The notes under the pieces: generated by a model
The model's input: the letters and a program-made list of their open reading frames with translations, nothing else
Told to the model about the DNA's origin: nothing
Databases searched by the model: none
Source of the DNA: Spiroplasma endosymbiont of Lasioglossum villosulum
GTDB taxonomy: Bacteria > Bacillota_I > Bacilli_A > Mycoplasmatales > VBWQ01
Length of the DNA: 64,000 nt
Direction: 5' to 3'
NCBI RefSeq assembly: GCF_964020195.1
Contig: NZ_OZ026539.1
Location: 686,299 to 750,298, forward strand
Translations under genes and position numbers: made by a program
Part shown: positions 1 through 64,000 of the stretch, piece by piece
How the letters are laid out: each line of letters starts with the position of its first letter
Position numbering within the stretch: the first letter of the stretch is position 1

Positions 1-1074
1 TGCAACATATTGATAAAATTGACTTTCACCAGCAAAATTTCAAACTTCTTTATCTTTTAATTCTTTTTGTTTTTTTAATGGTCACTTACCATCTCAAACA
101 GTACCCATTTCATATCCTAATCAAGCATGTGTCACTCTTGCGTTTTTAATAACTTCTCTTCTTGTTTCAGTTCCACTACTAATTTTAATCAAATCTAAAA
201 CTGATTTTTCTTGGCCTATAAATTCTTTTGCTAAATTTCAAGGTAATATTTGTTCACTAAATCATTGTTGTAATATTCTAACTTTTGGCTGAGTTTCAAT
301 AGGCATTGATAATAGCGGAAATGCTATCTTATCTTTAACAAATAACTTTGGGTATACTTCCATATTGTCAATTTCACCAAGTACCTTTATATTACCAAAA
401 ATCATGCTTCTAGGGGCTTTAATTTTTAAACCAATAACTTTTGTATCTTTATCTAATGGTTTTTGTAATTTAATAATGATTGGATAACCATCTCTTGTTT
501 TAAAATCTTTAATTTTAATAATAGTTATACTTTTAGTACTTCTTGTTTTTGGATTTTGATAAGGTTGTGAATAATTATTAATGATATATAAATTATCAAT
601 ATTATTTTCAGTTAATGGTTCATTAATAGATACAGCATATAACTTAAATTGATTTAATAAATTTATTTCTTGAAATATTAAATTTTTAATATCAGTCATA
701 CTATATTCAATTGTATTGTCATTAATATTAGTACTTGCTCTTTGATTTAATTGCATAGTAAAGTCTGATGTTTCAACAGCAATAGTTTTTAATACTTTAT
801 CAATATCAATAAAACCAATTTTAATAGTATTTGCTGAAAATCTTAAACTATTATTTTCATTATTTTTAAATAAACGCTCAATTTCATAAATATATATGGT
901 TCTTTTTTTAAATTCATCATATGCTCTATTAATATCTGGGTCACTAGTAGCGCGCATCATATTAGTAAAGTCATAAGGAATATTATCAATTAAATAATCA
1001 TTTTCTACTTCTGCTTGATTAAGTTTAGTTTGTTTCTGTGGAAACTTCGTTTGTGGTTTGTTGTTGTTTTCCAT
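1..1074 (-). CDS. Phage structural protein, 675 aa, unit A copy (3' end outside window)
   Basis: This is the N-terminal 358 codons of the protein complete at 16659-18686. It starts at ATG 1074 behind a GAGAGAAC ribosome site, inside the last 50 bp of the portal gene. No family is recognised. Its place directly after the portal suggests a neck, collar or tail component. The frame contains several TGA tryptophan codons. Confidence 0.7.
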
Positions 1075-2257
1075 TGTTCTCTCCTATTAATTGGTTATTT
1101 TCTGGATTAAATAATTTTAACTTAACTGTTAAATTATTAATTTCTTGTTCATCATTAATATTAAATGTTTTACTATTTAATAAGTCTTTATCTAAACGTA
1201 CTAATATTTGAATAAATTTAAGAATATCAATATTAAATTGTCATAATTTTTGTTCAATATAATTAATAGTTGAAATATTTACAGCTGTACTTTCTGGAAC
1301 TGATTGTTGTGCTGATTTCTTTTGACTTGGTATATGAATACCACAACGTTTAAATATTTCATTAACATTTCAATCGTATATATCAGTTAAATTTTTACCT
1401 TTAAAATTACTATTTGTCATATTAATATTTTCATTTTGTTCATTATTATCTCCACCACTTTTAAATATGTAATTTTTAGTAACCAAAGTTCTTACTGCGT
1501 CTTCTATTAAAGATTGAACATTGCCATAAGTTTGACTAAATATAAATTTAGGTGAATTTAAAATGGTATCTAAAACAATTTGTTCATAAATAACATCTAA
1601 TGCTTTAATTTTATCCATTACTTTATTACAATCTGCTAGCTCATTTGCTTTATTTCTCATAATTGCTATTGGTATATAGTTAATATTTAGTGTTTGTTCT
1701 TGTGCTAAATTAGGATTATTAATGAATGATTTAAAATCTAATGGAAATTGTTTTTTATTATCACTAATACTATAAATTGCACGATTAATTGTTACTTGTT
1801 CATTATTTAATGTATAAATTTCAAATAATCTTACCATTTGTGCATTTTGTTCATAACTATCATAAAAAATAGTACATTGAATTAATTTACCAGTAATATC
1901 ATAAACTCTTTGTTGTATATCAACGACTTGAAAATATAAATCATCATTAGCAATAAAAATTAAATAACCACTAATTCCTAATTTACTTAATTTAAAAATA
2001 GAATTTCAATTTTTTCTATAAAATTCTTGTTGAATTAAATATTGTTTAATAGTTTCATTATTTATTTCTAATGGAGCATTATATAAATTAGCATTATTTT
2101 CTGCTACAAAATCAGTAAAATAAGTTTCATGGTTAAAATCATTAAAACCAAAATAACTTAAAATAGAAGCATGTGTACTTTTACCTTTTAAAAAAGTTAA
2201 TTTAGTTTTTTCTTCATTATTAGTACTTTTATCTTTTCTTAAAAATCTACCTAACAT
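1025..2257 (-). CDS. Phage portal protein (410 aa)
   Basis: Probably the dodecameric portal through which DNA enters and leaves the capsid. The length fits SPP1-type portals, which run about 400-500 aa. The middle of the protein (about residues 195-235) has the long helical stretch with KVMDKIKALDVIYEQIV followed by a segment ending in KFIF, and a later ESTAVNIST segment resembles the portal wing/stem region. ATG 2257 is preferred over an upstream in-frame GTG (2269) because AGGTGG lies 8 bp before it. The 3' end overlaps the next gene by 50 bp. The assignment rests on general pattern and gene order, not on a diagnostic motif. Confidence 0.62.
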
Positions 2258-2275
2258 AATATTCACCACCTTTCT

Positions 2276-2398
2276 TTAAAATATTTGATTAATTTTTAAT
2301 ACAATTTTTACTATAATAAATATAATTAAACCAGCAACTGCAGAAGATAATAAAACTCCAATTAAACCTAAAATAATTTTTATTATTTTAAAAAACAT
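2276..2398 (-). CDS. Small membrane protein (40 aa), holin-like
   Basis: Almost the whole protein is one hydrophobic helix (IIKIILGLIGVLLSSAVAGL, then a run of I/F/V) with small residues spaced as in a glycine zipper, flanked by lysines. It sits between the tail/neck gene and the portal gene. In a phage of a wall-less host it could permeabilise the membrane or serve in adsorption or DNA entry. No family is recognised. Confidence 0.5.
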   Translation of the reverse strand: MFFKIIKIILGLIGVLLSSAVAGLIIFIIVKIVLKINQIF

Positions 2399-2402
2399 AA
2401 TA

Positions 2403-4100
2403 TTATTCCTGCAATTCTTCTAATTTTCATACATTACCATTTCTTGAACCTTTTACAGTAAAAATAGTAATCAATTTAGATTGATTAAGAGATAAAATTA
2501 TTATATTAGTACTATCATTATAAGTGTGCATTGGTACACTAATCGTTTTTTTATCAGTTATAAAAAATTCTAAAATATTATAAACTGGATTATATATACT
2601 TCAAGAATAATAAACTCTATAATGTTTATTCTCTTGAAAATCATAAGTAATTTGTCAATTACCTATTTTACTTTTTTCTCTTGTTCCTACTTCTTTTCAA
2701 TTTGAACGACTTGGACTTGGTTTTGGAGGAATATCTTTTAATTCAATATCTCAATTATTTTCTTCTATTTCATTAGTTTCTAAACTTTTTGAATTAATTT
2801 TTATAGGTTTATCTATATTAATTACACTTGGTGAATTAATATCTAATGTATTACTTTTAATTTTATAAATTTTATTATTTGTCTTAGGCTTATATATTTT
2901 AGTTCCTAGTTTATTTCCATCTAGATTAGTTACTATTCAAGAATTACCATCAAAATATGATAGTATTAATTCATCATTTTCAGGTTGGACACTTAAATGA
3001 GCTTTAATTTCATTAGTAGAATTTGAGTAATAACCTGCTGAATCAATAGCTACATTATGGGCTGTTGGTACTGCACCATAAAAGAAAAATACTCCTTTAA
3101 GTCCTTGACTGTTTGACATATTAGGTGACCAAAAAATTTGATAATATGTATTTCTTGTTAAAATCATTGATTTTTGTTCTTCTCATTGTGGATTATTTAA
3201 AAAATCTTGTGGTGTTACCAAATAAGAACTTACAGATATTACATTATCTTCTGTAAGATTAATACCATGGCCAGTAATTAATTTATTTTGTTTATTATTA
3301 GTTAAGGCTGTAATATTTTTCTGTTGTTTAGCAGAAAAATCACAAGTTGGTGCATGTGTATAATCACCAATTTGTGGATTATTTTGTAGTGCTTCGGGTG
3401 GTAATGTACCAATTTCATCAGGTCAATCTAAAATCATTGTTTCAGTTTCTTTATCATAATCTGTTGCAACATAACCTTTATTAATAAATTTACTAACAGG
3501 ACCTCTATATATTTCATTTTCATTATCATCAACTAAATCATCATATAATTTAATTTGTTTTGATAATGTAAATTCTTTTTGTTGTTCAATTAATTCATCA
3601 ACTTGATTTCTAGTATAAAATGCTTTTAAATCAATTTTTTCAACATCTATTTCATCATCATTATAATTTGATAATATTTGTTTTAATTCTGTTAGTCTTG
3701 CCCATATTTTCATTCTACTTGGTGCTAAATCTCATACATTAATTGTTGGAATACTACTTGCACTAAATTGACTACCATTATTAAACTGAATAGTAGCATC
3801 AACATTAAATTCAATCGGTGTACGATTGAAAACTCAATGTTCAGTGGTTACATATACCATATCTCTTAATGTTTCTTTAATTAATTCATCTTTGAAACTA
3901 TCAAAAGGAAATTTCGATAAAATAAAACCAAGATAAGCATTAATATCATTTTGAGCACGAATAGCAAAAGTTTTAAATCAATCATTAACATTAGGTCATG
4001 TTTGTATGTATTGCTGTGGTGTTTCTGTAATTTTTCCAGTTAATGGATATCAGTTATTATAATTTTCAAGACTGACACCAGTTCAAAGTTTATTAATCAT
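2403..4100 (-). CDS. Putative neck/tail or receptor-binding protein (565 aa)
   Basis: The first about 150 residues are helical and tryptophan-rich, then a charged helical segment (KIWARLTELKQILSNYNDD), then a long beta-rich and Pro/Ser-rich C-terminal half (residues 250-565). That layout resembles tail or adsorption proteins with an N-terminal attachment domain and a C-terminal binding domain. It uses both TGA and TGG for tryptophan. It follows the 571-aa gene by 6 bp, so it is co-transcribed. No family assigned. Confidence 0.5.
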
Positions 4101-4106
4101 ATTTTA

Positions 4107-5822
4107 TCATTCCTTAAAAAATGCTTGTTTATAATGATGAGTATGTTTTTTTGTTTTTTTATGTGTTATATGTTCAATTTCTTTTTGTATTTTATTTTTA
4201 CCTTTTTTTATTTTTTTCTTACTTTTTGTTACAACTTGACTATATGCAAACTTTTCTAAATGATGTAATAATCCAGTACCAAATAAAGTATTAACACTAA
4301 ATTTTAAACCAACATTTTTAAATGATTTGTTAATATTTTCAATAGGATTATTAATAACATTTACTACTTTATGATAAGTTCTAATAGTTCTAAATATTTC
4401 TCTATATACTTTAAAACTATCTCTAATTACTTGTTGCACCACTGGTGGAGCAAATGCTATTGCTTTTAATCATTTATTTTGATTAACTCCATAACCAATG
4501 TATCAACCACTATATCAACGATATCAATGGAATGGATGTATTTGAGTAACAAAAGTTTTTGCTTTAAGAATACTATCAACAACTGTAATTGGTTTATATT
4601 TAGGATTGCGATGATAAATAGTAATTGCACATTTATCTAATGACAAAGGTTGAATTTTACAACCCATAAATACTGGTGAATTTAATGGAATTAATTGTGC
4701 GTGTTTAATTGCTCTTTTTTCTGCACTAGTAAATAAATCAGTTGCTTTTTCTTTTAATTTCTGAATTTTTTCAAATACTTGTTTTTCTAACTTTTCAAAT
4801 TTTTCTTGTAATTTATATATACTTTCTCGTATTTTTTCAAAATATGGTGTATCTTTTCAAAATTTATTTAAACCTTTTTTTAAATAAAATCTAATATCAA
4901 AATATTTAAAAGTTTGATTTGCTTTTAAAACAAGTTGATGAATAACATTATTTTTAAAATTAAATTTAATAGCATTAGCACGAATTTTTTGTAAATCTAA
5001 AATTAAAGTTTTTCCATATCTATTTTCTGTATGTATTGTATGAACTAAATTTAATCAATCATGTTGATTCATTTTTAATACTTCTTTTAAATCAGTATTA
5101 AATTTTTTTAAAAAGTTATTTGCTTTTTCAATATCTTTAATTTTAAATTTAGGAGTTAATTGTGGACTTAATTTTATTAATGTATTTTGTAATAATAAGT
5201 GTTCCATTAATTTTTCTGTTTCTAGTTTTTGAAAATTATTCTTATATTGTCTTTCAGCAACATATCCTAAATCTCGTAATACTGTTTCACGATTAGGAGT
5301 AAAACTATAATTCATTAAATAACGTTTATTACCAATAATTTTATCTGTTAAAATTTCTTTTCCACTTACTTGACTAATAATTTCTTGTAAGTTTTTTGCT
5401 TCTTTAATACCAACTTGTTCTAATGTTTTAGTTTTTTGTGCTAACTTAATAAATTTAGTTGTACGATAACCACGACTAATTTTATTAAGTCCAGCAAATG
5501 CTGGTAATATATTAAAAAAAGTATTTAATGGTGTTAGATTTCCTTTTAAATAATCATAAACTTGATTAATAGTAAAATCAGTTAAAAATTCTACACCAAC
5601 AGCACTAATACTAGCAATTAAATCACTTGCACCTAATCCAAGGGCTACACTTTCACTTAATCCACCAGTAAAAGGAGCAAGTGCTACTGCTATAACTTGT
5701 ACACCAATCATTTCTAAAATTTCTCATCAAAAACTTTTATTTTCTTGTTGGTTACTTGTTCTAGTATGTTTTGGTTTATTTATGTTTAAAAGTATTGCTG
5801 TACTAGTTGTACCGATTGGCAT
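4107..5822 (-). CDS. Phage minor structural/ejection-type protein (571 aa)
   Basis: After a 37-residue start comes a Gly/Ala-rich hydrophobic region (about residues 38-100, VALAPFTGGLSESVALGLGA) like those in phage ejection proteins and in polymorphic-toxin leaders. A lysine-rich helical middle follows, then a tryptophan-rich segment (HPFHWYRWYSGWYIGYG, about residue 435), and a very basic Lys/His-rich tail. It begins 14 bp after the major capsid gene. A role as an internal membrane-penetrating protein is inference; a true toxin is less likely because it lies within the structural operon. The frame crosses many TGA tryptophan codons without any real stop. Confidence 0.5.
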
Positions 5823-5836
5823 AATATTAATTTCCT

Positions 5837-7018
5837 TTATTTAAGAGTTATTTTAATTGGATTTGTTGTTCCTTTATAATTTAAGTCATTAACATTAGCA
5901 GTAATGGTTATATATAAGTCACCTGCTTTTTGTTTTTGATTACTTACATTAGTTTTTCCTTGTGCATCACTAAAATATTTAATAGTTGGATTTGTTAAAT
6001 TAGGATTTAATGATTTAAGTTCATTAGTACTTTTTATTTGTGTATTTAATTCACTATTATTGTTATTAACATTTGCAGTAATATCAGTTGTTAAACTTGT
6101 AATTTTAGTTTTTAAATCATTTTTATCATTATTAACAATTGCACATAACATTCAGCGTGAAGTTGTTTCTTCATCTGTTATATAGGGTATTGATTCACCA
6201 GTTACTTCTCCACCAACTAAATATCTTCTTCCAACTTTACCATCAGCAATATCTTGAACATATACAACTGTATTTTGTAACATATATCTTTTCATTGCTC
6301 TTGGTGTTGCTAAAACAAAAGACATAATTTTAGTTTCATTATTATCAGTAAATGTCATATAATCATCCATTACAATTTGACATAGTACACCTTTGATGTA
6401 TAAATCATTTCCATTTAATCTTAATTGTTGAGCAATTTGATTATCAGTAATTAGACCTTTGTTATTGGCTAAATAAACAATAGTATCATAAAGATTATTA
6501 GTAATAAAAAAACGACAATTATTACTATTTCTTAGTTGAAATAAAGTATTTCAAGCATCTAACATTGATTTTAAATATCCTAATGGTGTTTTATCAGTAA
6601 TGTCTATTTTAGTTGCATATTTTGCAATTACATTTGTATCATTATTTGCTAAATAATCTGCTAAGTCATTAGCAACTTCATATTGCATTGTATTTAATAA
6701 ATTTTGTCCATTTTCAGCATTTAAATCAACATTAGCAATTATTTCACCCGCAACCGCTTCTTCTTTAATTTCTTTTAAAATTTTAACAGTTTCAGCATAA
6801 CTAACATCTAATCCTTTGCTTTTATCATTTCATTTTAATACTTTAATTTCTGAATTTTTTGGTTTTTTAACTATAAATTCAATTTTTGTTGAATTAACCA
6901 TTTCGATAGGAAAAAAACTTGCTCATGGTGAATTTGATTGTTTATAAAATTCTATAAACTCTGGTGCTTCTACTAATTTTTCGGTATTATCTAAATTTTT
7001 ATTGAATTGTATTGCCAT
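5837..7018 (-). CDS. Major capsid protein with C-terminal Ig-like extension (393 aa)
   Basis: It lies directly behind the scaffold gene and is the size of a HK97-fold coat protein. Residues about 1-290 hold the expected mix: an N-terminal segment MAIQFNKNLDNTEKLVEAP, a spine-helix-like stretch (TMQYEVANDLADYLANNDTN) and a P-domain-like region ending ATPRAMKRYMLQNTVVYVQD. The last about 100 residues look like an added beta-sandwich: the end DLYITITANVNDLNYKGTTN and a terminal beta strand resemble small Ig-like modules in Spiroplasma surface proteins. A decoration or adhesion role is inferred. Confidence 0.68.
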
Positions 7019-7036
7019 TTTTTGATTTCCTTTCTG

Positions 7037-7411
7037 TTATAAATTATTATTTTTTTTATAATCCAATAATGTACTTTTTATTGAATTTTGTTGATTTGTT
7101 ATTATTGTTTGTTGTTTACCACCTGTATTAATTATTTCTTTAAATACTGGTTGTTCTTTAATCATTTTTTTAATAGTTTCTTCAATTTTTGAATTTTCTA
7201 TATTACTTGTTGTAAATTTTAAATAATCATAAAATTCAGTTTTAACTTGATATTTTTTAAATATATTAATTATTTCTTTTTCTTTAATTTCTTGATTAAG
7301 TTTATTTAACTTATTTTCTGCTTCATTAACTTTATTTTCTATTTCTTGTTGAGCATTATTTTCAGTTAAAGGTTCAGTTGTTTGTTGAACATTATTTTCA
7401 TTTTCTAACAT
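7037..7411 (-). CDS. Phage scaffolding protein (124 aa)
   Basis: It is an acidic/glutamine-rich, strongly coiled-coil protein (residues 20-50, EIENKVNEAENKLNKLNQEI) ending in a Lys/Asn tail. It lies 18 bp before the capsid gene, the standard position of scaffold proteins that line the prohead during assembly. It starts with ATG 7411 behind a weak ribosome site. Confidence 0.65.
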   Translation of the reverse strand: MLENENNVQQTTEPLTENNAQQEIENKVNEAENKLNKLNQEIKEKEIINIFKKYQVKTEFYDYLKFTTSNIENSKIEETIKKMIKEQPVFKEIINTGGKQQTIITNQQNSIKSTLLDYKKNNNL

Positions 7412-7427
7412 TTACATCACCACTTTT

Positions 7428-7616
7428 TTATTTATTTTCTTTATTAATCTTTTCATTTAATTTTGCTAATTTTTTTTGATGTTTGATAATTTTGTTATTT
7501 GCTCTAACATGTTTTGGAGTTGTGATAAATCTTTTTAATAAAACAATAATTTCTCTGCAAATTAATGTTCCAACACTTGTTCCAATAATTATTAATTCAT
7601 GTAAAAATTCTTTCAT
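7428..7616 (-). CDS. Small membrane protein (62 aa)
   Basis: One predicted membrane helix at residues 5-27 (LHELIIIGTSVGTLICREII) is followed by a very basic cytoplasmic tail with lysine-rich helix. It lies just before the scaffold gene in the leftward operon. It resembles holins or small spike anchors in size and layout, but no family is recognised. Confidence 0.5.
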   Translation of the reverse strand: MKEFLHELIIIGTSVGTLICREIIVLLKRFITTPKHVRANNKIIKHQKKLAKLNEKINKENK

Positions 7617-7656
7617 CTCAATATTTTCCTTTCGATTATTTATTGTTTATTTTTGA

Positions 7657-7815
7657 TTATTCATCAAATTCACCTTTAATAATTCTTTCAATCATACATT
7701 TTGCATCTATTAAAAGATTTGCAATTAAACGTTCATTCAGTCGTATGTCTTCTAAATCTTTTTCATGTTGTTTTAATTTTTCATTGTAATATTCAAGTAA
7801 TTTTTCTTTATTCAT
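7657..7815 (-). CDS. Hypothetical phage protein (52 aa)
   Basis: A single charged amphipathic helix throughout (EYYNEKLKQHEKDLEDIR). It is supported by a strong ribosome site, AGGAGGTGAAT, before ATG 7815. It lies between the 274-aa gene and the 62-aa membrane gene. Function unknown. Confidence 0.55.
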   Translation of the reverse strand: MNKEKLLEYYNEKLKQHEKDLEDIRLNERLIANLLIDAKCMIERIIKGEFDE

Positions 7816-7831
7816 AAATTATTCACCTCCT

Positions 7832-8656
7832 TTATAAATTCATGTGATTATAATCTCAATTTAGTGAAGCATTATCATGATTTAATGGTACTTCGCTCAT
7901 ATTATCACTACCATATTGACTGGTTGTTTCACTATTAATTGAAAATCTATTATCATTAATTAATCTTGAAGTTTCATTATTAAATGATGTTTCTTGCATT
8001 TCTTGAATATGATTAGTTGTTTCCATAGGTAGTAAATTATGGATTATTTCACTTGCACCAGCAATTATGGTAGGTACTGCATAAGCATTATTAAAATCAT
8101 TATTAATACCCATAGCAACACCACTTGATATTAAACATCCACCAGTTGCCATATTACAAATCTTTCTTATTGTTTCAAATTTATTAGGTATTAACTCAGT
8201 TAATCCACTAATAAGATTTGATATACCATAAGCATTTAAACTAATATATGTATCTCAATCCATTAATGACTGATTTTCTTGTTTATTTAATAGTAATCAT
8301 GGAGGACCCTCAGTTGTAGTTGTAGTAGTTATTGGCATTGGTGTTGTTGGAATAATTGGAGTAATATTATTCTTTGTTCATTTACTATAATTTGCTAATC
8401 CAATTGTTCCTAATCCTAATGCTATTTTTTTAGAACTATTAATTAATTTAGTTTTAGTATTTGGTCTTTGATTTAAATTTCAAATATCTAAACCTAATTT
8501 TTTACCAAATAATAAACTATTAATTGAACCTAATACTGGATTTGCAATTACTTGACCATAATAAGCACTTGTACCAATCATTGCACAAATTGGACTTATT
8601 CCAGTTCTAATTAATTTAGTTAAAGTATAATTTGATTGTGTATTTTCATTTGGCAT
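7832..8656 (-). CDS. Hypothetical phage protein (274 aa) with hydrophobic segments and Thr linker
   Basis: Hydrophobic stretches at about residues 15-50 and 76-90 are followed by a Pro/Thr-rich linker (residues 99-119, seven consecutive threonines), then another hydrophobic region around residues 165-215 and a polar Asn/Ser-rich tail. The start codon overlaps the preceding stop (TAATG). The alternation suggests a virion or membrane-associated protein such as an ejection protein or spike. No family recognised. Confidence 0.55.
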
Positions 8657-8841
8657 TATTTAACTTCTCCGTTCATATTCAATAATTTTTCTAAAACATA
8701 ATGATTTTTATCAAATTCTTTAATAAGTCATTTTTTTGTTTCTGATGGATTTTTAGTAACAAGAATTAATCTTTCTATCATATAAATTAATTCTTGTTTA
8801 TCTGTTCTATCAAAAATTACTTTTAAAATTTCATCTAACAT
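8656..8841 (-). CDS. Hypothetical phage protein (61 aa)
   Basis: A small all-helical protein (MLDEILKVIFDRTDKQELIY). Its stop TAA shares one base with the ATG of the next gene, so the two are translationally coupled. Function unknown. Confidence 0.52.
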
Positions 8842-8844
8842 AAT

Positions 8845-9042
8845 TTATTCTCCTTTAATTTGTTTTAAATCATTTAATAGTTCTATAAATTTTTTCATCT
8901 CTTTTGAATGATAATCAATCATTAAATAATTATCATTTCAATTAAACATTACACATGTTTCACTTGTACAAAATTCAACATTATCAATAAAAAATAATTT
9001 TTCGTCTACATTTCATTTAATTAAAAATTCGCGCTTAGTCAT
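8845..9042 (-). CDS. Hypothetical phage protein (65 aa)
   Basis: It begins MTKREFLIKWNVDEKLFF and contains two cysteines in CTSETC and an amphipathic C-terminal helix. It overlaps nothing but sits 3 bp before the next start in the leftward operon. Function unknown. Confidence 0.52.
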
Positions 9043-9047
9043 GGTTA

Positions 9048-9290
9048 TTATCCTTTAATTTCTAATTTTTTAACTGTTACTTTAATTCAACCTTGATAAA
9101 CATCATTATCACCAACTATTAATGCAACATTACTTTCTGGGTCAGAAACAATTATGTGTTTTGATTTAACATTTGGATATTGTCTTAAAATAATTGCTCT
9201 AATATCATTACTTGTATGAATTGCTTTGGGAAATGGTGATAATATTTCAATTTCATCTTTATTTTCAAACAAAGTAGGTAATATTATCAT
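9048..9290 (-). CDS. Hypothetical phage protein (80 aa)
   Basis: It shows alternating predicted strands and helices (PTLFENKDEIEILSPFPKAI and SKHIIVSDPESNVALIVGDN), and an in-frame TGA tryptophan near the C terminus extends it to TAA at 9048. It shares one base with the stop of the gene upstream. Function unknown. Confidence 0.52.
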
Positions 9291-9451
9291 TAATTATTCT
9301 CCTTATTTTCAATTTGATTAGCAATTTCACTTAATATTTTTAATACTTTATATTCATTTTTTAATTCTTTAATAATAAATAATAAAAATATTATTAGTGT
9401 TATGCTGGTTATTAATATTGGTACTATTAATAAAATTTCTCATAATATCAT
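9290..9451 (-). CDS. Small single-span membrane protein (53 aa)
   Basis: Residues 1-28 form a strongly hydrophobic helix (MILWEILLIVPILITSITLI and on), followed by a charged helix (KELKNEYKVLKILSEIANQI). The layout is like a small holin/antiholin or a spanin-like inner membrane anchor. Its TAA overlaps the ATG of the following gene. Confidence 0.52.
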
Positions 9452-9454
9452 TTT

Positions 9455-9748
9455 TTACTCTTTTCATTTTTTAAATCATTTAACATTAATTGAACAAAAT
9501 GCACGATTTTTTTGAATATTTAAAGTATTAAAGATTTCACCAGTTACTATAATTTCATCGTTTTTGTTTAATAAAATACAGCGTCTATAAAGTTTTGGTT
9601 TATTAAAAATTAAAGTAACATAGTTTAATCCATTTCATTGACCACGAACACTATAATATAATTCTTTATTACCTTTTTCGTAATATTTTGCTTCAATAGT
9701 GTTACTAAGTTTTACTGTTAATTTGACATAATTTGTTTTATCTTTCAT
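9455..9748 (-). CDS. SSB-like OB-fold protein (97 aa)
   Basis: The strand-rich pattern NYVKLTVKLSNTIEAKYYE, then a GQWNG turn, NYVTLIFNKP, and LNKNDEIIVTGEIFNTLNI resembles the beta-barrel of single-stranded DNA-binding proteins, in which the KNDEIIVTGE segment aligns with the usual KGDxVxVxGxL motif. It would bind ssDNA during phage replication or recombination. It precedes nothing but small genes and follows the RuvC-like gene by 2 bp. The acidic C-terminal tip that recruits partners in bacterial SSB is missing. Confidence 0.55.
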
Positions 9749-9750
9749 TT

Positions 9751-10215
9751 TTATAATTTCCTTAAATAATTATCAAAAATTAATATTTTTTTATGATTTT
9801 TTAAATAATATTGAATATGTTTATAAGCATCTTGTTCATGTTTTGTTAATTTTATATTTCCTTTATAATTTTCTATTTTAGTTTTATTTTTTGGTTCACT
9901 TTCTAGATAATCTCAATTTATAACATCTTGTACTAATACCATTAATGCACCAATAATTTTAGGGGTTGCTAATGGATTAGTTAATAATTGTTTTGAACTT
10001 AAAAAGAAATTTTCTACAATAACTAATATTTTTTTATCAATAAATTTTTCTTTAATTAATTGAAATTTTTCTTTATAAATATTTTTAGTTCATAAAACAG
10101 TTAATGTATTGAATGTTTCATTAAAAATAATATTATTAGTTTCATTTGAATATATAACAATTCCATTATTACCAATACCAGCAGGGTCAATTCCAATAAT
10201 TAAGTCATATTGCAT
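9751..10215 (-). CDS. RuvC-like Holliday junction resolvase (154 aa)
   Basis: An RNase-H-fold endonuclease that should cut four-way junctions, for example when resolving concatemers before packaging. The family motifs are visible in order: IIGIDPAG with D10, ILVIVENFF with E68, and KHEQDAYKH with H126 and D129, the usual acidic tetrad layout of RuvC/YqgF-like resolvases. The length (154 aa) is close to small phage and bacterial RuvC. It is co-transcribed with the SSB-like gene, which supports a recombination/replication module. Confidence 0.72.
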
Positions 10216-10217
10216 TA

Positions 10218-10568
10218 TTAATCAAATTCTTTGGATTTTATTTTATTAATTAATAATTCAATAATATCAACTGAACCTTTTAATTGATTTTGATAAAATG
10301 TTTCTTTTTCTTTTTTGTATTGTTCTATATAATGACCTAAAAATATATTTAATGAACAAATTAAATTTTTCTTATATTCATTAATAACTTCTTTTTTAAA
10401 ATCTTTTTTTAATTTTTCTTTATATTTATTAATAATTTCTTTTTTAAAATCTTCTCTTAATTTTTCTATATTATTTAAATGTTCTTCTGTTATTTCTTTA
10501 CTACGTTTTTTCTTATATTCATTAATAATTTCTTGGTCTTTAACAGCAAATGGTTTTTCTTTATTCAT
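10218..10568 (-). CDS. Coiled-coil hypothetical phage protein (116 aa)
   Basis: Lys/Glu-rich, almost entirely helical, with an internal repeat: EIINEYKKKR, EIINKYKEKL and EVINEYKKNL recur at about 35-residue spacing, each preceded by DFKKE or similar. The start overlaps the stop of the zinc-ribbon gene by one base. It may be a DNA- or RNA-binding helper; function unknown. Confidence 0.55.
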   Translation of the reverse strand: MNKEKPFAVKDQEIINEYKKKRSKEITEEHLNNIEKLREDFKKEIINKYKEKLKKDFKKEVINEYKKNLICSLNIFLGHYIEQYKKEKETFYQNQLKGSVDIIELLINKIKSKEFD

Positions 10569-10732
10569 TATTTATACCCCCTACTTAACTTAACATTTAA
10601 GATACAGTCATAACAAATTGCTTTACCGTTTTTGTCTCTTAAAAAGTTTTTTCTTGTTTTTATATCATTAGTATTAAAGAATAAATAATCTAATTTATGT
10701 TGTTTACATGTTCAACAAAAATACTTTTTCAT
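10568..10732 (-). CDS. Zinc-ribbon protein (54 aa)
   Basis: Two Cys pairs, CWTC (residues 6-9) and CYDC (residues 41-44), separated by about 31 residues with RDKNGKAI between, form a zinc ribbon of the kind seen in small phage DNA-binding or HNH-associated proteins. No HNH catalytic residues are present. The start has AAGGAAAT upstream. Confidence 0.6.
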
Positions 10733-10824
10733 TATGAGTTGAAATTTCCTTATAAGAAGTAACTAAATAATTAATTGGTAAATCATCATGTTTATATGGA
10801 TTATTTATTTGCTAAATTGTAAAG

Positions 10825-11875
10825 GTAAGTGCAACTAAATTATTTTTCTATCCAAATATTCGATTGGTGAAAGATAATTTAGTATTTTTCTTGGTCTTTG
10901 GTTTAAAGACAATATAAATTTATGAACTTCATTTTTATTAGTTTTTGAAAAAATAAATTTTTTAGGAAATTTTTCTCTAATTAAACCATTAGTATTTTCA
11001 TTAGTACCTCTTTGTCAAGGTGAATATGGATTGGCAAAATAAATTTTTATATCTAAATTTTTTTCAAGTTGTTGTCAATTTGAAAATTCTTTGCCACGAT
11101 CAAAAGTAATAGTTTTAACAATGTTTTTAGGAAGAATTGATAAATAATAACTAACATTTTTATTAATAACTTTAGTAGTTCTGTTTTTAACTAATATTGC
11201 TAAAGTAAATCGTGATACTCTTTCAACTAAAGTTATTAAACATGATTTGCTTTTACCTCGTGATGATACTATAGTATCTCCTTCTCAATGACCAAGTGTT
11301 ATACGATCATTAACATTTATATCTCGTTCTTTAATTGATTTACCATTAAACTTGCCACGATTTTCTTTAGATTTTCGTTTTTTACCTTTTCTTCTTAAAT
11401 TTTTACTAGTAACTTTATCAAGCATTCCAAAATAAATTCAAGTATAAATTGTTTTAAAACTAATAACTCACTCTTTATGAAAATTTTTAATTCTGCCATA
11501 AATTTGTTCAGGTGATCAACCTAATAGTAATTTTTGTTGTACATATTTTACTAAATTCTTATTTTTAAACTTATGAAAACTAATATGTGATTGTTTTCGA
11601 TTTTCAGCTTTATTTTGTGCAATTAATGAAAAATAATGATTATTATCTTTATTTCTATTAATTTCTCGAATAATAGTACTAATACTTCGATTAAGATTTT
11701 TAGCTATTTCACTAATTTTAAATTTAAATTTCAATTGATTCTCAATATAAATCCTTTCATCTATGCCAAGATGTTTATAACTCATATAAAAACTCCTTAC
11801 TTTTTTCTAAACTAAATTTAGCATTATGAAATTTTTATATGAGAATTTTTTGCAATTTTATTTACTTGCACTTAC
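10825..11875. mobile_element. IS30-family insertion sequence, unit A
   Basis: This 1051-bp element has terminal inverted repeats beginning GTAAGTGCAACTAAAT at the left end and GTAAGTGCAAGTAAAT (complement) at the right end, and is flanked by a 3-bp direct repeat AAG (10822-10824 and 11876-11878), as expected for IS30-type insertion. It interrupts only the last codons of a phage frame. Confidence 0.85.
10835..11785 (-). CDS. IS30-family transposase (316 aa)
   Basis: Complete DDE transposase. The N-terminal helix-turn-helix reads MSYKHLGIDERIYIENQLK and continues into a SISTIIREINRN segment. The core shows GHWEGDTIV, TFDRGKEFSNW and the acidic third position in SPWQRGTNENTNGLIREKFP, followed by the usual RPRKILNYLSPIEYL ending. 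These are the signatures of the IS30 family. The stop lies 10 bp inside the left inverted repeat. The same element type often rides on Spiroplasma viruses. Confidence 0.92.
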
Positions 11876-11878
11876 AAG

Positions 11879-11984
11879 TATAACTCAGCATTTTAAAATC
11901 TTTTCTGTTTTCTTCTCACGTAATGTTATATTTAAAACAAGGATTAGTAATTTTAGTTTTGTTATCTGTTATTTCACCGATAAA
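11879..11984 (-). other. In-frame continuation after the 106-aa gene, cut by the IS
   Basis: After the TAA at 11985 the same frame stays open for 36 codons (FIGEITDNKTKITNPCFKYN and on) up to the IS. Removing the IS and one AAG, it would end six codons later at a TAA. No ATG lies at its 5' end. Either a nonsense codon has split a roughly 150-residue gene, or this is a small gene with a non-standard start. Confidence 0.4.
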
Positions 11985-12305
11985 TTAACTATTATGCTGT
12001 TCATAAAATTTTAATGGTTCAAGTTTTATATCATTAAGATAATATTCTTTTGGAGCGGTTGGTTTATTAACAGTTATTTTTTGGTCTTTAATATATGGTT
12101 CTAATAATTTTATTAATTCATTACCACTTAATTCTCTTTTAATATTTTCTAAATTAAAAACTCAATATGTATATTTATCATCAGCAATAAAACTATTATT
12201 TTTAACCATTCATTTTGGACATTGTAATTTATATTCACCATAATCAATAAGAATAGATTGTGGTCTATCTTTAACAATTTGTTCTTTTTTAAATTCTATT
12301 TGCAT
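11985..12305 (-). CDS. Hypothetical phage protein, first gene of the leftward operon (106 aa)
   Basis: Starts at ATG 12305 behind AAGGATTATT. It contains a CPKWMV segment and a helical middle (NLENIKRELSGNELIKLLEP), and ends QKITVNKPTAPKEYYLNDIK and on. It is the promoter-proximal gene, so an early or regulatory role is possible. No family is recognised. Confidence 0.55.
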
Positions 12306-12320
12306 AATAATCCTTTCCTA

Positions 12321-12354
12321 ATATGTTCTGTTGCTTCTAGCATAAAGAACATAT
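12321..12354. promoter_or_regulatory. Inverted repeat in the leader of the phage operon
   Basis: ATATGTTCT (12321-12329) and AGAACATAT (12346-12354) form a perfect 9-bp inverted repeat with a 16-bp spacer, 16 bp upstream of the first start codon. It could be a repressor operator or an RNA hairpin in the 5' leader. Confidence 0.5.
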
Positions 12355-12564
12355 ATTTTGATTTTTAGATTATTAATAATACTACTATTCGTTTTATTCA
12401 TTCCAGCAATTCTGGGCTCAAAAATAAATTGTGAAATTTTAAAAAGAAATCGAGGCATTCGATTCAATATTTATTTAATTTATGTTTAATAAATTAATAT
12501 TTTAATTGAACCGGCACCGCTCAATTTTTTTTACAAGTTTGAAATTTATTTTCTCGCCCAAAAA

Positions 12565-12905
12565 AATTTTTCAAAAAAAATAAAAAATAAAACCAACACT
12601 TGCTCACTGGGGAGTGGCAAGGTTGGTTAAATAAAGAATAGAATTAATACAATAGGTCCCTACAACAGGTCTATATATACTAGTTTCCAATTCGCTCCCA
12701 CCCCAAGAATTACCATTAATGGTTAGTATATTTTATTAGGTATCACTCCACTTTTTATTTATCCATGCAAGTCCACATGTTCTAGCTACTATTTTTAACA
12801 ACTGTGTTGTAGTTCACTTTTTTAGTTCCCTAACACGTGTTGATAATAGCGTTAAAGAGGGTTATTAATTATTAACTTTCTCCTACTTGGTCACTGCGTG
12901 TAGTA
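12565..12905 (-). ncRNA. Candidate structured phage RNA with intrinsic terminator, unit A
   Basis: About 340 bp contain no usable frame, have clearly higher GC and many hairpins, and on the minus strand end in a strong terminator: AACCAAC/GTTGGTT with inner TTGC/GCAA and CACT/AGTG (12591-12628), followed by long T runs. Internal stems include AACCATTAATGGTT and AACTAC..GTTGTT-type pairs. It is not RNase P, tmRNA or SRP RNA as far as I can see. The 5' end is not defined. Confidence 0.45.
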
Positions 12906-12955
12906 GATATTTAAAGGATGTTAATAATAAAAATTTTAAAATTTTACAATTACAC

Positions 12956-12990
12956 AAAAAAAGACAAGATTTTTATTCTCGTCTTTTGTC
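12956..12990. terminator. Bidirectional terminator near the right phage end
   Basis: AAAAGACAAGA (to 12969) pairs with TCTCGTCTTTT (12977-12987), with A and T runs on either side. It insulates the phage from flanking transcription in both directions. Confidence 0.65.
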
Positions 12991-13051
12991 ATTTATTTTT
13001 AATTCAAGGGTAAAAAAAGAAAGGAGCTATTTTTAAAACTTTTTAGTTACC

Positions 13052-13071
13052 GACATCTTCGACACGCTCCC
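13052..13071. repeat. Right terminal inverted repeat of unit A
   Basis: The 20 bases GACATCTTCGACACGCTCCC match the reverse complement of 13077-13096 at about 15 of 20 positions, with a perfect outer 8 bp (ACGCTCCC). Only 5 bp (AAAAG, 13072-13076) separate it from the next unit's left repeat. Confidence 0.75.
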
Positions 13072-13076
13072 AAAAG

Positions 13077-13096
13077 GGGAGCGTACCGATGTTGTC
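13077..13096. repeat. Left terminal inverted repeat of unit B
   Basis: GGGAGCGTACCGATGTTGTC is the first sequence of unit B. It is the imperfect mirror of the right repeats at 13052-13071 and 30664-30683. The transposase gene starts its 3' end about 200 bp inside. Confidence 0.75.
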
Positions 13097-13231
13097 AATA
13101 ATATTCAAATTTGTCTTAAAATTATAAAGTTAGACGAGAATAATTTTGACTTCAATATGCAATTGTATGTTAATCTTAACACTTGAAAAATATTAGTCAA
13201 CAATAATACTTACTTTTATAACACAAAAATT

Positions 13232-13254
13232 CTTATTAAAGCATCTTTAATAAG
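13232..13254. terminator. Terminator after the phage transposase gene
   Basis: CTTATTAAAG..CTTTAATAAG form a perfect stem-loop about 40 bp downstream of the transposase stop on the minus strand, with T-rich sequence on both sides. Confidence 0.6.
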
Positions 13255-13295
13255 TTTTATTTTATTTTTGGTTTTTTAAAATCTTTAATTTTAAT

Positions 13296-14456
13296 TTATA
13301 ATAACTGGATGGCAGTATTTATTTGATAGCATTTAAAATTAACCATTTTTGTATACATATCAATGTTATAAGTTCTATCACCAATCATATGCTTTAAAAT
13401 TTGTTTAATATTAGTTTCAGTAAAGCAACCAATATTTTCAACTAGTGCTTGGTTTAATACACCATCTTTTGCATTAATAAAATAACCAACTTTTAATTTT
13501 TTATATTGCAAAGTTAATGATTGTAAAAAATCAATTAATTCATAATATTGACCTTTTTCAAATAAAGTTATTGCATTTTGATAGTGTAATTTAGCAATTT
13601 TATTTTTTCTTCTTCCAGCCATTATACCAAGAAATAAAACATGAAAAGCATGGAATTTATCTAAAATAAATTTAGCATTTAAAATTGTAGCAGTTTTTCT
13701 AATTCATTTTGCACTATCACCACAAACTATTAAATTTGCTTGGTCAAAGTTTTCAAAATATAAATTACCATATTTTTGAATAAATTTAGCTGTTTTTTCT
13801 GCACCAATTTCTGTTTTTGATACTCTTATTTTACATACAGCTCTTTTATTAATTAATTTTCCATTTTTCTTTTTACCAGTACAAAATACTAATAATCTCA
13901 TAGAATATTTTTTACAATTTTTAGTATTGTGTTTTTCATTAAACTTAAATTTTCTATGCCCATCATCAATATTTATATATAAAGTTTGATTTGGTTGCAA
14001 TAGTATTTTAGGGATATTTGCTTTTGGTAATTCAAATTTTTGATATGTTCTACAAACTGTACTATTACTTATTAAATCTTCAATAAAAGTATCACAAACA
14101 TCACGATATTTTTTATCATCAGCAAAATATTTTAAAATTTGTTTAATAACATCTGGTGCTAATTTACTATACTTTTTAACACCAAGATAGTTATCTAGCA
14201 ATGAAACAAATTCCTTTTTTTGTGTTTTTGGGTTATAATGTATACAAATACGTCGTTTATAATTTAATAAACCTTTTTTTGTTTTTAATTTTCTTTTTCT
14301 AAATCTATATGATTTATATTCAGATTTATCACATATACTTCATAAATAATCATCTATTTTTGCAAATAATTCTTCTGTTTGTTGTAAATTTAATTCATCT
14401 TGATTAAAATAGTGTTTGTCTCAATCAAAATGATTAGGAAATGGTAATTTTATCAT
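13296..14456 (-). CDS. UPF0236/ISLre2-type DDE transposase (386 aa), candidate phage integrase
   Basis: The frame joins across TGA codons from ATG 14456 (AAGGAAAATTAAAA upstream) to TAA at 13296. The pattern is that of UPF0236 (Pfam PF06782), the ISLre2 transposase family: an N-terminal NYKRRICIHYNPKTQKKE strand region, LLDNYLGVKKYSKLAPDV, then the catalytic-core strands TLYINIDDG (first Asp), LIVCGDSAKWIRKTA (second Asp) and FILDKFHAFHV. The length is slightly below the roughly 400-450 usual. It is divergent from the terminase (63-bp gap) and close to a terminal inverted repeat. I infer that it integrates the phage by transposition. Confidence 0.82.
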
Positions 14457-14519
14457 TTTTAATTTTCCTTTCTTTTAAATAATTTAATTTTAACTTATAT
14501 ATGTTAATAAGGAGTAAAT

Positions 14520-16226
14520 ATGGCTTTTATCACTAGTTATGCACAATTAAATAAAAAATATAATCTTAATTTTAGTGATAATAATTATGGTTTTAGTTGA
14601 GATATTTTTAAACAATTTGTTGGTGATGAATGAGCAGAATATTTTACTACTAATTGTTTTTATCGTTTTATTCCAACTGCACGGGGAACAAGAAAAACTT
14701 GAAATTGTTTAGCATTTGATTTATTTATATGTTGTAATTTTAGTGATAGTAGTGTTCAAGAAGTAAGAAGATATGAAAATACTCATAGTGAAACTACAAT
14801 TGGTGCTTTAATGAATGTTTGTCAAGTTTTATTAGATAAATATAATATTAATTTATTACCTAATAATCCACATGGTATTAAATGAAAAATAACTAAGGAT
14901 GGTGGATGTATTATTTTTCCTAATAATCAACAAATTGACTTTATTGGTTATGCTAATGGTAATAAAATTTTTGGAAAAGAAGCAGGTGGGTCAAGTTTTT
15001 TAGGTTCAAGAACAGATGAAATTATTATGGCAGAAGAAAAAGAAACACTAACAGAAAAACAATTAACATATCGATATGAACGTTTACAAAACTCTATGTT
15101 TAGAAGTAATCGTATTAAAGTATCAAAAGAACCTATTAAAGAATGAAGTTGAACGTTTATTGATAAAAATATATATAGTCCTAATTTTGGAAAAAAGATT
15201 ACTCGCTATTTTTATAAAAGTTTTTTTATTACTTTTACATGTAATCCTTATGATAAATACCATCCATTTTATTTAAAATACTGTACGCCATTTTTACCAT
15301 TAAATGATAAAGTGATGGAAAATCTTAAAAAAGTTGGCAAAATTTATTATGAAAATCAAGATATGTTTAGTGGTTTAGGTTTATTTGTTTTAAGATTTAC
15401 TATTCAACCGTTTTGAAATAAATTACCAGATATTCAAAAAAGAACATTATTAGAAATGAAAAAAAGTAATCCTGATGAATTTAATACTGTTTTTTATGGT
15501 TTTGAATTTTTAGATAGTGATGCAACAATTTTTCCATTTCAAAAAACTGTAAAATATTGACAATCATATGACTTAAAACAATTTTATAATCAAGAAAAAG
15601 AAATGTATAAATTTGATTTTTATAGTGTTGGTATTGATTGAGCTACGGGACCAAAAGACCATACTGTATTTATGGTAGTTGGTTTTAAAGAATATAATAA
15701 TACTGGTTATTATGATGCTTATATTATTTGTGAATTAGTAGTTACTCCAAATGATTTTATTAATGAAAATGAAAAAATTAATGCTTATGTTAATGAAATT
15801 TTAGGATTAATGGATAATTTTGAAAATTTTGAACAAGCAATTTATTTTTATGATGATAAAGCACGAACTGCCATGGATTGATTAAATCAAAAATTAATAG
15901 ATGAACAAAATACAATTTTAATAACACAAACTGCTATTAAACATGCTTCAAATTTAAATCAAGAAGCCGGATTAACTAATAGAGTAGTTTGAATGAGAAA
16001 TATTATGAGTTATGGAAACTTTTATGCAAATAAAAATGATTTACCAAAAACTACTCAATGTTTAGAAGAATTACGTTATGATGAAACAAAAACTAACATT
16101 CCTGACAGAAATATGTATCAAGACCCATATGATGCATTATTTTATGCACTATATCCATATAAAAATGTAATTAGGGGTAAAAATAATGCTACTGTGAAAA
16201 AAAGTATCTTCACATTTGCTATATAA
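14520..16226 (+). CDS. Phage terminase large subunit (568 aa)
   Basis: This is the motor that packages DNA into proheads and cuts it. The N-terminal ATPase has PTARGTRKTW (residues 52-61) in place of a canonical Walker A (R where G/S is usual) and DEIIMAEEKE (166-175) as Walker B with catalytic Glu. The C-terminal nuclease shows the RNase-H-like acidic residues: GIDWA with D373, YFYDDK with D445/D446, and DPYDALFYAL with D535/D538. The layout fits Terminase_3-type proteins. It reads opposite to the structural operon and has AAGGAG before ATG. No small terminase subunit is recognised. Confidence 0.82.
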
Positions 16227-16261
16227 TAAATAATTTCAATATTATTAATAGTATAGGTCTC

Positions 16262-16300
16262 ACAAAATAAACGCTTTTAATTTAGGCGTTATTTTGTATT
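16262..16300 (+). terminator. Terminator downstream of the terminase gene
   Basis: ACAAAATAAACGC and GCGTTATTTTGT (16286-16297) form a long stem with one bulge and a TTTAAATT-rich loop, 36 bp after the terminase stop. Confidence 0.6.
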
Positions 16301-16376
16301 TAAAAGCATACTTGTAAAAATAATCAAAAATAGTACAATTTATAAGTAAAATCAAGGAAAAAAGGAGTAATTTAAT

Positions 16377-16658
16377 ATGAAAACATGAATAAAAACAAAT
16401 TTAAGTAAAATAACATTAGTATTAGCATTAACTGGTGCTACAACTGGAACAATTGGATTAATCATGGGGGGGGTGCTTACCCATAATATGGAAAATTCAT
16501 TTTTAAAACCAAATGGTGAAAGAGTATATGGTGATACTACAATTTGATGAAATAAATGATATAGCCCTGATAAAACTAGATTGTATTTTTCAAAAATTAA
16601 GCATCATGATGAAGATATAAAATGAGATGGTACTTACACAAATAATTATTTTGAATAA
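16377..16658 (+). CDS. Small secreted/membrane phage protein with poly-G tract (93 aa)
   Basis: Starts at ATG 16377 behind AAAGGAG. Residues 1-30 form a signal peptide or membrane anchor (KITLVLALTGATTGTIGLIM). The next codons lie in a run of eight G bases (16466-16473), rare in such AT-rich DNA. The mature part is short and tryptophan-rich (DTTIWWNKWYSPDK). It ends one base before the stop of the convergent 675-aa gene. It may be a superinfection-exclusion or surface lipoprotein-like moron; no cysteine lipobox is present. Confidence 0.6.
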
Positions 16659-18686
16659 TTAAATTTCTAAGTTAATATAAGAAATATTTTCATTATATTT
16701 ATCGAATAAATTAATATTTTTTAAATCAATTTCTTGTTTATCTGTTATTAAAATAAAATCATAATTTTCAGCACCAAATATTCCACTAATTTCAATCCGA
16801 TTTAGATTATTAATCGGATTTTCGATTTGTAATTCAAATTCACTATTATTATCAATTTGTGATATTTCTTTATAAAATTCCAATTTAGAAAATAATTGAG
16901 ATTTATTTGAACCATATAAATTTAAAGCATTTTCAATTTTATTATTACTAATGATTAATTTTGTAAAATATTTTCCATATTCACCATTTGCTAATGTTAA
17001 ATCTGATGGAATTAATGAAGGTATATTATTAGTTTCTAGTTCATTGGTTATAGATAATCAATTAAATTGATTATCGTCTAATTTAAATAATTCATTTTGA
17101 CTAATATCATTATTTCTTAGTTTAATGTTATTCATATCTGTAAAATCAAAATACTCAGATTTTAATATAACTTTGGTATCTTTAAATCTTCAAATATCTT
17201 TACCAGTAGGTTTTATTGGACTCGATTTTAATTCAAAATAATAGGGTAACAAAATTTTATTATCATCATTTAAACCTTTATTAATTGACATAATTGAATA
17301 AATATTATTTGATAACATAATTACTAGTTTCTTAAAAATATGAACTTGTGGTAAATTTATATAATTTGGATAATCCAATTTTCATTGTTTAAATAAATTA
17401 GTTATTACTTCTTCTGGTTTTTGTCCTTCAAATTTTGCTCTTAACTTTGCAATTTCATTGTCTGGAACACCTTTATCATCATATGTTGCACCATCAAAAT
17501 TCCTATTATAATTATATGTATAACTTAGCATATCTAATAATAATTGTTGTAAACTATCATTAGTTGGTGCATCTTTTATTTCAATTTCAATATCATCAAA
17601 TCTATTATTGGTTGCAACATATTGATAAAATTGACTTTCACCAGCAAAATTTCAAACTTCTTTATCTTTTAATTCTTTTTGTTTTTTTAATGGTCACTTA
17701 CCATCTCAAACAGTACCCATTTCATATCCTAATCAAGCATGTGTCACTCTTGCGTTTTTAATAACTTCTCTTCTTGTTTCAGTTCCACTACTAATTTTAA
17801 TCAAATCTAAAACTGATTTTTCTTGGCCTATAAATTCTTTTGCTAAATTTCAAGGTAATATTTGTTCACTAAATCATTGTTGTAATATTCTAACTTTTGG
17901 CTGAGTTTCAATAGGCATTGATAATAGCGGAAATGCTATCTTATCTTTAACAAATAACTTTGGGTATACTTCCATATTGTCAATTTCACCAAGTACCTTT
18001 ATATTACCAAAAATCATGCTTCTAGGGGCTTTAATTTTTAAACCAATAACTTTTGTATCTTTATCTAATGGTTTTTGTAATTTAATAATGATTGGATAAC
18101 CATCTCTTGTTTTAAAATCTTTAATTTTAATAATAGTTATACTTTTAGTACTTCTTGTTTTTGGATTTTGATAAGGTTGTGAATAATTATTAATGATATA
18201 TAAATTATCAATATTATTTTCAGTTAATGGTTCATTAATAGATACAGCATATAACTTAAATTGATTTAATAAATTTATTTCTTGAAATATTAAATTTTTA
18301 ATATCAGTCATACTATATTCAATTGTATTGTCATTAATATTAGTACTTGCTCTTTGATTTAATTGCATAGTAAAGTCTGATGTTTCAACAGCAATAGTTT
18401 TTAATACTTTATCAATATCAATAAAACCAATTTTAATAGTATTTGCTGAAAATCTTAAACTATTATTTTCATTATTTTTAAATAAACGCTCAATTTCATA
18501 AATATATATGGTTCTTTTTTTAAATTCATCATATGCTCTATTAATATCTGGGTCACTAGTAGCGCGCATCATATTAGTAAAGTCATAAGGAATATTATCA
18601 ATTAAATAATCATTTTCTACTTCTGCTTGATTAAGTTTAGTTTGTTTCTGTGGAAACTTCGTTTGTGGTTTGTTGTTGTTTTCCAT
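16659..18686 (-). CDS. Phage structural protein (675 aa), unit B, complete
   Basis: Last gene of the leftward operon. An Asn/Gln/Lys-rich start is followed by about 650 residues of mixed secondary structure; the part after residue 270 (ILQQWFSEQILPWNLAKEFI) opens with a TGA tryptophan. The C-terminal third is beta-rich with many N-x-x-N turns (NNLNRIEISGIFGAENYDFI). It may be a neck, tail or spike component, as its place after the portal suggests. No family is recognised, and it ends in an exact stop-to-stop abutment with the rightward gene. Confidence 0.62.
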
Positions 18687-19869
18687 TGTTCTCTCCTATT
18701 AATTGGTTATTTTCTGGATTAAATAATTTTAACTTAACTGTTAAATTATTAATTTCTTGTTCATCATTAATATTAAATGTTTTACTATTTAATAAGTCTT
18801 TATCTAAACGTACTAATATTTGAATAAATTTAAGAATATCAATATTAAATTGTCATAATTTTTGTTCAATATAATTAATAGTTGAAATATTTACAGCTGT
18901 ACTTTCTGGAACTGATTGTTGTGCTGATTTCTTTTGACTTGGTATATGAATACCACAACGTTTAAATATTTCATTAACATTTCAATCGTATATATCAGTT
19001 AAATTTTTACCTTTAAAATTACTATTTGTCATATTAATATTTTCATTTTGTTCATTATTATCTCCACCACTTTTAAATATGTAATTTTTAGTAACCAAAG
19101 TTCTTACTGCGTCTTCTATTAAAGATTGAACATTGCCATAAGTTTGACTAAATATAAATTTAGGTGAATTTAAAATGGTATCTAAAACAATTTGTTCATA
19201 AATAACATCTAATGCTTTAATTTTATCCATTACTTTATTACAATCTGCTAGCTCATTTGCTTTATTTCTCATAATTGCTATTGGTATATAGTTAATATTT
19301 AGTGTTTGTTCTTGTGCTAAATTAGGATTATTAATGAATGATTTAAAATCTAATGGAAATTGTTTTTTATTATCACTAATACTATAAATTGCACGATTAA
19401 TTGTTACTTGTTCATTATTTAATGTATAAATTTCAAATAATCTTACCATTTGTGCATTTTGTTCATAACTATCATAAAAAATAGTACATTGAATTAATTT
19501 ACCAGTAATATCATAAACTCTTTGTTGTATATCAACGACTTGAAAATATAAATCATCATTAGCAATAAAAATTAAATAACCACTAATTCCTAATTTACTT
19601 AATTTAAAAATAGAATTTCAATTTTTTCTATAAAATTCTTGTTGAATTAAATATTGTTTAATAGTTTCATTATTTATTTCTAATGGAGCATTATATAAAT
19701 TAGCATTATTTTCTGCTACAAAATCAGTAAAATAAGTTTCATGGTTAAAATCATTAAAACCAAAATAACTTAAAATAGAAGCATGTGTACTTTTACCTTT
19801 TAAAAAAGTTAATTTAGTTTTTTCTTCATTATTAGTACTTTTATCTTTTCTTAAAAATCTACCTAACAT
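18637..19869 (-). CDS. Phage portal protein, unit B copy
   Basis: Identical in frame to 1025-2257 (410 aa). Its 3' end overlaps the full 675-aa gene by 50 bp, so both termini of the pair can be seen here. Confidence 0.62.
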
Positions 19870-19887
19870 AATATTCACCACCTTTCT

Positions 19888-20010
19888 TTAAAATATTTGA
19901 TTAATTTTTAATACAATTTTTACTATAATAAATATAATTAAACCAGCAACTGCAGAAGATAATAAAACTCCAATTAAACCTAAAATAATTTTTATTATTT
20001 TAAAAAACAT
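19888..20010 (-). CDS. Small membrane protein (40 aa), unit B copy
   Basis: Same single-helix protein as 2276-2398; ends 18 bp before the portal start. Confidence 0.5.
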   Translation of the reverse strand: MFFKIIKIILGLIGVLLSSAVAGLIIFIIVKIVLKINQIF

Positions 20011-20014
20011 AATA

Positions 20015-21712
20015 TTATTCCTGCAATTCTTCTAATTTTCATACATTACCATTTCTTGAACCTTTTACAGTAAAAATAGTAATCAATTTAGATTGATTAA
20101 GAGATAAAATTATTATATTAGTACTATCATTATAAGTGTGCATTGGTACACTAATCGTTTTTTTATCAGTTATAAAAAATTCTAAAATATTATAAACTGG
20201 ATTATATATACTTCAAGAATAATAAACTCTATAATGTTTATTCTCTTGAAAATCATAAGTAATTTGTCAATTACCTATTTTACTTTTTTCTCTTGTTCCT
20301 ACTTCTTTTCAATTTGAACGACTTGGACTTGGTTTTGGAGGAATATCTTTTAATTCAATATCTCAATTATTTTCTTCTATTTCATTAGTTTCTAAACTTT
20401 TTGAATTAATTTTTATAGGTTTATCTATATTAATTACACTTGGTGAATTAATATCTAATGTATTACTTTTAATTTTATAAATTTTATTATTTGTCTTAGG
20501 CTTATATATTTTAGTTCCTAGTTTATTTCCATCTAGATTAGTTACTATTCAAGAATTACCATCAAAATATGATAGTATTAATTCATCATTTTCAGGTTGG
20601 ACACTTAAATGAGCTTTAATTTCATTAGTAGAATTTGAGTAATAACCTGCTGAATCAATAGCTACATTATGGGCTGTTGGTACTGCACCATAAAAGAAAA
20701 ATACTCCTTTAAGTCCTTGACTGTTTGACATATTAGGTGACCAAAAAATTTGATAATATGTATTTCTTGTTAAAATCATTGATTTTTGTTCTTCTCATTG
20801 TGGATTATTTAAAAAATCTTGTGGTGTTACCAAATAAGAACTTACAGATATTACATTATCTTCTGTAAGATTAATACCATGGCCAGTAATTAATTTATTT
20901 TGTTTATTATTAGTTAAGGCTGTAATATTTTTCTGTTGTTTAGCAGAAAAATCACAAGTTGGTGCATGTGTATAATCACCAATTTGTGGATTATTTTGTA
21001 GTGCTTCGGGTGGTAATGTACCAATTTCATCAGGTCAATCTAAAATCATTGTTTCAGTTTCTTTATCATAATCTGTTGCAACATAACCTTTATTAATAAA
21101 TTTACTAACAGGACCTCTATATATTTCATTTTCATTATCATCAACTAAATCATCATATAATTTAATTTGTTTTGATAATGTAAATTCTTTTTGTTGTTCA
21201 ATTAATTCATCAACTTGATTTCTAGTATAAAATGCTTTTAAATCAATTTTTTCAACATCTATTTCATCATCATTATAATTTGATAATATTTGTTTTAATT
21301 CTGTTAGTCTTGCCCATATTTTCATTCTACTTGGTGCTAAATCTCATACATTAATTGTTGGAATACTACTTGCACTAAATTGACTACCATTATTAAACTG
21401 AATAGTAGCATCAACATTAAATTCAATCGGTGTACGATTGAAAACTCAATGTTCAGTGGTTACATATACCATATCTCTTAATGTTTCTTTAATTAATTCA
21501 TCTTTGAAACTATCAAAAGGAAATTTCGATAAAATAAAACCAAGATAAGCATTAATATCATTTTGAGCACGAATAGCAAAAGTTTTAAATCAATCATTAA
21601 CATTAGGTCATGTTTGTATGTATTGCTGTGGTGTTTCTGTAATTTTTCCAGTTAATGGATATCAGTTATTATAATTTTCAAGACTGACACCAGTTCAAAG
21701 TTTATTAATCAT
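20015..21712 (-). CDS. Putative neck/tail or receptor-binding protein, unit B copy
   Basis: Second copy of the 565-aa protein at 2403-4100, with the same start (ATG 21712) and no changed reading frame. Confidence 0.5.
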
Positions 21713-21718
21713 ATTTTA

Positions 21719-23434
21719 TCATTCCTTAAAAAATGCTTGTTTATAATGATGAGTATGTTTTTTTGTTTTTTTATGTGTTATATGTTCAATTTCTTTTTGT
21801 ATTTTATTTTTACCTTTTTTTATTTTTTTCTTACTTTTTGTTACAACTTGACTATATGCAAACTTTTCTAAATGATGTAATAATCCAGTACCAAATAAAG
21901 TATTAACACTAAATTTTAAACCAACATTTTTAAATGATTTGTTAATATTTTCAATAGGATTATTAATAACATTTACTACTTTATGATAAGTTCTAATAGT
22001 TCTAAATATTTCTCTATATACTTTAAAACTATCTCTAATTACTTGTTGCACCACTGGTGGAGCAAATGCTATTGCTTTTAATCATTTATTTTGATTAACT
22101 CCATAACCAATGTATCAACCACTATATCAACGATATCAATGGAATGGATGTATTTGAGTAACAAAAGTTTTTGCTTTAAGAATACTATCAACAACTGTAA
22201 TTGGTTTATATTTAGGATTGCGATGATAAATAGTAATTGCACATTTATCTAATGACAAAGGTTGAATTTTACAACCCATAAATACTGGTGAATTTAATGG
22301 AATTAATTGTGCGTGTTTAATTGCTCTTTTTTCTGCACTAGTAAATAAATCAGTTGCTTTTTCTTTTAATTTCTGAATTTTTTCAAATACTTGTTTTTCT
22401 AACTTTTCAAATTTTTCTTGTAATTTATATATACTTTCTCGTATTTTTTCAAAATATGGTGTATCTTTTCAAAATTTATTTAAACCTTTTTTTAAATAAA
22501 ATCTAATATCAAAATATTTAAAAGTTTGATTTGCTTTTAAAACAAGTTGATGAATAACATTATTTTTAAAATTAAATTTAATAGCATTAGCACGAATTTT
22601 TTGTAAATCTAAAATTAAAGTTTTTCCATATCTATTTTCTGTATGTATTGTATGAACTAAATTTAATCAATCATGTTGATTCATTTTTAATACTTCTTTT
22701 AAATCAGTATTAAATTTTTTTAAAAAGTTATTTGCTTTTTCAATATCTTTAATTTTAAATTTAGGAGTTAATTGTGGACTTAATTTTATTAATGTATTTT
22801 GTAATAATAAGTGTTCCATTAATTTTTCTGTTTCTAGTTTTTGAAAATTATTCTTATATTGTCTTTCAGCAACATATCCTAAATCTCGTAATACTGTTTC
22901 ACGATTAGGAGTAAAACTATAATTCATTAAATAACGTTTATTACCAATAATTTTATCTGTTAAAATTTCTTTTCCACTTACTTGACTAATAATTTCTTGT
23001 AAGTTTTTTGCTTCTTTAATACCAACTTGTTCTAATGTTTTAGTTTTTTGTGCTAACTTAATAAATTTAGTTGTACGATAACCACGACTAATTTTATTAA
23101 GTCCAGCAAATGCTGGTAATATATTAAAAAAAGTATTTAATGGTGTTAGATTTCCTTTTAAATAATCATAAACTTGATTAATAGTAAAATCAGTTAAAAA
23201 TTCTACACCAACAGCACTAATACTAGCAATTAAATCACTTGCACCTAATCCAAGGGCTACACTTTCACTTAATCCACCAGTAAAAGGAGCAAGTGCTACT
23301 GCTATAACTTGTACACCAATCATTTCTAAAATTTCTCATCAAAAACTTTTATTTTCTTGTTGGTTACTTGTTCTAGTATGTTTTGGTTTATTTATGTTTA
23401 AAAGTATTGCTGTACTAGTTGTACCGATTGGCAT
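21719..23434 (-). CDS. Minor structural/ejection-type protein (571 aa), unit B copy
   Basis: Second copy of 4107-5822. All TGA codons and both flanking spacers (6 and 14 bp) are conserved. Confidence 0.5.
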
Positions 23435-23448
23435 AATATTAATTTCCT

Positions 23449-24630
23449 TTATTTAAGAGTTATTTTAATTGGATTTGTTGTTCCTTTATAATTTAAGTCA
23501 TTAACATTAGCAGTAATGGTTATATATAAGTCACCTGCTTTTTGTTTTTGATTACTTACATTAGTTTTTCCTTGTGCATCACTAAAATATTTAATAGTTG
23601 GATTTGTTAAATTAGGATTTAATGATTTAAGTTCATTAGTACTTTTTATTTGTGTATTTAATTCACTATTATTGTTATTAACATTTGCAGTAATATCAGT
23701 TGTTAAACTTGTAATTTTAGTTTTTAAATCATTTTTATCATTATTAACAATTGCACATAACATTCAGCGTGAAGTTGTTTCTTCATCTGTTATATAGGGT
23801 ATTGATTCACCAGTTACTTCTCCACCAACTAAATATCTTCTTCCAACTTTACCATCAGCAATATCTTGAACATATACAACTGTATTTTGTAACATATATC
23901 TTTTCATTGCTCTTGGTGTTGCTAAAACAAAAGACATAATTTTAGTTTCATTATTATCAGTAAATGTCATATAATCATCCATTACAATTTGACATAGTAC
24001 ACCTTTGATGTATAAATCATTTCCATTTAATCTTAATTGTTGAGCAATTTGATTATCAGTAATTAGACCTTTGTTATTGGCTAAATAAACAATAGTATCA
24101 TAAAGATTATTAGTAATAAAAAAACGACAATTATTACTATTTCTTAGTTGAAATAAAGTATTTCAAGCATCTAACATTGATTTTAAATATCCTAATGGTG
24201 TTTTATCAGTAATGTCTATTTTAGTTGCATATTTTGCAATTACATTTGTATCATTATTTGCTAAATAATCTGCTAAGTCATTAGCAACTTCATATTGCAT
24301 TGTATTTAATAAATTTTGTCCATTTTCAGCATTTAAATCAACATTAGCAATTATTTCACCCGCAACCGCTTCTTCTTTAATTTCTTTTAAAATTTTAACA
24401 GTTTCAGCATAACTAACATCTAATCCTTTGCTTTTATCATTTCATTTTAATACTTTAATTTCTGAATTTTTTGGTTTTTTAACTATAAATTCAATTTTTG
24501 TTGAATTAACCATTTCGATAGGAAAAAAACTTGCTCATGGTGAATTTGATTGTTTATAAAATTCTATAAACTCTGGTGCTTCTACTAATTTTTCGGTATT
24601 ATCTAAATTTTTATTGAATTGTATTGCCAT
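23449..24630 (-). CDS. Major capsid protein, unit B copy
   Basis: Second copy of the 393-aa coat protein at 5837-7018, including its C-terminal Ig-like extension. Confidence 0.68.
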
Positions 24631-24648
24631 TTTTTGATTTCCTTTCTG

Positions 24649-25023
24649 TTATAAATTATTATTTTTTTTATAATCCAATAATGTACTTTTTATTGAATTT
24701 TGTTGATTTGTTATTATTGTTTGTTGTTTACCACCTGTATTAATTATTTCTTTAAATACTGGTTGTTCTTTAATCATTTTTTTAATAGTTTCTTCAATTT
24801 TTGAATTTTCTATATTACTTGTTGTAAATTTTAAATAATCATAAAATTCAGTTTTAACTTGATATTTTTTAAATATATTAATTATTTCTTTTTCTTTAAT
24901 TTCTTGATTAAGTTTATTTAACTTATTTTCTGCTTCATTAACTTTATTTTCTATTTCTTGTTGAGCATTATTTTCAGTTAAAGGTTCAGTTGTTTGTTGA
25001 ACATTATTTTCATTTTCTAACAT
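24649..25023 (-). CDS. Scaffolding protein, unit B copy
   Basis: Second copy of the 124-aa coiled-coil protein at 7037-7411, again 18 bp before the capsid start. Confidence 0.65.
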   Translation of the reverse strand: MLENENNVQQTTEPLTENNAQQEIENKVNEAENKLNKLNQEIKEKEIINIFKKYQVKTEFYDYLKFTTSNIENSKIEETIKKMIKEQPVFKEIINTGGKQQTIITNQQNSIKSTLLDYKKNNNL

Positions 25024-25039
25024 TTACATCACCACTTTT

Positions 25040-25228
25040 TTATTTATTTTCTTTATTAATCTTTTCATTTAATTTTGCTAATTTTTTTTGATGTTTGATA
25101 ATTTTGTTATTTGCTCTAACATGTTTTGGAGTTGTGATAAATCTTTTTAATAAAACAATAATTTCTCTGCAAATTAATGTTCCAACACTTGTTCCAATAA
25201 TTATTAATTCATGTAAAAATTCTTTCAT
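25040..25228 (-). CDS. Small membrane protein (62 aa), unit B copy
   Basis: Second copy of 7428-7616. Confidence 0.5.
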   Translation of the reverse strand: MKEFLHELIIIGTSVGTLICREIIVLLKRFITTPKHVRANNKIIKHQKKLAKLNEKINKENK

Positions 25229-25268
25229 CTCAATATTTTCCTTTCGATTATTTATTGTTTATTTTTGA

Positions 25269-25427
25269 TTATTCATCAAATTCACCTTTAATAATTCTTT
25301 CAATCATACATTTTGCATCTATTAAAAGATTTGCAATTAAACGTTCATTCAGTCGTATGTCTTCTAAATCTTTTTCATGTTGTTTTAATTTTTCATTGTA
25401 ATATTCAAGTAATTTTTCTTTATTCAT
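25269..25427 (-). CDS. Hypothetical phage protein (52 aa), unit B copy
   Basis: Second copy of 7657-7815, with the same AGGAGGTGAAT ribosome site. Confidence 0.55.
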   Translation of the reverse strand: MNKEKLLEYYNEKLKQHEKDLEDIRLNERLIANLLIDAKCMIERIIKGEFDE

Positions 25428-25443
25428 AAATTATTCACCTCCT

Positions 25444-26268
25444 TTATAAATTCATGTGATTATAATCTCAATTTAGTGAAGCATTATCATGATTTAATGG
25501 TACTTCGCTCATATTATCACTACCATATTGACTGGTTGTTTCACTATTAATTGAAAATCTATTATCATTAATTAATCTTGAAGTTTCATTATTAAATGAT
25601 GTTTCTTGCATTTCTTGAATATGATTAGTTGTTTCCATAGGTAGTAAATTATGGATTATTTCACTTGCACCAGCAATTATGGTAGGTACTGCATAAGCAT
25701 TATTAAAATCATTATTAATACCCATAGCAACACCACTTGATATTAAACATCCACCAGTTGCCATATTACAAATCTTTCTTATTGTTTCAAATTTATTAGG
25801 TATTAACTCAGTTAATCCACTAATAAGATTTGATATACCATAAGCATTTAAACTAATATATGTATCTCAATCCATTAATGACTGATTTTCTTGTTTATTT
25901 AATAGTAATCATGGAGGACCCTCAGTTGTAGTTGTAGTAGTTATTGGCATTGGTGTTGTTGGAATAATTGGAGTAATATTATTCTTTGTTCATTTACTAT
26001 AATTTGCTAATCCAATTGTTCCTAATCCTAATGCTATTTTTTTAGAACTATTAATTAATTTAGTTTTAGTATTTGGTCTTTGATTTAAATTTCAAATATC
26101 TAAACCTAATTTTTTACCAAATAATAAACTATTAATTGAACCTAATACTGGATTTGCAATTACTTGACCATAATAAGCACTTGTACCAATCATTGCACAA
26201 ATTGGACTTATTCCAGTTCTAATTAATTTAGTTAAAGTATAATTTGATTGTGTATTTTCATTTGGCAT
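25444..26268 (-). CDS. Hypothetical 274-aa phage protein, unit B copy
   Basis: Second copy of 7832-8656, with hydrophobic segments and the seven-threonine linker. Confidence 0.55.
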
Positions 26269-26453
26269 TATTTAACTTCTCCGTTCATATTCAATAATTT
26301 TTCTAAAACATAATGATTTTTATCAAATTCTTTAATAAGTCATTTTTTTGTTTCTGATGGATTTTTAGTAACAAGAATTAATCTTTCTATCATATAAATT
26401 AATTCTTGTTTATCTGTTCTATCAAAAATTACTTTTAAAATTTCATCTAACAT
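26268..26453 (-). CDS. Hypothetical phage protein (61 aa), unit B copy
   Basis: Second copy of 8656-8841, coupled by TAATG to the following gene. Confidence 0.52.
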
Positions 26454-26456
26454 AAT

Positions 26457-26654
26457 TTATTCTCCTTTAATTTGTTTTAAATCATTTAATAGTTCTATAA
26501 ATTTTTTCATCTCTTTTGAATGATAATCAATCATTAAATAATTATCATTTCAATTAAACATTACACATGTTTCACTTGTACAAAATTCAACATTATCAAT
26601 AAAAAATAATTTTTCGTCTACATTTCATTTAATTAAAAATTCGCGCTTAGTCAT
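26457..26654 (-). CDS. Hypothetical phage protein (65 aa), unit B copy
   Basis: Second copy of 8845-9042. Confidence 0.52.
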
Positions 26655-26659
26655 GGTTA

Positions 26660-26902
26660 TTATCCTTTAATTTCTAATTTTTTAACTGTTACTTTAATTC
26701 AACCTTGATAAACATCATTATCACCAACTATTAATGCAACATTACTTTCTGGGTCAGAAACAATTATGTGTTTTGATTTAACATTTGGATATTGTCTTAA
26801 AATAATTGCTCTAATATCATTACTTGTATGAATTGCTTTGGGAAATGGTGATAATATTTCAATTTCATCTTTATTTTCAAACAAAGTAGGTAATATTATC
26901 AT
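26660..26902 (-). CDS. Hypothetical phage protein (80 aa), unit B copy
   Basis: Second copy of 9048-9290. Confidence 0.52.
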
Positions 26903-27063
26903 TAATTATTCTCCTTATTTTCAATTTGATTAGCAATTTCACTTAATATTTTTAATACTTTATATTCATTTTTTAATTCTTTAATAATAAATAATAAAAA
27001 TATTATTAGTGTTATGCTGGTTATTAATATTGGTACTATTAATAAAATTTCTCATAATATCAT
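26902..27063 (-). CDS. Single-span membrane protein (53 aa), unit B copy
   Basis: Second copy of 9290-9451. Confidence 0.52.
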
Positions 27064-27066
27064 TTT

Positions 27067-27360
27067 TTACTCTTTTCATTTTTTAAATCATTTAACATTA
27101 ATTGAACAAAATGCACGATTTTTTTGAATATTTAAAGTATTAAAGATTTCACCAGTTACTATAATTTCATCGTTTTTGTTTAATAAAATACAGCGTCTAT
27201 AAAGTTTTGGTTTATTAAAAATTAAAGTAACATAGTTTAATCCATTTCATTGACCACGAACACTATAATATAATTCTTTATTACCTTTTTCGTAATATTT
27301 TGCTTCAATAGTGTTACTAAGTTTTACTGTTAATTTGACATAATTTGTTTTATCTTTCAT
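27067..27360 (-). CDS. SSB-like OB-fold protein, unit B copy
   Basis: Second copy of the 97-aa protein at 9455-9748. Confidence 0.55.
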
Positions 27361-27362
27361 TT

Positions 27363-27827
27363 TTATAATTTCCTTAAATAATTATCAAAAATTAATATTT
27401 TTTTATGATTTTTTAAATAATATTGAATATGTTTATAAGCATCTTGTTCATGTTTTGTTAATTTTATATTTCCTTTATAATTTTCTATTTTAGTTTTATT
27501 TTTTGGTTCACTTTCTAGATAATCTCAATTTATAACATCTTGTACTAATACCATTAATGCACCAATAATTTTAGGGGTTGCTAATGGATTAGTTAATAAT
27601 TGTTTTGAACTTAAAAAGAAATTTTCTACAATAACTAATATTTTTTTATCAATAAATTTTTCTTTAATTAATTGAAATTTTTCTTTATAAATATTTTTAG
27701 TTCATAAAACAGTTAATGTATTGAATGTTTCATTAAAAATAATATTATTAGTTTCATTTGAATATATAACAATTCCATTATTACCAATACCAGCAGGGTC
27801 AATTCCAATAATTAAGTCATATTGCAT
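27363..27827 (-). CDS. RuvC-like resolvase, unit B copy
   Basis: Second copy of 9751-10215; all four acidic/His active-site positions are intact. Confidence 0.72.
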
Positions 27828-27829
27828 TA

Positions 27830-28180
27830 TTAATCAAATTCTTTGGATTTTATTTTATTAATTAATAATTCAATAATATCAACTGAACCTTTTAATTGAT
27901 TTTGATAAAATGTTTCTTTTTCTTTTTTGTATTGTTCTATATAATGACCTAAAAATATATTTAATGAACAAATTAAATTTTTCTTATATTCATTAATAAC
28001 TTCTTTTTTAAAATCTTTTTTTAATTTTTCTTTATATTTATTAATAATTTCTTTTTTAAAATCTTCTCTTAATTTTTCTATATTATTTAAATGTTCTTCT
28101 GTTATTTCTTTACTACGTTTTTTCTTATATTCATTAATAATTTCTTGGTCTTTAACAGCAAATGGTTTTTCTTTATTCAT
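27830..28180 (-). CDS. Coiled-coil phage protein (116 aa), unit B copy
   Basis: Second copy of 10218-10568, with the same internal EIINxYK repeats. Confidence 0.55.
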   Translation of the reverse strand: MNKEKPFAVKDQEIINEYKKKRSKEITEEHLNNIEKLREDFKKEIINKYKEKLKKDFKKEVINEYKKNLICSLNIFLGHYIEQYKKEKETFYQNQLKGSVDIIELLINKIKSKEFD

Positions 28181-28344
28181 TATTTATACCCCCTACTTAA
28201 CTTAACATTTAAGATACAGTCATAACAAATTGCTTTACCGTTTTTGTCTCTTAAAAAGTTTTTTCTTGTTTTTATATCATTAGTATTAAAGAATAAATAA
28301 TCTAATTTATGTTGTTTACATGTTCAACAAAAATACTTTTTCAT
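28180..28344 (-). CDS. Zinc-ribbon protein (54 aa), unit B copy
   Basis: Second copy of 10568-10732. Confidence 0.6.
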
Positions 28345-28436
28345 TATGAGTTGAAATTTCCTTATAAGAAGTAACTAAATAATTAATTGGTAAATCATCA
28401 TGTTTATATGGATTATTTATTTGCTAAATTGTAAAG

Positions 28437-29487
28437 GTAAGTGCAACTAAATTATTTTTCTATCCAAATATTCGATTGGTGAAAGATAATTTAGTATTTT
28501 TCTTGGTCTTTGGTTTAAAGACAATATAAATTTATGAACTTCATTTTTATTAGTTTTTGAAAAAATAAATTTTTTAGGAAATTTTTCTCTAATTAAACCA
28601 TTAGTATTTTCATTAGTACCTCTTTGTCAAGGTGAATATGGATTGGCAAAATAAATTTTTATATCTAAATTTTTTTCAAGTTGTTGTCAATTTGAAAATT
28701 CTTTGCCACGATCAAAAGTAATAGTTTTAACAATGTTTTTAGGAAGAATTGATAAATAATAACTAACATTTTTATTAATAACTTTAGTAGTTCTGTTTTT
28801 AACTAATATTGCTAAAGTAAATCGTGATACTCTTTCAACTAAAGTTATTAAACATGATTTGCTTTTACCTCGTGATGATACTATAGTATCTCCTTCTCAA
28901 TGACCAAGTGTTATACGATCATTAACATTTATATCTCGTTCTTTAATTGATTTACCATTAAACTTGCCACGATTTTCTTTAGATTTTCGTTTTTTACCTT
29001 TTCTTCTTAAATTTTTACTAGTAACTTTATCAAGCATTCCAAAATAAATTCAAGTATAAATTGTTTTAAAACTAATAACTCACTCTTTATGAAAATTTTT
29101 AATTCTGCCATAAATTTGTTCAGGTGATCAACCTAATAGTAATTTTTGTTGTACATATTTTACTAAATTCTTATTTTTAAACTTATGAAAACTAATATGT
29201 GATTGTTTTCGATTTTCAGCTTTATTTTGTGCAATTAATGAAAAATAATGATTATTATCTTTATTTCTATTAATTTCTCGAATAATAGTACTAATACTTC
29301 GATTAAGATTTTTAGCTATTTCACTAATTTTAAATTTAAATTTCAATTGATTCTCAATATAAATCCTTTCATCTATGCCAAGATGTTTATAACTCATATA
29401 AAAACTCCTTACTTTTTTCTAAACTAAATTTAGCATTATGAAATTTTTATATGAGAATTTTTTGCAATTTTATTTACTTGCACTTAC
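28437..29487. mobile_element. IS30-family insertion sequence, unit B
   Basis: Same 1051-bp element at the same phage position with the same AAG duplication (28434-28436 and 29488-29490). The insertion therefore happened before the two phage copies separated. Confidence 0.85.
28447..29397 (-). CDS. IS30-family transposase (316 aa), unit B copy
   Basis: Full-length second copy of 10835-11785 with intact helix-turn-helix and catalytic motifs. Confidence 0.92.
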
Positions 29488-29490
29488 AAG

Positions 29491-29596
29491 TATAACTCAG
29501 CATTTTAAAATCTTTTCTGTTTTCTTCTCACGTAATGTTATATTTAAAACAAGGATTAGTAATTTTAGTTTTGTTATCTGTTATTTCACCGATAAA
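29491..29596 (-). other. In-frame continuation after the 106-aa gene, unit B copy
   Basis: Same open stretch as 11879-11984, behind the same TAA, so the stop is not a random error in one copy. Confidence 0.4.
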
Positions 29597-29917
29597 TTAA
29601 CTATTATGCTGTTCATAAAATTTTAATGGTTCAAGTTTTATATCATTAAGATAATATTCTTTTGGAGCGGTTGGTTTATTAACAGTTATTTTTTGGTCTT
29701 TAATATATGGTTCTAATAATTTTATTAATTCATTACCACTTAATTCTCTTTTAATATTTTCTAAATTAAAAACTCAATATGTATATTTATCATCAGCAAT
29801 AAAACTATTATTTTTAACCATTCATTTTGGACATTGTAATTTATATTCACCATAATCAATAAGAATAGATTGTGGTCTATCTTTAACAATTTGTTCTTTT
29901 TTAAATTCTATTTGCAT
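29597..29917 (-). CDS. Hypothetical phage protein (106 aa), unit B copy
   Basis: Second copy of 11985-12305, first gene of the unit B operon. Confidence 0.55.
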
Positions 29918-29932
29918 AATAATCCTTTCCTA

Positions 29933-29966
29933 ATATGTTCTGTTGCTTCTAGCATAAAGAACATAT
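29933..29966. promoter_or_regulatory. Leader inverted repeat, unit B copy
   Basis: Same 9-bp ATATGTTCT/AGAACATAT inverted repeat as at 12321-12354. Confidence 0.5.
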
Positions 29967-30176
29967 ATTTTGATTTTTAGATTATTAATAATACTACTAT
30001 TCGTTTTATTCATTCCAGCAATTCTGGGCTCAAAAATAAATTGTGAAATTTTAAAAAGAAATCGAGGCATTCGATTCAATATTTATTTAATTTATGTTTA
30101 ATAAATTAATATTTTAATTGAACCGGCACCGCTCAATTTTTTTTACAAGTTTGAAATTTATTTTCTCGCCCAAAAA

Positions 30177-30517
30177 AATTTTTCAAAAAAAATAAAAAAT
30201 AAAACCAACACTTGCTCACTGGGGAGTGGCAAGGTTGGTTAAATAAAGAATAGAATTAATACAATAGGTCCCTACAACAGGTCTATATATACTAGTTTCC
30301 AATTCGCTCCCACCCCAAGAATTACCATTAATGGTTAGTATATTTTATTAGGTATCACTCCACTTTTTATTTATCCATGCAAGTCCACATGTTCTAGCTA
30401 CTATTTTTAACAACTGTGTTGTAGTTCACTTTTTTAGTTCCCTAACACGTGTTGATAATAGCGTTAAAGAGGGTTATTAATTATTAACTTTCTCCTACTT
30501 GGTCACTGCGTGTAGTA
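30177..30517 (-). ncRNA. Candidate structured phage RNA, unit B copy
   Basis: Second copy of 12565-12905, with terminator hairpin at 30203-30240. Confidence 0.45.
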
Positions 30518-30567
30518 GATATTTAAAGGATGTTAATAATAAAAATTTTAAAATTTTACAATTACAC

Positions 30568-30602
30568 AAAAAAAGACAAGATTTTTATTCTCGTCTTTTG
30601 TC
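30568..30602. terminator. Bidirectional terminator near the right end, unit B
   Basis: Second copy of 12956-12990; here it separates the phage from the truncated host gene. Confidence 0.65.
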
Positions 30603-30658
30603 ATTTATTTTTAATTCAAGGGTAAAAAAAGAAAGGAGCTATTTTTAAAACTTTTTAG

Positions 30659-30964
30659 TTACCGACATCTTCGACACGCTCCCAAAAGTTCTTTTGATAT
30701 TTTTATAAAAAAATCATTTTTTTCTTTAATTATTTTATTTTTATCAATTTTTCCAAAAGTAAATATTTTCAATATTGAATAACTAATTTTTTTAAATTTG
30801 CTAATCTTTTGTTTTTTTAAATTTTCATTAATATCAACAATAGTAGTTTGAGCTAAATTAACTCTATTACTAATAATTTCTGGAGTAAATTGATTTTTAT
30901 TAATAATTATTTTTTTCAATTCTCTATTAATTCATTCATATTCTTCTTGTAAATTTTTATTCAT
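30659..30964 (-). pseudogene. Host gene truncated by the prophage right end (101 aa remain)
   Basis: Starts at ATG 30964 behind GAAAGGATG. About 93 codons are host-derived: a Lys/Ile-rich protein with KKISYSILKIFTFGKIDKNK. The last codons (GACRRCR and TAA) come from the phage inverted repeat, so the native C terminus is lost or lies beyond the left end of the array. Family unknown. Its leader carries the palindrome and attenuator-like hairpin seen also at 41000. Confidence 0.65.
30664..30683. repeat. Right terminal inverted repeat of unit B / host junction
   Basis: Same 20 bases as 13052-13071. They are followed by AAAAG (30684-30688), which is also the 5-bp spacer between units A and B, and then by unique host sequence. 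The last position shared by the two copies is 30688. Confidence 0.78.
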
Positions 30965-30987
30965 TTTTTCATCCTTTCAAAATAAAA

Positions 30988-31036
30988 ACTCATTTACTTT
31001 GAAATTAAAGCAATGAGTTAAAAACTTATATTAAAC
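30988..31036 (-). promoter_or_regulatory. Leader: attenuator-like hairpin and operator-like palindrome
   Basis: In the gene direction, AACTCATT..AATGAGTT (outer stem 30988-31019, inner CTTT/AAAG) is followed by TTTTTATTTT directly before the ribosome site. Upstream lies AAACTTA-TAT-TAAAC (31022-31036), matching one arm of the palindromes at 40541 and 41068. The rest of the 30965-31214 gap is AT-rich without a gene. Confidence 0.45.
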
Positions 31037-31214
31037 TTAATTAAATTATACAAAAAAAAGTTCGCAAATCAAAATTTAAAGCTAAATTTTTAACGTTTAT
31101 TTGGAATTCGTGTTTATATTTATTTAACACTGTAACTTTCCAAAATAATTTATTTTTTTATAAATATTTTTGGGAAATTTTCACTCGATATTGACATTAA
31201 AATGCTTTTTTAGT

Positions 31215-31553
31215 TTAAATAATTAAATTATCAATAATACTCTTAATTTCTTCTGCTTCTTTAAATTCATTTTTTCGTTTGAAGGCTATACATAAATTAG
31301 ATAATAAAATTTCTTGATTATTAGTTTTTTCAATTTCATTTTTTAAAACAAAATAAAGGTATCCACACTGTCAAAAAGTTGGCTTTCTAAGAACTAAATA
31401 ATTAATATTATTAATCATAATAGTATTTTTAGTTTGTTTTTTTAAACTAAAAGTTGTTAATCCTTTATGATAAATAGTTATTTTTTTATCATCAATAGTT
31501 ATTGTACTTCGACTATATTGATTTTCAAATCATCAATTTTTTTTATTATTCAT
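31215..31553 (-). CDS. Hypothetical protein downstream of fruA (112 aa)
   Basis: Starts 10 bp after the fruA stop and is probably co-transcribed. It has a beta-rich first half (STITIDDKKITIYHKGL) and a helical second half ending EEIKSIIDNLII. No family is recognised. It could be a small regulator or stability factor of the PTS operon, but nothing in the sequence proves this. Confidence 0.6.
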
Positions 31554-31562
31554 ATATTAATA

Positions 31563-33732
31563 TTATTTTCTTTTTTTATTTTTAGTTTTAATTCCAATTT
31601 TATTTAATAACGTTAAAATTGAAGATCTATATAATCCTTGCTTTTGCAATAAAAGTGAAGTATAAATAATAGATTGTACTACCGTACCAATAATAATAGC
31701 TACTGCATATCATAAAATACCAATATAACTACCATCAATATTAGTAACACCACCAAATAAAGCAATAATAAAAGAACCTCAAGCCCCAACATGACCAAGT
31801 ACACCAAAACCAAATGCTAAAGCACCCGCAACAGCACTACCAATAACATTAGCAACTATTGTTCTTCATGTATCTCTCACTGCAAATGGAATAGCAGATT
31901 CAGAAATTCCCATAAACCCTAATAATCAGGCATTTCACCCTAATGATTGTTCTTGTTTTGTAAATAATTTACGACTAAATACTGTTGATGTTAATGCACA
32001 ACCCAATGGTGCAATCGGAATCGCTGCTGCTACTGGTCCCATTAATCGACCACCATCTTGTACCATTAATGATGTTGCAACAAGAACAGCTGTTTTATTA
32101 ATTGGACCACCCATATCAAATCCAACCATTGCTCCTAATAATAATCCAACTAAAAACCCTATATTTGGATGTAACCCCATTCAACTTAAACCATAATCCA
32201 ATGCACCCATTACATATCCAAACGGTACTGCTAAAAAGAAAGCGGTTGGAATTGCAATAATTGCTGTACAAAAAACAGGAATAATAATAATTGGCATAAT
32301 TGGTAATAATCATTTTGGCACTTTTCATGAATTTACAAATCTAACTAAATAACCAGCCATTAGTCCTCCATAAAGAGCACCAAATAATGTTCATGAAACA
32401 TTAGCATTACCCTGAAAAGGTTGACTTGCATCAATTTTAGAACTAGCAGTAAGATTAAACACTCCTCATCCAAATCACATTCCCGTACCAGGTGATACTA
32501 ATAAAAATGTAATAATCATTGCTGGAGCAATACCAGGACGTCCTGCGATTGAATAAGCAATATAAGCACCCATGATTGGTATCATCAATGTAAAGCCAAT
32601 ACCAGCAATGTTATTGATAATCATTAATACATGCATTAGTGTTGTACCACCAATTAATCCAGAATTAACTCCCGGTGGATTTGTTTTTAATCAAGCAAGT
32701 TGTTCTTCTCATGAATTTTTAAATTCAAATCCATTACCAAAAGTGCCTTTTGCGATACCACCAACAATAGCAAAAATTAAACCAGCAAAAACAACAAATG
32801 GTATCATATATGATACTCCACTTAATAAATGTTTTAAAATTGCTGGTTTACCTTTCGAAGCATTTAAAATGAAATCACCACTATTTCCATTGGTTTCACC
32901 GTATATTTTTGCTTTTGTTAAATTTTCTTTAATAGTTTGTTTAGCATCTTTAACTATTGGTTTTGTACCACAAGTATATGTTTTTACCAATAAAATGTTC
33001 TAAGTCAATTGCAACATCTGTTGCTAAAATAACGACATCCGCTTCTTTAATTTCTTGTTCTGTTAGTACATATTCTGGTCCTTTTTGACCTTGACATTCA
33101 ATATGTACTTGATAGCCTAGTTCTTTTCCTGCGGTTTCTAATAATTCTTTACACATGTAAGTATGAACTACTCCAGTTGTACAAGAAGAAACTCCAACAA
33201 TTTTTTTTGTTTCCTTATTTTTCATTGTTTTTATTTCTTTTTTAGTACAGTTTTTAACTGTTTCATCATTAATAAGTGATATTATTTCTTGTGAATTTGT
33301 TGCATTTTTTAATTTTTTACGAAAATCTTCATTTACAAGTTTGATTGCAAGTGTACTTAAAATATCTAAATGTAAATTTTCTGCTTGTGTTTCAGGAATT
33401 ATTAAAGCAATAATAAAAGTTGTTAATTGTCCATCTATTGCTTTTCAGTCAATACCATTATTATTACATAATATTAGAATTGCAGGTTTTTTAATTGATT
33501 TAATTCTAGCGTGTGGAATTGCAATTCCACCTTCAAAACCCGTTGATGATTCTTGCTCACGAGCAAGAAATGCTTTTAGTAATTCATCACGATTAGTAAT
33601 ATAACCTAATGAAAATGCCAAATCAGTAATTTTAGTTAGTGCTTCTATTTGAATTTTAATATTAGATTCAAAAATAATATGTGAGTTGTTTAATAAATCA
33701 TTAGTTATTTTCAATTTTACCTTCTTTTCCAA
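31563..33732 (-). pseudogene. fruA: Fructose-specific PTS EIIABC, frameshifted
   Basis: Imports and phosphorylates fructose (or a related sugar) using phosphate from ptsI. The order is IIA (GIAIPHAR with the phosphorylated His, about residue 70), IIB (VGVSSCTTGVVHTYMCKELL with the active-site Cys), and IIC with many membrane helices and the PFVVFAGLIFAIVGGIAKG and GFDMGGPINKTA segments. The TTG start at 33732 has AAGGAGA upstream; an in-frame stop just before it leaves no ATG option. The reading frame changes in a T5 run (32981-32985) at the IIB/IIC linker; deleting one A on the coding strand restores ...GKTYTCGTKP. This is either a real lesion, slippage, or a base-calling error. Confidence 0.85.
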
Positions 33733-34011
33733 TGATTATTTTATCTCCTTTTTTTAATAAAAACCAGAGATTTTTTCAGATAATTAAAATATATTTTTAA
33801 CTATTTATTCAATTAAATTTAATATTTATAAAATTAGATATATTACATACTTCAAAGTTTTTGCTGTTTTTTAAACAAAATATAATAAATAAAAATTATC
33901 AACATTAATCCCATATTTCCTTATAAATTAATATAAATAACTTATTTATAAAATCATGTAAAATTAATTTAGATAAAATTTAAGTATTTAAAGAAAGGGA
34001 AAATTAGAGAA
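33733..34011. other. Intergenic region between divergent fruA and mreB
   Basis: 279 bp, extremely AT-rich. It must contain both promoters; I see no clear operator. AAAGAAAGGG (33990-34000) is the mreB ribosome site. Confidence 0.4.
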
Positions 34012-35277
34012 ATGTTTAAAACAAGAAAAGAAAATTTAAATCAGAAAAATAACAAAATTAAATCAATAACTGATTATCAATGATTAGCTTTAGATATCGG
34101 AACCGAAAACTTTAAAGCTAGACATATTAATATAGGTCTTAGATATGATGCTCCAACCTATTTAGCTGAAGACTATGAAAAAAATAGAATTCTTTACGGT
34201 GAAGAGGCTAAGGCTTTAACTGACAAAACAAATGAAAACGTTATTATTAAACGTCCAGTTCGTGATGGTAATATTGCTGATCCAGATGCTTTACAACGTA
34301 TTCTTACTAAGATTTTTCAAGATTTTAGACTTGAAATTAAAGATTTAAAACAAAGTAAAAACAACTCTATAAAAAAAGATGAAAAATTAGATAAAAATCG
34401 TAACTTGATTGTGTTGATGGCAACACCAAGTGAAATTAATTCAGTACAAAAAGAAGCTTTAGAAAATATTGTATATCGTTTAGGAGCACTCCGTGGATTT
34501 GTACAAGAAGAAGTAAAAATGGCAGCCTTAGGTTCAGGGCAAGATATTTTTGGAAGTGCAATTATGTGCATTGATATTGGTGGTGGCAGTACTGATGTTG
34601 CTATTATTAGTAATAATTCAATATTATATTCATATACAACACATTGTGCTGGTGACTATTTAATACAAAAAGTTCAAGAATATATTATAAAAAAACATGC
34701 CTTAAAAGTTGGAATAAAAGAAGCTGAAGATGTTATTAAAAATATTGGTTCACTTATGAAATATCAAGATGAAAAACCATACACAATTTCGGGTTTTTCA
34801 TTACCTAGATTAAATTCTCAGCCAGGAGAAACAATGTCAATTTCTAAAACTATTGAAATTACACCAGAAGAAATTCGTGAAAATGTTATGCAAGTTCAAT
34901 TCAAAGAACATATTATTCCAGCCATTCGTAGAGTACTAAGAACTGCTGGTGACAAGGCTGCTGGAAGTATTAGTGATTTAAAGAAAAAAGGTAAGGGAAT
35001 CACAATTTGTGGTGGTGGAGCTTATATTAAAAAAGTTGATAAATTTATTGAAGAAGAATTAGCTAAAGAATATTATATTGAAGTTAAAACTGAAAAAGGT
35101 ACAAAACCAATGCGTCAAAAATATGAAGGAGATCTTTTTGAAGTGCGGACTGCTCCAAATCCTTTAGATAATGTTATTGATGGTTGTGTAAAATATCGTG
35201 ATACAATTTACAAACAATTAATAATTGAACAAAATCCTAGTCGTGAAATTCTAATAAAGGACGAAGATTTAGGATAA
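34012..35277 (+). CDS. mreB: MreB/Mbl-family actin paralogue (421 aa)
   Basis: Bacterial actin homologue; Spiroplasma carries several and uses them in the internal ribbon for helicity and swimming. Visible nucleotide-binding motifs: LALDIGTEN (phosphate 1), EEVKMAALGSG, CIDIGGGSTDVAII (phosphate 2) and TICGGGAYIKKVDKFI (adenosine). The protein is about 70 residues longer than the usual 340-350: an N-terminal extension of about 24 residues, a charged insertion around 106-126 (KQSKNNSIKKDEKLDKNRN), and another charged loop near 345-365. Which of the Spiroplasma MreB1-5 it is cannot be decided here. Monocistronic. Confidence 0.88.
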
Positions 35278-35309
35278 AAAACTATAAAAATTTTAAACTA
35301 ACTAGTATT

Positions 35310-36221
35310 TTAAATTATTAAAAATTTTTTAAACTTTGGTAATTTTTTTGAGTTATCAATTCCTGATTCAAAAGAAAAACATTCGTATTTCATAACATTA
35401 GATACATCTCAATTTGATATATTTTGATTAAAAGATATTGCATTTAAAAACATACCATTCATACTTTTTACTTTTGAAGTATCTCAAGTTGAAATATTTC
35501 CATTAAATAATAAAGCACTATCAAACATATAGCTCATACTTGTCACTTTTGAAGTATCTCAAGATGATAAATCTTGATTAAATAATGAAGTAAAAGTAAA
35601 CATATAGCTCATATCTATTACGTTTGATGTATTTCACTTTGAAAGATTTTGATTAAAAACTTTTGCATTATCAAACATACAATTCATATCTGTTACATTT
35701 GAAACATTTCAGTTTGATATATTTTGATTAAAAGATGCTGCATTTCAAAACATACCACCCATATCTGTTACATTAGATACATCTCAATTTGATATATTTT
35801 GATTAAAAGATATAGCACCATGAAACATTCAATTCATATTCGTAACATTTGAAGTATCTCAAGATGATAAATCTTGATTAAATGTTTCACAAAATATAAA
35901 CATAAATTGTAAAGATGTAATTTCTGATGGTAATTGATTAGGTACTTTTTCAATTGTTCTTGGCATATTAACAACTTGAATTTCTCCCTGATCATTTTTA
36001 TAAAAACCAATTTGAACAATTTCTTTACTATTTATATTTGATAAATCTCTTTCATTAGTTGTTATTTGTTTGCCATTTTTATCAATGTAAATTGTATCTT
36101 GTTGAGTTTTATTATTTAAAACATCATTTTTTTGTGAATTTGTGTTTAAAACAGTTACAGTTAAACTTCCTGCAACCGATGCAAGTGTTAAAACACTTAA
36201 TGCTGTCAATATTTTTTTCAT
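35310..36221 (-). CDS. Secreted DUF285 repeat protein (303 aa)
   Basis: An N-terminal signal sequence (KKILTALSVLTLASVAGSLT) lacks a lipobox cysteine. After about 100 residues come about seven repeats of the DUF285/BspA-like type (PF03382): FNQDLSSWDTSNVTNMNWMF and variants, about 25-30 residues each. Such proteins are surface repeats whose number varies between Mollicute strains. ATG 36221 is preferred over 36230 because AAGG lies 8 bp upstream. Downstream of the repeats the protein ends with an unrelated basic tail (KKLPKFKKFLII). Confidence 0.85.
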
Positions 36222-36340
36222 TTTTTTCATCCTTCTATTTTATTTTAACTTTATTTAAGAAGTCAATTTTACTTTACTACTTTTTGAAGGTAAATTCACA
36301 AAAATTATATTTTTTGACTAAAAATTTTTATTTTTTAAAG

Positions 36341-37003
36341 TTAAAACTTTTTTGCTGCTTCTTTAATATACTGTTCAAATTTATCCATCGTTTTTTCTGG
36401 TCCTAATGCTGGTAAACCTCCACCTTTTGCTAATATTTTAGAACCAATAAGTAAATTAGCATCATTTTGATGAAGTTCTTGAACCTTAGTACCACAAATA
36501 AGAATTGGTTCTACTACTTTAGCACCTACAAATTCTCATGTTCCTTTTAAATAAGTTGCATGATTACCTCATAAATATCAGCCATATGGTGCTCCTTGTG
36601 TCGCCAAAATTTGAACTTTTAAATGTGGTAATAATCCTCTAGCTTCACCTTGTTTGGTATATTTATAATCAAAAGTTTTACCAGCAACTAAGATGTGATC
36701 TAAATAATTTTTTGTCATGCTAGTAACATTAAAATTTGTCATTGGTGTTGTATATATAACTTTATTAACATTTTTTAGTTGATTAATATAATAATCAGAA
36801 TCTTTTTCATTAAAATATGAAGTAAAGTTTTTTTGCGTAATAGTAATACTTGCCATTGGTATTTGATTTAAATCTAATTCAATTATTGAATCTTCTGGAT
36901 GAAATTCACGATAATATTTAACAAAACGAGATACTAAACTTTCAGAATAAGATAGTTCTTTTTTAATCATAGAAGAACGAATTACTAATACTTTATTTGC
37001 CAT
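36341..37003 (-). CDS. acpD: FMN-dependent NADH-azoreductase-like flavodoxin-fold protein (220 aa)
   Basis: A NAD(P)H:quinone/azo oxidoreductase of the AzoR/AcpD family. Seen: KVLVIRSSMIKKELSYSESL (FMN phosphate loop), IYTTPMTNFNVTSMTKNYLD (typical P-M-x-N-F motif), and ILATQGAPYGWYLWGNHATY. The length matches the family's about 200-220. A GCAAAAATAATG-type leader has a weak GGAGGC ribosome site. Role in redox balance is general knowledge; the substrate is unknown. Confidence 0.82.
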
Positions 37004-37340
37004 TATTTTTGCCTCCGAAATATCTAAAATAACTTTGTAATTTGATTTTATCAGTTTTTATTTATTATTTTTTAAAAAATATTAAAAAATAATAAATAAA
37101 AATATAGTTTTATAAAAAAATGAAATATTTATTATAATTTTATCAATTTCTATAAAGTGTTATTATTAAAGTGTGTAAAACTTTTAAAAAAGTTTATAGA
37201 AAAATTTTAAATTAAATAGATATTAAATCTAAAAAATAGATATAAGTTAGTTATTATAGAGATTTTAGTACTTGTACACAAATTATAATTATTAAGAAAT
37301 TTGAGATCAGACTATCAAAAAAATGGAAAGAGGTAAAAAT
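37004..37340. other. AT-rich intergenic region
   Basis: About 340 bp between divergent genes, without a credible frame. It contains TATAAT-like boxes and the ribosome site GAAAGAGG at 37325-37332; nothing else is recognised. Confidence 0.4.
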
Positions 37341-38093
37341 ATGAATGAAAGAAAACAAAAATTACTTGAATTGATGAATAGAAATTTAAAAATTAGTACT
37401 TTAATTAATTACAGATTTAAAATTTCTGAAATAACTAATGCAATTGCAAGTATCAATAATGATTTATATAAACAACAAAAATATTTTTTAGAATTAGAAA
37501 ATAATAGAAAATATAGAAATAAAATTCAAAGAAAATTCAATAAAAACAAAAAGATAAAAAAGAAATTAAATAAAATTTTAAACAAATATTTAGCACAAAT
37601 AAAAAAATTTAGTTTTTTTATTAATAAATATAAAAAAGAACCTCAACAATTATTTGAAATATTAAGTGAATTAAATTTATTTGTAGGTGAATTAATAAAT
37701 CAAGAAAACATAACAGATGAAGAATTACAATATTTATTTACAATATCTCATCAATTTTCAGAACAATTAAAAAATGAAAAACGATTAGATTTATCATTAC
37801 CAAATAAAAATCAAATATGAAAATTAACAACAAAAATTAACACATCTTTAATTAATAAAAAACATTATACTAATACATTAGAAACACACACTAAAGACAG
37901 TTTATTTATTGAAATAAAAATATCAAAACCTAGTAGCAGTTTTATATATACAAATAATTTTAATGATATACAAACATATTTATTAACCCAACAAATACAA
38001 CAAAATAATTTTTTAAATAATAATGATAAAAGTAAATATAGAAACAAAACTGATGAAAATGAAAAAAAATCACAAATCATAAGATTTAGATAA
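37341..38093 (+). CDS. Hypothetical coiled-coil protein (250 aa)
   Basis: Asn/Lys-rich, mostly helical (ISEITNAIASINNDLYKQQK, then a strongly basic KKIKKKLNKILNKYL). A TGA tryptophan near residue 160 leads into a 90-residue polar tail. ATG 37341 has AAAGAGG at good distance; the upstream in-frame ATG at 37323 lacks one. No family is recognised. Confidence 0.65.
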
Positions 38094-38141
38094 TTATTAT
38101 ATGTCAAAAAATCATTTTAAATAAATTATTTTTTTAATTAT

Positions 38142-38171
38142 TTTACTAAATTTAAAAATATTGCGTATAAT
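38142..38171 (+). promoter_or_regulatory. Probable sigma-70 promoter of typA
   Basis: TTTACT (38142-38147) and TATAAT (38166-38171) with 18-bp spacing, 40 bp upstream of the typA start. Confidence 0.5.
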
Positions 38172-38211
38172 TTATATAATGTCAAAATTTAAGAATAACG
38201 GAGAATGAATA

Positions 38212-40056
38212 ATGTCTGAACAAGAAAAAGTTTCTGCTGAACAAAAAATTATTAATATTGCAGTGATAGCACACGTCGATGTTGGAAAGTCAACATTAGT
38301 TGATGCTTTATTAAAGCAATCAAATATTTTTCATCAAAACCAAGTTATTGTTGAACAAATAATGGATAGTAATGATCAAGAACGTCAACGAGGAATTACT
38401 ATTTATTCTAAAAATTGTTCAATCATGCATGGTAATACAAAAATTAATATTATTGATACACCTGGTCATGCTGACTTTTCCTCTGAAGTTGAAAGAATTA
38501 TGAAAACAGTAGACTGTGTTATTTTACTAGTTGATAGTGTTGAAGGACCAATGCCACAAACTCGTTTTGTATTGCAAAAAGCACTAGAACATAATTTAAA
38601 TCCAATTTTAATGATTAACAAAATTGATAAAAAGGACCAAAGAATTGAAGAAGTAAAAGATGAAGTATTAGAACTTTTTATGGAATTAAATGCTAATGAT
38701 GAACAGTTAGACTTTCCAACACTTTATGGAATTACTAAACAAGGTATTGCCCAATATGAATTGAATCAACCAAGCGAAAATTTAGAACCATTATTTGAAA
38801 CAATTATTAAACATGCTAAAATTTCTAAATTAGTAAAATATAATGAGCCTTTACAAATGCAAATTAGTTCATTAGATTATGATAGTTTTATTGGCAGAAT
38901 TGGAATTGGTAGATTATTTCAAGGTACTATTTCTGAAGGACAAGAAATAATTGTTGTTGATGATTATGATTTAAAAAGAAAAGCAAAATTAAAATATTTA
39001 TTTGTTTATCAAGGATTAAAACGAGTAGCTGTTAAAAACGCTGTTGCTGGTGATATTGTTTGCATAGCGGGTATTGAAAATATAACAATTGGTAATACTA
39101 TTTGTGATAAAGATAATGTTGTGCCAATGGAACCAATTACAATACAGGCTCCAACAATGTCAATGAATTTCCTTGTCAATAATTCACCATTTTCTGGAAC
39201 TGAAGGTAAACTAGTAACTAGTAATAAAATTAAAGAACGTTTAACAAGAGAATTAGAAACTAATGTTGGTTTAAAAATAGAACAATTATCCGGAAGTAAT
39301 GCTGATGGTTTTAAAGTTTTTGGTCGTGGTGAATTACATTTATCTGTTTTAATTGAAAATATGCGTCGCGAAGGCTTTGAATTAGGTATTTCTAAACCGG
39401 AAGTAGTATTTAAAAAAGATGAAAAAGGACACACCACTGAACCAGTCGAAGAAATTATTTTAAATCATCCTACTGAATATAGTAGTACTGTTATTAATAA
39501 TTTAAATCTAAGAAAAGGTATTATGACTAATATGGATTCTGATAATGTTCGTGATAAAATTATTTTTCATATTCCAACAAGAGGATTAATTGGATTTGGT
39601 CGTCAATACGTTAATATTACTCGTGGAACGGGTGTTATGGTTCGTAGTTTCCTTACATATGAACCATTAAAAGGCGAAATTAATAATAATAGAAATGGCG
39701 TTCTAGTAAGTATGATTACAGGGACAACATTACCTTATGCTTTAAATTCTTTAGAAGAACGTGGTACTTTATTTGTTAAACCGCAAACTAAAGTGTATGA
39801 AGGAATGATTATTGGTTTAAGTAATCGTGATAAAGATTTAGATGTTAATCCTTGCAAAGCAAAACAATTAACAAATACTAGAAGTTCAGGTAATGATGAA
39901 GCTGTTAGATTAACACCACCAACTATTTTTAGTTTAGAAGAATCTTTAGAATTTATTGCTAGCGATGAATTAGTTGAAGTAACACCACAAAATATTCGTA
40001 TGCGTAAAAAATTCTTGACTGAAAATGAACGTAAACAAAATAGAAATTGTAAGTAA
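38212..40056 (+). CDS. typA: Translational GTPase TypA/BipA (614 aa)
   Basis: Ribosome-binding GTPase that acts in 50S assembly and stress adaptation. G-motifs in order: AHVDVGKST (G1, residues about 20-28, with Val where His is usual), RGITI (G2), DTPGHADF (G3), NKID (G4). These are followed by the EF-G-like domains, the GRGELHLSVLIENMRREGFE segment and the characteristic C-terminal domain. The length is as expected. AACGGAG precedes the ATG. Confidence 0.96.
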   Translation: MSEQEKVSAEQKIINIAVIAHVDVGKSTLVDALLKQSNIFHQNQVIVEQIMDSNDQERQRGITIYSKNCSIMHGNTKINIIDTPGHADFSSEVERIMKTVDCVILLVDSVEGPMPQTRFVLQKALEHNLNPILMINKIDKKDQRIEEVKDEVLELFMELNANDEQLDFPTLYGITKQGIAQYELNQPSENLEPLFETIIKHAKISKLVKYNEPLQMQISSLDYDSFIGRIGIGRLFQGTISEGQEIIVVDDYDLKRKAKLKYLFVYQGLKRVAVKNAVAGDIVCIAGIENITIGNTICDKDNVVPMEPITIQAPTMSMNFLVNNSPFSGTEGKLVTSNKIKERLTRELETNVGLKIEQLSGSNADGFKVFGRGELHLSVLIENMRREGFELGISKPEVVFKKDEKGHTTEPVEEIILNHPTEYSSTVINNLNLRKGIMTNMDSDNVRDKIIFHIPTRGLIGFGRQYVNITRGTGVMVRSFLTYEPLKGEINNNRNGVLVSMITGTTLPYALNSLEERGTLFVKPQTKVYEGMIIGLSNRDKDLDVNPCKAKQLTNTRSSGNDEAVRLTPPTIFSLEESLEFIASDELVEVTPQNIRMRKKFLTENERKQNRNCK

Positions 40057-40070
40057 TACTTACGATTTTT
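40049..40070 (+). terminator. Terminator overlapping the typA stop
   Basis: GTAAGTA and TACTTAC (40049-40063) form a perfect stem across the stop codon, followed by GATTTTTTG. Confidence 0.6.
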
Positions 40071-40073
40071 TGT

Positions 40074-40505
40074 TTAAAGATTAAAAGGATTATAATTTAC
40101 ACAGTTAACTGTAGATACTCAATATTCTGATTCAATATCAATAATATCATTTAAAGACAGAATTTTTTGATTTTCTTGCAATATATCTTCTATCTGTATT
40201 GTTTCATAATTAGCAAAGTTATTAACTTCATTAATCATTAATTGAATTTGCTTATCAAGCAGTTCTTTATTTTTTTTCTTTTCAATATATTTTTTTCTGC
40301 GTCTTTTTTCTCCTTCTCTTTTTTTTCTAATAAATTCAGGATTTGATTTATTTTTTACTAAATATTGTTTTTGTCTTTCTGCATGTTTTTGTTTTTTAGT
40401 TTTAATGTTTTCAAATGAAATTTCTACAAAAATAGCGGGAGAAGGCACAAAAATAGATTCATCTTTTGTTTTTTCGTTATTGTTATTCTCTAACATTATA
40501 TCCAT
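40074..40505 (-). CDS. Basic hypothetical protein (143 aa)
   Basis: Very basic central helix (ERQKQYLVKNKSNPEFIRKK, then EKRRRKKYIEKKKNKE) followed by an acidic C-terminal segment; looks like a nucleic-acid-binding protein. Extension through TGA at 40119 adds 15 residues. Its leader carries a perfect AAACTTA-TAT-TAAGTTT palindrome (40541-40557). No family is recognised. Confidence 0.6.
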
Positions 40506-40540
40506 ATTTTATATTTCCTTTTTAAAATAAATAGTGTATT

Positions 40541-40557
40541 AAACTTATATTAAGTTT
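40541..40557. promoter_or_regulatory. Operator-like palindrome
   Basis: AAACTTATATTAAGTTT, 7-bp perfect arms with a 3-bp spacer, 36 bp upstream of the start at 40505; the same arms and spacing recur at 41068-41084. Confidence 0.45.
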
Positions 40558-40591
40558 ATGTTTTTGATTTTAGCATCTTTTTTAATTTAGA

Positions 40592-40620
40592 AAAATAGTT
40601 ACCATTTTGGTAACTATTTT
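40592..40620 (-). terminator. Terminator at the end of the 126-aa gene
   Basis: AAAATAGTTACC / GGTAACTATTTT, perfect 12-bp stem touching the stop codon, followed by TTTTTC on the minus strand. Confidence 0.75.
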
Positions 40621-41000
40621 TATTTTGCTATAAATTTATTATTAATTTTAGTTTTATGTTGGATTGATAAACTTATTTTATTTATTTCATCAATAAAATT
40701 ATTATCTTTTTCTATATCTCAACCATTTTTTTGATCAATTTCTTTTGTTATTTTTTCCAATTCTATTTTGATTTCTTTTAAACTAGTTTTATTAATATTA
40801 TTATTTAATCTTTTTTCAATATTTTGAATTTTTATATGAATTTCATAATATCAAGTGGTATCTACAACATTGCAAAGTGGCTCTTGTATTCAAGCATGGT
40901 ACATTTTTCTTTCTTCAAATCCTTCTGGAAGTTTTATTTCTTCTTTAATTTCAGCAATAAATTTATATATACTTTTTATTTTTTTAACTTTACTATACAT
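40620..41000 (-). CDS. Hypothetical protein (126 aa)
   Basis: Helical and charged, with two tryptophans encoded by TGA in the middle (HAWIQEPLCNVVDTTWYYEI). It begins MYSKVKKIKSIYKFIAEIKE behind GAAAGGAAG. The leader combines a palindrome (41068-41084) and a hairpin plus T run. No family is recognised. Confidence 0.6.
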
Positions 41001-41024
41001 ATCTTTTTATCTTCCTTTCAAAAA

Positions 41025-41084
41025 AATAAAAAACCCATATACTTTAAAAATTAAAATAATGAGTTGAAAACTTAAATTAAGTTT
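41025..41084 (-). promoter_or_regulatory. Leader with attenuator-like hairpin and palindrome
   Basis: In gene direction: palindrome AAACTTA-AAT-TAAGTTT, then a CTCATTATTTTAA../..TTTAAAGTATATGGG hairpin followed by TTTTTTATTTTTTTG and the ribosome site. The order matches the leader at 30988-31036. Confidence 0.4.
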
Positions 41085-41163
41085 AAAAAATTATATCATA
41101 ATATCTAGAATATTTGGTGTTAAATTTTTATACATATTTTTAAAATATAAAAAAATAGTTATA

Positions 41164-41201
41164 GATAAATAAAACTACTCAATTGAGTAGTTTTATTTAT
41201 C
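41164..41201. terminator. Perfect 38-bp palindrome terminator
   Basis: The sequence 41164-41201 equals its own complement; the GATAAATAAAACTACTCAA arm ends in T-rich sequence. It overlaps the stop of the 171-aa gene. Confidence 0.75.
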
Positions 41202-41708
41202 TTCTTCAATTTTTACTGTCATTTCTTGATCATCAAAAACAAATTTAACTTTTTTATCATCTTTTTTATTAACAGCATCACTGGGTTTATCATTTTTTTT
41301 AGTTTCAAATAAAGGTTTTGGTTTTTTCTTTAATTCTTTTTCATTTTTTAAATAATATTTTTGAACTATATCAAAAAGTTCATTATTTAAACTACCATCT
41401 TTATATCTCTTTTTAAATTTATAAAAATACTTATAACGCTTATCTAAAATTATTGATTTAATTTCATTAAAGAGTATAAAAGCATTTCTACTTGAAAATT
41501 TATAATTATTTTTACCTATTTTTACTAAATTATCACTTATAATATTATTTATTTTAAACTTAAATCTTTTTCTTTTAAAAAGAAAAATAACTAAAATAAA
41601 AATAAAAGTTAGCATTAATAATAATATTGATAATCCTATGATTATTCAGTCCTTTATTGAAAAATCTGATCAATTAACTAAAAACATTATATTTAAATTA
41701 TTTTGCAT
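41193..41708 (-). CDS. Hypothetical single-span membrane protein (171 aa)
   Basis: One strong membrane helix at about residues 20-43 (DWIIIGLSILLLMLTFIFIL) is followed by a very basic cytoplasmic domain and an acidic end (VFDDQEMTVKIEEDK). The first 31 codons are reached only with TGA as Trp. No family is recognised. It follows the frameshifted gene 41778-42271 and may share its transcript. Confidence 0.6.
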
Positions 41709-41777
41709 ATAAATAACCCCCTAAATTTTCTTAATATATAAATTTGCGTCATTTTATAAACAAGTTCTTCTTATTTT

Positions 41778-42271
41778 TTATTTTGGATAAATTACATTTA
41801 AAATTACACTTCCAATAACTAAAGGGTCATCATAAGTCATTTCAACTGTTAAAGTAGTTGGTTTAATGTTCATATTATTATATTTTAAATTACCTAAAAT
41901 AATTTTTTCTTTTATTAAATTTGATTGTGGATTACTTTCAATTAGTCTCTCTTTAATAACCTCCTTTATAGTTTCTGGACTTGTCATTTTCAATTTGTCT
42001 TCAGGTTTTAATTGCAGATTTGTTTTGTTTTTGAAAATTACTGCTAAAGTTTGTTTATTATCACTAATTGATGATTGTTTAGAGATCGAACTATTTGATT
42101 TTTTTTATTTTTTTCTTCCTCTTCTTTTTCTTTTTCTCCTTCTGTTTCAGCAATAGCTGTCATACCACCAGCAATGGTGGCTCCAATTAAAGCTGCAGAG
42201 CCGATAAGACCAGCAATAATTTTTGTTGATTTCTTCTTCTTTTTCTTTTCTTCTTCATCTTCTTCTGACAT
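41778..42271 (-). pseudogene. Glycine-zipper membrane protein, frameshifted (about 164 aa if repaired)
   Basis: It begins with an acidic/basic block (SEEDEEEKKKKKKSTK), a Gly/Ala membrane segment (IIAGLIGSAALIGATIAGGM) and a Glu/Lys linker. The frame is then lost within adjoining T8/T7 runs (42099-42114; poly-A on the coding strand). The other frame continues without stop as KSNSSISKQSSISDNKQTLA to a folded-looking C-terminal domain ending VIGSVILNVIYPK. One added A would join them. No family is recognised. Confidence 0.55.
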
Positions 42272-42553
42272 AAATTACAAACCTCTTTTCTAAGCCCTTA
42301 ATTTTTTTCTAAGTTAATTTTACATGATTAAAAATAATCTATTGACATTTTACTTTTATTAGAGTAGAAATTTAAATAAACAATTAGTTGTATAAATTAC
42401 TGATGTATTTTTTTATTTTTTGAAAATTAATAATCTTAAACATTAAAATAGTAATTATTATTACTTTTAATAAAGTTTTTTATCTTATTTTTTAAAGAAC
42501 TTAGTAAAAATAAGATAAAATATTAATATTGCATTAAAGAAAAAGGTGAACGC

Positions 42554-43912
42554 ATGTCATTTCAACAATTTAATTTACAACCATGACTAATTGAAAATTT
42601 AAAAAAAGAAAAACTAATTAATCCAACACCAGTCCAAACCGAAATTATTCCTTTAGCATTAACTAATAAAAACTTAATTATTAAAAGTGCTACTGGTAGT
42701 GGTAAAACTCATACTTATTTAATTCCAATTTTAAATAATTGTAATGTTACTTTAAAAGTAACACAAGCAGTTATTATTACACCTACTCGTGAACTTGCTC
42801 AACAAACGTTCAATTTTTTAAAAGCTTTAATTAAAGATCAAAATATTAGCATTGCTTGTTTAGTGGGTGGCAAAGATATTATTCGTCAAAGTAATAATTT
42901 AAGTAATAATCAACCACAAATTGTAATTGGAACTCCAACTAGATTAAAACGTTTATATGAACTTAATATGTTAGCAATTACTACTACTAACACTTTAGTT
43001 ATTGATGAATGTGATATGTTATTTGATATGGGATTCATGGAAGATTTAGATTTTTTAATTACTAAAATGAATAAAAATACTCAAATTATGACTTTTTCAG
43101 CAACAATATTACCCCAACTAGTTACTTGATTAAAAAAATATATTACTAACGCTACTACAATTAGTATTGATAATAAATCTCAAAAAATTCAACATATTTT
43201 TATTAATCGTCATCATCAAGATAGTAAAAAACAACTACAATCATTATTAACAATGTTTGATCCTTATTTATGCTTAATTTTTGTTAATAACAAAGAAAAT
43301 ATTGAAGAAATTGCAAACGTCTTAATTGAAGAAAATAAAAAAGTAGCAATCTTACATGGTGGATTACCAGCACGAGAACGTTCTCAAACTTTTAAACGTA
43401 TTAAAAATTTTGAATATCAATATGTTGTTTGTTCAGATATCGCAGCACGTGGTATTGATATTGAAGGGGTATCTCATGTTATTTCTTTACAATTACCGAC
43501 AAATAATCTAGAATATTATTTTCATCGAGCAGGGCGAACAGGACGAGCTAACTATTCAGGTATTTCTTATGTATTTTATGATAAGAGTGATAATTCTACT
43601 ATTCATAAGTTAAAAAATTTAAATGTTCCAATAGAATACTATAAAATTAAAGATAATAAGTTACTACCAGAAATTACTAATGACAACATCCTTATTCATA
43701 AACGAAAAATAGAAAGAAATAAAGAAGAGCAATATGTTATTAATCGCTTTAAAAAAAATAAAAATGTAACTCCTGGTTATAAGAAAAAATTTAATAAAGA
43801 TTTAGAAGCAATAAAAAAAGAAACAAGAAAACAACACATTAAAGCATCAATTAAGAAAATTAAAAAAACACAAGCAATTGCAAGAAGAAAAAAACTTTTT
43901 GATGAAAATTAA
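42554..43912 (+). CDS. cshB: DEAD-box RNA helicase (452 aa)
   Basis: ATP-dependent RNA helicase acting in ribosome assembly or mRNA turnover. Motifs: PTPVQTEIIP (Q), SATGSGKTH (I), TPTRELAQQ (Ia), VIDECD (II, DECD instead of DEAD), TFSAT (III), HRAGRTGR (VI). The tail is Lys-rich, as in RNA-binding helicases. It overlaps the leader of nfo and heads an apparent four-gene run (helicase, nfo, nadD-yqeK). Symbol is tentative. Confidence 0.9.
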
Positions 43913-43931
43913 TAATGAAAGAGGAAGCAAG

Positions 43932-44831
43932 ATGGAAAATGACAAATTAATTATTGGATCTCATGTTTCAATGAAAGCACCAAAATATTTATTGGGTGCT
44001 CTTGAAGAGGCTCTAAGTTATAATGCCAATACGTTTATGTTTTATACAGGTGCTCCACAAAATACAATTCGTAAATCAACCAAAGCATTATTTATTAAAG
44101 AATTTACAGAAAAACTAATTGAAAAAAATATTGATATTAATAATCTTATTGTTCATGCTCCTTACATTATTAATCTGGCTAATAGTATTAACAAAAGTAC
44201 TTACCAATTAGCAGTAGATTTCTTACGACAAGAAATAATTCGCTGTCAAGATATTGGCATTAAAACTTTGGTTTTACATCCAGGTAGCGCTGTTGGTGCT
44301 TTACCACAAACTGCTTTAGATCAAATTGTTAAAGGACTAAATGCAGCATGTTTAGAAAAACAAACTGTAAAAATTGCTTTGGAAACAATGTCAGGAAAAG
44401 GTAGTGAAGTAGGAACTACTTTTGAACAACTTCAATATATTATTAATAATGTAAAAAGACCCGAACTAATTGGTGTTTGTTGAGATACTTGTCACTTATC
44501 TGATGCTGGTTATGATCTTAATAATAATTTAGAACAAATAATACAACAATTTGATCAACTTATTGGATTAGATAAATTATTAGTTATTCATGTTAATGAT
44601 TCTAAAAACCCAATCAATGCTCATAAAGATCGTCATGCTAACTTAGGAATGGGTTACCTTGGTTTTCAAACTTTAATTAACATTATTTATCATCCATTGT
44701 TGCTTACTAAAATAAAAATTTTAGAAACGCCATGAATTAATGGTTATCCACCTTATTTACATGAAATTAAAATGATAAGAACAAAAAAATATAATAAAGA
44801 AATTTTAGAATCATTAGGAACTAACAAATAA
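43932..44831 (+). CDS. nfo: Endonuclease IV, AP endonuclease (299 aa)
   Basis: Cuts DNA at abasic sites in base-excision repair. Metal-ligand signatures are visible: [54 protein letters not shown] and [11 protein letters not shown]. The length fits the family's about 280-300. The stop overlaps the nadD start by one base (TAATG). Confidence 0.95.
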
Positions 44832-45877
44832 TGAAAAGAATTGGCATTTTTGGTGGAACTTTTGATCCATTTCATAATCAACATTTAAACATTGCAAATA
44901 CAGCTTATCATAAACTTTCACTTGACGAAGTTTGAATTTTACCAACAAAACAAAATCCGTTAAAAGATAGTGTCAGTGCTAGCGATCAACAAAGAGTCGA
45001 TATGATTAATTTAGTTATTAAAAACTATTCTTGAATAAAATTAAATGATTATGAACTAACAAGTAAGCAACCTAGTTATACTATTAATACTATTAACTAC
45101 TTTATTGAAAACTATCCAAATCACAAATTCTTTTTTATTATTGGTTCTGATAATTTATATACTTTAAATAAATGACAAGGAATTGAACAGTTAATTAATT
45201 TAGTTAAAATTATTGTTGTTAATCGCCCTCATTATCGTAAAACATTAGAACTAATGTCAAAATACAAGTGTCAAAATTTAGTAGTTCGACCAAGTAGTGA
45301 TATTAGCTCTGCCAAAATTAGAAATGGTGAAATTATTAATCAAATTGATATAAAAATTAATGATTATATTAACAATAATTTAATATATAGTTATGAGCGT
45401 TTAAAAGCAAATTTGGATAACAATAGAACTGAACATTGTATTAATGTTGGTAAAATGGCTGTTAAATTAGCAATCCATTATAACGAAGATGCTAATAAAG
45501 CCCTAATTGCAGGAACTTATCATGACCTTTGCAAACAATGAAGTAAAAGTAAAATGACTAAATTTTTAACAAAATATAATAAAGAAATTTTACAAGAACC
45601 ATTTCCAATTTGACATGGTTATGTAGCAGCATTGTATTTAAAACATCATTATCAGTATCATGATGATTTAGTTCTTCATGCAATTGCTAAACACACTACT
45701 GGTGCAAACGAAATGAAACCTTTAGAATTAATAGTATTATTAGCAGATAAAATATCAATTGAACGTAACCATTATTATGTTGAAGAATTAAGAAAACTTG
45801 CCTTTCAAGATTTAACTGTTGCTTTTAAATACTATCTAGAAATTTTAAAAAAGCATTTACTAGAAAAAAACCATTAA
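44831..45877 (+). CDS. nadD: NadD-YqeK fusion: nicotinate-nucleotide adenylyltransferase + HD phosphohydrolase (348 aa)
   Basis: Residues 1-190 make deamido-NAD from NaMN and [15 protein letters not shown] (nucleotide-binding HxGH-type loop) and SSAKIRNGE. The C-terminal part is a YqeK-type HD domain that hydrolyses Ap4A-like nucleotides: [23 protein letters not shown] (HD pair) and [13 protein letters not shown]. In many Firmicutes these are neighbouring genes; the fusion is common in Mollicutes. Confidence 0.93.
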
Positions 45878-46055
45878 ATAATAAGTTTTTAACAATATAT
45901 GAAACGTGAAGTAATAAAAATTAACAAATAGTATCTACAGTAAAATACTTATTTATTAATTATTTAATATATAATATTAAAGAAAAGGGAAATTTAATAA
46001 ACTAAATAGTATTGTAATAATATAAACAAATAATTGTAACTAAGGAGTACTAATA

Positions 46056-46901
46056 ATGAGTTTAGTGAGTAAAGAATTAGAAACCAAAAATGGAAAAACA
46101 GTTAAACTTAAAATAGATAATTCAAATTCAAATCAAGTTAAAAAAATAAATCTTATTTTTGGAGATAGTTTTGTTGAAATGAAAAAAATGAAAAATGAAT
46201 TAGTTGATTTTATTTTTATCGATCCACCTTATTTTTTATCAAATAATGGTTATAGTGTTAACGCTGGCAAAAGAACATCTGTTAATAAAGGTGAATGAGA
46301 TAAAAGTAAAGGTTTTCTTGAAAATTATAAATTTCATCAAAAATGAATTAAAGAATGCAAAAGAATTTTAAAACCAAATGGAACTTTAATAATTACTGGA
46401 ACTTATCATTCTATTTATATTTGTGGTTTTATTTTACAAGAGCTAAATTTTCACATTCTTAATGATATAGCTTGATACAAACCTAATTGTACACCTAATA
46501 TTGGTTGTAGAAATTTTACTGCTAGTCATGAAACATTAATATGAGCAAAAAAAGATAGCAATTCTAAACATGTTTTTAATTACAAAGATATGAAATATTC
46601 TAAATGAGAAGAAGATAATTTTAAGAATGAAGATAAGCAAATGCGAAGTGTTTGAGCAATAACTACTCCTAAACCATTTGAAAAAATTTATGGTAAACAT
46701 CCTTCACAAAAACCATTAGATCTTTTAAAAAGAATTATAATTGCTTGTACTAATGAAAATGATATTGTCTTAGATCCGTTTATGGGTAGTGGCACAACTG
46801 GTCTTGCATGTAAAATGCACAATAGAAATTTCATAGGAATTGAAAATAATATTGAATATTTTAATCTAGCAAAAAAAAGATTGGATGATAATAATGGTTA
46901 A
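46056..46901 (+). CDS. Type II DNA adenine methyltransferase, beta class (281 aa)
   Basis: Transfers a methyl group to adenine N6. Motif order is catalytic DPPY (FIFIDPPYFLSNNGYS, about residue 55) before AdoMet-binding DPFMGSGTTG (about 250), the beta-class arrangement. From memory the sequence is close to M.DpnA and M.HinfI (GEWDKSKGF, IKECKRILKPNGT, PNIGCRNFTASHETLIWAKK, KHPSQKPLDLLKRII), so a GATC or GANTC target is likely but not proven. AAGGAG precedes the ATG. The 3' end overlaps the nuclease gene. Confidence 0.9.
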
Positions 46902-47448
46902 AAATGGAATCGGTGGTGCAAATACAAAAACTGGTCTCGCTTTTGAAGGAGAAAAAGAGTTATATTCATTTTTTAAAAAACAGGAAAATTATGAAATTAA
47001 AAATATGATTGGAATTCACAATTTAAAACAAAATGATGCATTTGAATTGTTTTATATGGGAGAACATGTTGCAAATATTTTCAAAAAACATGCAATCTAT
47101 GTTTATTTAGAAAAACACCACAATTTAAACTGAAATTACTTTTTATCAAAAAAATTACTACCAGATGACAGTATTTTTGTATATAAGAATAATACTTTTT
47201 TTATTATTGAAATTAAAACACAAAATGTTGCTGGAAGTGTTGATGAAAAACTACAAACTTGTGATTTTAAAAGAAAACAATGACAAAAACTTTTATCAAT
47301 ATTAAATTGCAAAATTGAATACTGATATTTATTAAGTGATTGATTTAAAAAACCAGAATATAAAGATACTTTAAATTATATAATAGATAGTAATTGTCGT
47401 TATTTTTTTAATTATATTCCATTAAAAGAATTGGGTTTACCACTATAA
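46894..47448 (+). CDS. Type II restriction endonuclease, PD-(D/E)xK-like (184 aa)
   Basis: Partner of the methyltransferase, overlapping it by 8 bp. It begins GIGGANTKTGLAFEGEKELY, as several short type II nucleases do, and has FFIIEIKTQNVAGSVDEKLQ, in which E-x-K with the preceding acidic residues would make the metal site. In-frame TGA codons extend it to 47448. An alternative start is ATG 46885. Specificity cannot be read from the sequence. Confidence 0.75.
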
Positions 47449-47487
47449 CAAATAAAAAATAAATTATTAATAAGGAGATCAAATATT

Positions 47488-49283
47488 ATGTCCAAAAAAA
47501 ATAAAACAAAAATTACTGCTTTGCCGACAAAAGAAAAAACAACAGCAAAAATAAAAAAAAGTGGTTTCTTAAGCGCAGTTATTAAATACTTTAAAAAATA
47601 TCCACTACTTTATCTAATTGCAATACTAACCACTATTGCTTCTTCAATAATTTCAGTAATTATTCCTAAAATTACTAATAATTTTTTAGCTACCCCCGAT
47701 GGTTTTCAATGAGAAAAAATTACTACTTTAGCTTATATTTTAATTAGTTTACAAATTGCATCAGGATTATTTATGTACTTTCGTAATTTAACAGGAAGCA
47801 TCATTGGTGTTAAAGTTGAAATTAAATATCGAAATAAAGTTTTAAAACATTTACTAGATTTAGATATGTCATATTATGAAGATCGCAAAATTGGTGACAC
47901 TTTAACAAAACTAATTAGTGATACTAGTGTTATTGGTGAAAATATGCAATCTATTCCTTTAACTATGCTTAGTTCAATTGTGACTTTTTTTGGTTCAATT
48001 TACGTTATTTTTTCTTTAAATTGACAATTATCATTAATTGTTTTAGGTATTGTTTTATCAATTTTAATAATATCAGTATTAAATGTTCAAATTATTCGTT
48101 ATTTAAACTATAAATGAAGAAAAGTTTACACTGAAGTTAATGCTGATATTACTGATCGACTAAATACTATTACTTTAATTAAAAGTAATGTTACAGAAAA
48201 AAGTGAAAATAAAAGATTTTCTAATGAACATCTTAAATATTATCAAGCAGCAAAAAAACTATTACTTTTGAAAGTTTTACTAGAGCATTACTAATTACAT
48301 TACTAACAGGAATTAACATTGTTGGTTTAGTTGCTGGTTTCATGTTTGTAAGTAAACACATCATTAGTGTTCCAACACTAATTGCTTTTTTATTAGCAGT
48401 CAACACTTTAATTTTCCCAGTTATTCAAAGTATTCAATTCTTAGGTAATTGAGCTAAAACATCAACTTCAATTTTAAGAGTTAATGAAATTCTTAATATT
48501 AAACCAAAAATAGTTAATAAAGAAAAAGCCTTACCAGTAAAACAAATTACTAGTGATATTATTTTTGAAAATCTTAATTTCCGCTATGATGAAAAAGAAG
48601 ACTGAATTTTAAATAACTTCTCTTTCACTTTTGAAAAAGGTAAAAGTTATGCTATTGTTGGTGCAACTGGTGTCGGAAAAACTACTATTTCTAAGTTATT
48701 ACTACGTTACTATGACCCTGCTGAAGGAAGAATTTTAATTAATAATAATACTGATTTACGTGATATTGACTTAGCACAATACTTACATCATATTGGCTAT
48801 ATTGAACAAGATCCACAAATTTTATTTGGCACATTTGCCGAAAACATTAGTTATACTAAGCAAGGAGCAACTTTAGAAGAAATCAAAATTGCTGCAAGTA
48901 AAGCTAACTTACATGATTACATTGAACAATTACCTAATGGTTATAATACAATTTTAGGTGAACGTGGGATTAACTTATCTGGTGGTCAAAAACAAAGAGT
49001 AGCTATTGCTCGTATCTTTTTAAAAAATCCAGAACTATTAATTTTAGATGAAGCTACTAGTGCTTTAGATAATATTGTCGAAAAGGAAATACAAGCACAA
49101 TTTAATAAATTAATGATTGGTCGTACTAGTATTATTATTGCCCATCGTTTATCAACAATTAAAACTGTTGATAAGATTTTAGTTTTAGAAAAAAAAGGTT
49201 TAGTTCAAGTTGGTACTTTTGATGAATTAAAAGTTAAAGAAGGTCACTTTAAACATTTATATGAAGCTGGAATTATGGGGTAA
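47488..49283 (+). pseudogene. ABC exporter (membrane-ATPase fusion), frameshifted
   Basis: A half-transporter of the MsbA/LmrA type. The N-terminal frame (from ATG 47488) has the helices YLIAILTTIASSIISVIIP and the YYEDRKIGD segment, and stops at 48293. The frame is lost in an A7 run (48252-48258); one added A continues as TITFESFTRALLITLLTG and on to the ATPase: GATGVGKTT, LSGGQKQR, LLILDEATS, IIAHRLST. Repaired length is about 598 aa, normal for the family. Substrate unknown. Confidence 0.85.
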
Positions 49284-49346
49284 AAACTAACATTAATATC
49301 AATTCTTAGTTCTACAAGTTCAATATGAAAAAGCAAAATTAACAAA

Positions 49347-49378
49347 AAAATATCATTTATTAATGATTTTTTTATCTA
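49347..49378 (+). terminator. Probable terminator after the ABC exporter
   Basis: An A-rich/T-rich stem around TATCATT..TAATGAT with a T7 run, 65 bp after the stop. Confidence 0.45.
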
Positions 49379-49395
49379 AATGGAGTTATTATTAA

Positions 49396-50155
49396 ATGAA
49401 ATTATTAGAATCTAAATTTATATTAAATACAATAGAAAATAAAAATATTGCTTCTTATTTTACCAATGAAATAACTTACAATAATTATATATATGAAGAC
49501 GGCAGTATAGTTTCTGAAACAAAAAACATTAGATTTAAAAATAAATGATTTTATCTCATGTTTAATTCTTTATTCAAAGGATTTTAAAAATATTTTTTTA
49601 TCATATGAATCATTGGATAAAAACGATAATAAAGGAGAAATAGATTATAAAATACATTTAAGAAATAAAAAAGAAATATATTGTGAGCTTACAGACAGTC
49701 ATTTATTGTCTAATAGAGAAACAAAAAAGTTTAGAAAACTCTTATCTACAGAACCTTTAATTGGAGCTCTTGAATTTGTTAATAAACAAAATTATTCATT
49801 TTTAATAACAAATATTATTGACTGCATTAAAAATAAAAAAAACAGAATAATTAATAAAAATATGCATCTAAGTGATGAAAAATGATTGTTAGTGAATATA
49901 CTAACTTCACCATTAAATTATCAATATATCAAAAATGAACAATTCCTAATTTTGAAAAATAATTTAAAAAAATATCATTTTAATGAAGAAACTTTAAGCT
50001 TAATAAATAAAGAAAATAATAATTTTTTTAAAAGAATTATTATAAATTTAAAATATGGAACAATAAAAAATAATATTTATTTTATACAAGAAATATATTT
50101 AATTTTAGACTTCAATAAACAATTTTGTAAATTAAACCCAAGTTGTTCTAGATAG
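49396..50155 (+). pseudogene. Hypothetical protein, frameshifted (about 250 aa if repaired)
   Basis: The 5' frame from ATG 49396 (GGAG upstream) ends at TAA 49587. The 3' frame, open from before 49550 to TAA 50155, overlaps it. Removing one A from the A6 run 49521-49526 joins ...SIVSETK to TLDLKINDFISC and on. The product is charged and helical (HLRNKKEIYCELTDSHLLSN), with an in-frame TGA at about 49885. No family is recognised. Confidence 0.5.
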
Positions 50156-50357
50156 ATACTTTCAATTAACTTATAATTAAATTATAAATATTTATTGGGT
50201 ATTCATTTGAAATAATAATGAACTAAGTACATTAGTGTTACATTAATAAATATTTTTTATATTAAAAAAGTTACCTAAAATAAAAAATTAAAATCATTAA
50301 ATTAATATATTATTATTTATATATAATTATTAAAAACTAATATTAGTTTTTTCCTTA

Positions 50358-50390
50358 TTACTTTATTCTTAAAGTAAATAGGTTTTTTAT
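50358..50390 (+). promoter_or_regulatory. Attenuator-like hairpin in the leader of the 45-aa gene
   Basis: TTACTTT (50358-50364) and AAAGTAA (50371-50377) form a stem followed shortly by TTTTTT, just upstream of the GGAGG site. A second stem (AAAACTAATATTAGTTTT) lies directly before it. Confidence 0.4.
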
Positions 50391-50412
50391 ATTAAAAACG
50401 GAGGTTTTTCTT

Positions 50413-50550
50413 ATGAAAAAACTTTGAGATGATTTTAAAGAATTTAAAGAAGTTGCTGAAAAACATATCAAAGAAGCTGAAATAAATAGAAAAGCAACAG
50501 ATGAAATAAGAAATGAGAAAAAAAGTTCAAGTTCAAAAAAACAAATGTAA
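50413..50550 (+). CDS. Small charged protein (45 aa)
   Basis: A single amphipathic helix (KEFKEVAEKHIKEAEINRKA) with a polar SSSSKK end. It is supported by a strong CGGAGG ribosome site and its own terminator. Function unknown. Confidence 0.6.
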
Positions 50551-50560
50551 ATTCATAAAT

Positions 50561-50590
50561 AAAGTTACCTAAGTAACTTTATTTTTTTAT
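50561..50590 (+). terminator. Terminator of the 45-aa gene
   Basis: AAAGTTAC / GTAACTTT (50561-50580) followed by ATTTTTTT. Confidence 0.75.
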
Positions 50591-50755
50591 GTAATAATTT
50601 AATTTCTTCTCCTTTTCATAATTATAAATTAGTTTTATTCTTTTACTGTAAATAATCATTTATATTTATTTTTAAATTCATGATATTTAATAATTAGAAG
50701 ACATTTTTACAACATAATCTATCAAAATAAAAACTTTACCATACTTTAAAATTCA

Positions 50756-50842
50756 TTGTAGAATTTCGTTAAAAGTACTATAATATAAATAACGATAGTT
50801 TAATATCGTTATAATTTTAATGATGATATAAACTTTATATCT
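50756..50842 (+). promoter_or_regulatory. Promoter and structured leader of the secreted 435-aa protein
   Basis: TTGTAG (50756-50761) and TATAAT (50779-50784) are 17 bp apart. Downstream the leader holds two hairpins: AACGATA/TATCGTT (50791-50810) and GATATAAA/TTTATATC (about 50824-50841). The rest of the 50591-50879 gap is AT-rich with nothing recognised. Confidence 0.5.
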
Positions 50843-50879
50843 TTATTAAAATTATATATTAACTTTAAAGGTATAAAAT

Positions 50880-52187
50880 ATGAGAAAAACAATAAATATT
50901 TTAACAGTTGGTATTTTTTCACTAGCAACAAGTACCACTATTTTAACTAGTGTAAATCACTTTAATAGTAGCAAAAATGATTTACAAAAAGCAAACGTCA
51001 CTACTAATCAAACATCATTATTTAATAATCAATATCAATATTTAAATAATAGTGACTGAATTACTAACCAATCAACAACCGATCATAAATTTTATAGTTA
51101 TGATACTTCAGCATTAAAAAGTTATACTTTTACCAATGCTAGAAACGTCTTCTTAGTAGATACAACAGGTAACCTAGTTTATAATACCAAAGTTACTATT
51201 CCTAATAAAGATAAATCAGATATTGAAAATACAAAACAAGAAATGATTACCAAGAAGAAAGTAACATCACTTAAAAGCAATCCTAATTATTCTGATGCTT
51301 ACAATTTTAGCGAATATCAACAAAATAATTTTATTGGTGACAATAATTGAACATATTTACAATTTGGTGGTCTTGAACAAAATATTGATATTTCTAACAT
51401 TGCTGGTGCTTCTAAAATTGAAAATAATAACAATCTTAGTGAGAACTTAGGATTATATTACATTGCTGATGCTGCTATTAATAATAAAATTTCTTTAGCA
51501 ATAGCTTATAATATTAGTCAACAATTCATTAATAAAAGCAGTTTAAACAAACTAATTAGTAACCAATTAACAAATAATATTATTAACTTAATTGTTGAAA
51601 ATACTAACATATTTAACTTTATTAAAAATTCACCCCTTTTCCTAAATATAAAAGATTATTCATTAAATTTTATTTTTGATAATGATAATAACTTAGTAGC
51701 AATTTACTATACAAAATGAAATGTCCAAAATATAAAACAAAGTATTAACTATCATTATAAAGAAGACTTTAGCAATATTAATAAAAATGATTGATCAAAA
51801 AATAGTGATCAACAAATCATTTTAAATTGAACTAAATATGCAAAAAATTGAGAACAATTTTCACAACTTTATCCTAAATTTAATTTTAATAATTCTAAAC
51901 TATCAATTAATAATATGGGTACATATAAAGAAAATAATAATCTTACTGGTGATACTAATAATATTACTACTAATAAAAATATTAAATATGAACTACAAAA
52001 TCCTTATAAAGTTGTAGCAATTTCTGATCTTATTATTCAACTTCCAATTATTGAACTTTATGTATACCATGATGATAATAATATTTATTATCAATGAAAT
52101 GCACGTGTTACTTCATCACCAAATTTAATTGCTGGTTGTAGTTTAGCAATTGATTTAGATAATATTAGTTTTCAATTTAAAAAATAA
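50880..52187 (+). CDS. Secreted surface protein (435 aa)
   Basis: The N-terminal signal segment (INILTVGIFSLATSTTILTS) has no lipobox Cys. The mature part is Asn/Ser/Thr-rich, beta-structured and without recognised domains; it ends in a conserved-looking segment (VAISDLIIQLPIIELYVYHD followed by an ARVTSSPNLIAGCSL stretch). AAAGG precedes ATG 50880. It belongs to the Asn-rich exported proteins typical of Spiroplasma; a role in host contact is only a guess. Confidence 0.7.
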
Positions 52188-52202
52188 TTAAATTTAATAT
52201 AT

Positions 52203-52233
52203 AAAAAATGATGCATTAATTAAGGCATTATTT
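52203..52233. terminator. Terminator between convergent genes
   Basis: AAAAATGATGC and GGCATTATTTTT form an imperfect stem after the stop at 52187 and before the stop at 52234 of the opposite gene. Confidence 0.6.
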
Positions 52234-52714
52234 TTACAATGAATGTTGTCTTACACTACTTTGATTAGATGCTGATGGTTGGTTTTCTGTCATTTGATTA
52301 GAATTATTAATTAAATATTCTTTGTGAATTTCTAAACACTCAACTTTAAGGTTTTCAATTCTTTTTAAAAATTCAGGATTATTAGATGTTTTATATTTTC
52401 TAGCATTACGTCAATTATAATCTTGACCTGTGACATCTATTTTTTCTTTTACTTCATTAAGTTCTGACATAATTGACATTAATTGTTTAATATTAGAATT
52501 TGTTTTTGACTTCTCCTCGTTTAATTGTTGTTTAATATATTGTACTAGTCCAGCTGTTTGCATATAGGCAGGAGTACCTACAGAATCTGAAATATCACCT
52601 AATATTTCTTTTTAGTTTCATCAATTCTTCTTTCTACTTCAATTTTATTTTCAATTTCTTCTAATAAACCTTCAATTTCATTCATTAATTCTTTTTGATT
52701 GTAATAATATTCAT
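52234..52714 (-). pseudogene. Hypothetical helical protein, frameshifted
   Basis: From ATG 52714 (AAGGAAG upstream) the frame stops after nine codons. The adjoining frame carries ELMNEIEGLLEEIENKIEVE, then is lost again at T5 52609-52613, and a third frame runs GDISDSVGTPAYMQTAGLVQ to a Gln/Ser-rich end at 52234. Both shifts fall in five-base A runs (coding strand), at 52692-52696 and 52609-52613; adding one A to each gives a continuous helical protein of about 160 aa. Family unknown. Confidence 0.5.
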
Positions 52715-52907
52715 AATTTTTATCTTCCTTTTCACATATAATTTTAATTTAATAAAACCTAGTATAGTAATTTAACTATACTAGGTATGAACAATTATTA
52801 AATTATAAATACTATTATAACTATAAAATAAAAATTACGCAATCAACTATTATTTACTATTTTTAAATTTTCTAATTATTTTTTTGATCTAATATCATAA
52901 ATAATCA

Positions 52908-53870
52908 TTATAGATGTTCTTTTTCTATTCAAGTTAAAATATCTTCTAAAATAATATTAATATTGGGTTCATTTAAAATTGCATGATTACCTTCTTCATA
53001 AAAACTATAAGTTATCCCTTGTCTTCAACGTTTATTATTTTTTGCAATTTTATCAAAATCAGCAAATATATCTTTTGCAGATTGAACAATCAAAACCGGA
53101 CATTTAGCACTATTAAGATTTTTTGGTACTTGTTTACTTAATTTTTGTGCTTGTAAGGAAAATAATAATGTAAATTTCATATTAGTCATTGCTCTAATTT
53201 TCCCTTTTTTAATATAATTAGAATTAATAGAAATTGTTTCCATATCAAAAGTAATAGGTAATGGATGATGTTTATAAAATAGAAATCCTCAAATTGCATG
53301 ACAAACTAATGAAGGTTTTATTTTAAATATTTGTTTCTTAGTAACAAAATTAGTTAAAATTGCACCATCAATCATTTTTGGTAATCTTTTAATTGCTAAT
53401 GCTGTTAATGCAGAACCTAATGATTCACCCATTAATAAAATTTTTTTATTAGGATAACGTTCATTCAAAACCGTTATAATATCTTTAATATCATTAATAG
53501 TTGTTCCAAAAGTATGATATTTTCATTTTTCATTTTCTCCTCAACCTCGTTGATCAAAACTTAAAAATGAAATACCATGTTTAGTAAAAAACTTAGCAGC
53601 TGTTTTAAAGTCTGTTAAAGAGGCACCCATACCATGAATACCAATAATAATATATTTACTATTATCAACAAATTTAAATTCAGTATGTAAAAAATAGTTA
53701 TCCCTAGTAATGATTCCCTCGTTACTTCATTGTGGAAAATGATGATTCAGTTCTCAGTGATAATCAATATGGAAAATTTGATAAATTCTATATAAAATAT
53801 AAAGTATTATTAACATAGCTAAAACTACGATAAGTATTGCTCATCAATAATGTTGCCAAAAATTATCCAT
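52908..53870 (-). CDS. Membrane-anchored alpha/beta hydrolase (320 aa)
   Basis: An N-terminal membrane helix (WAILIVVLAMLIILYILYRI) anchors a serine hydrolase: IIGIHGMGAS (oxyanion region), LLMGESLGSALT (nucleophile Ser in G-E-S-L-G), then CPVLIVQSAKDIFAD (acid) and EEGNHAILNE (His). It resembles esterase/monoacylglycerol-lipase-like proteins of Mollicutes, possibly acting on host lipids; the substrate is not known. It has both TGG and TGA codons. Confidence 0.85.
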
Positions 53871-53936
53871 AATAAATGATACCCTCCAATAATATATAAA
53901 TACTTACTAATATTTTATCAAATTAATTTTATTTTT

Positions 53937-53970
53937 ATTAAAACAAAACCTTAAATGGTTTTGTTTTAAT
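53937..53970 (-). terminator. Terminator of the ptsI-crr operon
   Basis: AAAACAAAACC / GGTTTTGTTTT, perfect 11-bp stem just after the crr stop. Confidence 0.75.
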
Positions 53971-53978
53971 AAAAATAT

Positions 53979-54488
53979 TTACTTCTTAGTGACTTCAGCA
54001 ATTAATTGACCAACCGTTACTTGTTCATCATCTTTTACTACTTGCTTTACAACATAACCTTCCATTGTTTCATTAATGAAAACAATTGGTGTTGTTACTT
54101 TTTTACCTTTATTCTTAACTTCTTGTAAATTAGCAACTACAATTACTTCTGATTTTTTAATTGGTTTACCTTGTTCAGCTTTAATATCAAAGCCCTTACC
54201 AGCTAATTCAACAGTATCAATACCAATATGAACTAAACATTCAATACCTGTATTTACATCTTTAATACCATAAGCATGTCCTGTATTAAATACTGTTGCT
54301 AATTTTCCATCAAATAGTGATACAAATTCAACTCCATCTTTACCTTTATATTCAGGGATAATAGCAAAACCAGTCCCTAACATTTCCTGAGCAAATACTG
54401 GATCTTCAACTTTACTAAGGTTAATAACTTTACCAGTAACTGGTGCATAAATTAATAAAGGTAATTGTTTTTTTTTCTTGAAAAACAT
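53979..54488 (-). CDS. crr: PTS glucose-type enzyme IIA (169 aa)
   Basis: Soluble IIA(Glc)-type phosphocarrier. Phosphorylated His lies in CLVHIGIDTVEL (residues about 85-96); the partner His is in VFNTGHAYGIKD. The protein starts MFFKKKKQLPLLIYAPVTGK. It lies 84 bp after ptsI in the same direction, as in many Firmicutes, though here ptsH is absent. It feeds a IIC/IIB partner not present in this window. Confidence 0.93.
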   Translation of the reverse strand: MFFKKKKQLPLLIYAPVTGKVINLSKVEDPVFAQEMLGTGFAIIPEYKGKDGVEFVSLFDGKLATVFNTGHAYGIKDVNTGIECLVHIGIDTVELAGKGFDIKAEQGKPIKKSEVIVVANLQEVKNKGKKVTTPIVFINETMEGYVVKQVVKDDEQVTVGQLIAEVTKK

Positions 54489-54572
54489 ATGTCGATTCTC
54501 CTCAAAATTATGTAAATTAGATGTTTATAATTTTAACATTAAATAATGTAACTTTAAAAATAAATAATATTT

Positions 54573-56294
54573 TTATTTTTTTGATAAAAATTTTTCTACT
54601 AATGATTTAACTTCTTCATTGGTTTCACATTGTAATGCTTTTGATGCTAATATTTCTGTATCCTTTTTATTTAAAGTACTAATAATTTTTCTAGTTTCTA
54701 AAACACTAGATGCAGACATTGAAAATTCATCTAGCCCTAGACCAACTAGTAGTGGAACAGCAATTTTATCACCAGCCATTTCACCACACATGGCAACAGG
54801 ACGATTATATTTATGTCCACCATCAATTGTCATCTTAATCAAACGTAAAATTGATGGATGATATGGTTGATATAAATAAGACACTTTTTCTGACATACGA
54901 TCAGCGGCTAAACTATATTGAATTAAATCATTAGTTCCAATTGAAAAGAAATCCGCATATTTAGCAAATATTTCTGCATTAACTGCTGCTGCTGGAATTT
55001 CAATCATCATTCCAACTTGAATATCATCACTAACTTTAACTTTTTCTTTAATTAATTCTTTTTTGCAAGTTTCATATAATGATTTAGCTGCTTTAAATTC
55101 TTCAACAGTAGCAATCATTGGAAACATAATAGCTAATTTACCAAAAGCTGAAGCACGAATTAAAGCACGTAACTGAGTTTTAAAAATATCTTTACGATCT
55201 AAACACAAACGAATGGCACGATAACCAAGGAAAGGATTCATTTCTTTTGGTAAATCTAAATATGATAATTCTTTATCACCACCAATATCTAAAGTTCTAA
55301 TAACAACTTTATGTTTAGTAGCAGACAATACTTTTTTATATTCTTCAAATTGAATATCTTCACTTGGAAAATCACTACTTTCCATATAAAGAAATTCACT
55401 TCTAAAAAGTCCTACTCCTTGTGCATCATATTCAATTGCTTTAATCATATCTTTAGGTGAACCAATATTTGCTTCTAACTTTACTTCATGATTATCACTG
55501 GTTTTAGTTAATTTACCTTTAAATACTAATAATTCTTTTTGTTCTTCAATTCATGCGTTTTGTTTAGCAACTCATTTATTTTTTTCACTACTATTTAAAT
55601 CAATTTCAATTTCACCAGTATTACCATCTAATACACAAAATTGATTATTTTTTACTTTTGTAATAACATTTTTTAACCCAAGAACTGCTGGAATACCAAG
55701 ACTACGAGCCATAATTGCTGCATGAGAAGTTCTACCACCAATATCACATAAAAATCCTTTAACAAACTTAGGATTCAATTGACTTGTTTCTGAAGGTGTT
55801 AGATCATGACTAACAATAATTGTTTCTTCTTTAATTGCACTTAAATCAATAGTTTTAATATTTAAAATTTTACGTAAAATTCGATCACGAACATCAATAA
55901 CATCAGCAGCACGTTCATGAAAATAATCATCATCCATTGCTTGCAATGTTGCAATTGCTTTATTAGCAGTACTTTCTAAAGCATTAGCAGCATTATATTT
56001 TTCTTCTTTAATTAACTTTTCAGTATCTTCAATTAATACTGGATCAGTTGTTACTAAAAAATGAGCTTCAAAAACAGCGGCTTTTTCTTCACCCAAAGTT
56101 TTTGTTGTATTTTGGATGAGTTGTTTAATTTCATTACCTGCTATTTTTAAAGCATCATGTAACTTTTTAACTTCTCCTTCTATTTCTTTTTCATTAATTT
56201 TTTTAGGATTAGTTTTGATAGTTTCATGTTTTAAGATTAATGCTTTGGCTAGAGCAATGCCATTACTAGCACCAATACCTTTCATTTTTAACAT
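54573..56294 (-). CDS. ptsI: PTS enzyme I (573 aa)
   Basis: Takes phosphate from PEP and passes it to HPr, driving fruA and crr-linked transport. The active-site His is in [15 protein letters not shown] (about residue 190), and the PEP-binding core shows [35 protein letters not shown]-like [12 protein letters not shown], and [18 protein letters not shown] with CGEMAG. The full 573-aa length appears once TGA codons around 55500 are read as Trp. The start at ATG 56294 has AAGGAGTG. Confidence 0.96.
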
Positions 56295-56444
56295 TATATA
56301 TATTTCACTCCTTATAAAATATGTTTATTAATAGTCTACTAAATTATAATAAAAAAATGAAATATTGTATAAAATATTTATTATAATTTAAACTTTTTAT
56401 AAATAAAAATGATTTTAATATTTTTAAATATTTTTCATATATTA

Positions 56445-56477
56445 ATTCCTACTTTTAATGAAATTAAAAGTAGGAAT
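56445..56477 (-). terminator. Terminator between the 572-codon gene and ptsI
   Basis: ATTCCTACTTTTAAT / ATTAAAAGTAGGAAT, perfect 15-bp stem with a short loop and T-rich flanks. Confidence 0.8.
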
Positions 56478-56498
56478 CTTTTCACTATATTAATATAA

Positions 56499-58216
56499 TT
56501 AGATAGTTACGCATTGGATAAGAGAACGATCATGATTATGATTATTATTAGGAATAAGAGATTCTCTATCTGAGTTATTTATATCTTGCACATCATTTTC
56601 ATCTCATTCATTAATATTATTAATATGACCATTTATTCTTCTAGTAAGAAAATCTCTTCCATCACTAGCAGCATTCCCATTTGCTTGATTTATTATATTT
56701 GGTAATTCAGATAATACTTCATCAATAATCTTTTGTTGCTCTTCTTGCTTATATATTAATTTAAAAGCTGGTTTCATTTTATTTGTTAAATTATATAAAT
56801 CAGAACTAGTTACACCAAGTGCTGATAATACCATTCCTAATTTTGGAAATGTTTCTTTAAATTGAATTCAAGCTTTTTTTCAATCTCCTTTATTTTGTGT
56901 AACATCTGCTGCATAAGTTTTAATAGCATTAGTAATAGCGCTAATAAAAAGAAAACTAACGATAAAGACTCCTAATTGACTTAATTTATTTTGATTTTTA
57001 ACTCAATTTTTAAATGATTGTAGCAATGTATGATCATTATTTTGAGGGCAAAAATAATTTTTTACTGGTTCAAAAATTGTATTTAATGCATTTTTAATAA
57101 AATATTCATTAACAAATCTCATTACTGTAGCACGAACAATAGTTGAAATAATATTATTAATTGATACTATATCTTCTGTATAAGATTCTCATGTTAATGT
57201 TTCAGCAGTATAAGCAGAAGAAACAGTAATAACTAAATGATTTATTAATAATGTTGTTAAAAAAAAGTTAGTATTGGATAAACTATTTTTTATAATTTCT
57301 TTAATAGAATAGTCTTCATTTTTTAAATCAGTTTTTGATAATTCACTTAATTCATTTAAAAGTTCTTTTAAAAAATCATTACTGATTTCTGCACTAATTA
57401 AAGAATTAAATTTTTCAAAAGTAAATTCATCATTAAAATCAATATTTTTTAATTCATCTTTAATATGATTTATTACATGATGTTTTTTGATAATTGTTAA
57501 CAAATTAGTACACAAATTATCTAAGTTCGAATTAATTTTATTTAATTTTTCATATTCTTTAAATTCTAAATGTTTTTCTAATTTATTAATAATAATTTCG
57601 AGTGGTAAATATTCATCTAATTCTTTTTTTGTGTTAATTGATTTGAAGGTAATAAATCAATAATACTTTTTAATCCAAATGGATAGTAAGATAAAAAATA
57701 AGATGTAAGTGTATCAACACCAGCCATAGCATAATTTTCAGGAATTTTTAATGATTCTCACATTCCTTTGCCTAATATTTCTAATTGTTCTATAAAAGTT
57801 TTACCTATTATAGACTTTTCTGATACTACAGCTATTGAAAAATATCTTTGTGCTACTCTAATTGAAATACCTGTTAATAATACAATTGGAGAAGATAAAT
57901 ATTCAATAGTTTTTCAACAACAATTATTTGAACTTATTTCACTTTCTTTTTTAATAAATTTTGGTAAATTTTCATAAATTTCTCCTAAATCATCAAAATA
58001 TATTCTTGCTTTATTTTTATATTTTTGTTCATCACTATTTCAATATTGATTAATGTAATTGGTATAATAATGAATTCTTAAATTAATATTTGCAAGTTCT
58101 GCAATAATTTTTTTAGTTTTAGTAATAACTATTTCATTATTATTTTCTACTCCCACCACTAAAGATTCCATATTTTGATTTCTTATACTGGCACTATTAC
58201 CATTTATTGGACACAT
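56499..58216 (-). pseudogene. Hypothetical membrane-associated protein, frameshifted (about 572 codons)
   Basis: From ATG 58216 (AAAGGAAAG upstream) the first frame runs about 197 codons to a TAG after KSIIDLLPSNQLTQKK. The second frame is lost/regained in a T7 run (57624-57630; A7 on the coding strand), where one added A gives ...TQKKELDEYLPLEIIIN. It then stays open, with many TGA Trp codons, through two hydrophobic segments (FFLTTLLINHLVITVSSAYT and LGVFIVSFLFISAITNAI) to the stop at 56499. The polar end is Asn/Arg/His-rich. Family unknown. Confidence 0.6.
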
Positions 58217-58779
58217 TTGTCTTTGCTTCTTTCCTTTTTAAACTTATATTAATAACACGTTTTCTCTATTATGTATAATTAAAATTTTATTGCATAAAGA
58301 TTGAGAAAAGTTTCCAAAGATTTTTTAAACATATTTTAAAATTAACATAATATTTTCATTTTCTTTTTAAAGAAATATAGGTTTTATTTTGAAATTTTAA
58401 TATTTATGTTAAATGTTCTATTTATATGTTTCTATATTAATTCAATTTGCTTATATTTCTTGATTTTATTCCAATATCTCTTTTTAAGAGAACTATTTAA
58501 ATTAAAACTAAAAGTTCATAATATATATTTTTTATATATAAGAAATTATTGTTTTACTTACAAAGAATAATTGAATCAACTAAATTTCATTTTTTCTATC
58601 AATATGTAAAAGAAAAACCCCATAAATAATATATTGTAATTTCATTAAATAAAAAATAAGAATATATAACTAGATTTATTTTAAAATAACAATATATTTT
58701 TCCTTTAAGACATTACAAAAAAACATAAAAAAACTACTTAGTAAAAATAAAAAATAATACTAGTAGGCTAATAACCAAT
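58217..58779. other. AT-rich non-coding region with operator-like half palindrome
   Basis: About 560 bp, no convincing gene on either strand. AAACTTATATTAATAAC (58240-58256) matches the arm of the palindromes at 40541 and 41068. The remainder is homopolymer-rich and may be virus-derived toward its right end. Confidence 0.4.
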
Positions 58780-58801
58780 AATTTTGTGTGTCTCAAGTTC
58801 T

Positions 58802-58886
58802 TAGGGGCGTTGCCCCTAGTTGCTTCGCAACCTACCCCAATGGGCTAAAGCCCATGGTTCCACCAACCAAGGTTCTGGTTGGAACC
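58802..58886. repeat. Cluster of GC-rich hairpins, probable viral origin/packaging region
   Basis: Successive stems: TAGGGGC/GCCCCTA (58802-58818), TTGC/GCAA (58820-58830), ATGGGC/GCCCAT (58840-58855), and GGTT..CCAACC/GGTTGG..AACC (58856-58886). The GC content stands far above the surroundings. Single-stranded phages keep such hairpins for strand initiation and packaging (general knowledge). Confidence 0.6.
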
Positions 58887-59407
58887 AACCTTTAATATTG
58901 CTTTATTAACCTTTTTATTTTTTTTGATTTTTAATAAATATAAAATTAATAAATATAAAAAAAATCCCACTCGAATAGGAAAAAGAATAAATTACCCTAC
59001 ATACTTAACCTGAATTTTAATTTAATAGAACCGAGGTATGCCTCTCCTTCTTTTAAAAAAATCATATAAATATATAAATACATTACGTAAAAATATTAAA
59101 TTGTCTTTAATAAAACTATTATGTTTAAACAATCGAAATAACTAAAAAAAATAAATATTTAATTATCCTTCGAGTGAAATTGCTTAAACAATTGTAATAG
59201 TTAAATATTTACTCTTAACAACCCTTTACTACTATTAACTCGTTACATTAACGCAATCATTAAGCAAATAAATATTTGTATAAATAATAACATAAAAAAT
59301 AAAAAAAGTATAAAAAAACGTAATTATACTTTCACTCGAATAAAAGCATAATTACAAATAACATTATATATATATATATATATATATACAAGTATTATAA
59401 TTAAAAT
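58887..59407. other. Non-coding viral flank with repeated boxes and a (TA)n tract
   Basis: No gene is seen. Contains CACTCGAA (58968-58975), TTCGAGTGAA (59169-59178 and, inverted, 59331-59340), a GAGG/CCTC mini-hairpin near 59031, and a pure TA repeat at about 59365-59388. A further TTCGAGTGAA lies upstream of rep at 60367-60376. Confidence 0.5.
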
Positions 59408-60349
59408 TTAATTTAACTTTTTATTACCAAAAATTATTTTTTCAACCTTATCACCAAATACTTTATCTAACCAAGTTAAAACATCTTTATCTTTATGAAT
59501 TAAATAGCCAATTTCACTAGTTCGTAAATAGTATTTATGTGATAAAGCACTTAAATATAAATAACGTTCATAATCTTCATAATCCTTAAAATAATCATTT
59601 ACAACAGTACTTTCAATAATACCACCAGTTAAAATAGTATTACCATCACTATCTTTTGGAGTTTTAAAATAAAACACATTTGTAGCATTAAAACTTGCTT
59701 TAATTATATCTTGAATTGTTATTTTCTTAATACCACGAATTACAATAGGATTTTTACAATTACGACTAAAAGCATATGCTTTAATGCCTACATCCACTTG
59801 ATTTAAAGACTTAACATCATCAAATGCTTTTGTAACATATTTTCCTAAATATTTAATAACAAATTCATTAGTTCCTTTTTTAACTACTTTTAAATCACTA
59901 AAACCATGAGTTCATCATTCTAATAACATACTTTTATGTACTTTTCTATTAAAAACTATATAAAAATGAACTGCTCCACGAGATTGATATTCATAAACAT
60001 AAAAATACTTTAATTCACCTAAATATTTTAAACGTTTAGGGTCATTTCATCATTTTTTTAATTTAATAAAAAATAAGCCAATATCTTTTTTAGCCTTTTT
60101 AATATCTTGCATATTATCTTTATAGGTTAAAGTAACAAAACTCATTATTTTACTATCATAAAAATTATGTAATGCTTTTTGAATTAAATTATTTTTTGCA
60201 CGAACAGTACTATTTTTCAATTTTTGTTTATTACCAACATAACATTTACCTTTTTTATTTCCAATATTACTCAAAAATGAAATAGGTAACACTATATTTT
60301 TCACATAACAAGCATAAAAAACCTTTTTAATATAAAAATCTTGTTGCAT
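59408..60349 (-). CDS. Plectrovirus replication initiator, HUH-type Rep (313 aa)
   Basis: Rolling-circle initiator that should nick the viral origin and prime replication. Motif I is FVTLTY (residues 71-76), motif II is GAVHFYIVF (residues 125-133, with a single clear His), and motif III is YLGKYVTK (167-174), with the nucleophilic Tyr and a Lys. The length fits SpV1-type Rep proteins. The frame is intact across several TGA codons, so it may still be functional. Confidence 0.8.
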
Positions 60350-60574
60350 AACAAAAAAAACTACCTTTCGAGTGAAGCATAAATGCTTAAATAGTTAATT
60401 ATTGATTAATTGATTAATACAAAAATATAATAACACATAATTATATAAAATATAACTATAAACAAAATAAAAGAAAAACGTTACTTAATTTAATTAAATT
60501 TATTATAACACCGCAACTTTGAAAATCAATAAAATTTTATTAATTTTATTATTAAAATATCATTTTAAATAAAA
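60350..60574. other. AT-rich region upstream of rep
   Basis: No gene seen. It contains TTCGAGTGAA next to an AAGCATaaATGCTT hairpin (60375-60390). Confidence 0.4.
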
Positions 60575-60604
60575 AAATTAGCACCATAATAAGGGTGCTA
60601 ATTT
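60575..60604 (-). terminator. Terminator of the MFS antiporter gene
   Basis: AAATTAGCACC / GGTGCTAATTT, perfect 11-bp stem 11 bp beyond the stop codon. Confidence 0.78.
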
Positions 60605-60614
60605 AATAATATTT

Positions 60615-61997
60615 TTATAATATTTTATTATCTTGATTTTTTGTTCATAGTAAAGCTAATGAAATAATAGCAGCAACAATACAACCATAAAAGTAATAAA
60701 ATACATAATCTCAGTTTTCATTACCAATACCAGCAATTACTACTTTTGAAAAAAGAGCATCACCAAGAAAATAACCAGATAATCCTGTAAATCCTGAAGC
60801 AGTAGCAGCTGCTTTCTTATTTGTTAGTTCAATAGCAGTAGCACCAATCATTGCTTGTGGCATATAAACACCAAAACCAGCAATCATTAAAGCAGTAATA
60901 AGCATAGGCATATTACCACGAGGAGCAACTTGCAATAAAACCAGTCCACAAAGTGCAATTAATAATCCAAATATCATTAATGGTGCTTTACGATTATTAA
61001 AAAATCACTTAGCAAAATATGCTGCAGAAATACCACCAAATAAACCAGATAATTCAAAACAGGCAGCAAATCATTTACTATGTTTTAAATCTAAACCATG
61101 AACATCTTTCATTAAAATTAATGTTCATCCTGCCAGTCCTTGTCGTACAACATATACTCAAATATTAGCAAATGCTAATATTCATAAAAATTTATTTTTT
61201 AAAATATACTTTACAAAAATTTCTTTTCAATTAAGTTCTGCTTTTTCTTCTTTATGTTCTAGAACACCTTTTCATTTTTCAACAGTAGGTAACCCTTCTG
61301 CTTCGGGGCGATCACGTAATCCTCATAAACATAATGGAATCATAGCTAAAGCAAAAATACTAGGAATTCAAAAATATAAACCATAAATTGTTCCACCCGG
61401 ATCAAGTACTGTTACTAAAGAAATAACAACAACTGGTAATAAAGCAGCACCAATATTTTGTCCTGAGTTTCAAATTCCAATACGTCCTGAACGTTCTTTA
61501 TCAGTAAATCAATGAGAAAATAGTCTAGCTGTAGCTGGTCAACCCATACCTTGGAAAACAGCCAACATCGCAATCAAACTCAACATCATTACAAATGGGC
61601 CAACACTAATTTTAGTTCCAGCAAAAGCAACTACACCACCCATAATAATATTTAAAATAGAAGAAACAAATAATCCAACAATCATGATTACTCTTCCTGA
61701 ACTACGGTCAGCGACATTTCCAATAATAAATTTAGCACCACCATAAACAACCGCAAAAATTGTTCCCATTAAAGCATACTCCATTTTAGTTATGCTACCA
61801 TTGCTTTCTAAAGCAGAACCCGCTACTGTATACGCTTGACGAGTAAAGTAGTAAAGAATATATGATAAAATGCTAAAACCAAAAACTTGATTACGTAAAA
61901 TAATAAATTTTTTATTAACTTGCTTTAAGTCTTCACTAAAAATTTCTTTTTTTGCAGGTGGCTTAAAAACACATGCAAGTCTATTAAAAACAGACAT
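60615..61997 (-). CDS. Organophosphate:phosphate antiporter, OPA family MFS (460 aa)
   Basis: Twelve-helix transporter that exchanges glycerol-3-phosphate or hexose-6-phosphate for phosphate. Seen: YILYYFTRQAYTVAGSAL (helix 1 with conserved Arg), MGTIFAVVYGGAKFIIGNVA and the DRSSGR loop (family-typical), NSGQNIGAALLPVV, and GFGVYMPQAMIGATAIEL with KKAAATASGFTG in the second half. The sequence does not let me choose between GlpT and UhpT. The start is ATG 61997 behind AGGAGAG. Confidence 0.85.
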
Positions 61998-62518
61998 TTT
62001 TTACTCTCCTTCTAAAAGGATGCATAAATTATAGTAACCCAAATAACCTGCTCTTAAAAACTTAATATAAACATACTTTAACACATAGGTTTTTACAATT
62101 TTTGTTTTTGTGGAAAAATAAATAATATTAAAAATTAAAAAATAACTCTATACCAAACTATTTTTTTGAAATACCATAAATAAATATTAACTCTACACCT
62201 TTAAAATTCATTTACATTTATTTATTAAACAGTTTTATAAAATATACTAATAATTTATTTATCCCCTTCTCAAATTGTTTAGTCCTAACCTATATATTTC
62301 AGATTATAACAGATATATTCTAAAATTGAAAAGATATTTCTTTAATTTTAAACAAAATAATTTACAATTTTCTTATGAATTTATTCTAAAAAAATTATAA
62401 ATATTTATATAGTAATAACTAAAATTAAAAAAATTATTTTATCGTTTAATGTTTTAAAAATTAAAACTAATGATAGAATTAAACCATAAAATAAATTAAA
62501 AGAAAAGGTAGTGAACAC
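61998..62518. other. AT-rich intergenic region
   Basis: About 520 bp between divergent genes, holding both promoters. AAACTTAATATAAAC (62058-62072) resembles the shared palindrome arm found before four other genes. No small gene is evident. Confidence 0.4.
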
Positions 62519-62860
62519 ATGCATAATGAAAGCAAAATACAACATATTAATTCTATAAAAGAAGTTGAACAACTTTTACAATCAAAAAAAATAACAGTAA
62601 TTGATTTTTCAGCAGAATGATGTGGTCCTTGTAAAATGTTAGGGCCGAGATTTGAAAATGTTGCTAATGACGAAAAACACAAAAATATTAATTTTATTAA
62701 AGTTGATGTTGACAAAGCTAAAGAACTAGCAAAAGAGTATGAAATTCAATCAATTCCAACATTAATTTATTTTAATAAAGAAGGAAAAGAAGTTAAAAAA
62801 ACTTTTGGTTTAGTTTCTGAAAAAGATATGACTAATATTATCGAAGAAATGGGAAAATAA
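62519..62860 (+). CDS. trxA: Thioredoxin (113 aa)
   Basis: Disulfide reductase. The active site FSAEWCGPCKML (about residues 30-41) uses TGA for the first tryptophan. VDVDKAKELAKEYEIQSIPT contains the cis-proline loop. A 20-residue N-terminal extension is longer than usual. The cof gene follows after 10 bp. Confidence 0.93.
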
Positions 62861-62870
62861 GGTATTTATA

Positions 62871-63695
62871 ATGGCTATTAAATTAATTGTTCTTGATCTA
62901 GATGGAACTTTACTAAAAAGTAGATGAAAAATTCATCCTAAAAATCTAATTGCAATTCAAAAAGCATATCAAAAAAATATTAAAGTTATTATTGCAACAG
63001 GAAGAGCACCAAGTTCAACCATTGATATTGCAAAAGCATGTTTAATGCACGAAAAAACCGGTCATATTATTTGTTATAATGGTGGTAACATCCTTGATAT
63101 TACTAATGATAATAGATTAGATATATTGTATGAAAAATCATTAACAAAAGAGCAAATACAAACAATAGTTAAATTTGCTAATAAAAATAATTTAGCAATG
63201 TGAGGATATAGTACCGATAATAAAACAGGCTTAATTAATCGCAGATCACTAAAAGTTAAAATTATGGAAAATTTTAATAACCTACCAACTAAACAAATTG
63301 ATGAGAATACCGATGAGGGTATGTATAAAATTTTATTATTTTGTAAAAAGAAAAAACAAGTTAATCCAATTTTAGAACAATTAAATACTATAAAAGATTT
63401 AGAACTTGCTACTTCTTCTCATAGTGTTATCGAAATTAATCCAATTGGTGTTAATAAAGCTGCTGCTGTACAATTTTTATGCAAAAAATGAAATATTACT
63501 CCTGACCAAGTACTAGCTTGTGGTGATGGTATGAATGATTATAAATTAATAAAGTGGGCTAAATATGGTATTGCAATGCAAAATGCTCATCCTAATTTAA
63601 AAGAAATAGCATATGATGTTACTAGTAAAAATACTTGTGGTGGTGTTGCAAAAGCTATCGATAAATATGTATTTCCTAAATCAGAGTTTGAATAA
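62871..63695 (+). CDS. Cof-type HAD-superfamily phosphatase (274 aa)
   Basis: Sugar-phosphate/nucleotide phosphatase of HAD subfamily IIB. Motifs: LDLDGTLLKS (I), IIATGRAPSS (II), and VLACGDGMNDYKLIKWA (III/IV), with a Cof-type cap in between (GGNILDITNDNRL). Length is typical (about 270). Substrate unknown. Confidence 0.9.
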
Positions 63696-63768
63696 ATAAT
63701 AGTTTAATTTTCTAATATAATTTATTATTAAATAAATATTTTTCAAATTTACATTCTTTTAATATAAA

Positions 63769-64000
63769 CTAACTATTCATTGAATTATTAAAAGTAGTTT
63801 TATCTAATACTATAGAAAAAGTAAGACTATCATTATAAAAAAATGAATCTTCACCAATTCAAAATTTAATATAAATACCAGAAAAATCATGTCAAATAAA
63901 AACAGATGAATTAATATATGCATGTCACATAAAACCACTTACAGAAAAATTATTTTGAATTTTAGCAGAATTATCAATCGCTTCTGTTATATCTTTTGTG
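63769..64000 (-). CDS. Unknown protein, C-terminal part (5' end outside window)
   Basis: 77 codons to the window edge, beta-rich with three TGA-encoded tryptophans (GFMWHAYINSSVFIWHDFSG), ending FNNSMNS and TAG. The alternating aromatic pattern suggests a secreted or surface protein. No family is recognised. Confidence 0.55.

Follow-up and report, generated by a model that had tools for sequence, protein, structure and literature searches.

The two prophage-like units that lie in tandem in a Spiroplasma endosymbiont of Lasioglossum villosulum (GCF_964020195.1, NZ_OZ026539.1) are joined by a 5-bp spacer that repeats the host sequence at one outer end of the pair. This junction, known from the assembled sequence, is very probably the copy-out product of the element's own Mutator-like DDE transposase. 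We analyzed a window of 64,000 nt (positions 686299-750298) from a genome that consists of a single contig of 1,512,716 bp and in whose genes tryptophan is encoded by UGA.

The units are 17,607 bp long, arranged head to tail and 100% identical to each other. Unit A (+ strand) starts at genome position 681763, 4,536 bp ahead of the window, and its last 13,071 bp lie inside (window positions 1..13071). It ends with the right terminal inverted repeat, R (GACATCTTCGACACGCTCCC, 13052..13071, +), which is common to unit B and to other copies in this genome. The spacer AAAAG (13072..13076, +) separates this repeat from the left terminal inverted repeat, L, of unit B (GGGAGCGTACCGATGTTGTC, 13077..13096, +). 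Unit B is a complete element (13077..30683, +) whose R (30664..30683, +) is identical to that of unit A; L and R match at 16 of 20 positions. It is followed by the right host flank AAAAGTTC (30684..30691, +), the first 5 bp of which equal the spacer. The earlier note had described an abutted R/L junction at 13052-13096 with a spacer equal to the flank after unit B; its coordinates are exact, and AAAAG is present at 30684. An unrelated site at the left chromosomal end, which that note had named as the outcome contrary to its reading, is absent. This end lies outside the window and reads ...CCAAAAAGTTC in the flank and GGGAGCG from the start of unit A. The same AAAAGTTC is found there, abutting unit A, and an 8-bp target duplication therefore brackets the whole pair, in the order AAAAGTTC, L to R, AAAAG, L to R, AAAAGTTC. 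The junction also folds into a hairpin, as had been noticed (-14.4 kcal/mol, z -4.6), although this adds no separate evidence because a hairpin is expected wherever two inverted repeats abut.

Searching the genome with the junction sequence revealed a second pair (1261520-1296684), in which identical units of 17,580 bp are separated by AAAGT and the right flank is AAAGTTTA. Arrays 3 and 4 of the same genome were found via equal-scoring transposase pairs on one strand; in array 3 (near 84997-115629) the spacer is TATAT and matches the left flank, and in array 4 (near 893754-924994) it is AGTAA and matches the right flank. Array 5 belongs to another, more distant Spiroplasma lineage (G022, 170943-193297) and has the spacer GAAAA, equal to its right flank. 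Across all five pairs, which represent four end types, the spacer is exactly 5 bp long and repeats the 5 bp that adjoin one outer end, on the right in four pairs and on the left in one (TATAT). In this sequence a 5-mer equals one of two flanks by chance with a frequency of ~0.8%, and the value for five of five pairs is ~3e-11; a chance match was thus rejected. Every pair consists of exactly two units that are 100% identical over 11-17.6 kb; separate copies of one element differ by several percent. No tandem pairs were found in other ixodetis-group genomes with end-type patterns that would miss other end types, and the relatives in which no pair was detected carry as many or more transposase copies.

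An exact target duplication is kept in only one of the five pairs, that of the window; in the other four it was lost or never present. Array 4 appears to be nested in a related element on the opposite strand, itself largely deleted (G000:C1:893483-926591), and may have no target duplication for that reason. Around single Spiroplasma copies, exact duplications are 8 bp (TAAAATTT, AAAGAATT) or 9 bp (TATGAAATG, TAAATTTAA, TTAATAATA) long. Other single copies have near-match duplications or none, and roughly half of those examined are without an exact one. Later rearrangement among many copies would most simply account for the missing duplications at single copies and at the four pairs. In citri-group genomes (G015, G032, G037), neighboring R and L ends are separated by 8 or 9 bp, and in at least two cases the spacer is the whole target duplication (ATACATTAT in G032, CTTAAAATG in G037); the 5-bp spacer class is therefore a different product. 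One of the R-L neighbors from G032 is a short element (~340 bp) with an internal deletion.

The gene for a DDE transposase of 386 aa (13296..14456, -) lies 219 bp inside L. Profile matches place the protein in UPF0236 (Pfam, 3.4e-13) and in the Mbov_0401 ICE-transposase family (NCBIfam NF046004, mycoplasma-ICE; 1.1e-77, 262 bits against a curated cut-off of 162 bits, the match spanning model positions 2-368 of 369). The NF046004 cut-off is also exceeded by the transposases of phage MaM-2019a and of arrays 3, 4 and 5. D164, D247 and E347 are invariant among five relatives and are predicted by analogy to be the catalytic DDE residues. Judged by its sequence, the transposase is a member of the mycoplasma-ICE (p-MULT5, Mutator-like) DDE family. 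Terminal inverted repeats in this family are 18-39 bp long. The element shares the family features, with an 8-bp duplication at the pair, duplications of 8 or 9 bp at five single copies, and inverted repeats of ~20 bp. A Mu-like transposable phage was rejected, as the duplication is 8 bp rather than 5 and the transposase is of the UPF0236/Mbov_0401 rather than the Mu type.

Among the cargo genes is one for a putative terminase large subunit of 568 aa (14520..16226, +), in which the motifs PTARxTxKT, TCNP, GIDWA and DPYDAxFYALY were read. The protein itself has no significant database match, and a relative of it gave a weak PHROG terminase match (E 0.0076). Searching phage records and IMG/VR for TerL gave nothing, and a profile search of solved structures gave no meaningful match. 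The closest named relatives of the gene are in the Spiroplasma of Danaus chrysippus and in S. ixodetis SHM, which suggests that the host belongs to the ixodetis group of Spiroplasma. Conserved element proteins of 675 aa (16659..18686, -), 414 aa (18637..19881, -; portal-like by position only) and 393 aa (23449..24630, -; candidate capsid by position only) are also encoded. No family match was obtained for the portal and capsid candidates, and the predicted models of the terminase-like and 393-aa proteins were unusable (pLDDT 37 and 30). A RuvC-like resolvase candidate of 154 aa (27363..27827, -) resembles the Holliday junction resolvase of MaM-2019a (42% identity over 55 aa, E 3e-5). An IS30-family transposase (28447..29397, -) marks an insertion sequence nested in unit B; the identical copy in unit A (window 10835-11785) matches NCBIfam IS30 at 1e-85, and the insertion is missing from several other element copies. 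Ten element proteins scanned against Pfam and NCBIfam included no conjugation family (TraE/TraG-like). Just past the array, window positions 35310-36230 hold a protein gene built of 75-bp repeats in seven register copies.

From these sequence comparisons the cargo looks like that of a dsDNA prophage akin to MaM-2019a, and we call it prophage-like, short of a proven phage. MaM-2019a (OL689226, OL689227) was assembled from phage-like particle DNA of S. poulsonii, and such contigs are discussed in PMC12453411. At ~19 kb it encodes, beside the terminase end, a transposase that belongs to the same NCBIfam family, and it has a similar RuvC-like protein and a similar overall layout; however, the transposases are only 27% identical, and terminase, portal and capsid are not recognizably similar by BLAST or hhalign. 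The gene set of the window element recurs, mostly shared, in arrays 3 and 4 without the terminase-like gene. Arrays 3 and 4 have different terminal repeats and a different transposase (42-46% identity to that of the window element), and they may be defective or dependent on a helper element. The 11.2-kb unit of array 5 encodes an ICE-type transposase and small proteins that match phage families of unknown function. These small proteins are plectrovirus-like by eye, so that a transposase of this kind may also serve a filamentous phage.

We infer copy-out from the transposase family and from the published behavior of such enzymes, which form circles or dimers with flank-derived spacers. The anatomy of the pair, its 8-bp duplication, the flank-derived 5-bp spacer of five independent pairs and the family of the transposase are the established parts on which the reading builds. 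A single insertion of the element would first have duplicated the 8 bp (AAAAGTTC). The transposase would later have nicked the L end on one strand, and the L 3' end would have been joined to flanking DNA at a point 5 bp beyond R, which yields a circle within the same copy or a tandem dimer on a sister copy. Replication would turn the bridge into double-stranded R-AAAAG-L. In this inferred strand-transfer chemistry, AAAAG would mark the R side as the recipient. Whether dimer or circle, the R-5bp-L sequence should be present in the cells, and its presence would mean that the element was recently active.

The p-MULT family generates 8-9-bp duplications and circles with a spacer of a few bp from one flank, either flank being usable (PMC3942029), and 8-bp repeats with a coupling sequence of 6 bp are described for a mycoplasma ICE (PMC6813540). 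The mycoplasma ICEs (ICEA, ICEHo) have in common with the Spiroplasma element the transposase family, a transposase gene placed close to one terminal repeat, duplications of 8 bp and a flank-derived circle spacer. In contrast, the Spiroplasma element has a 5-bp rather than a 6-bp spacer, no recognized conjugation gene and putative phage genes, and it appears in the assembled chromosome as tandem pairs. Within the IS256 family, ISCth4 makes 8-bp A/T-rich duplications and, in vitro, 6-8-bp spacers from either flank (PMC7780238). A/T-rich 8-bp duplications, a flank-derived spacer, either end as donor, and both tandem dimers and circles are thus common ground with IS256/ISCth4 (PMC7780238), although those are small insertion sequences of a different Mutator-like branch. 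Three observations weigh against the copy-out reading: spacers of 6-10 bp are reported for related elements, longer than the 5 bp seen here; four of the five pairs have no exact target duplication; and other ixodetis-group genomes yielded no tandem pair with the end types searched.

Copy-out could have led to the assembled pair by more than one route. We rated three routes to the dimer against one another, and all are compatible with the junction sequence. Nearly an even chance is given to a chromosome that carries one copy, accompanied by free R-AAAAG-L circles that were sequenced with it, so that the assembler looped once and produced a false dimer. Each of the five pairs has exactly two units at full identity where separate copies are several percent apart, and four of the pairs come from one assembly, none having been found in relatives with equal or greater numbers of transposase copies; yet recent genuine dimers would give an identical picture. 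Quite plausible too, at a slightly lower rating, is a real chromosomal dimer made by the transposase when an end of one sister copy attacks beside the opposite end of the other, with neither a circle nor homologous recombination. Tandem dimers are reported for IS256 (PMC7780238), and IS30 is reported to form minicircles or tandem dimers. This direct route predicts an intact outer duplication together with a 5-bp spacer, as in the window pair, but such dimers are known as reactive intermediates, and it would be unusual for four to persist in a single genome.

The earlier note had proposed that a circle excised from this copy re-entered by homologous recombination. Its view of the spacer as derived from the same flank, and of the junction as a circle or tandem-junction signature, stands; homologous recombination is unneeded and not favored. 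Re-entry yields the same sequence, including a spacer equal to the flank, and it is the least supported of the three and rather improbable, because the host recA (G000:C1:976321-977103) is split by two frameshifts and because such transposases can form tandem dimers directly. No RecT/ERF-like gene was recognized in the element. Among other genomes, G022 and G032 likewise have a broken recA, and none was found in S. ixodetis SHM, yet the gene is intact in the relatives G001 and G004, and the host frameshifts could be sequence errors. Far less likely still are unequal crossing-over between duplications and a second insertion into the same target. R-L neighbors with a full-duplication spacer do exist in the citri group, as in G032, but both events predict the full 8-bp spacer AAAAGTTC or extra bases past the second R; 5 bp and nothing extra were seen, and the 5-bp spacer of all five identical pairs contradicts them. 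Several other candidates were rejected. The spacer is too short to be a target-site duplication (5 bp against 8 bp), a second insertion overlapping the tip of R would leave a CCC repeat that is absent past unit B, and insertion of a ready-made dimer circle would leave a spacer that mismatches the local flank. A fusion promoter at the junction was also rejected; L carries an outward TTGACA, but there is no -10 box, and a promoter scan gave no excess.

Returning to copy-out by the element's own transposase, this kind of junction is already known; neither the use of such junctions by these elements nor a uniform 5-bp rule was found described in the literature searched. The rule that the spacer equals 5 bp of flank is checkable in any long-read dataset, where it could find active elements and flag false tandem prophages in assemblies. 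In Spiroplasma, insect symbionts with prophage-rich genomes, it also allows the movement of large phage-like elements to be tested at the sequence level, and the elements are linked to the transposase family responsible for moving mycoplasma ICEs. More speculatively, and in our judgment somewhat unlikely, a family of Spiroplasma dsDNA phages may live as Mutator-type transposons, with the R-5bp-L circles or dimers made by the ICE-type transposase serving both as transposition intermediate and as substrate for phage replication or packaging. For vespertilioviruses (SpV1-like plectroviruses), the encapsidated genome has been described as a transposition intermediate of circular form (PMC8295915). 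These are likewise Spiroplasma phages with a transposase, but they are filamentous ssDNA phages of 4.5-8.3 kb, whereas the window element carries a terminase-like gene and is 17.6 kb long. If the proposal is true, the element would be the terminase-phage counterpart of what vespertilioviruses are described as doing.
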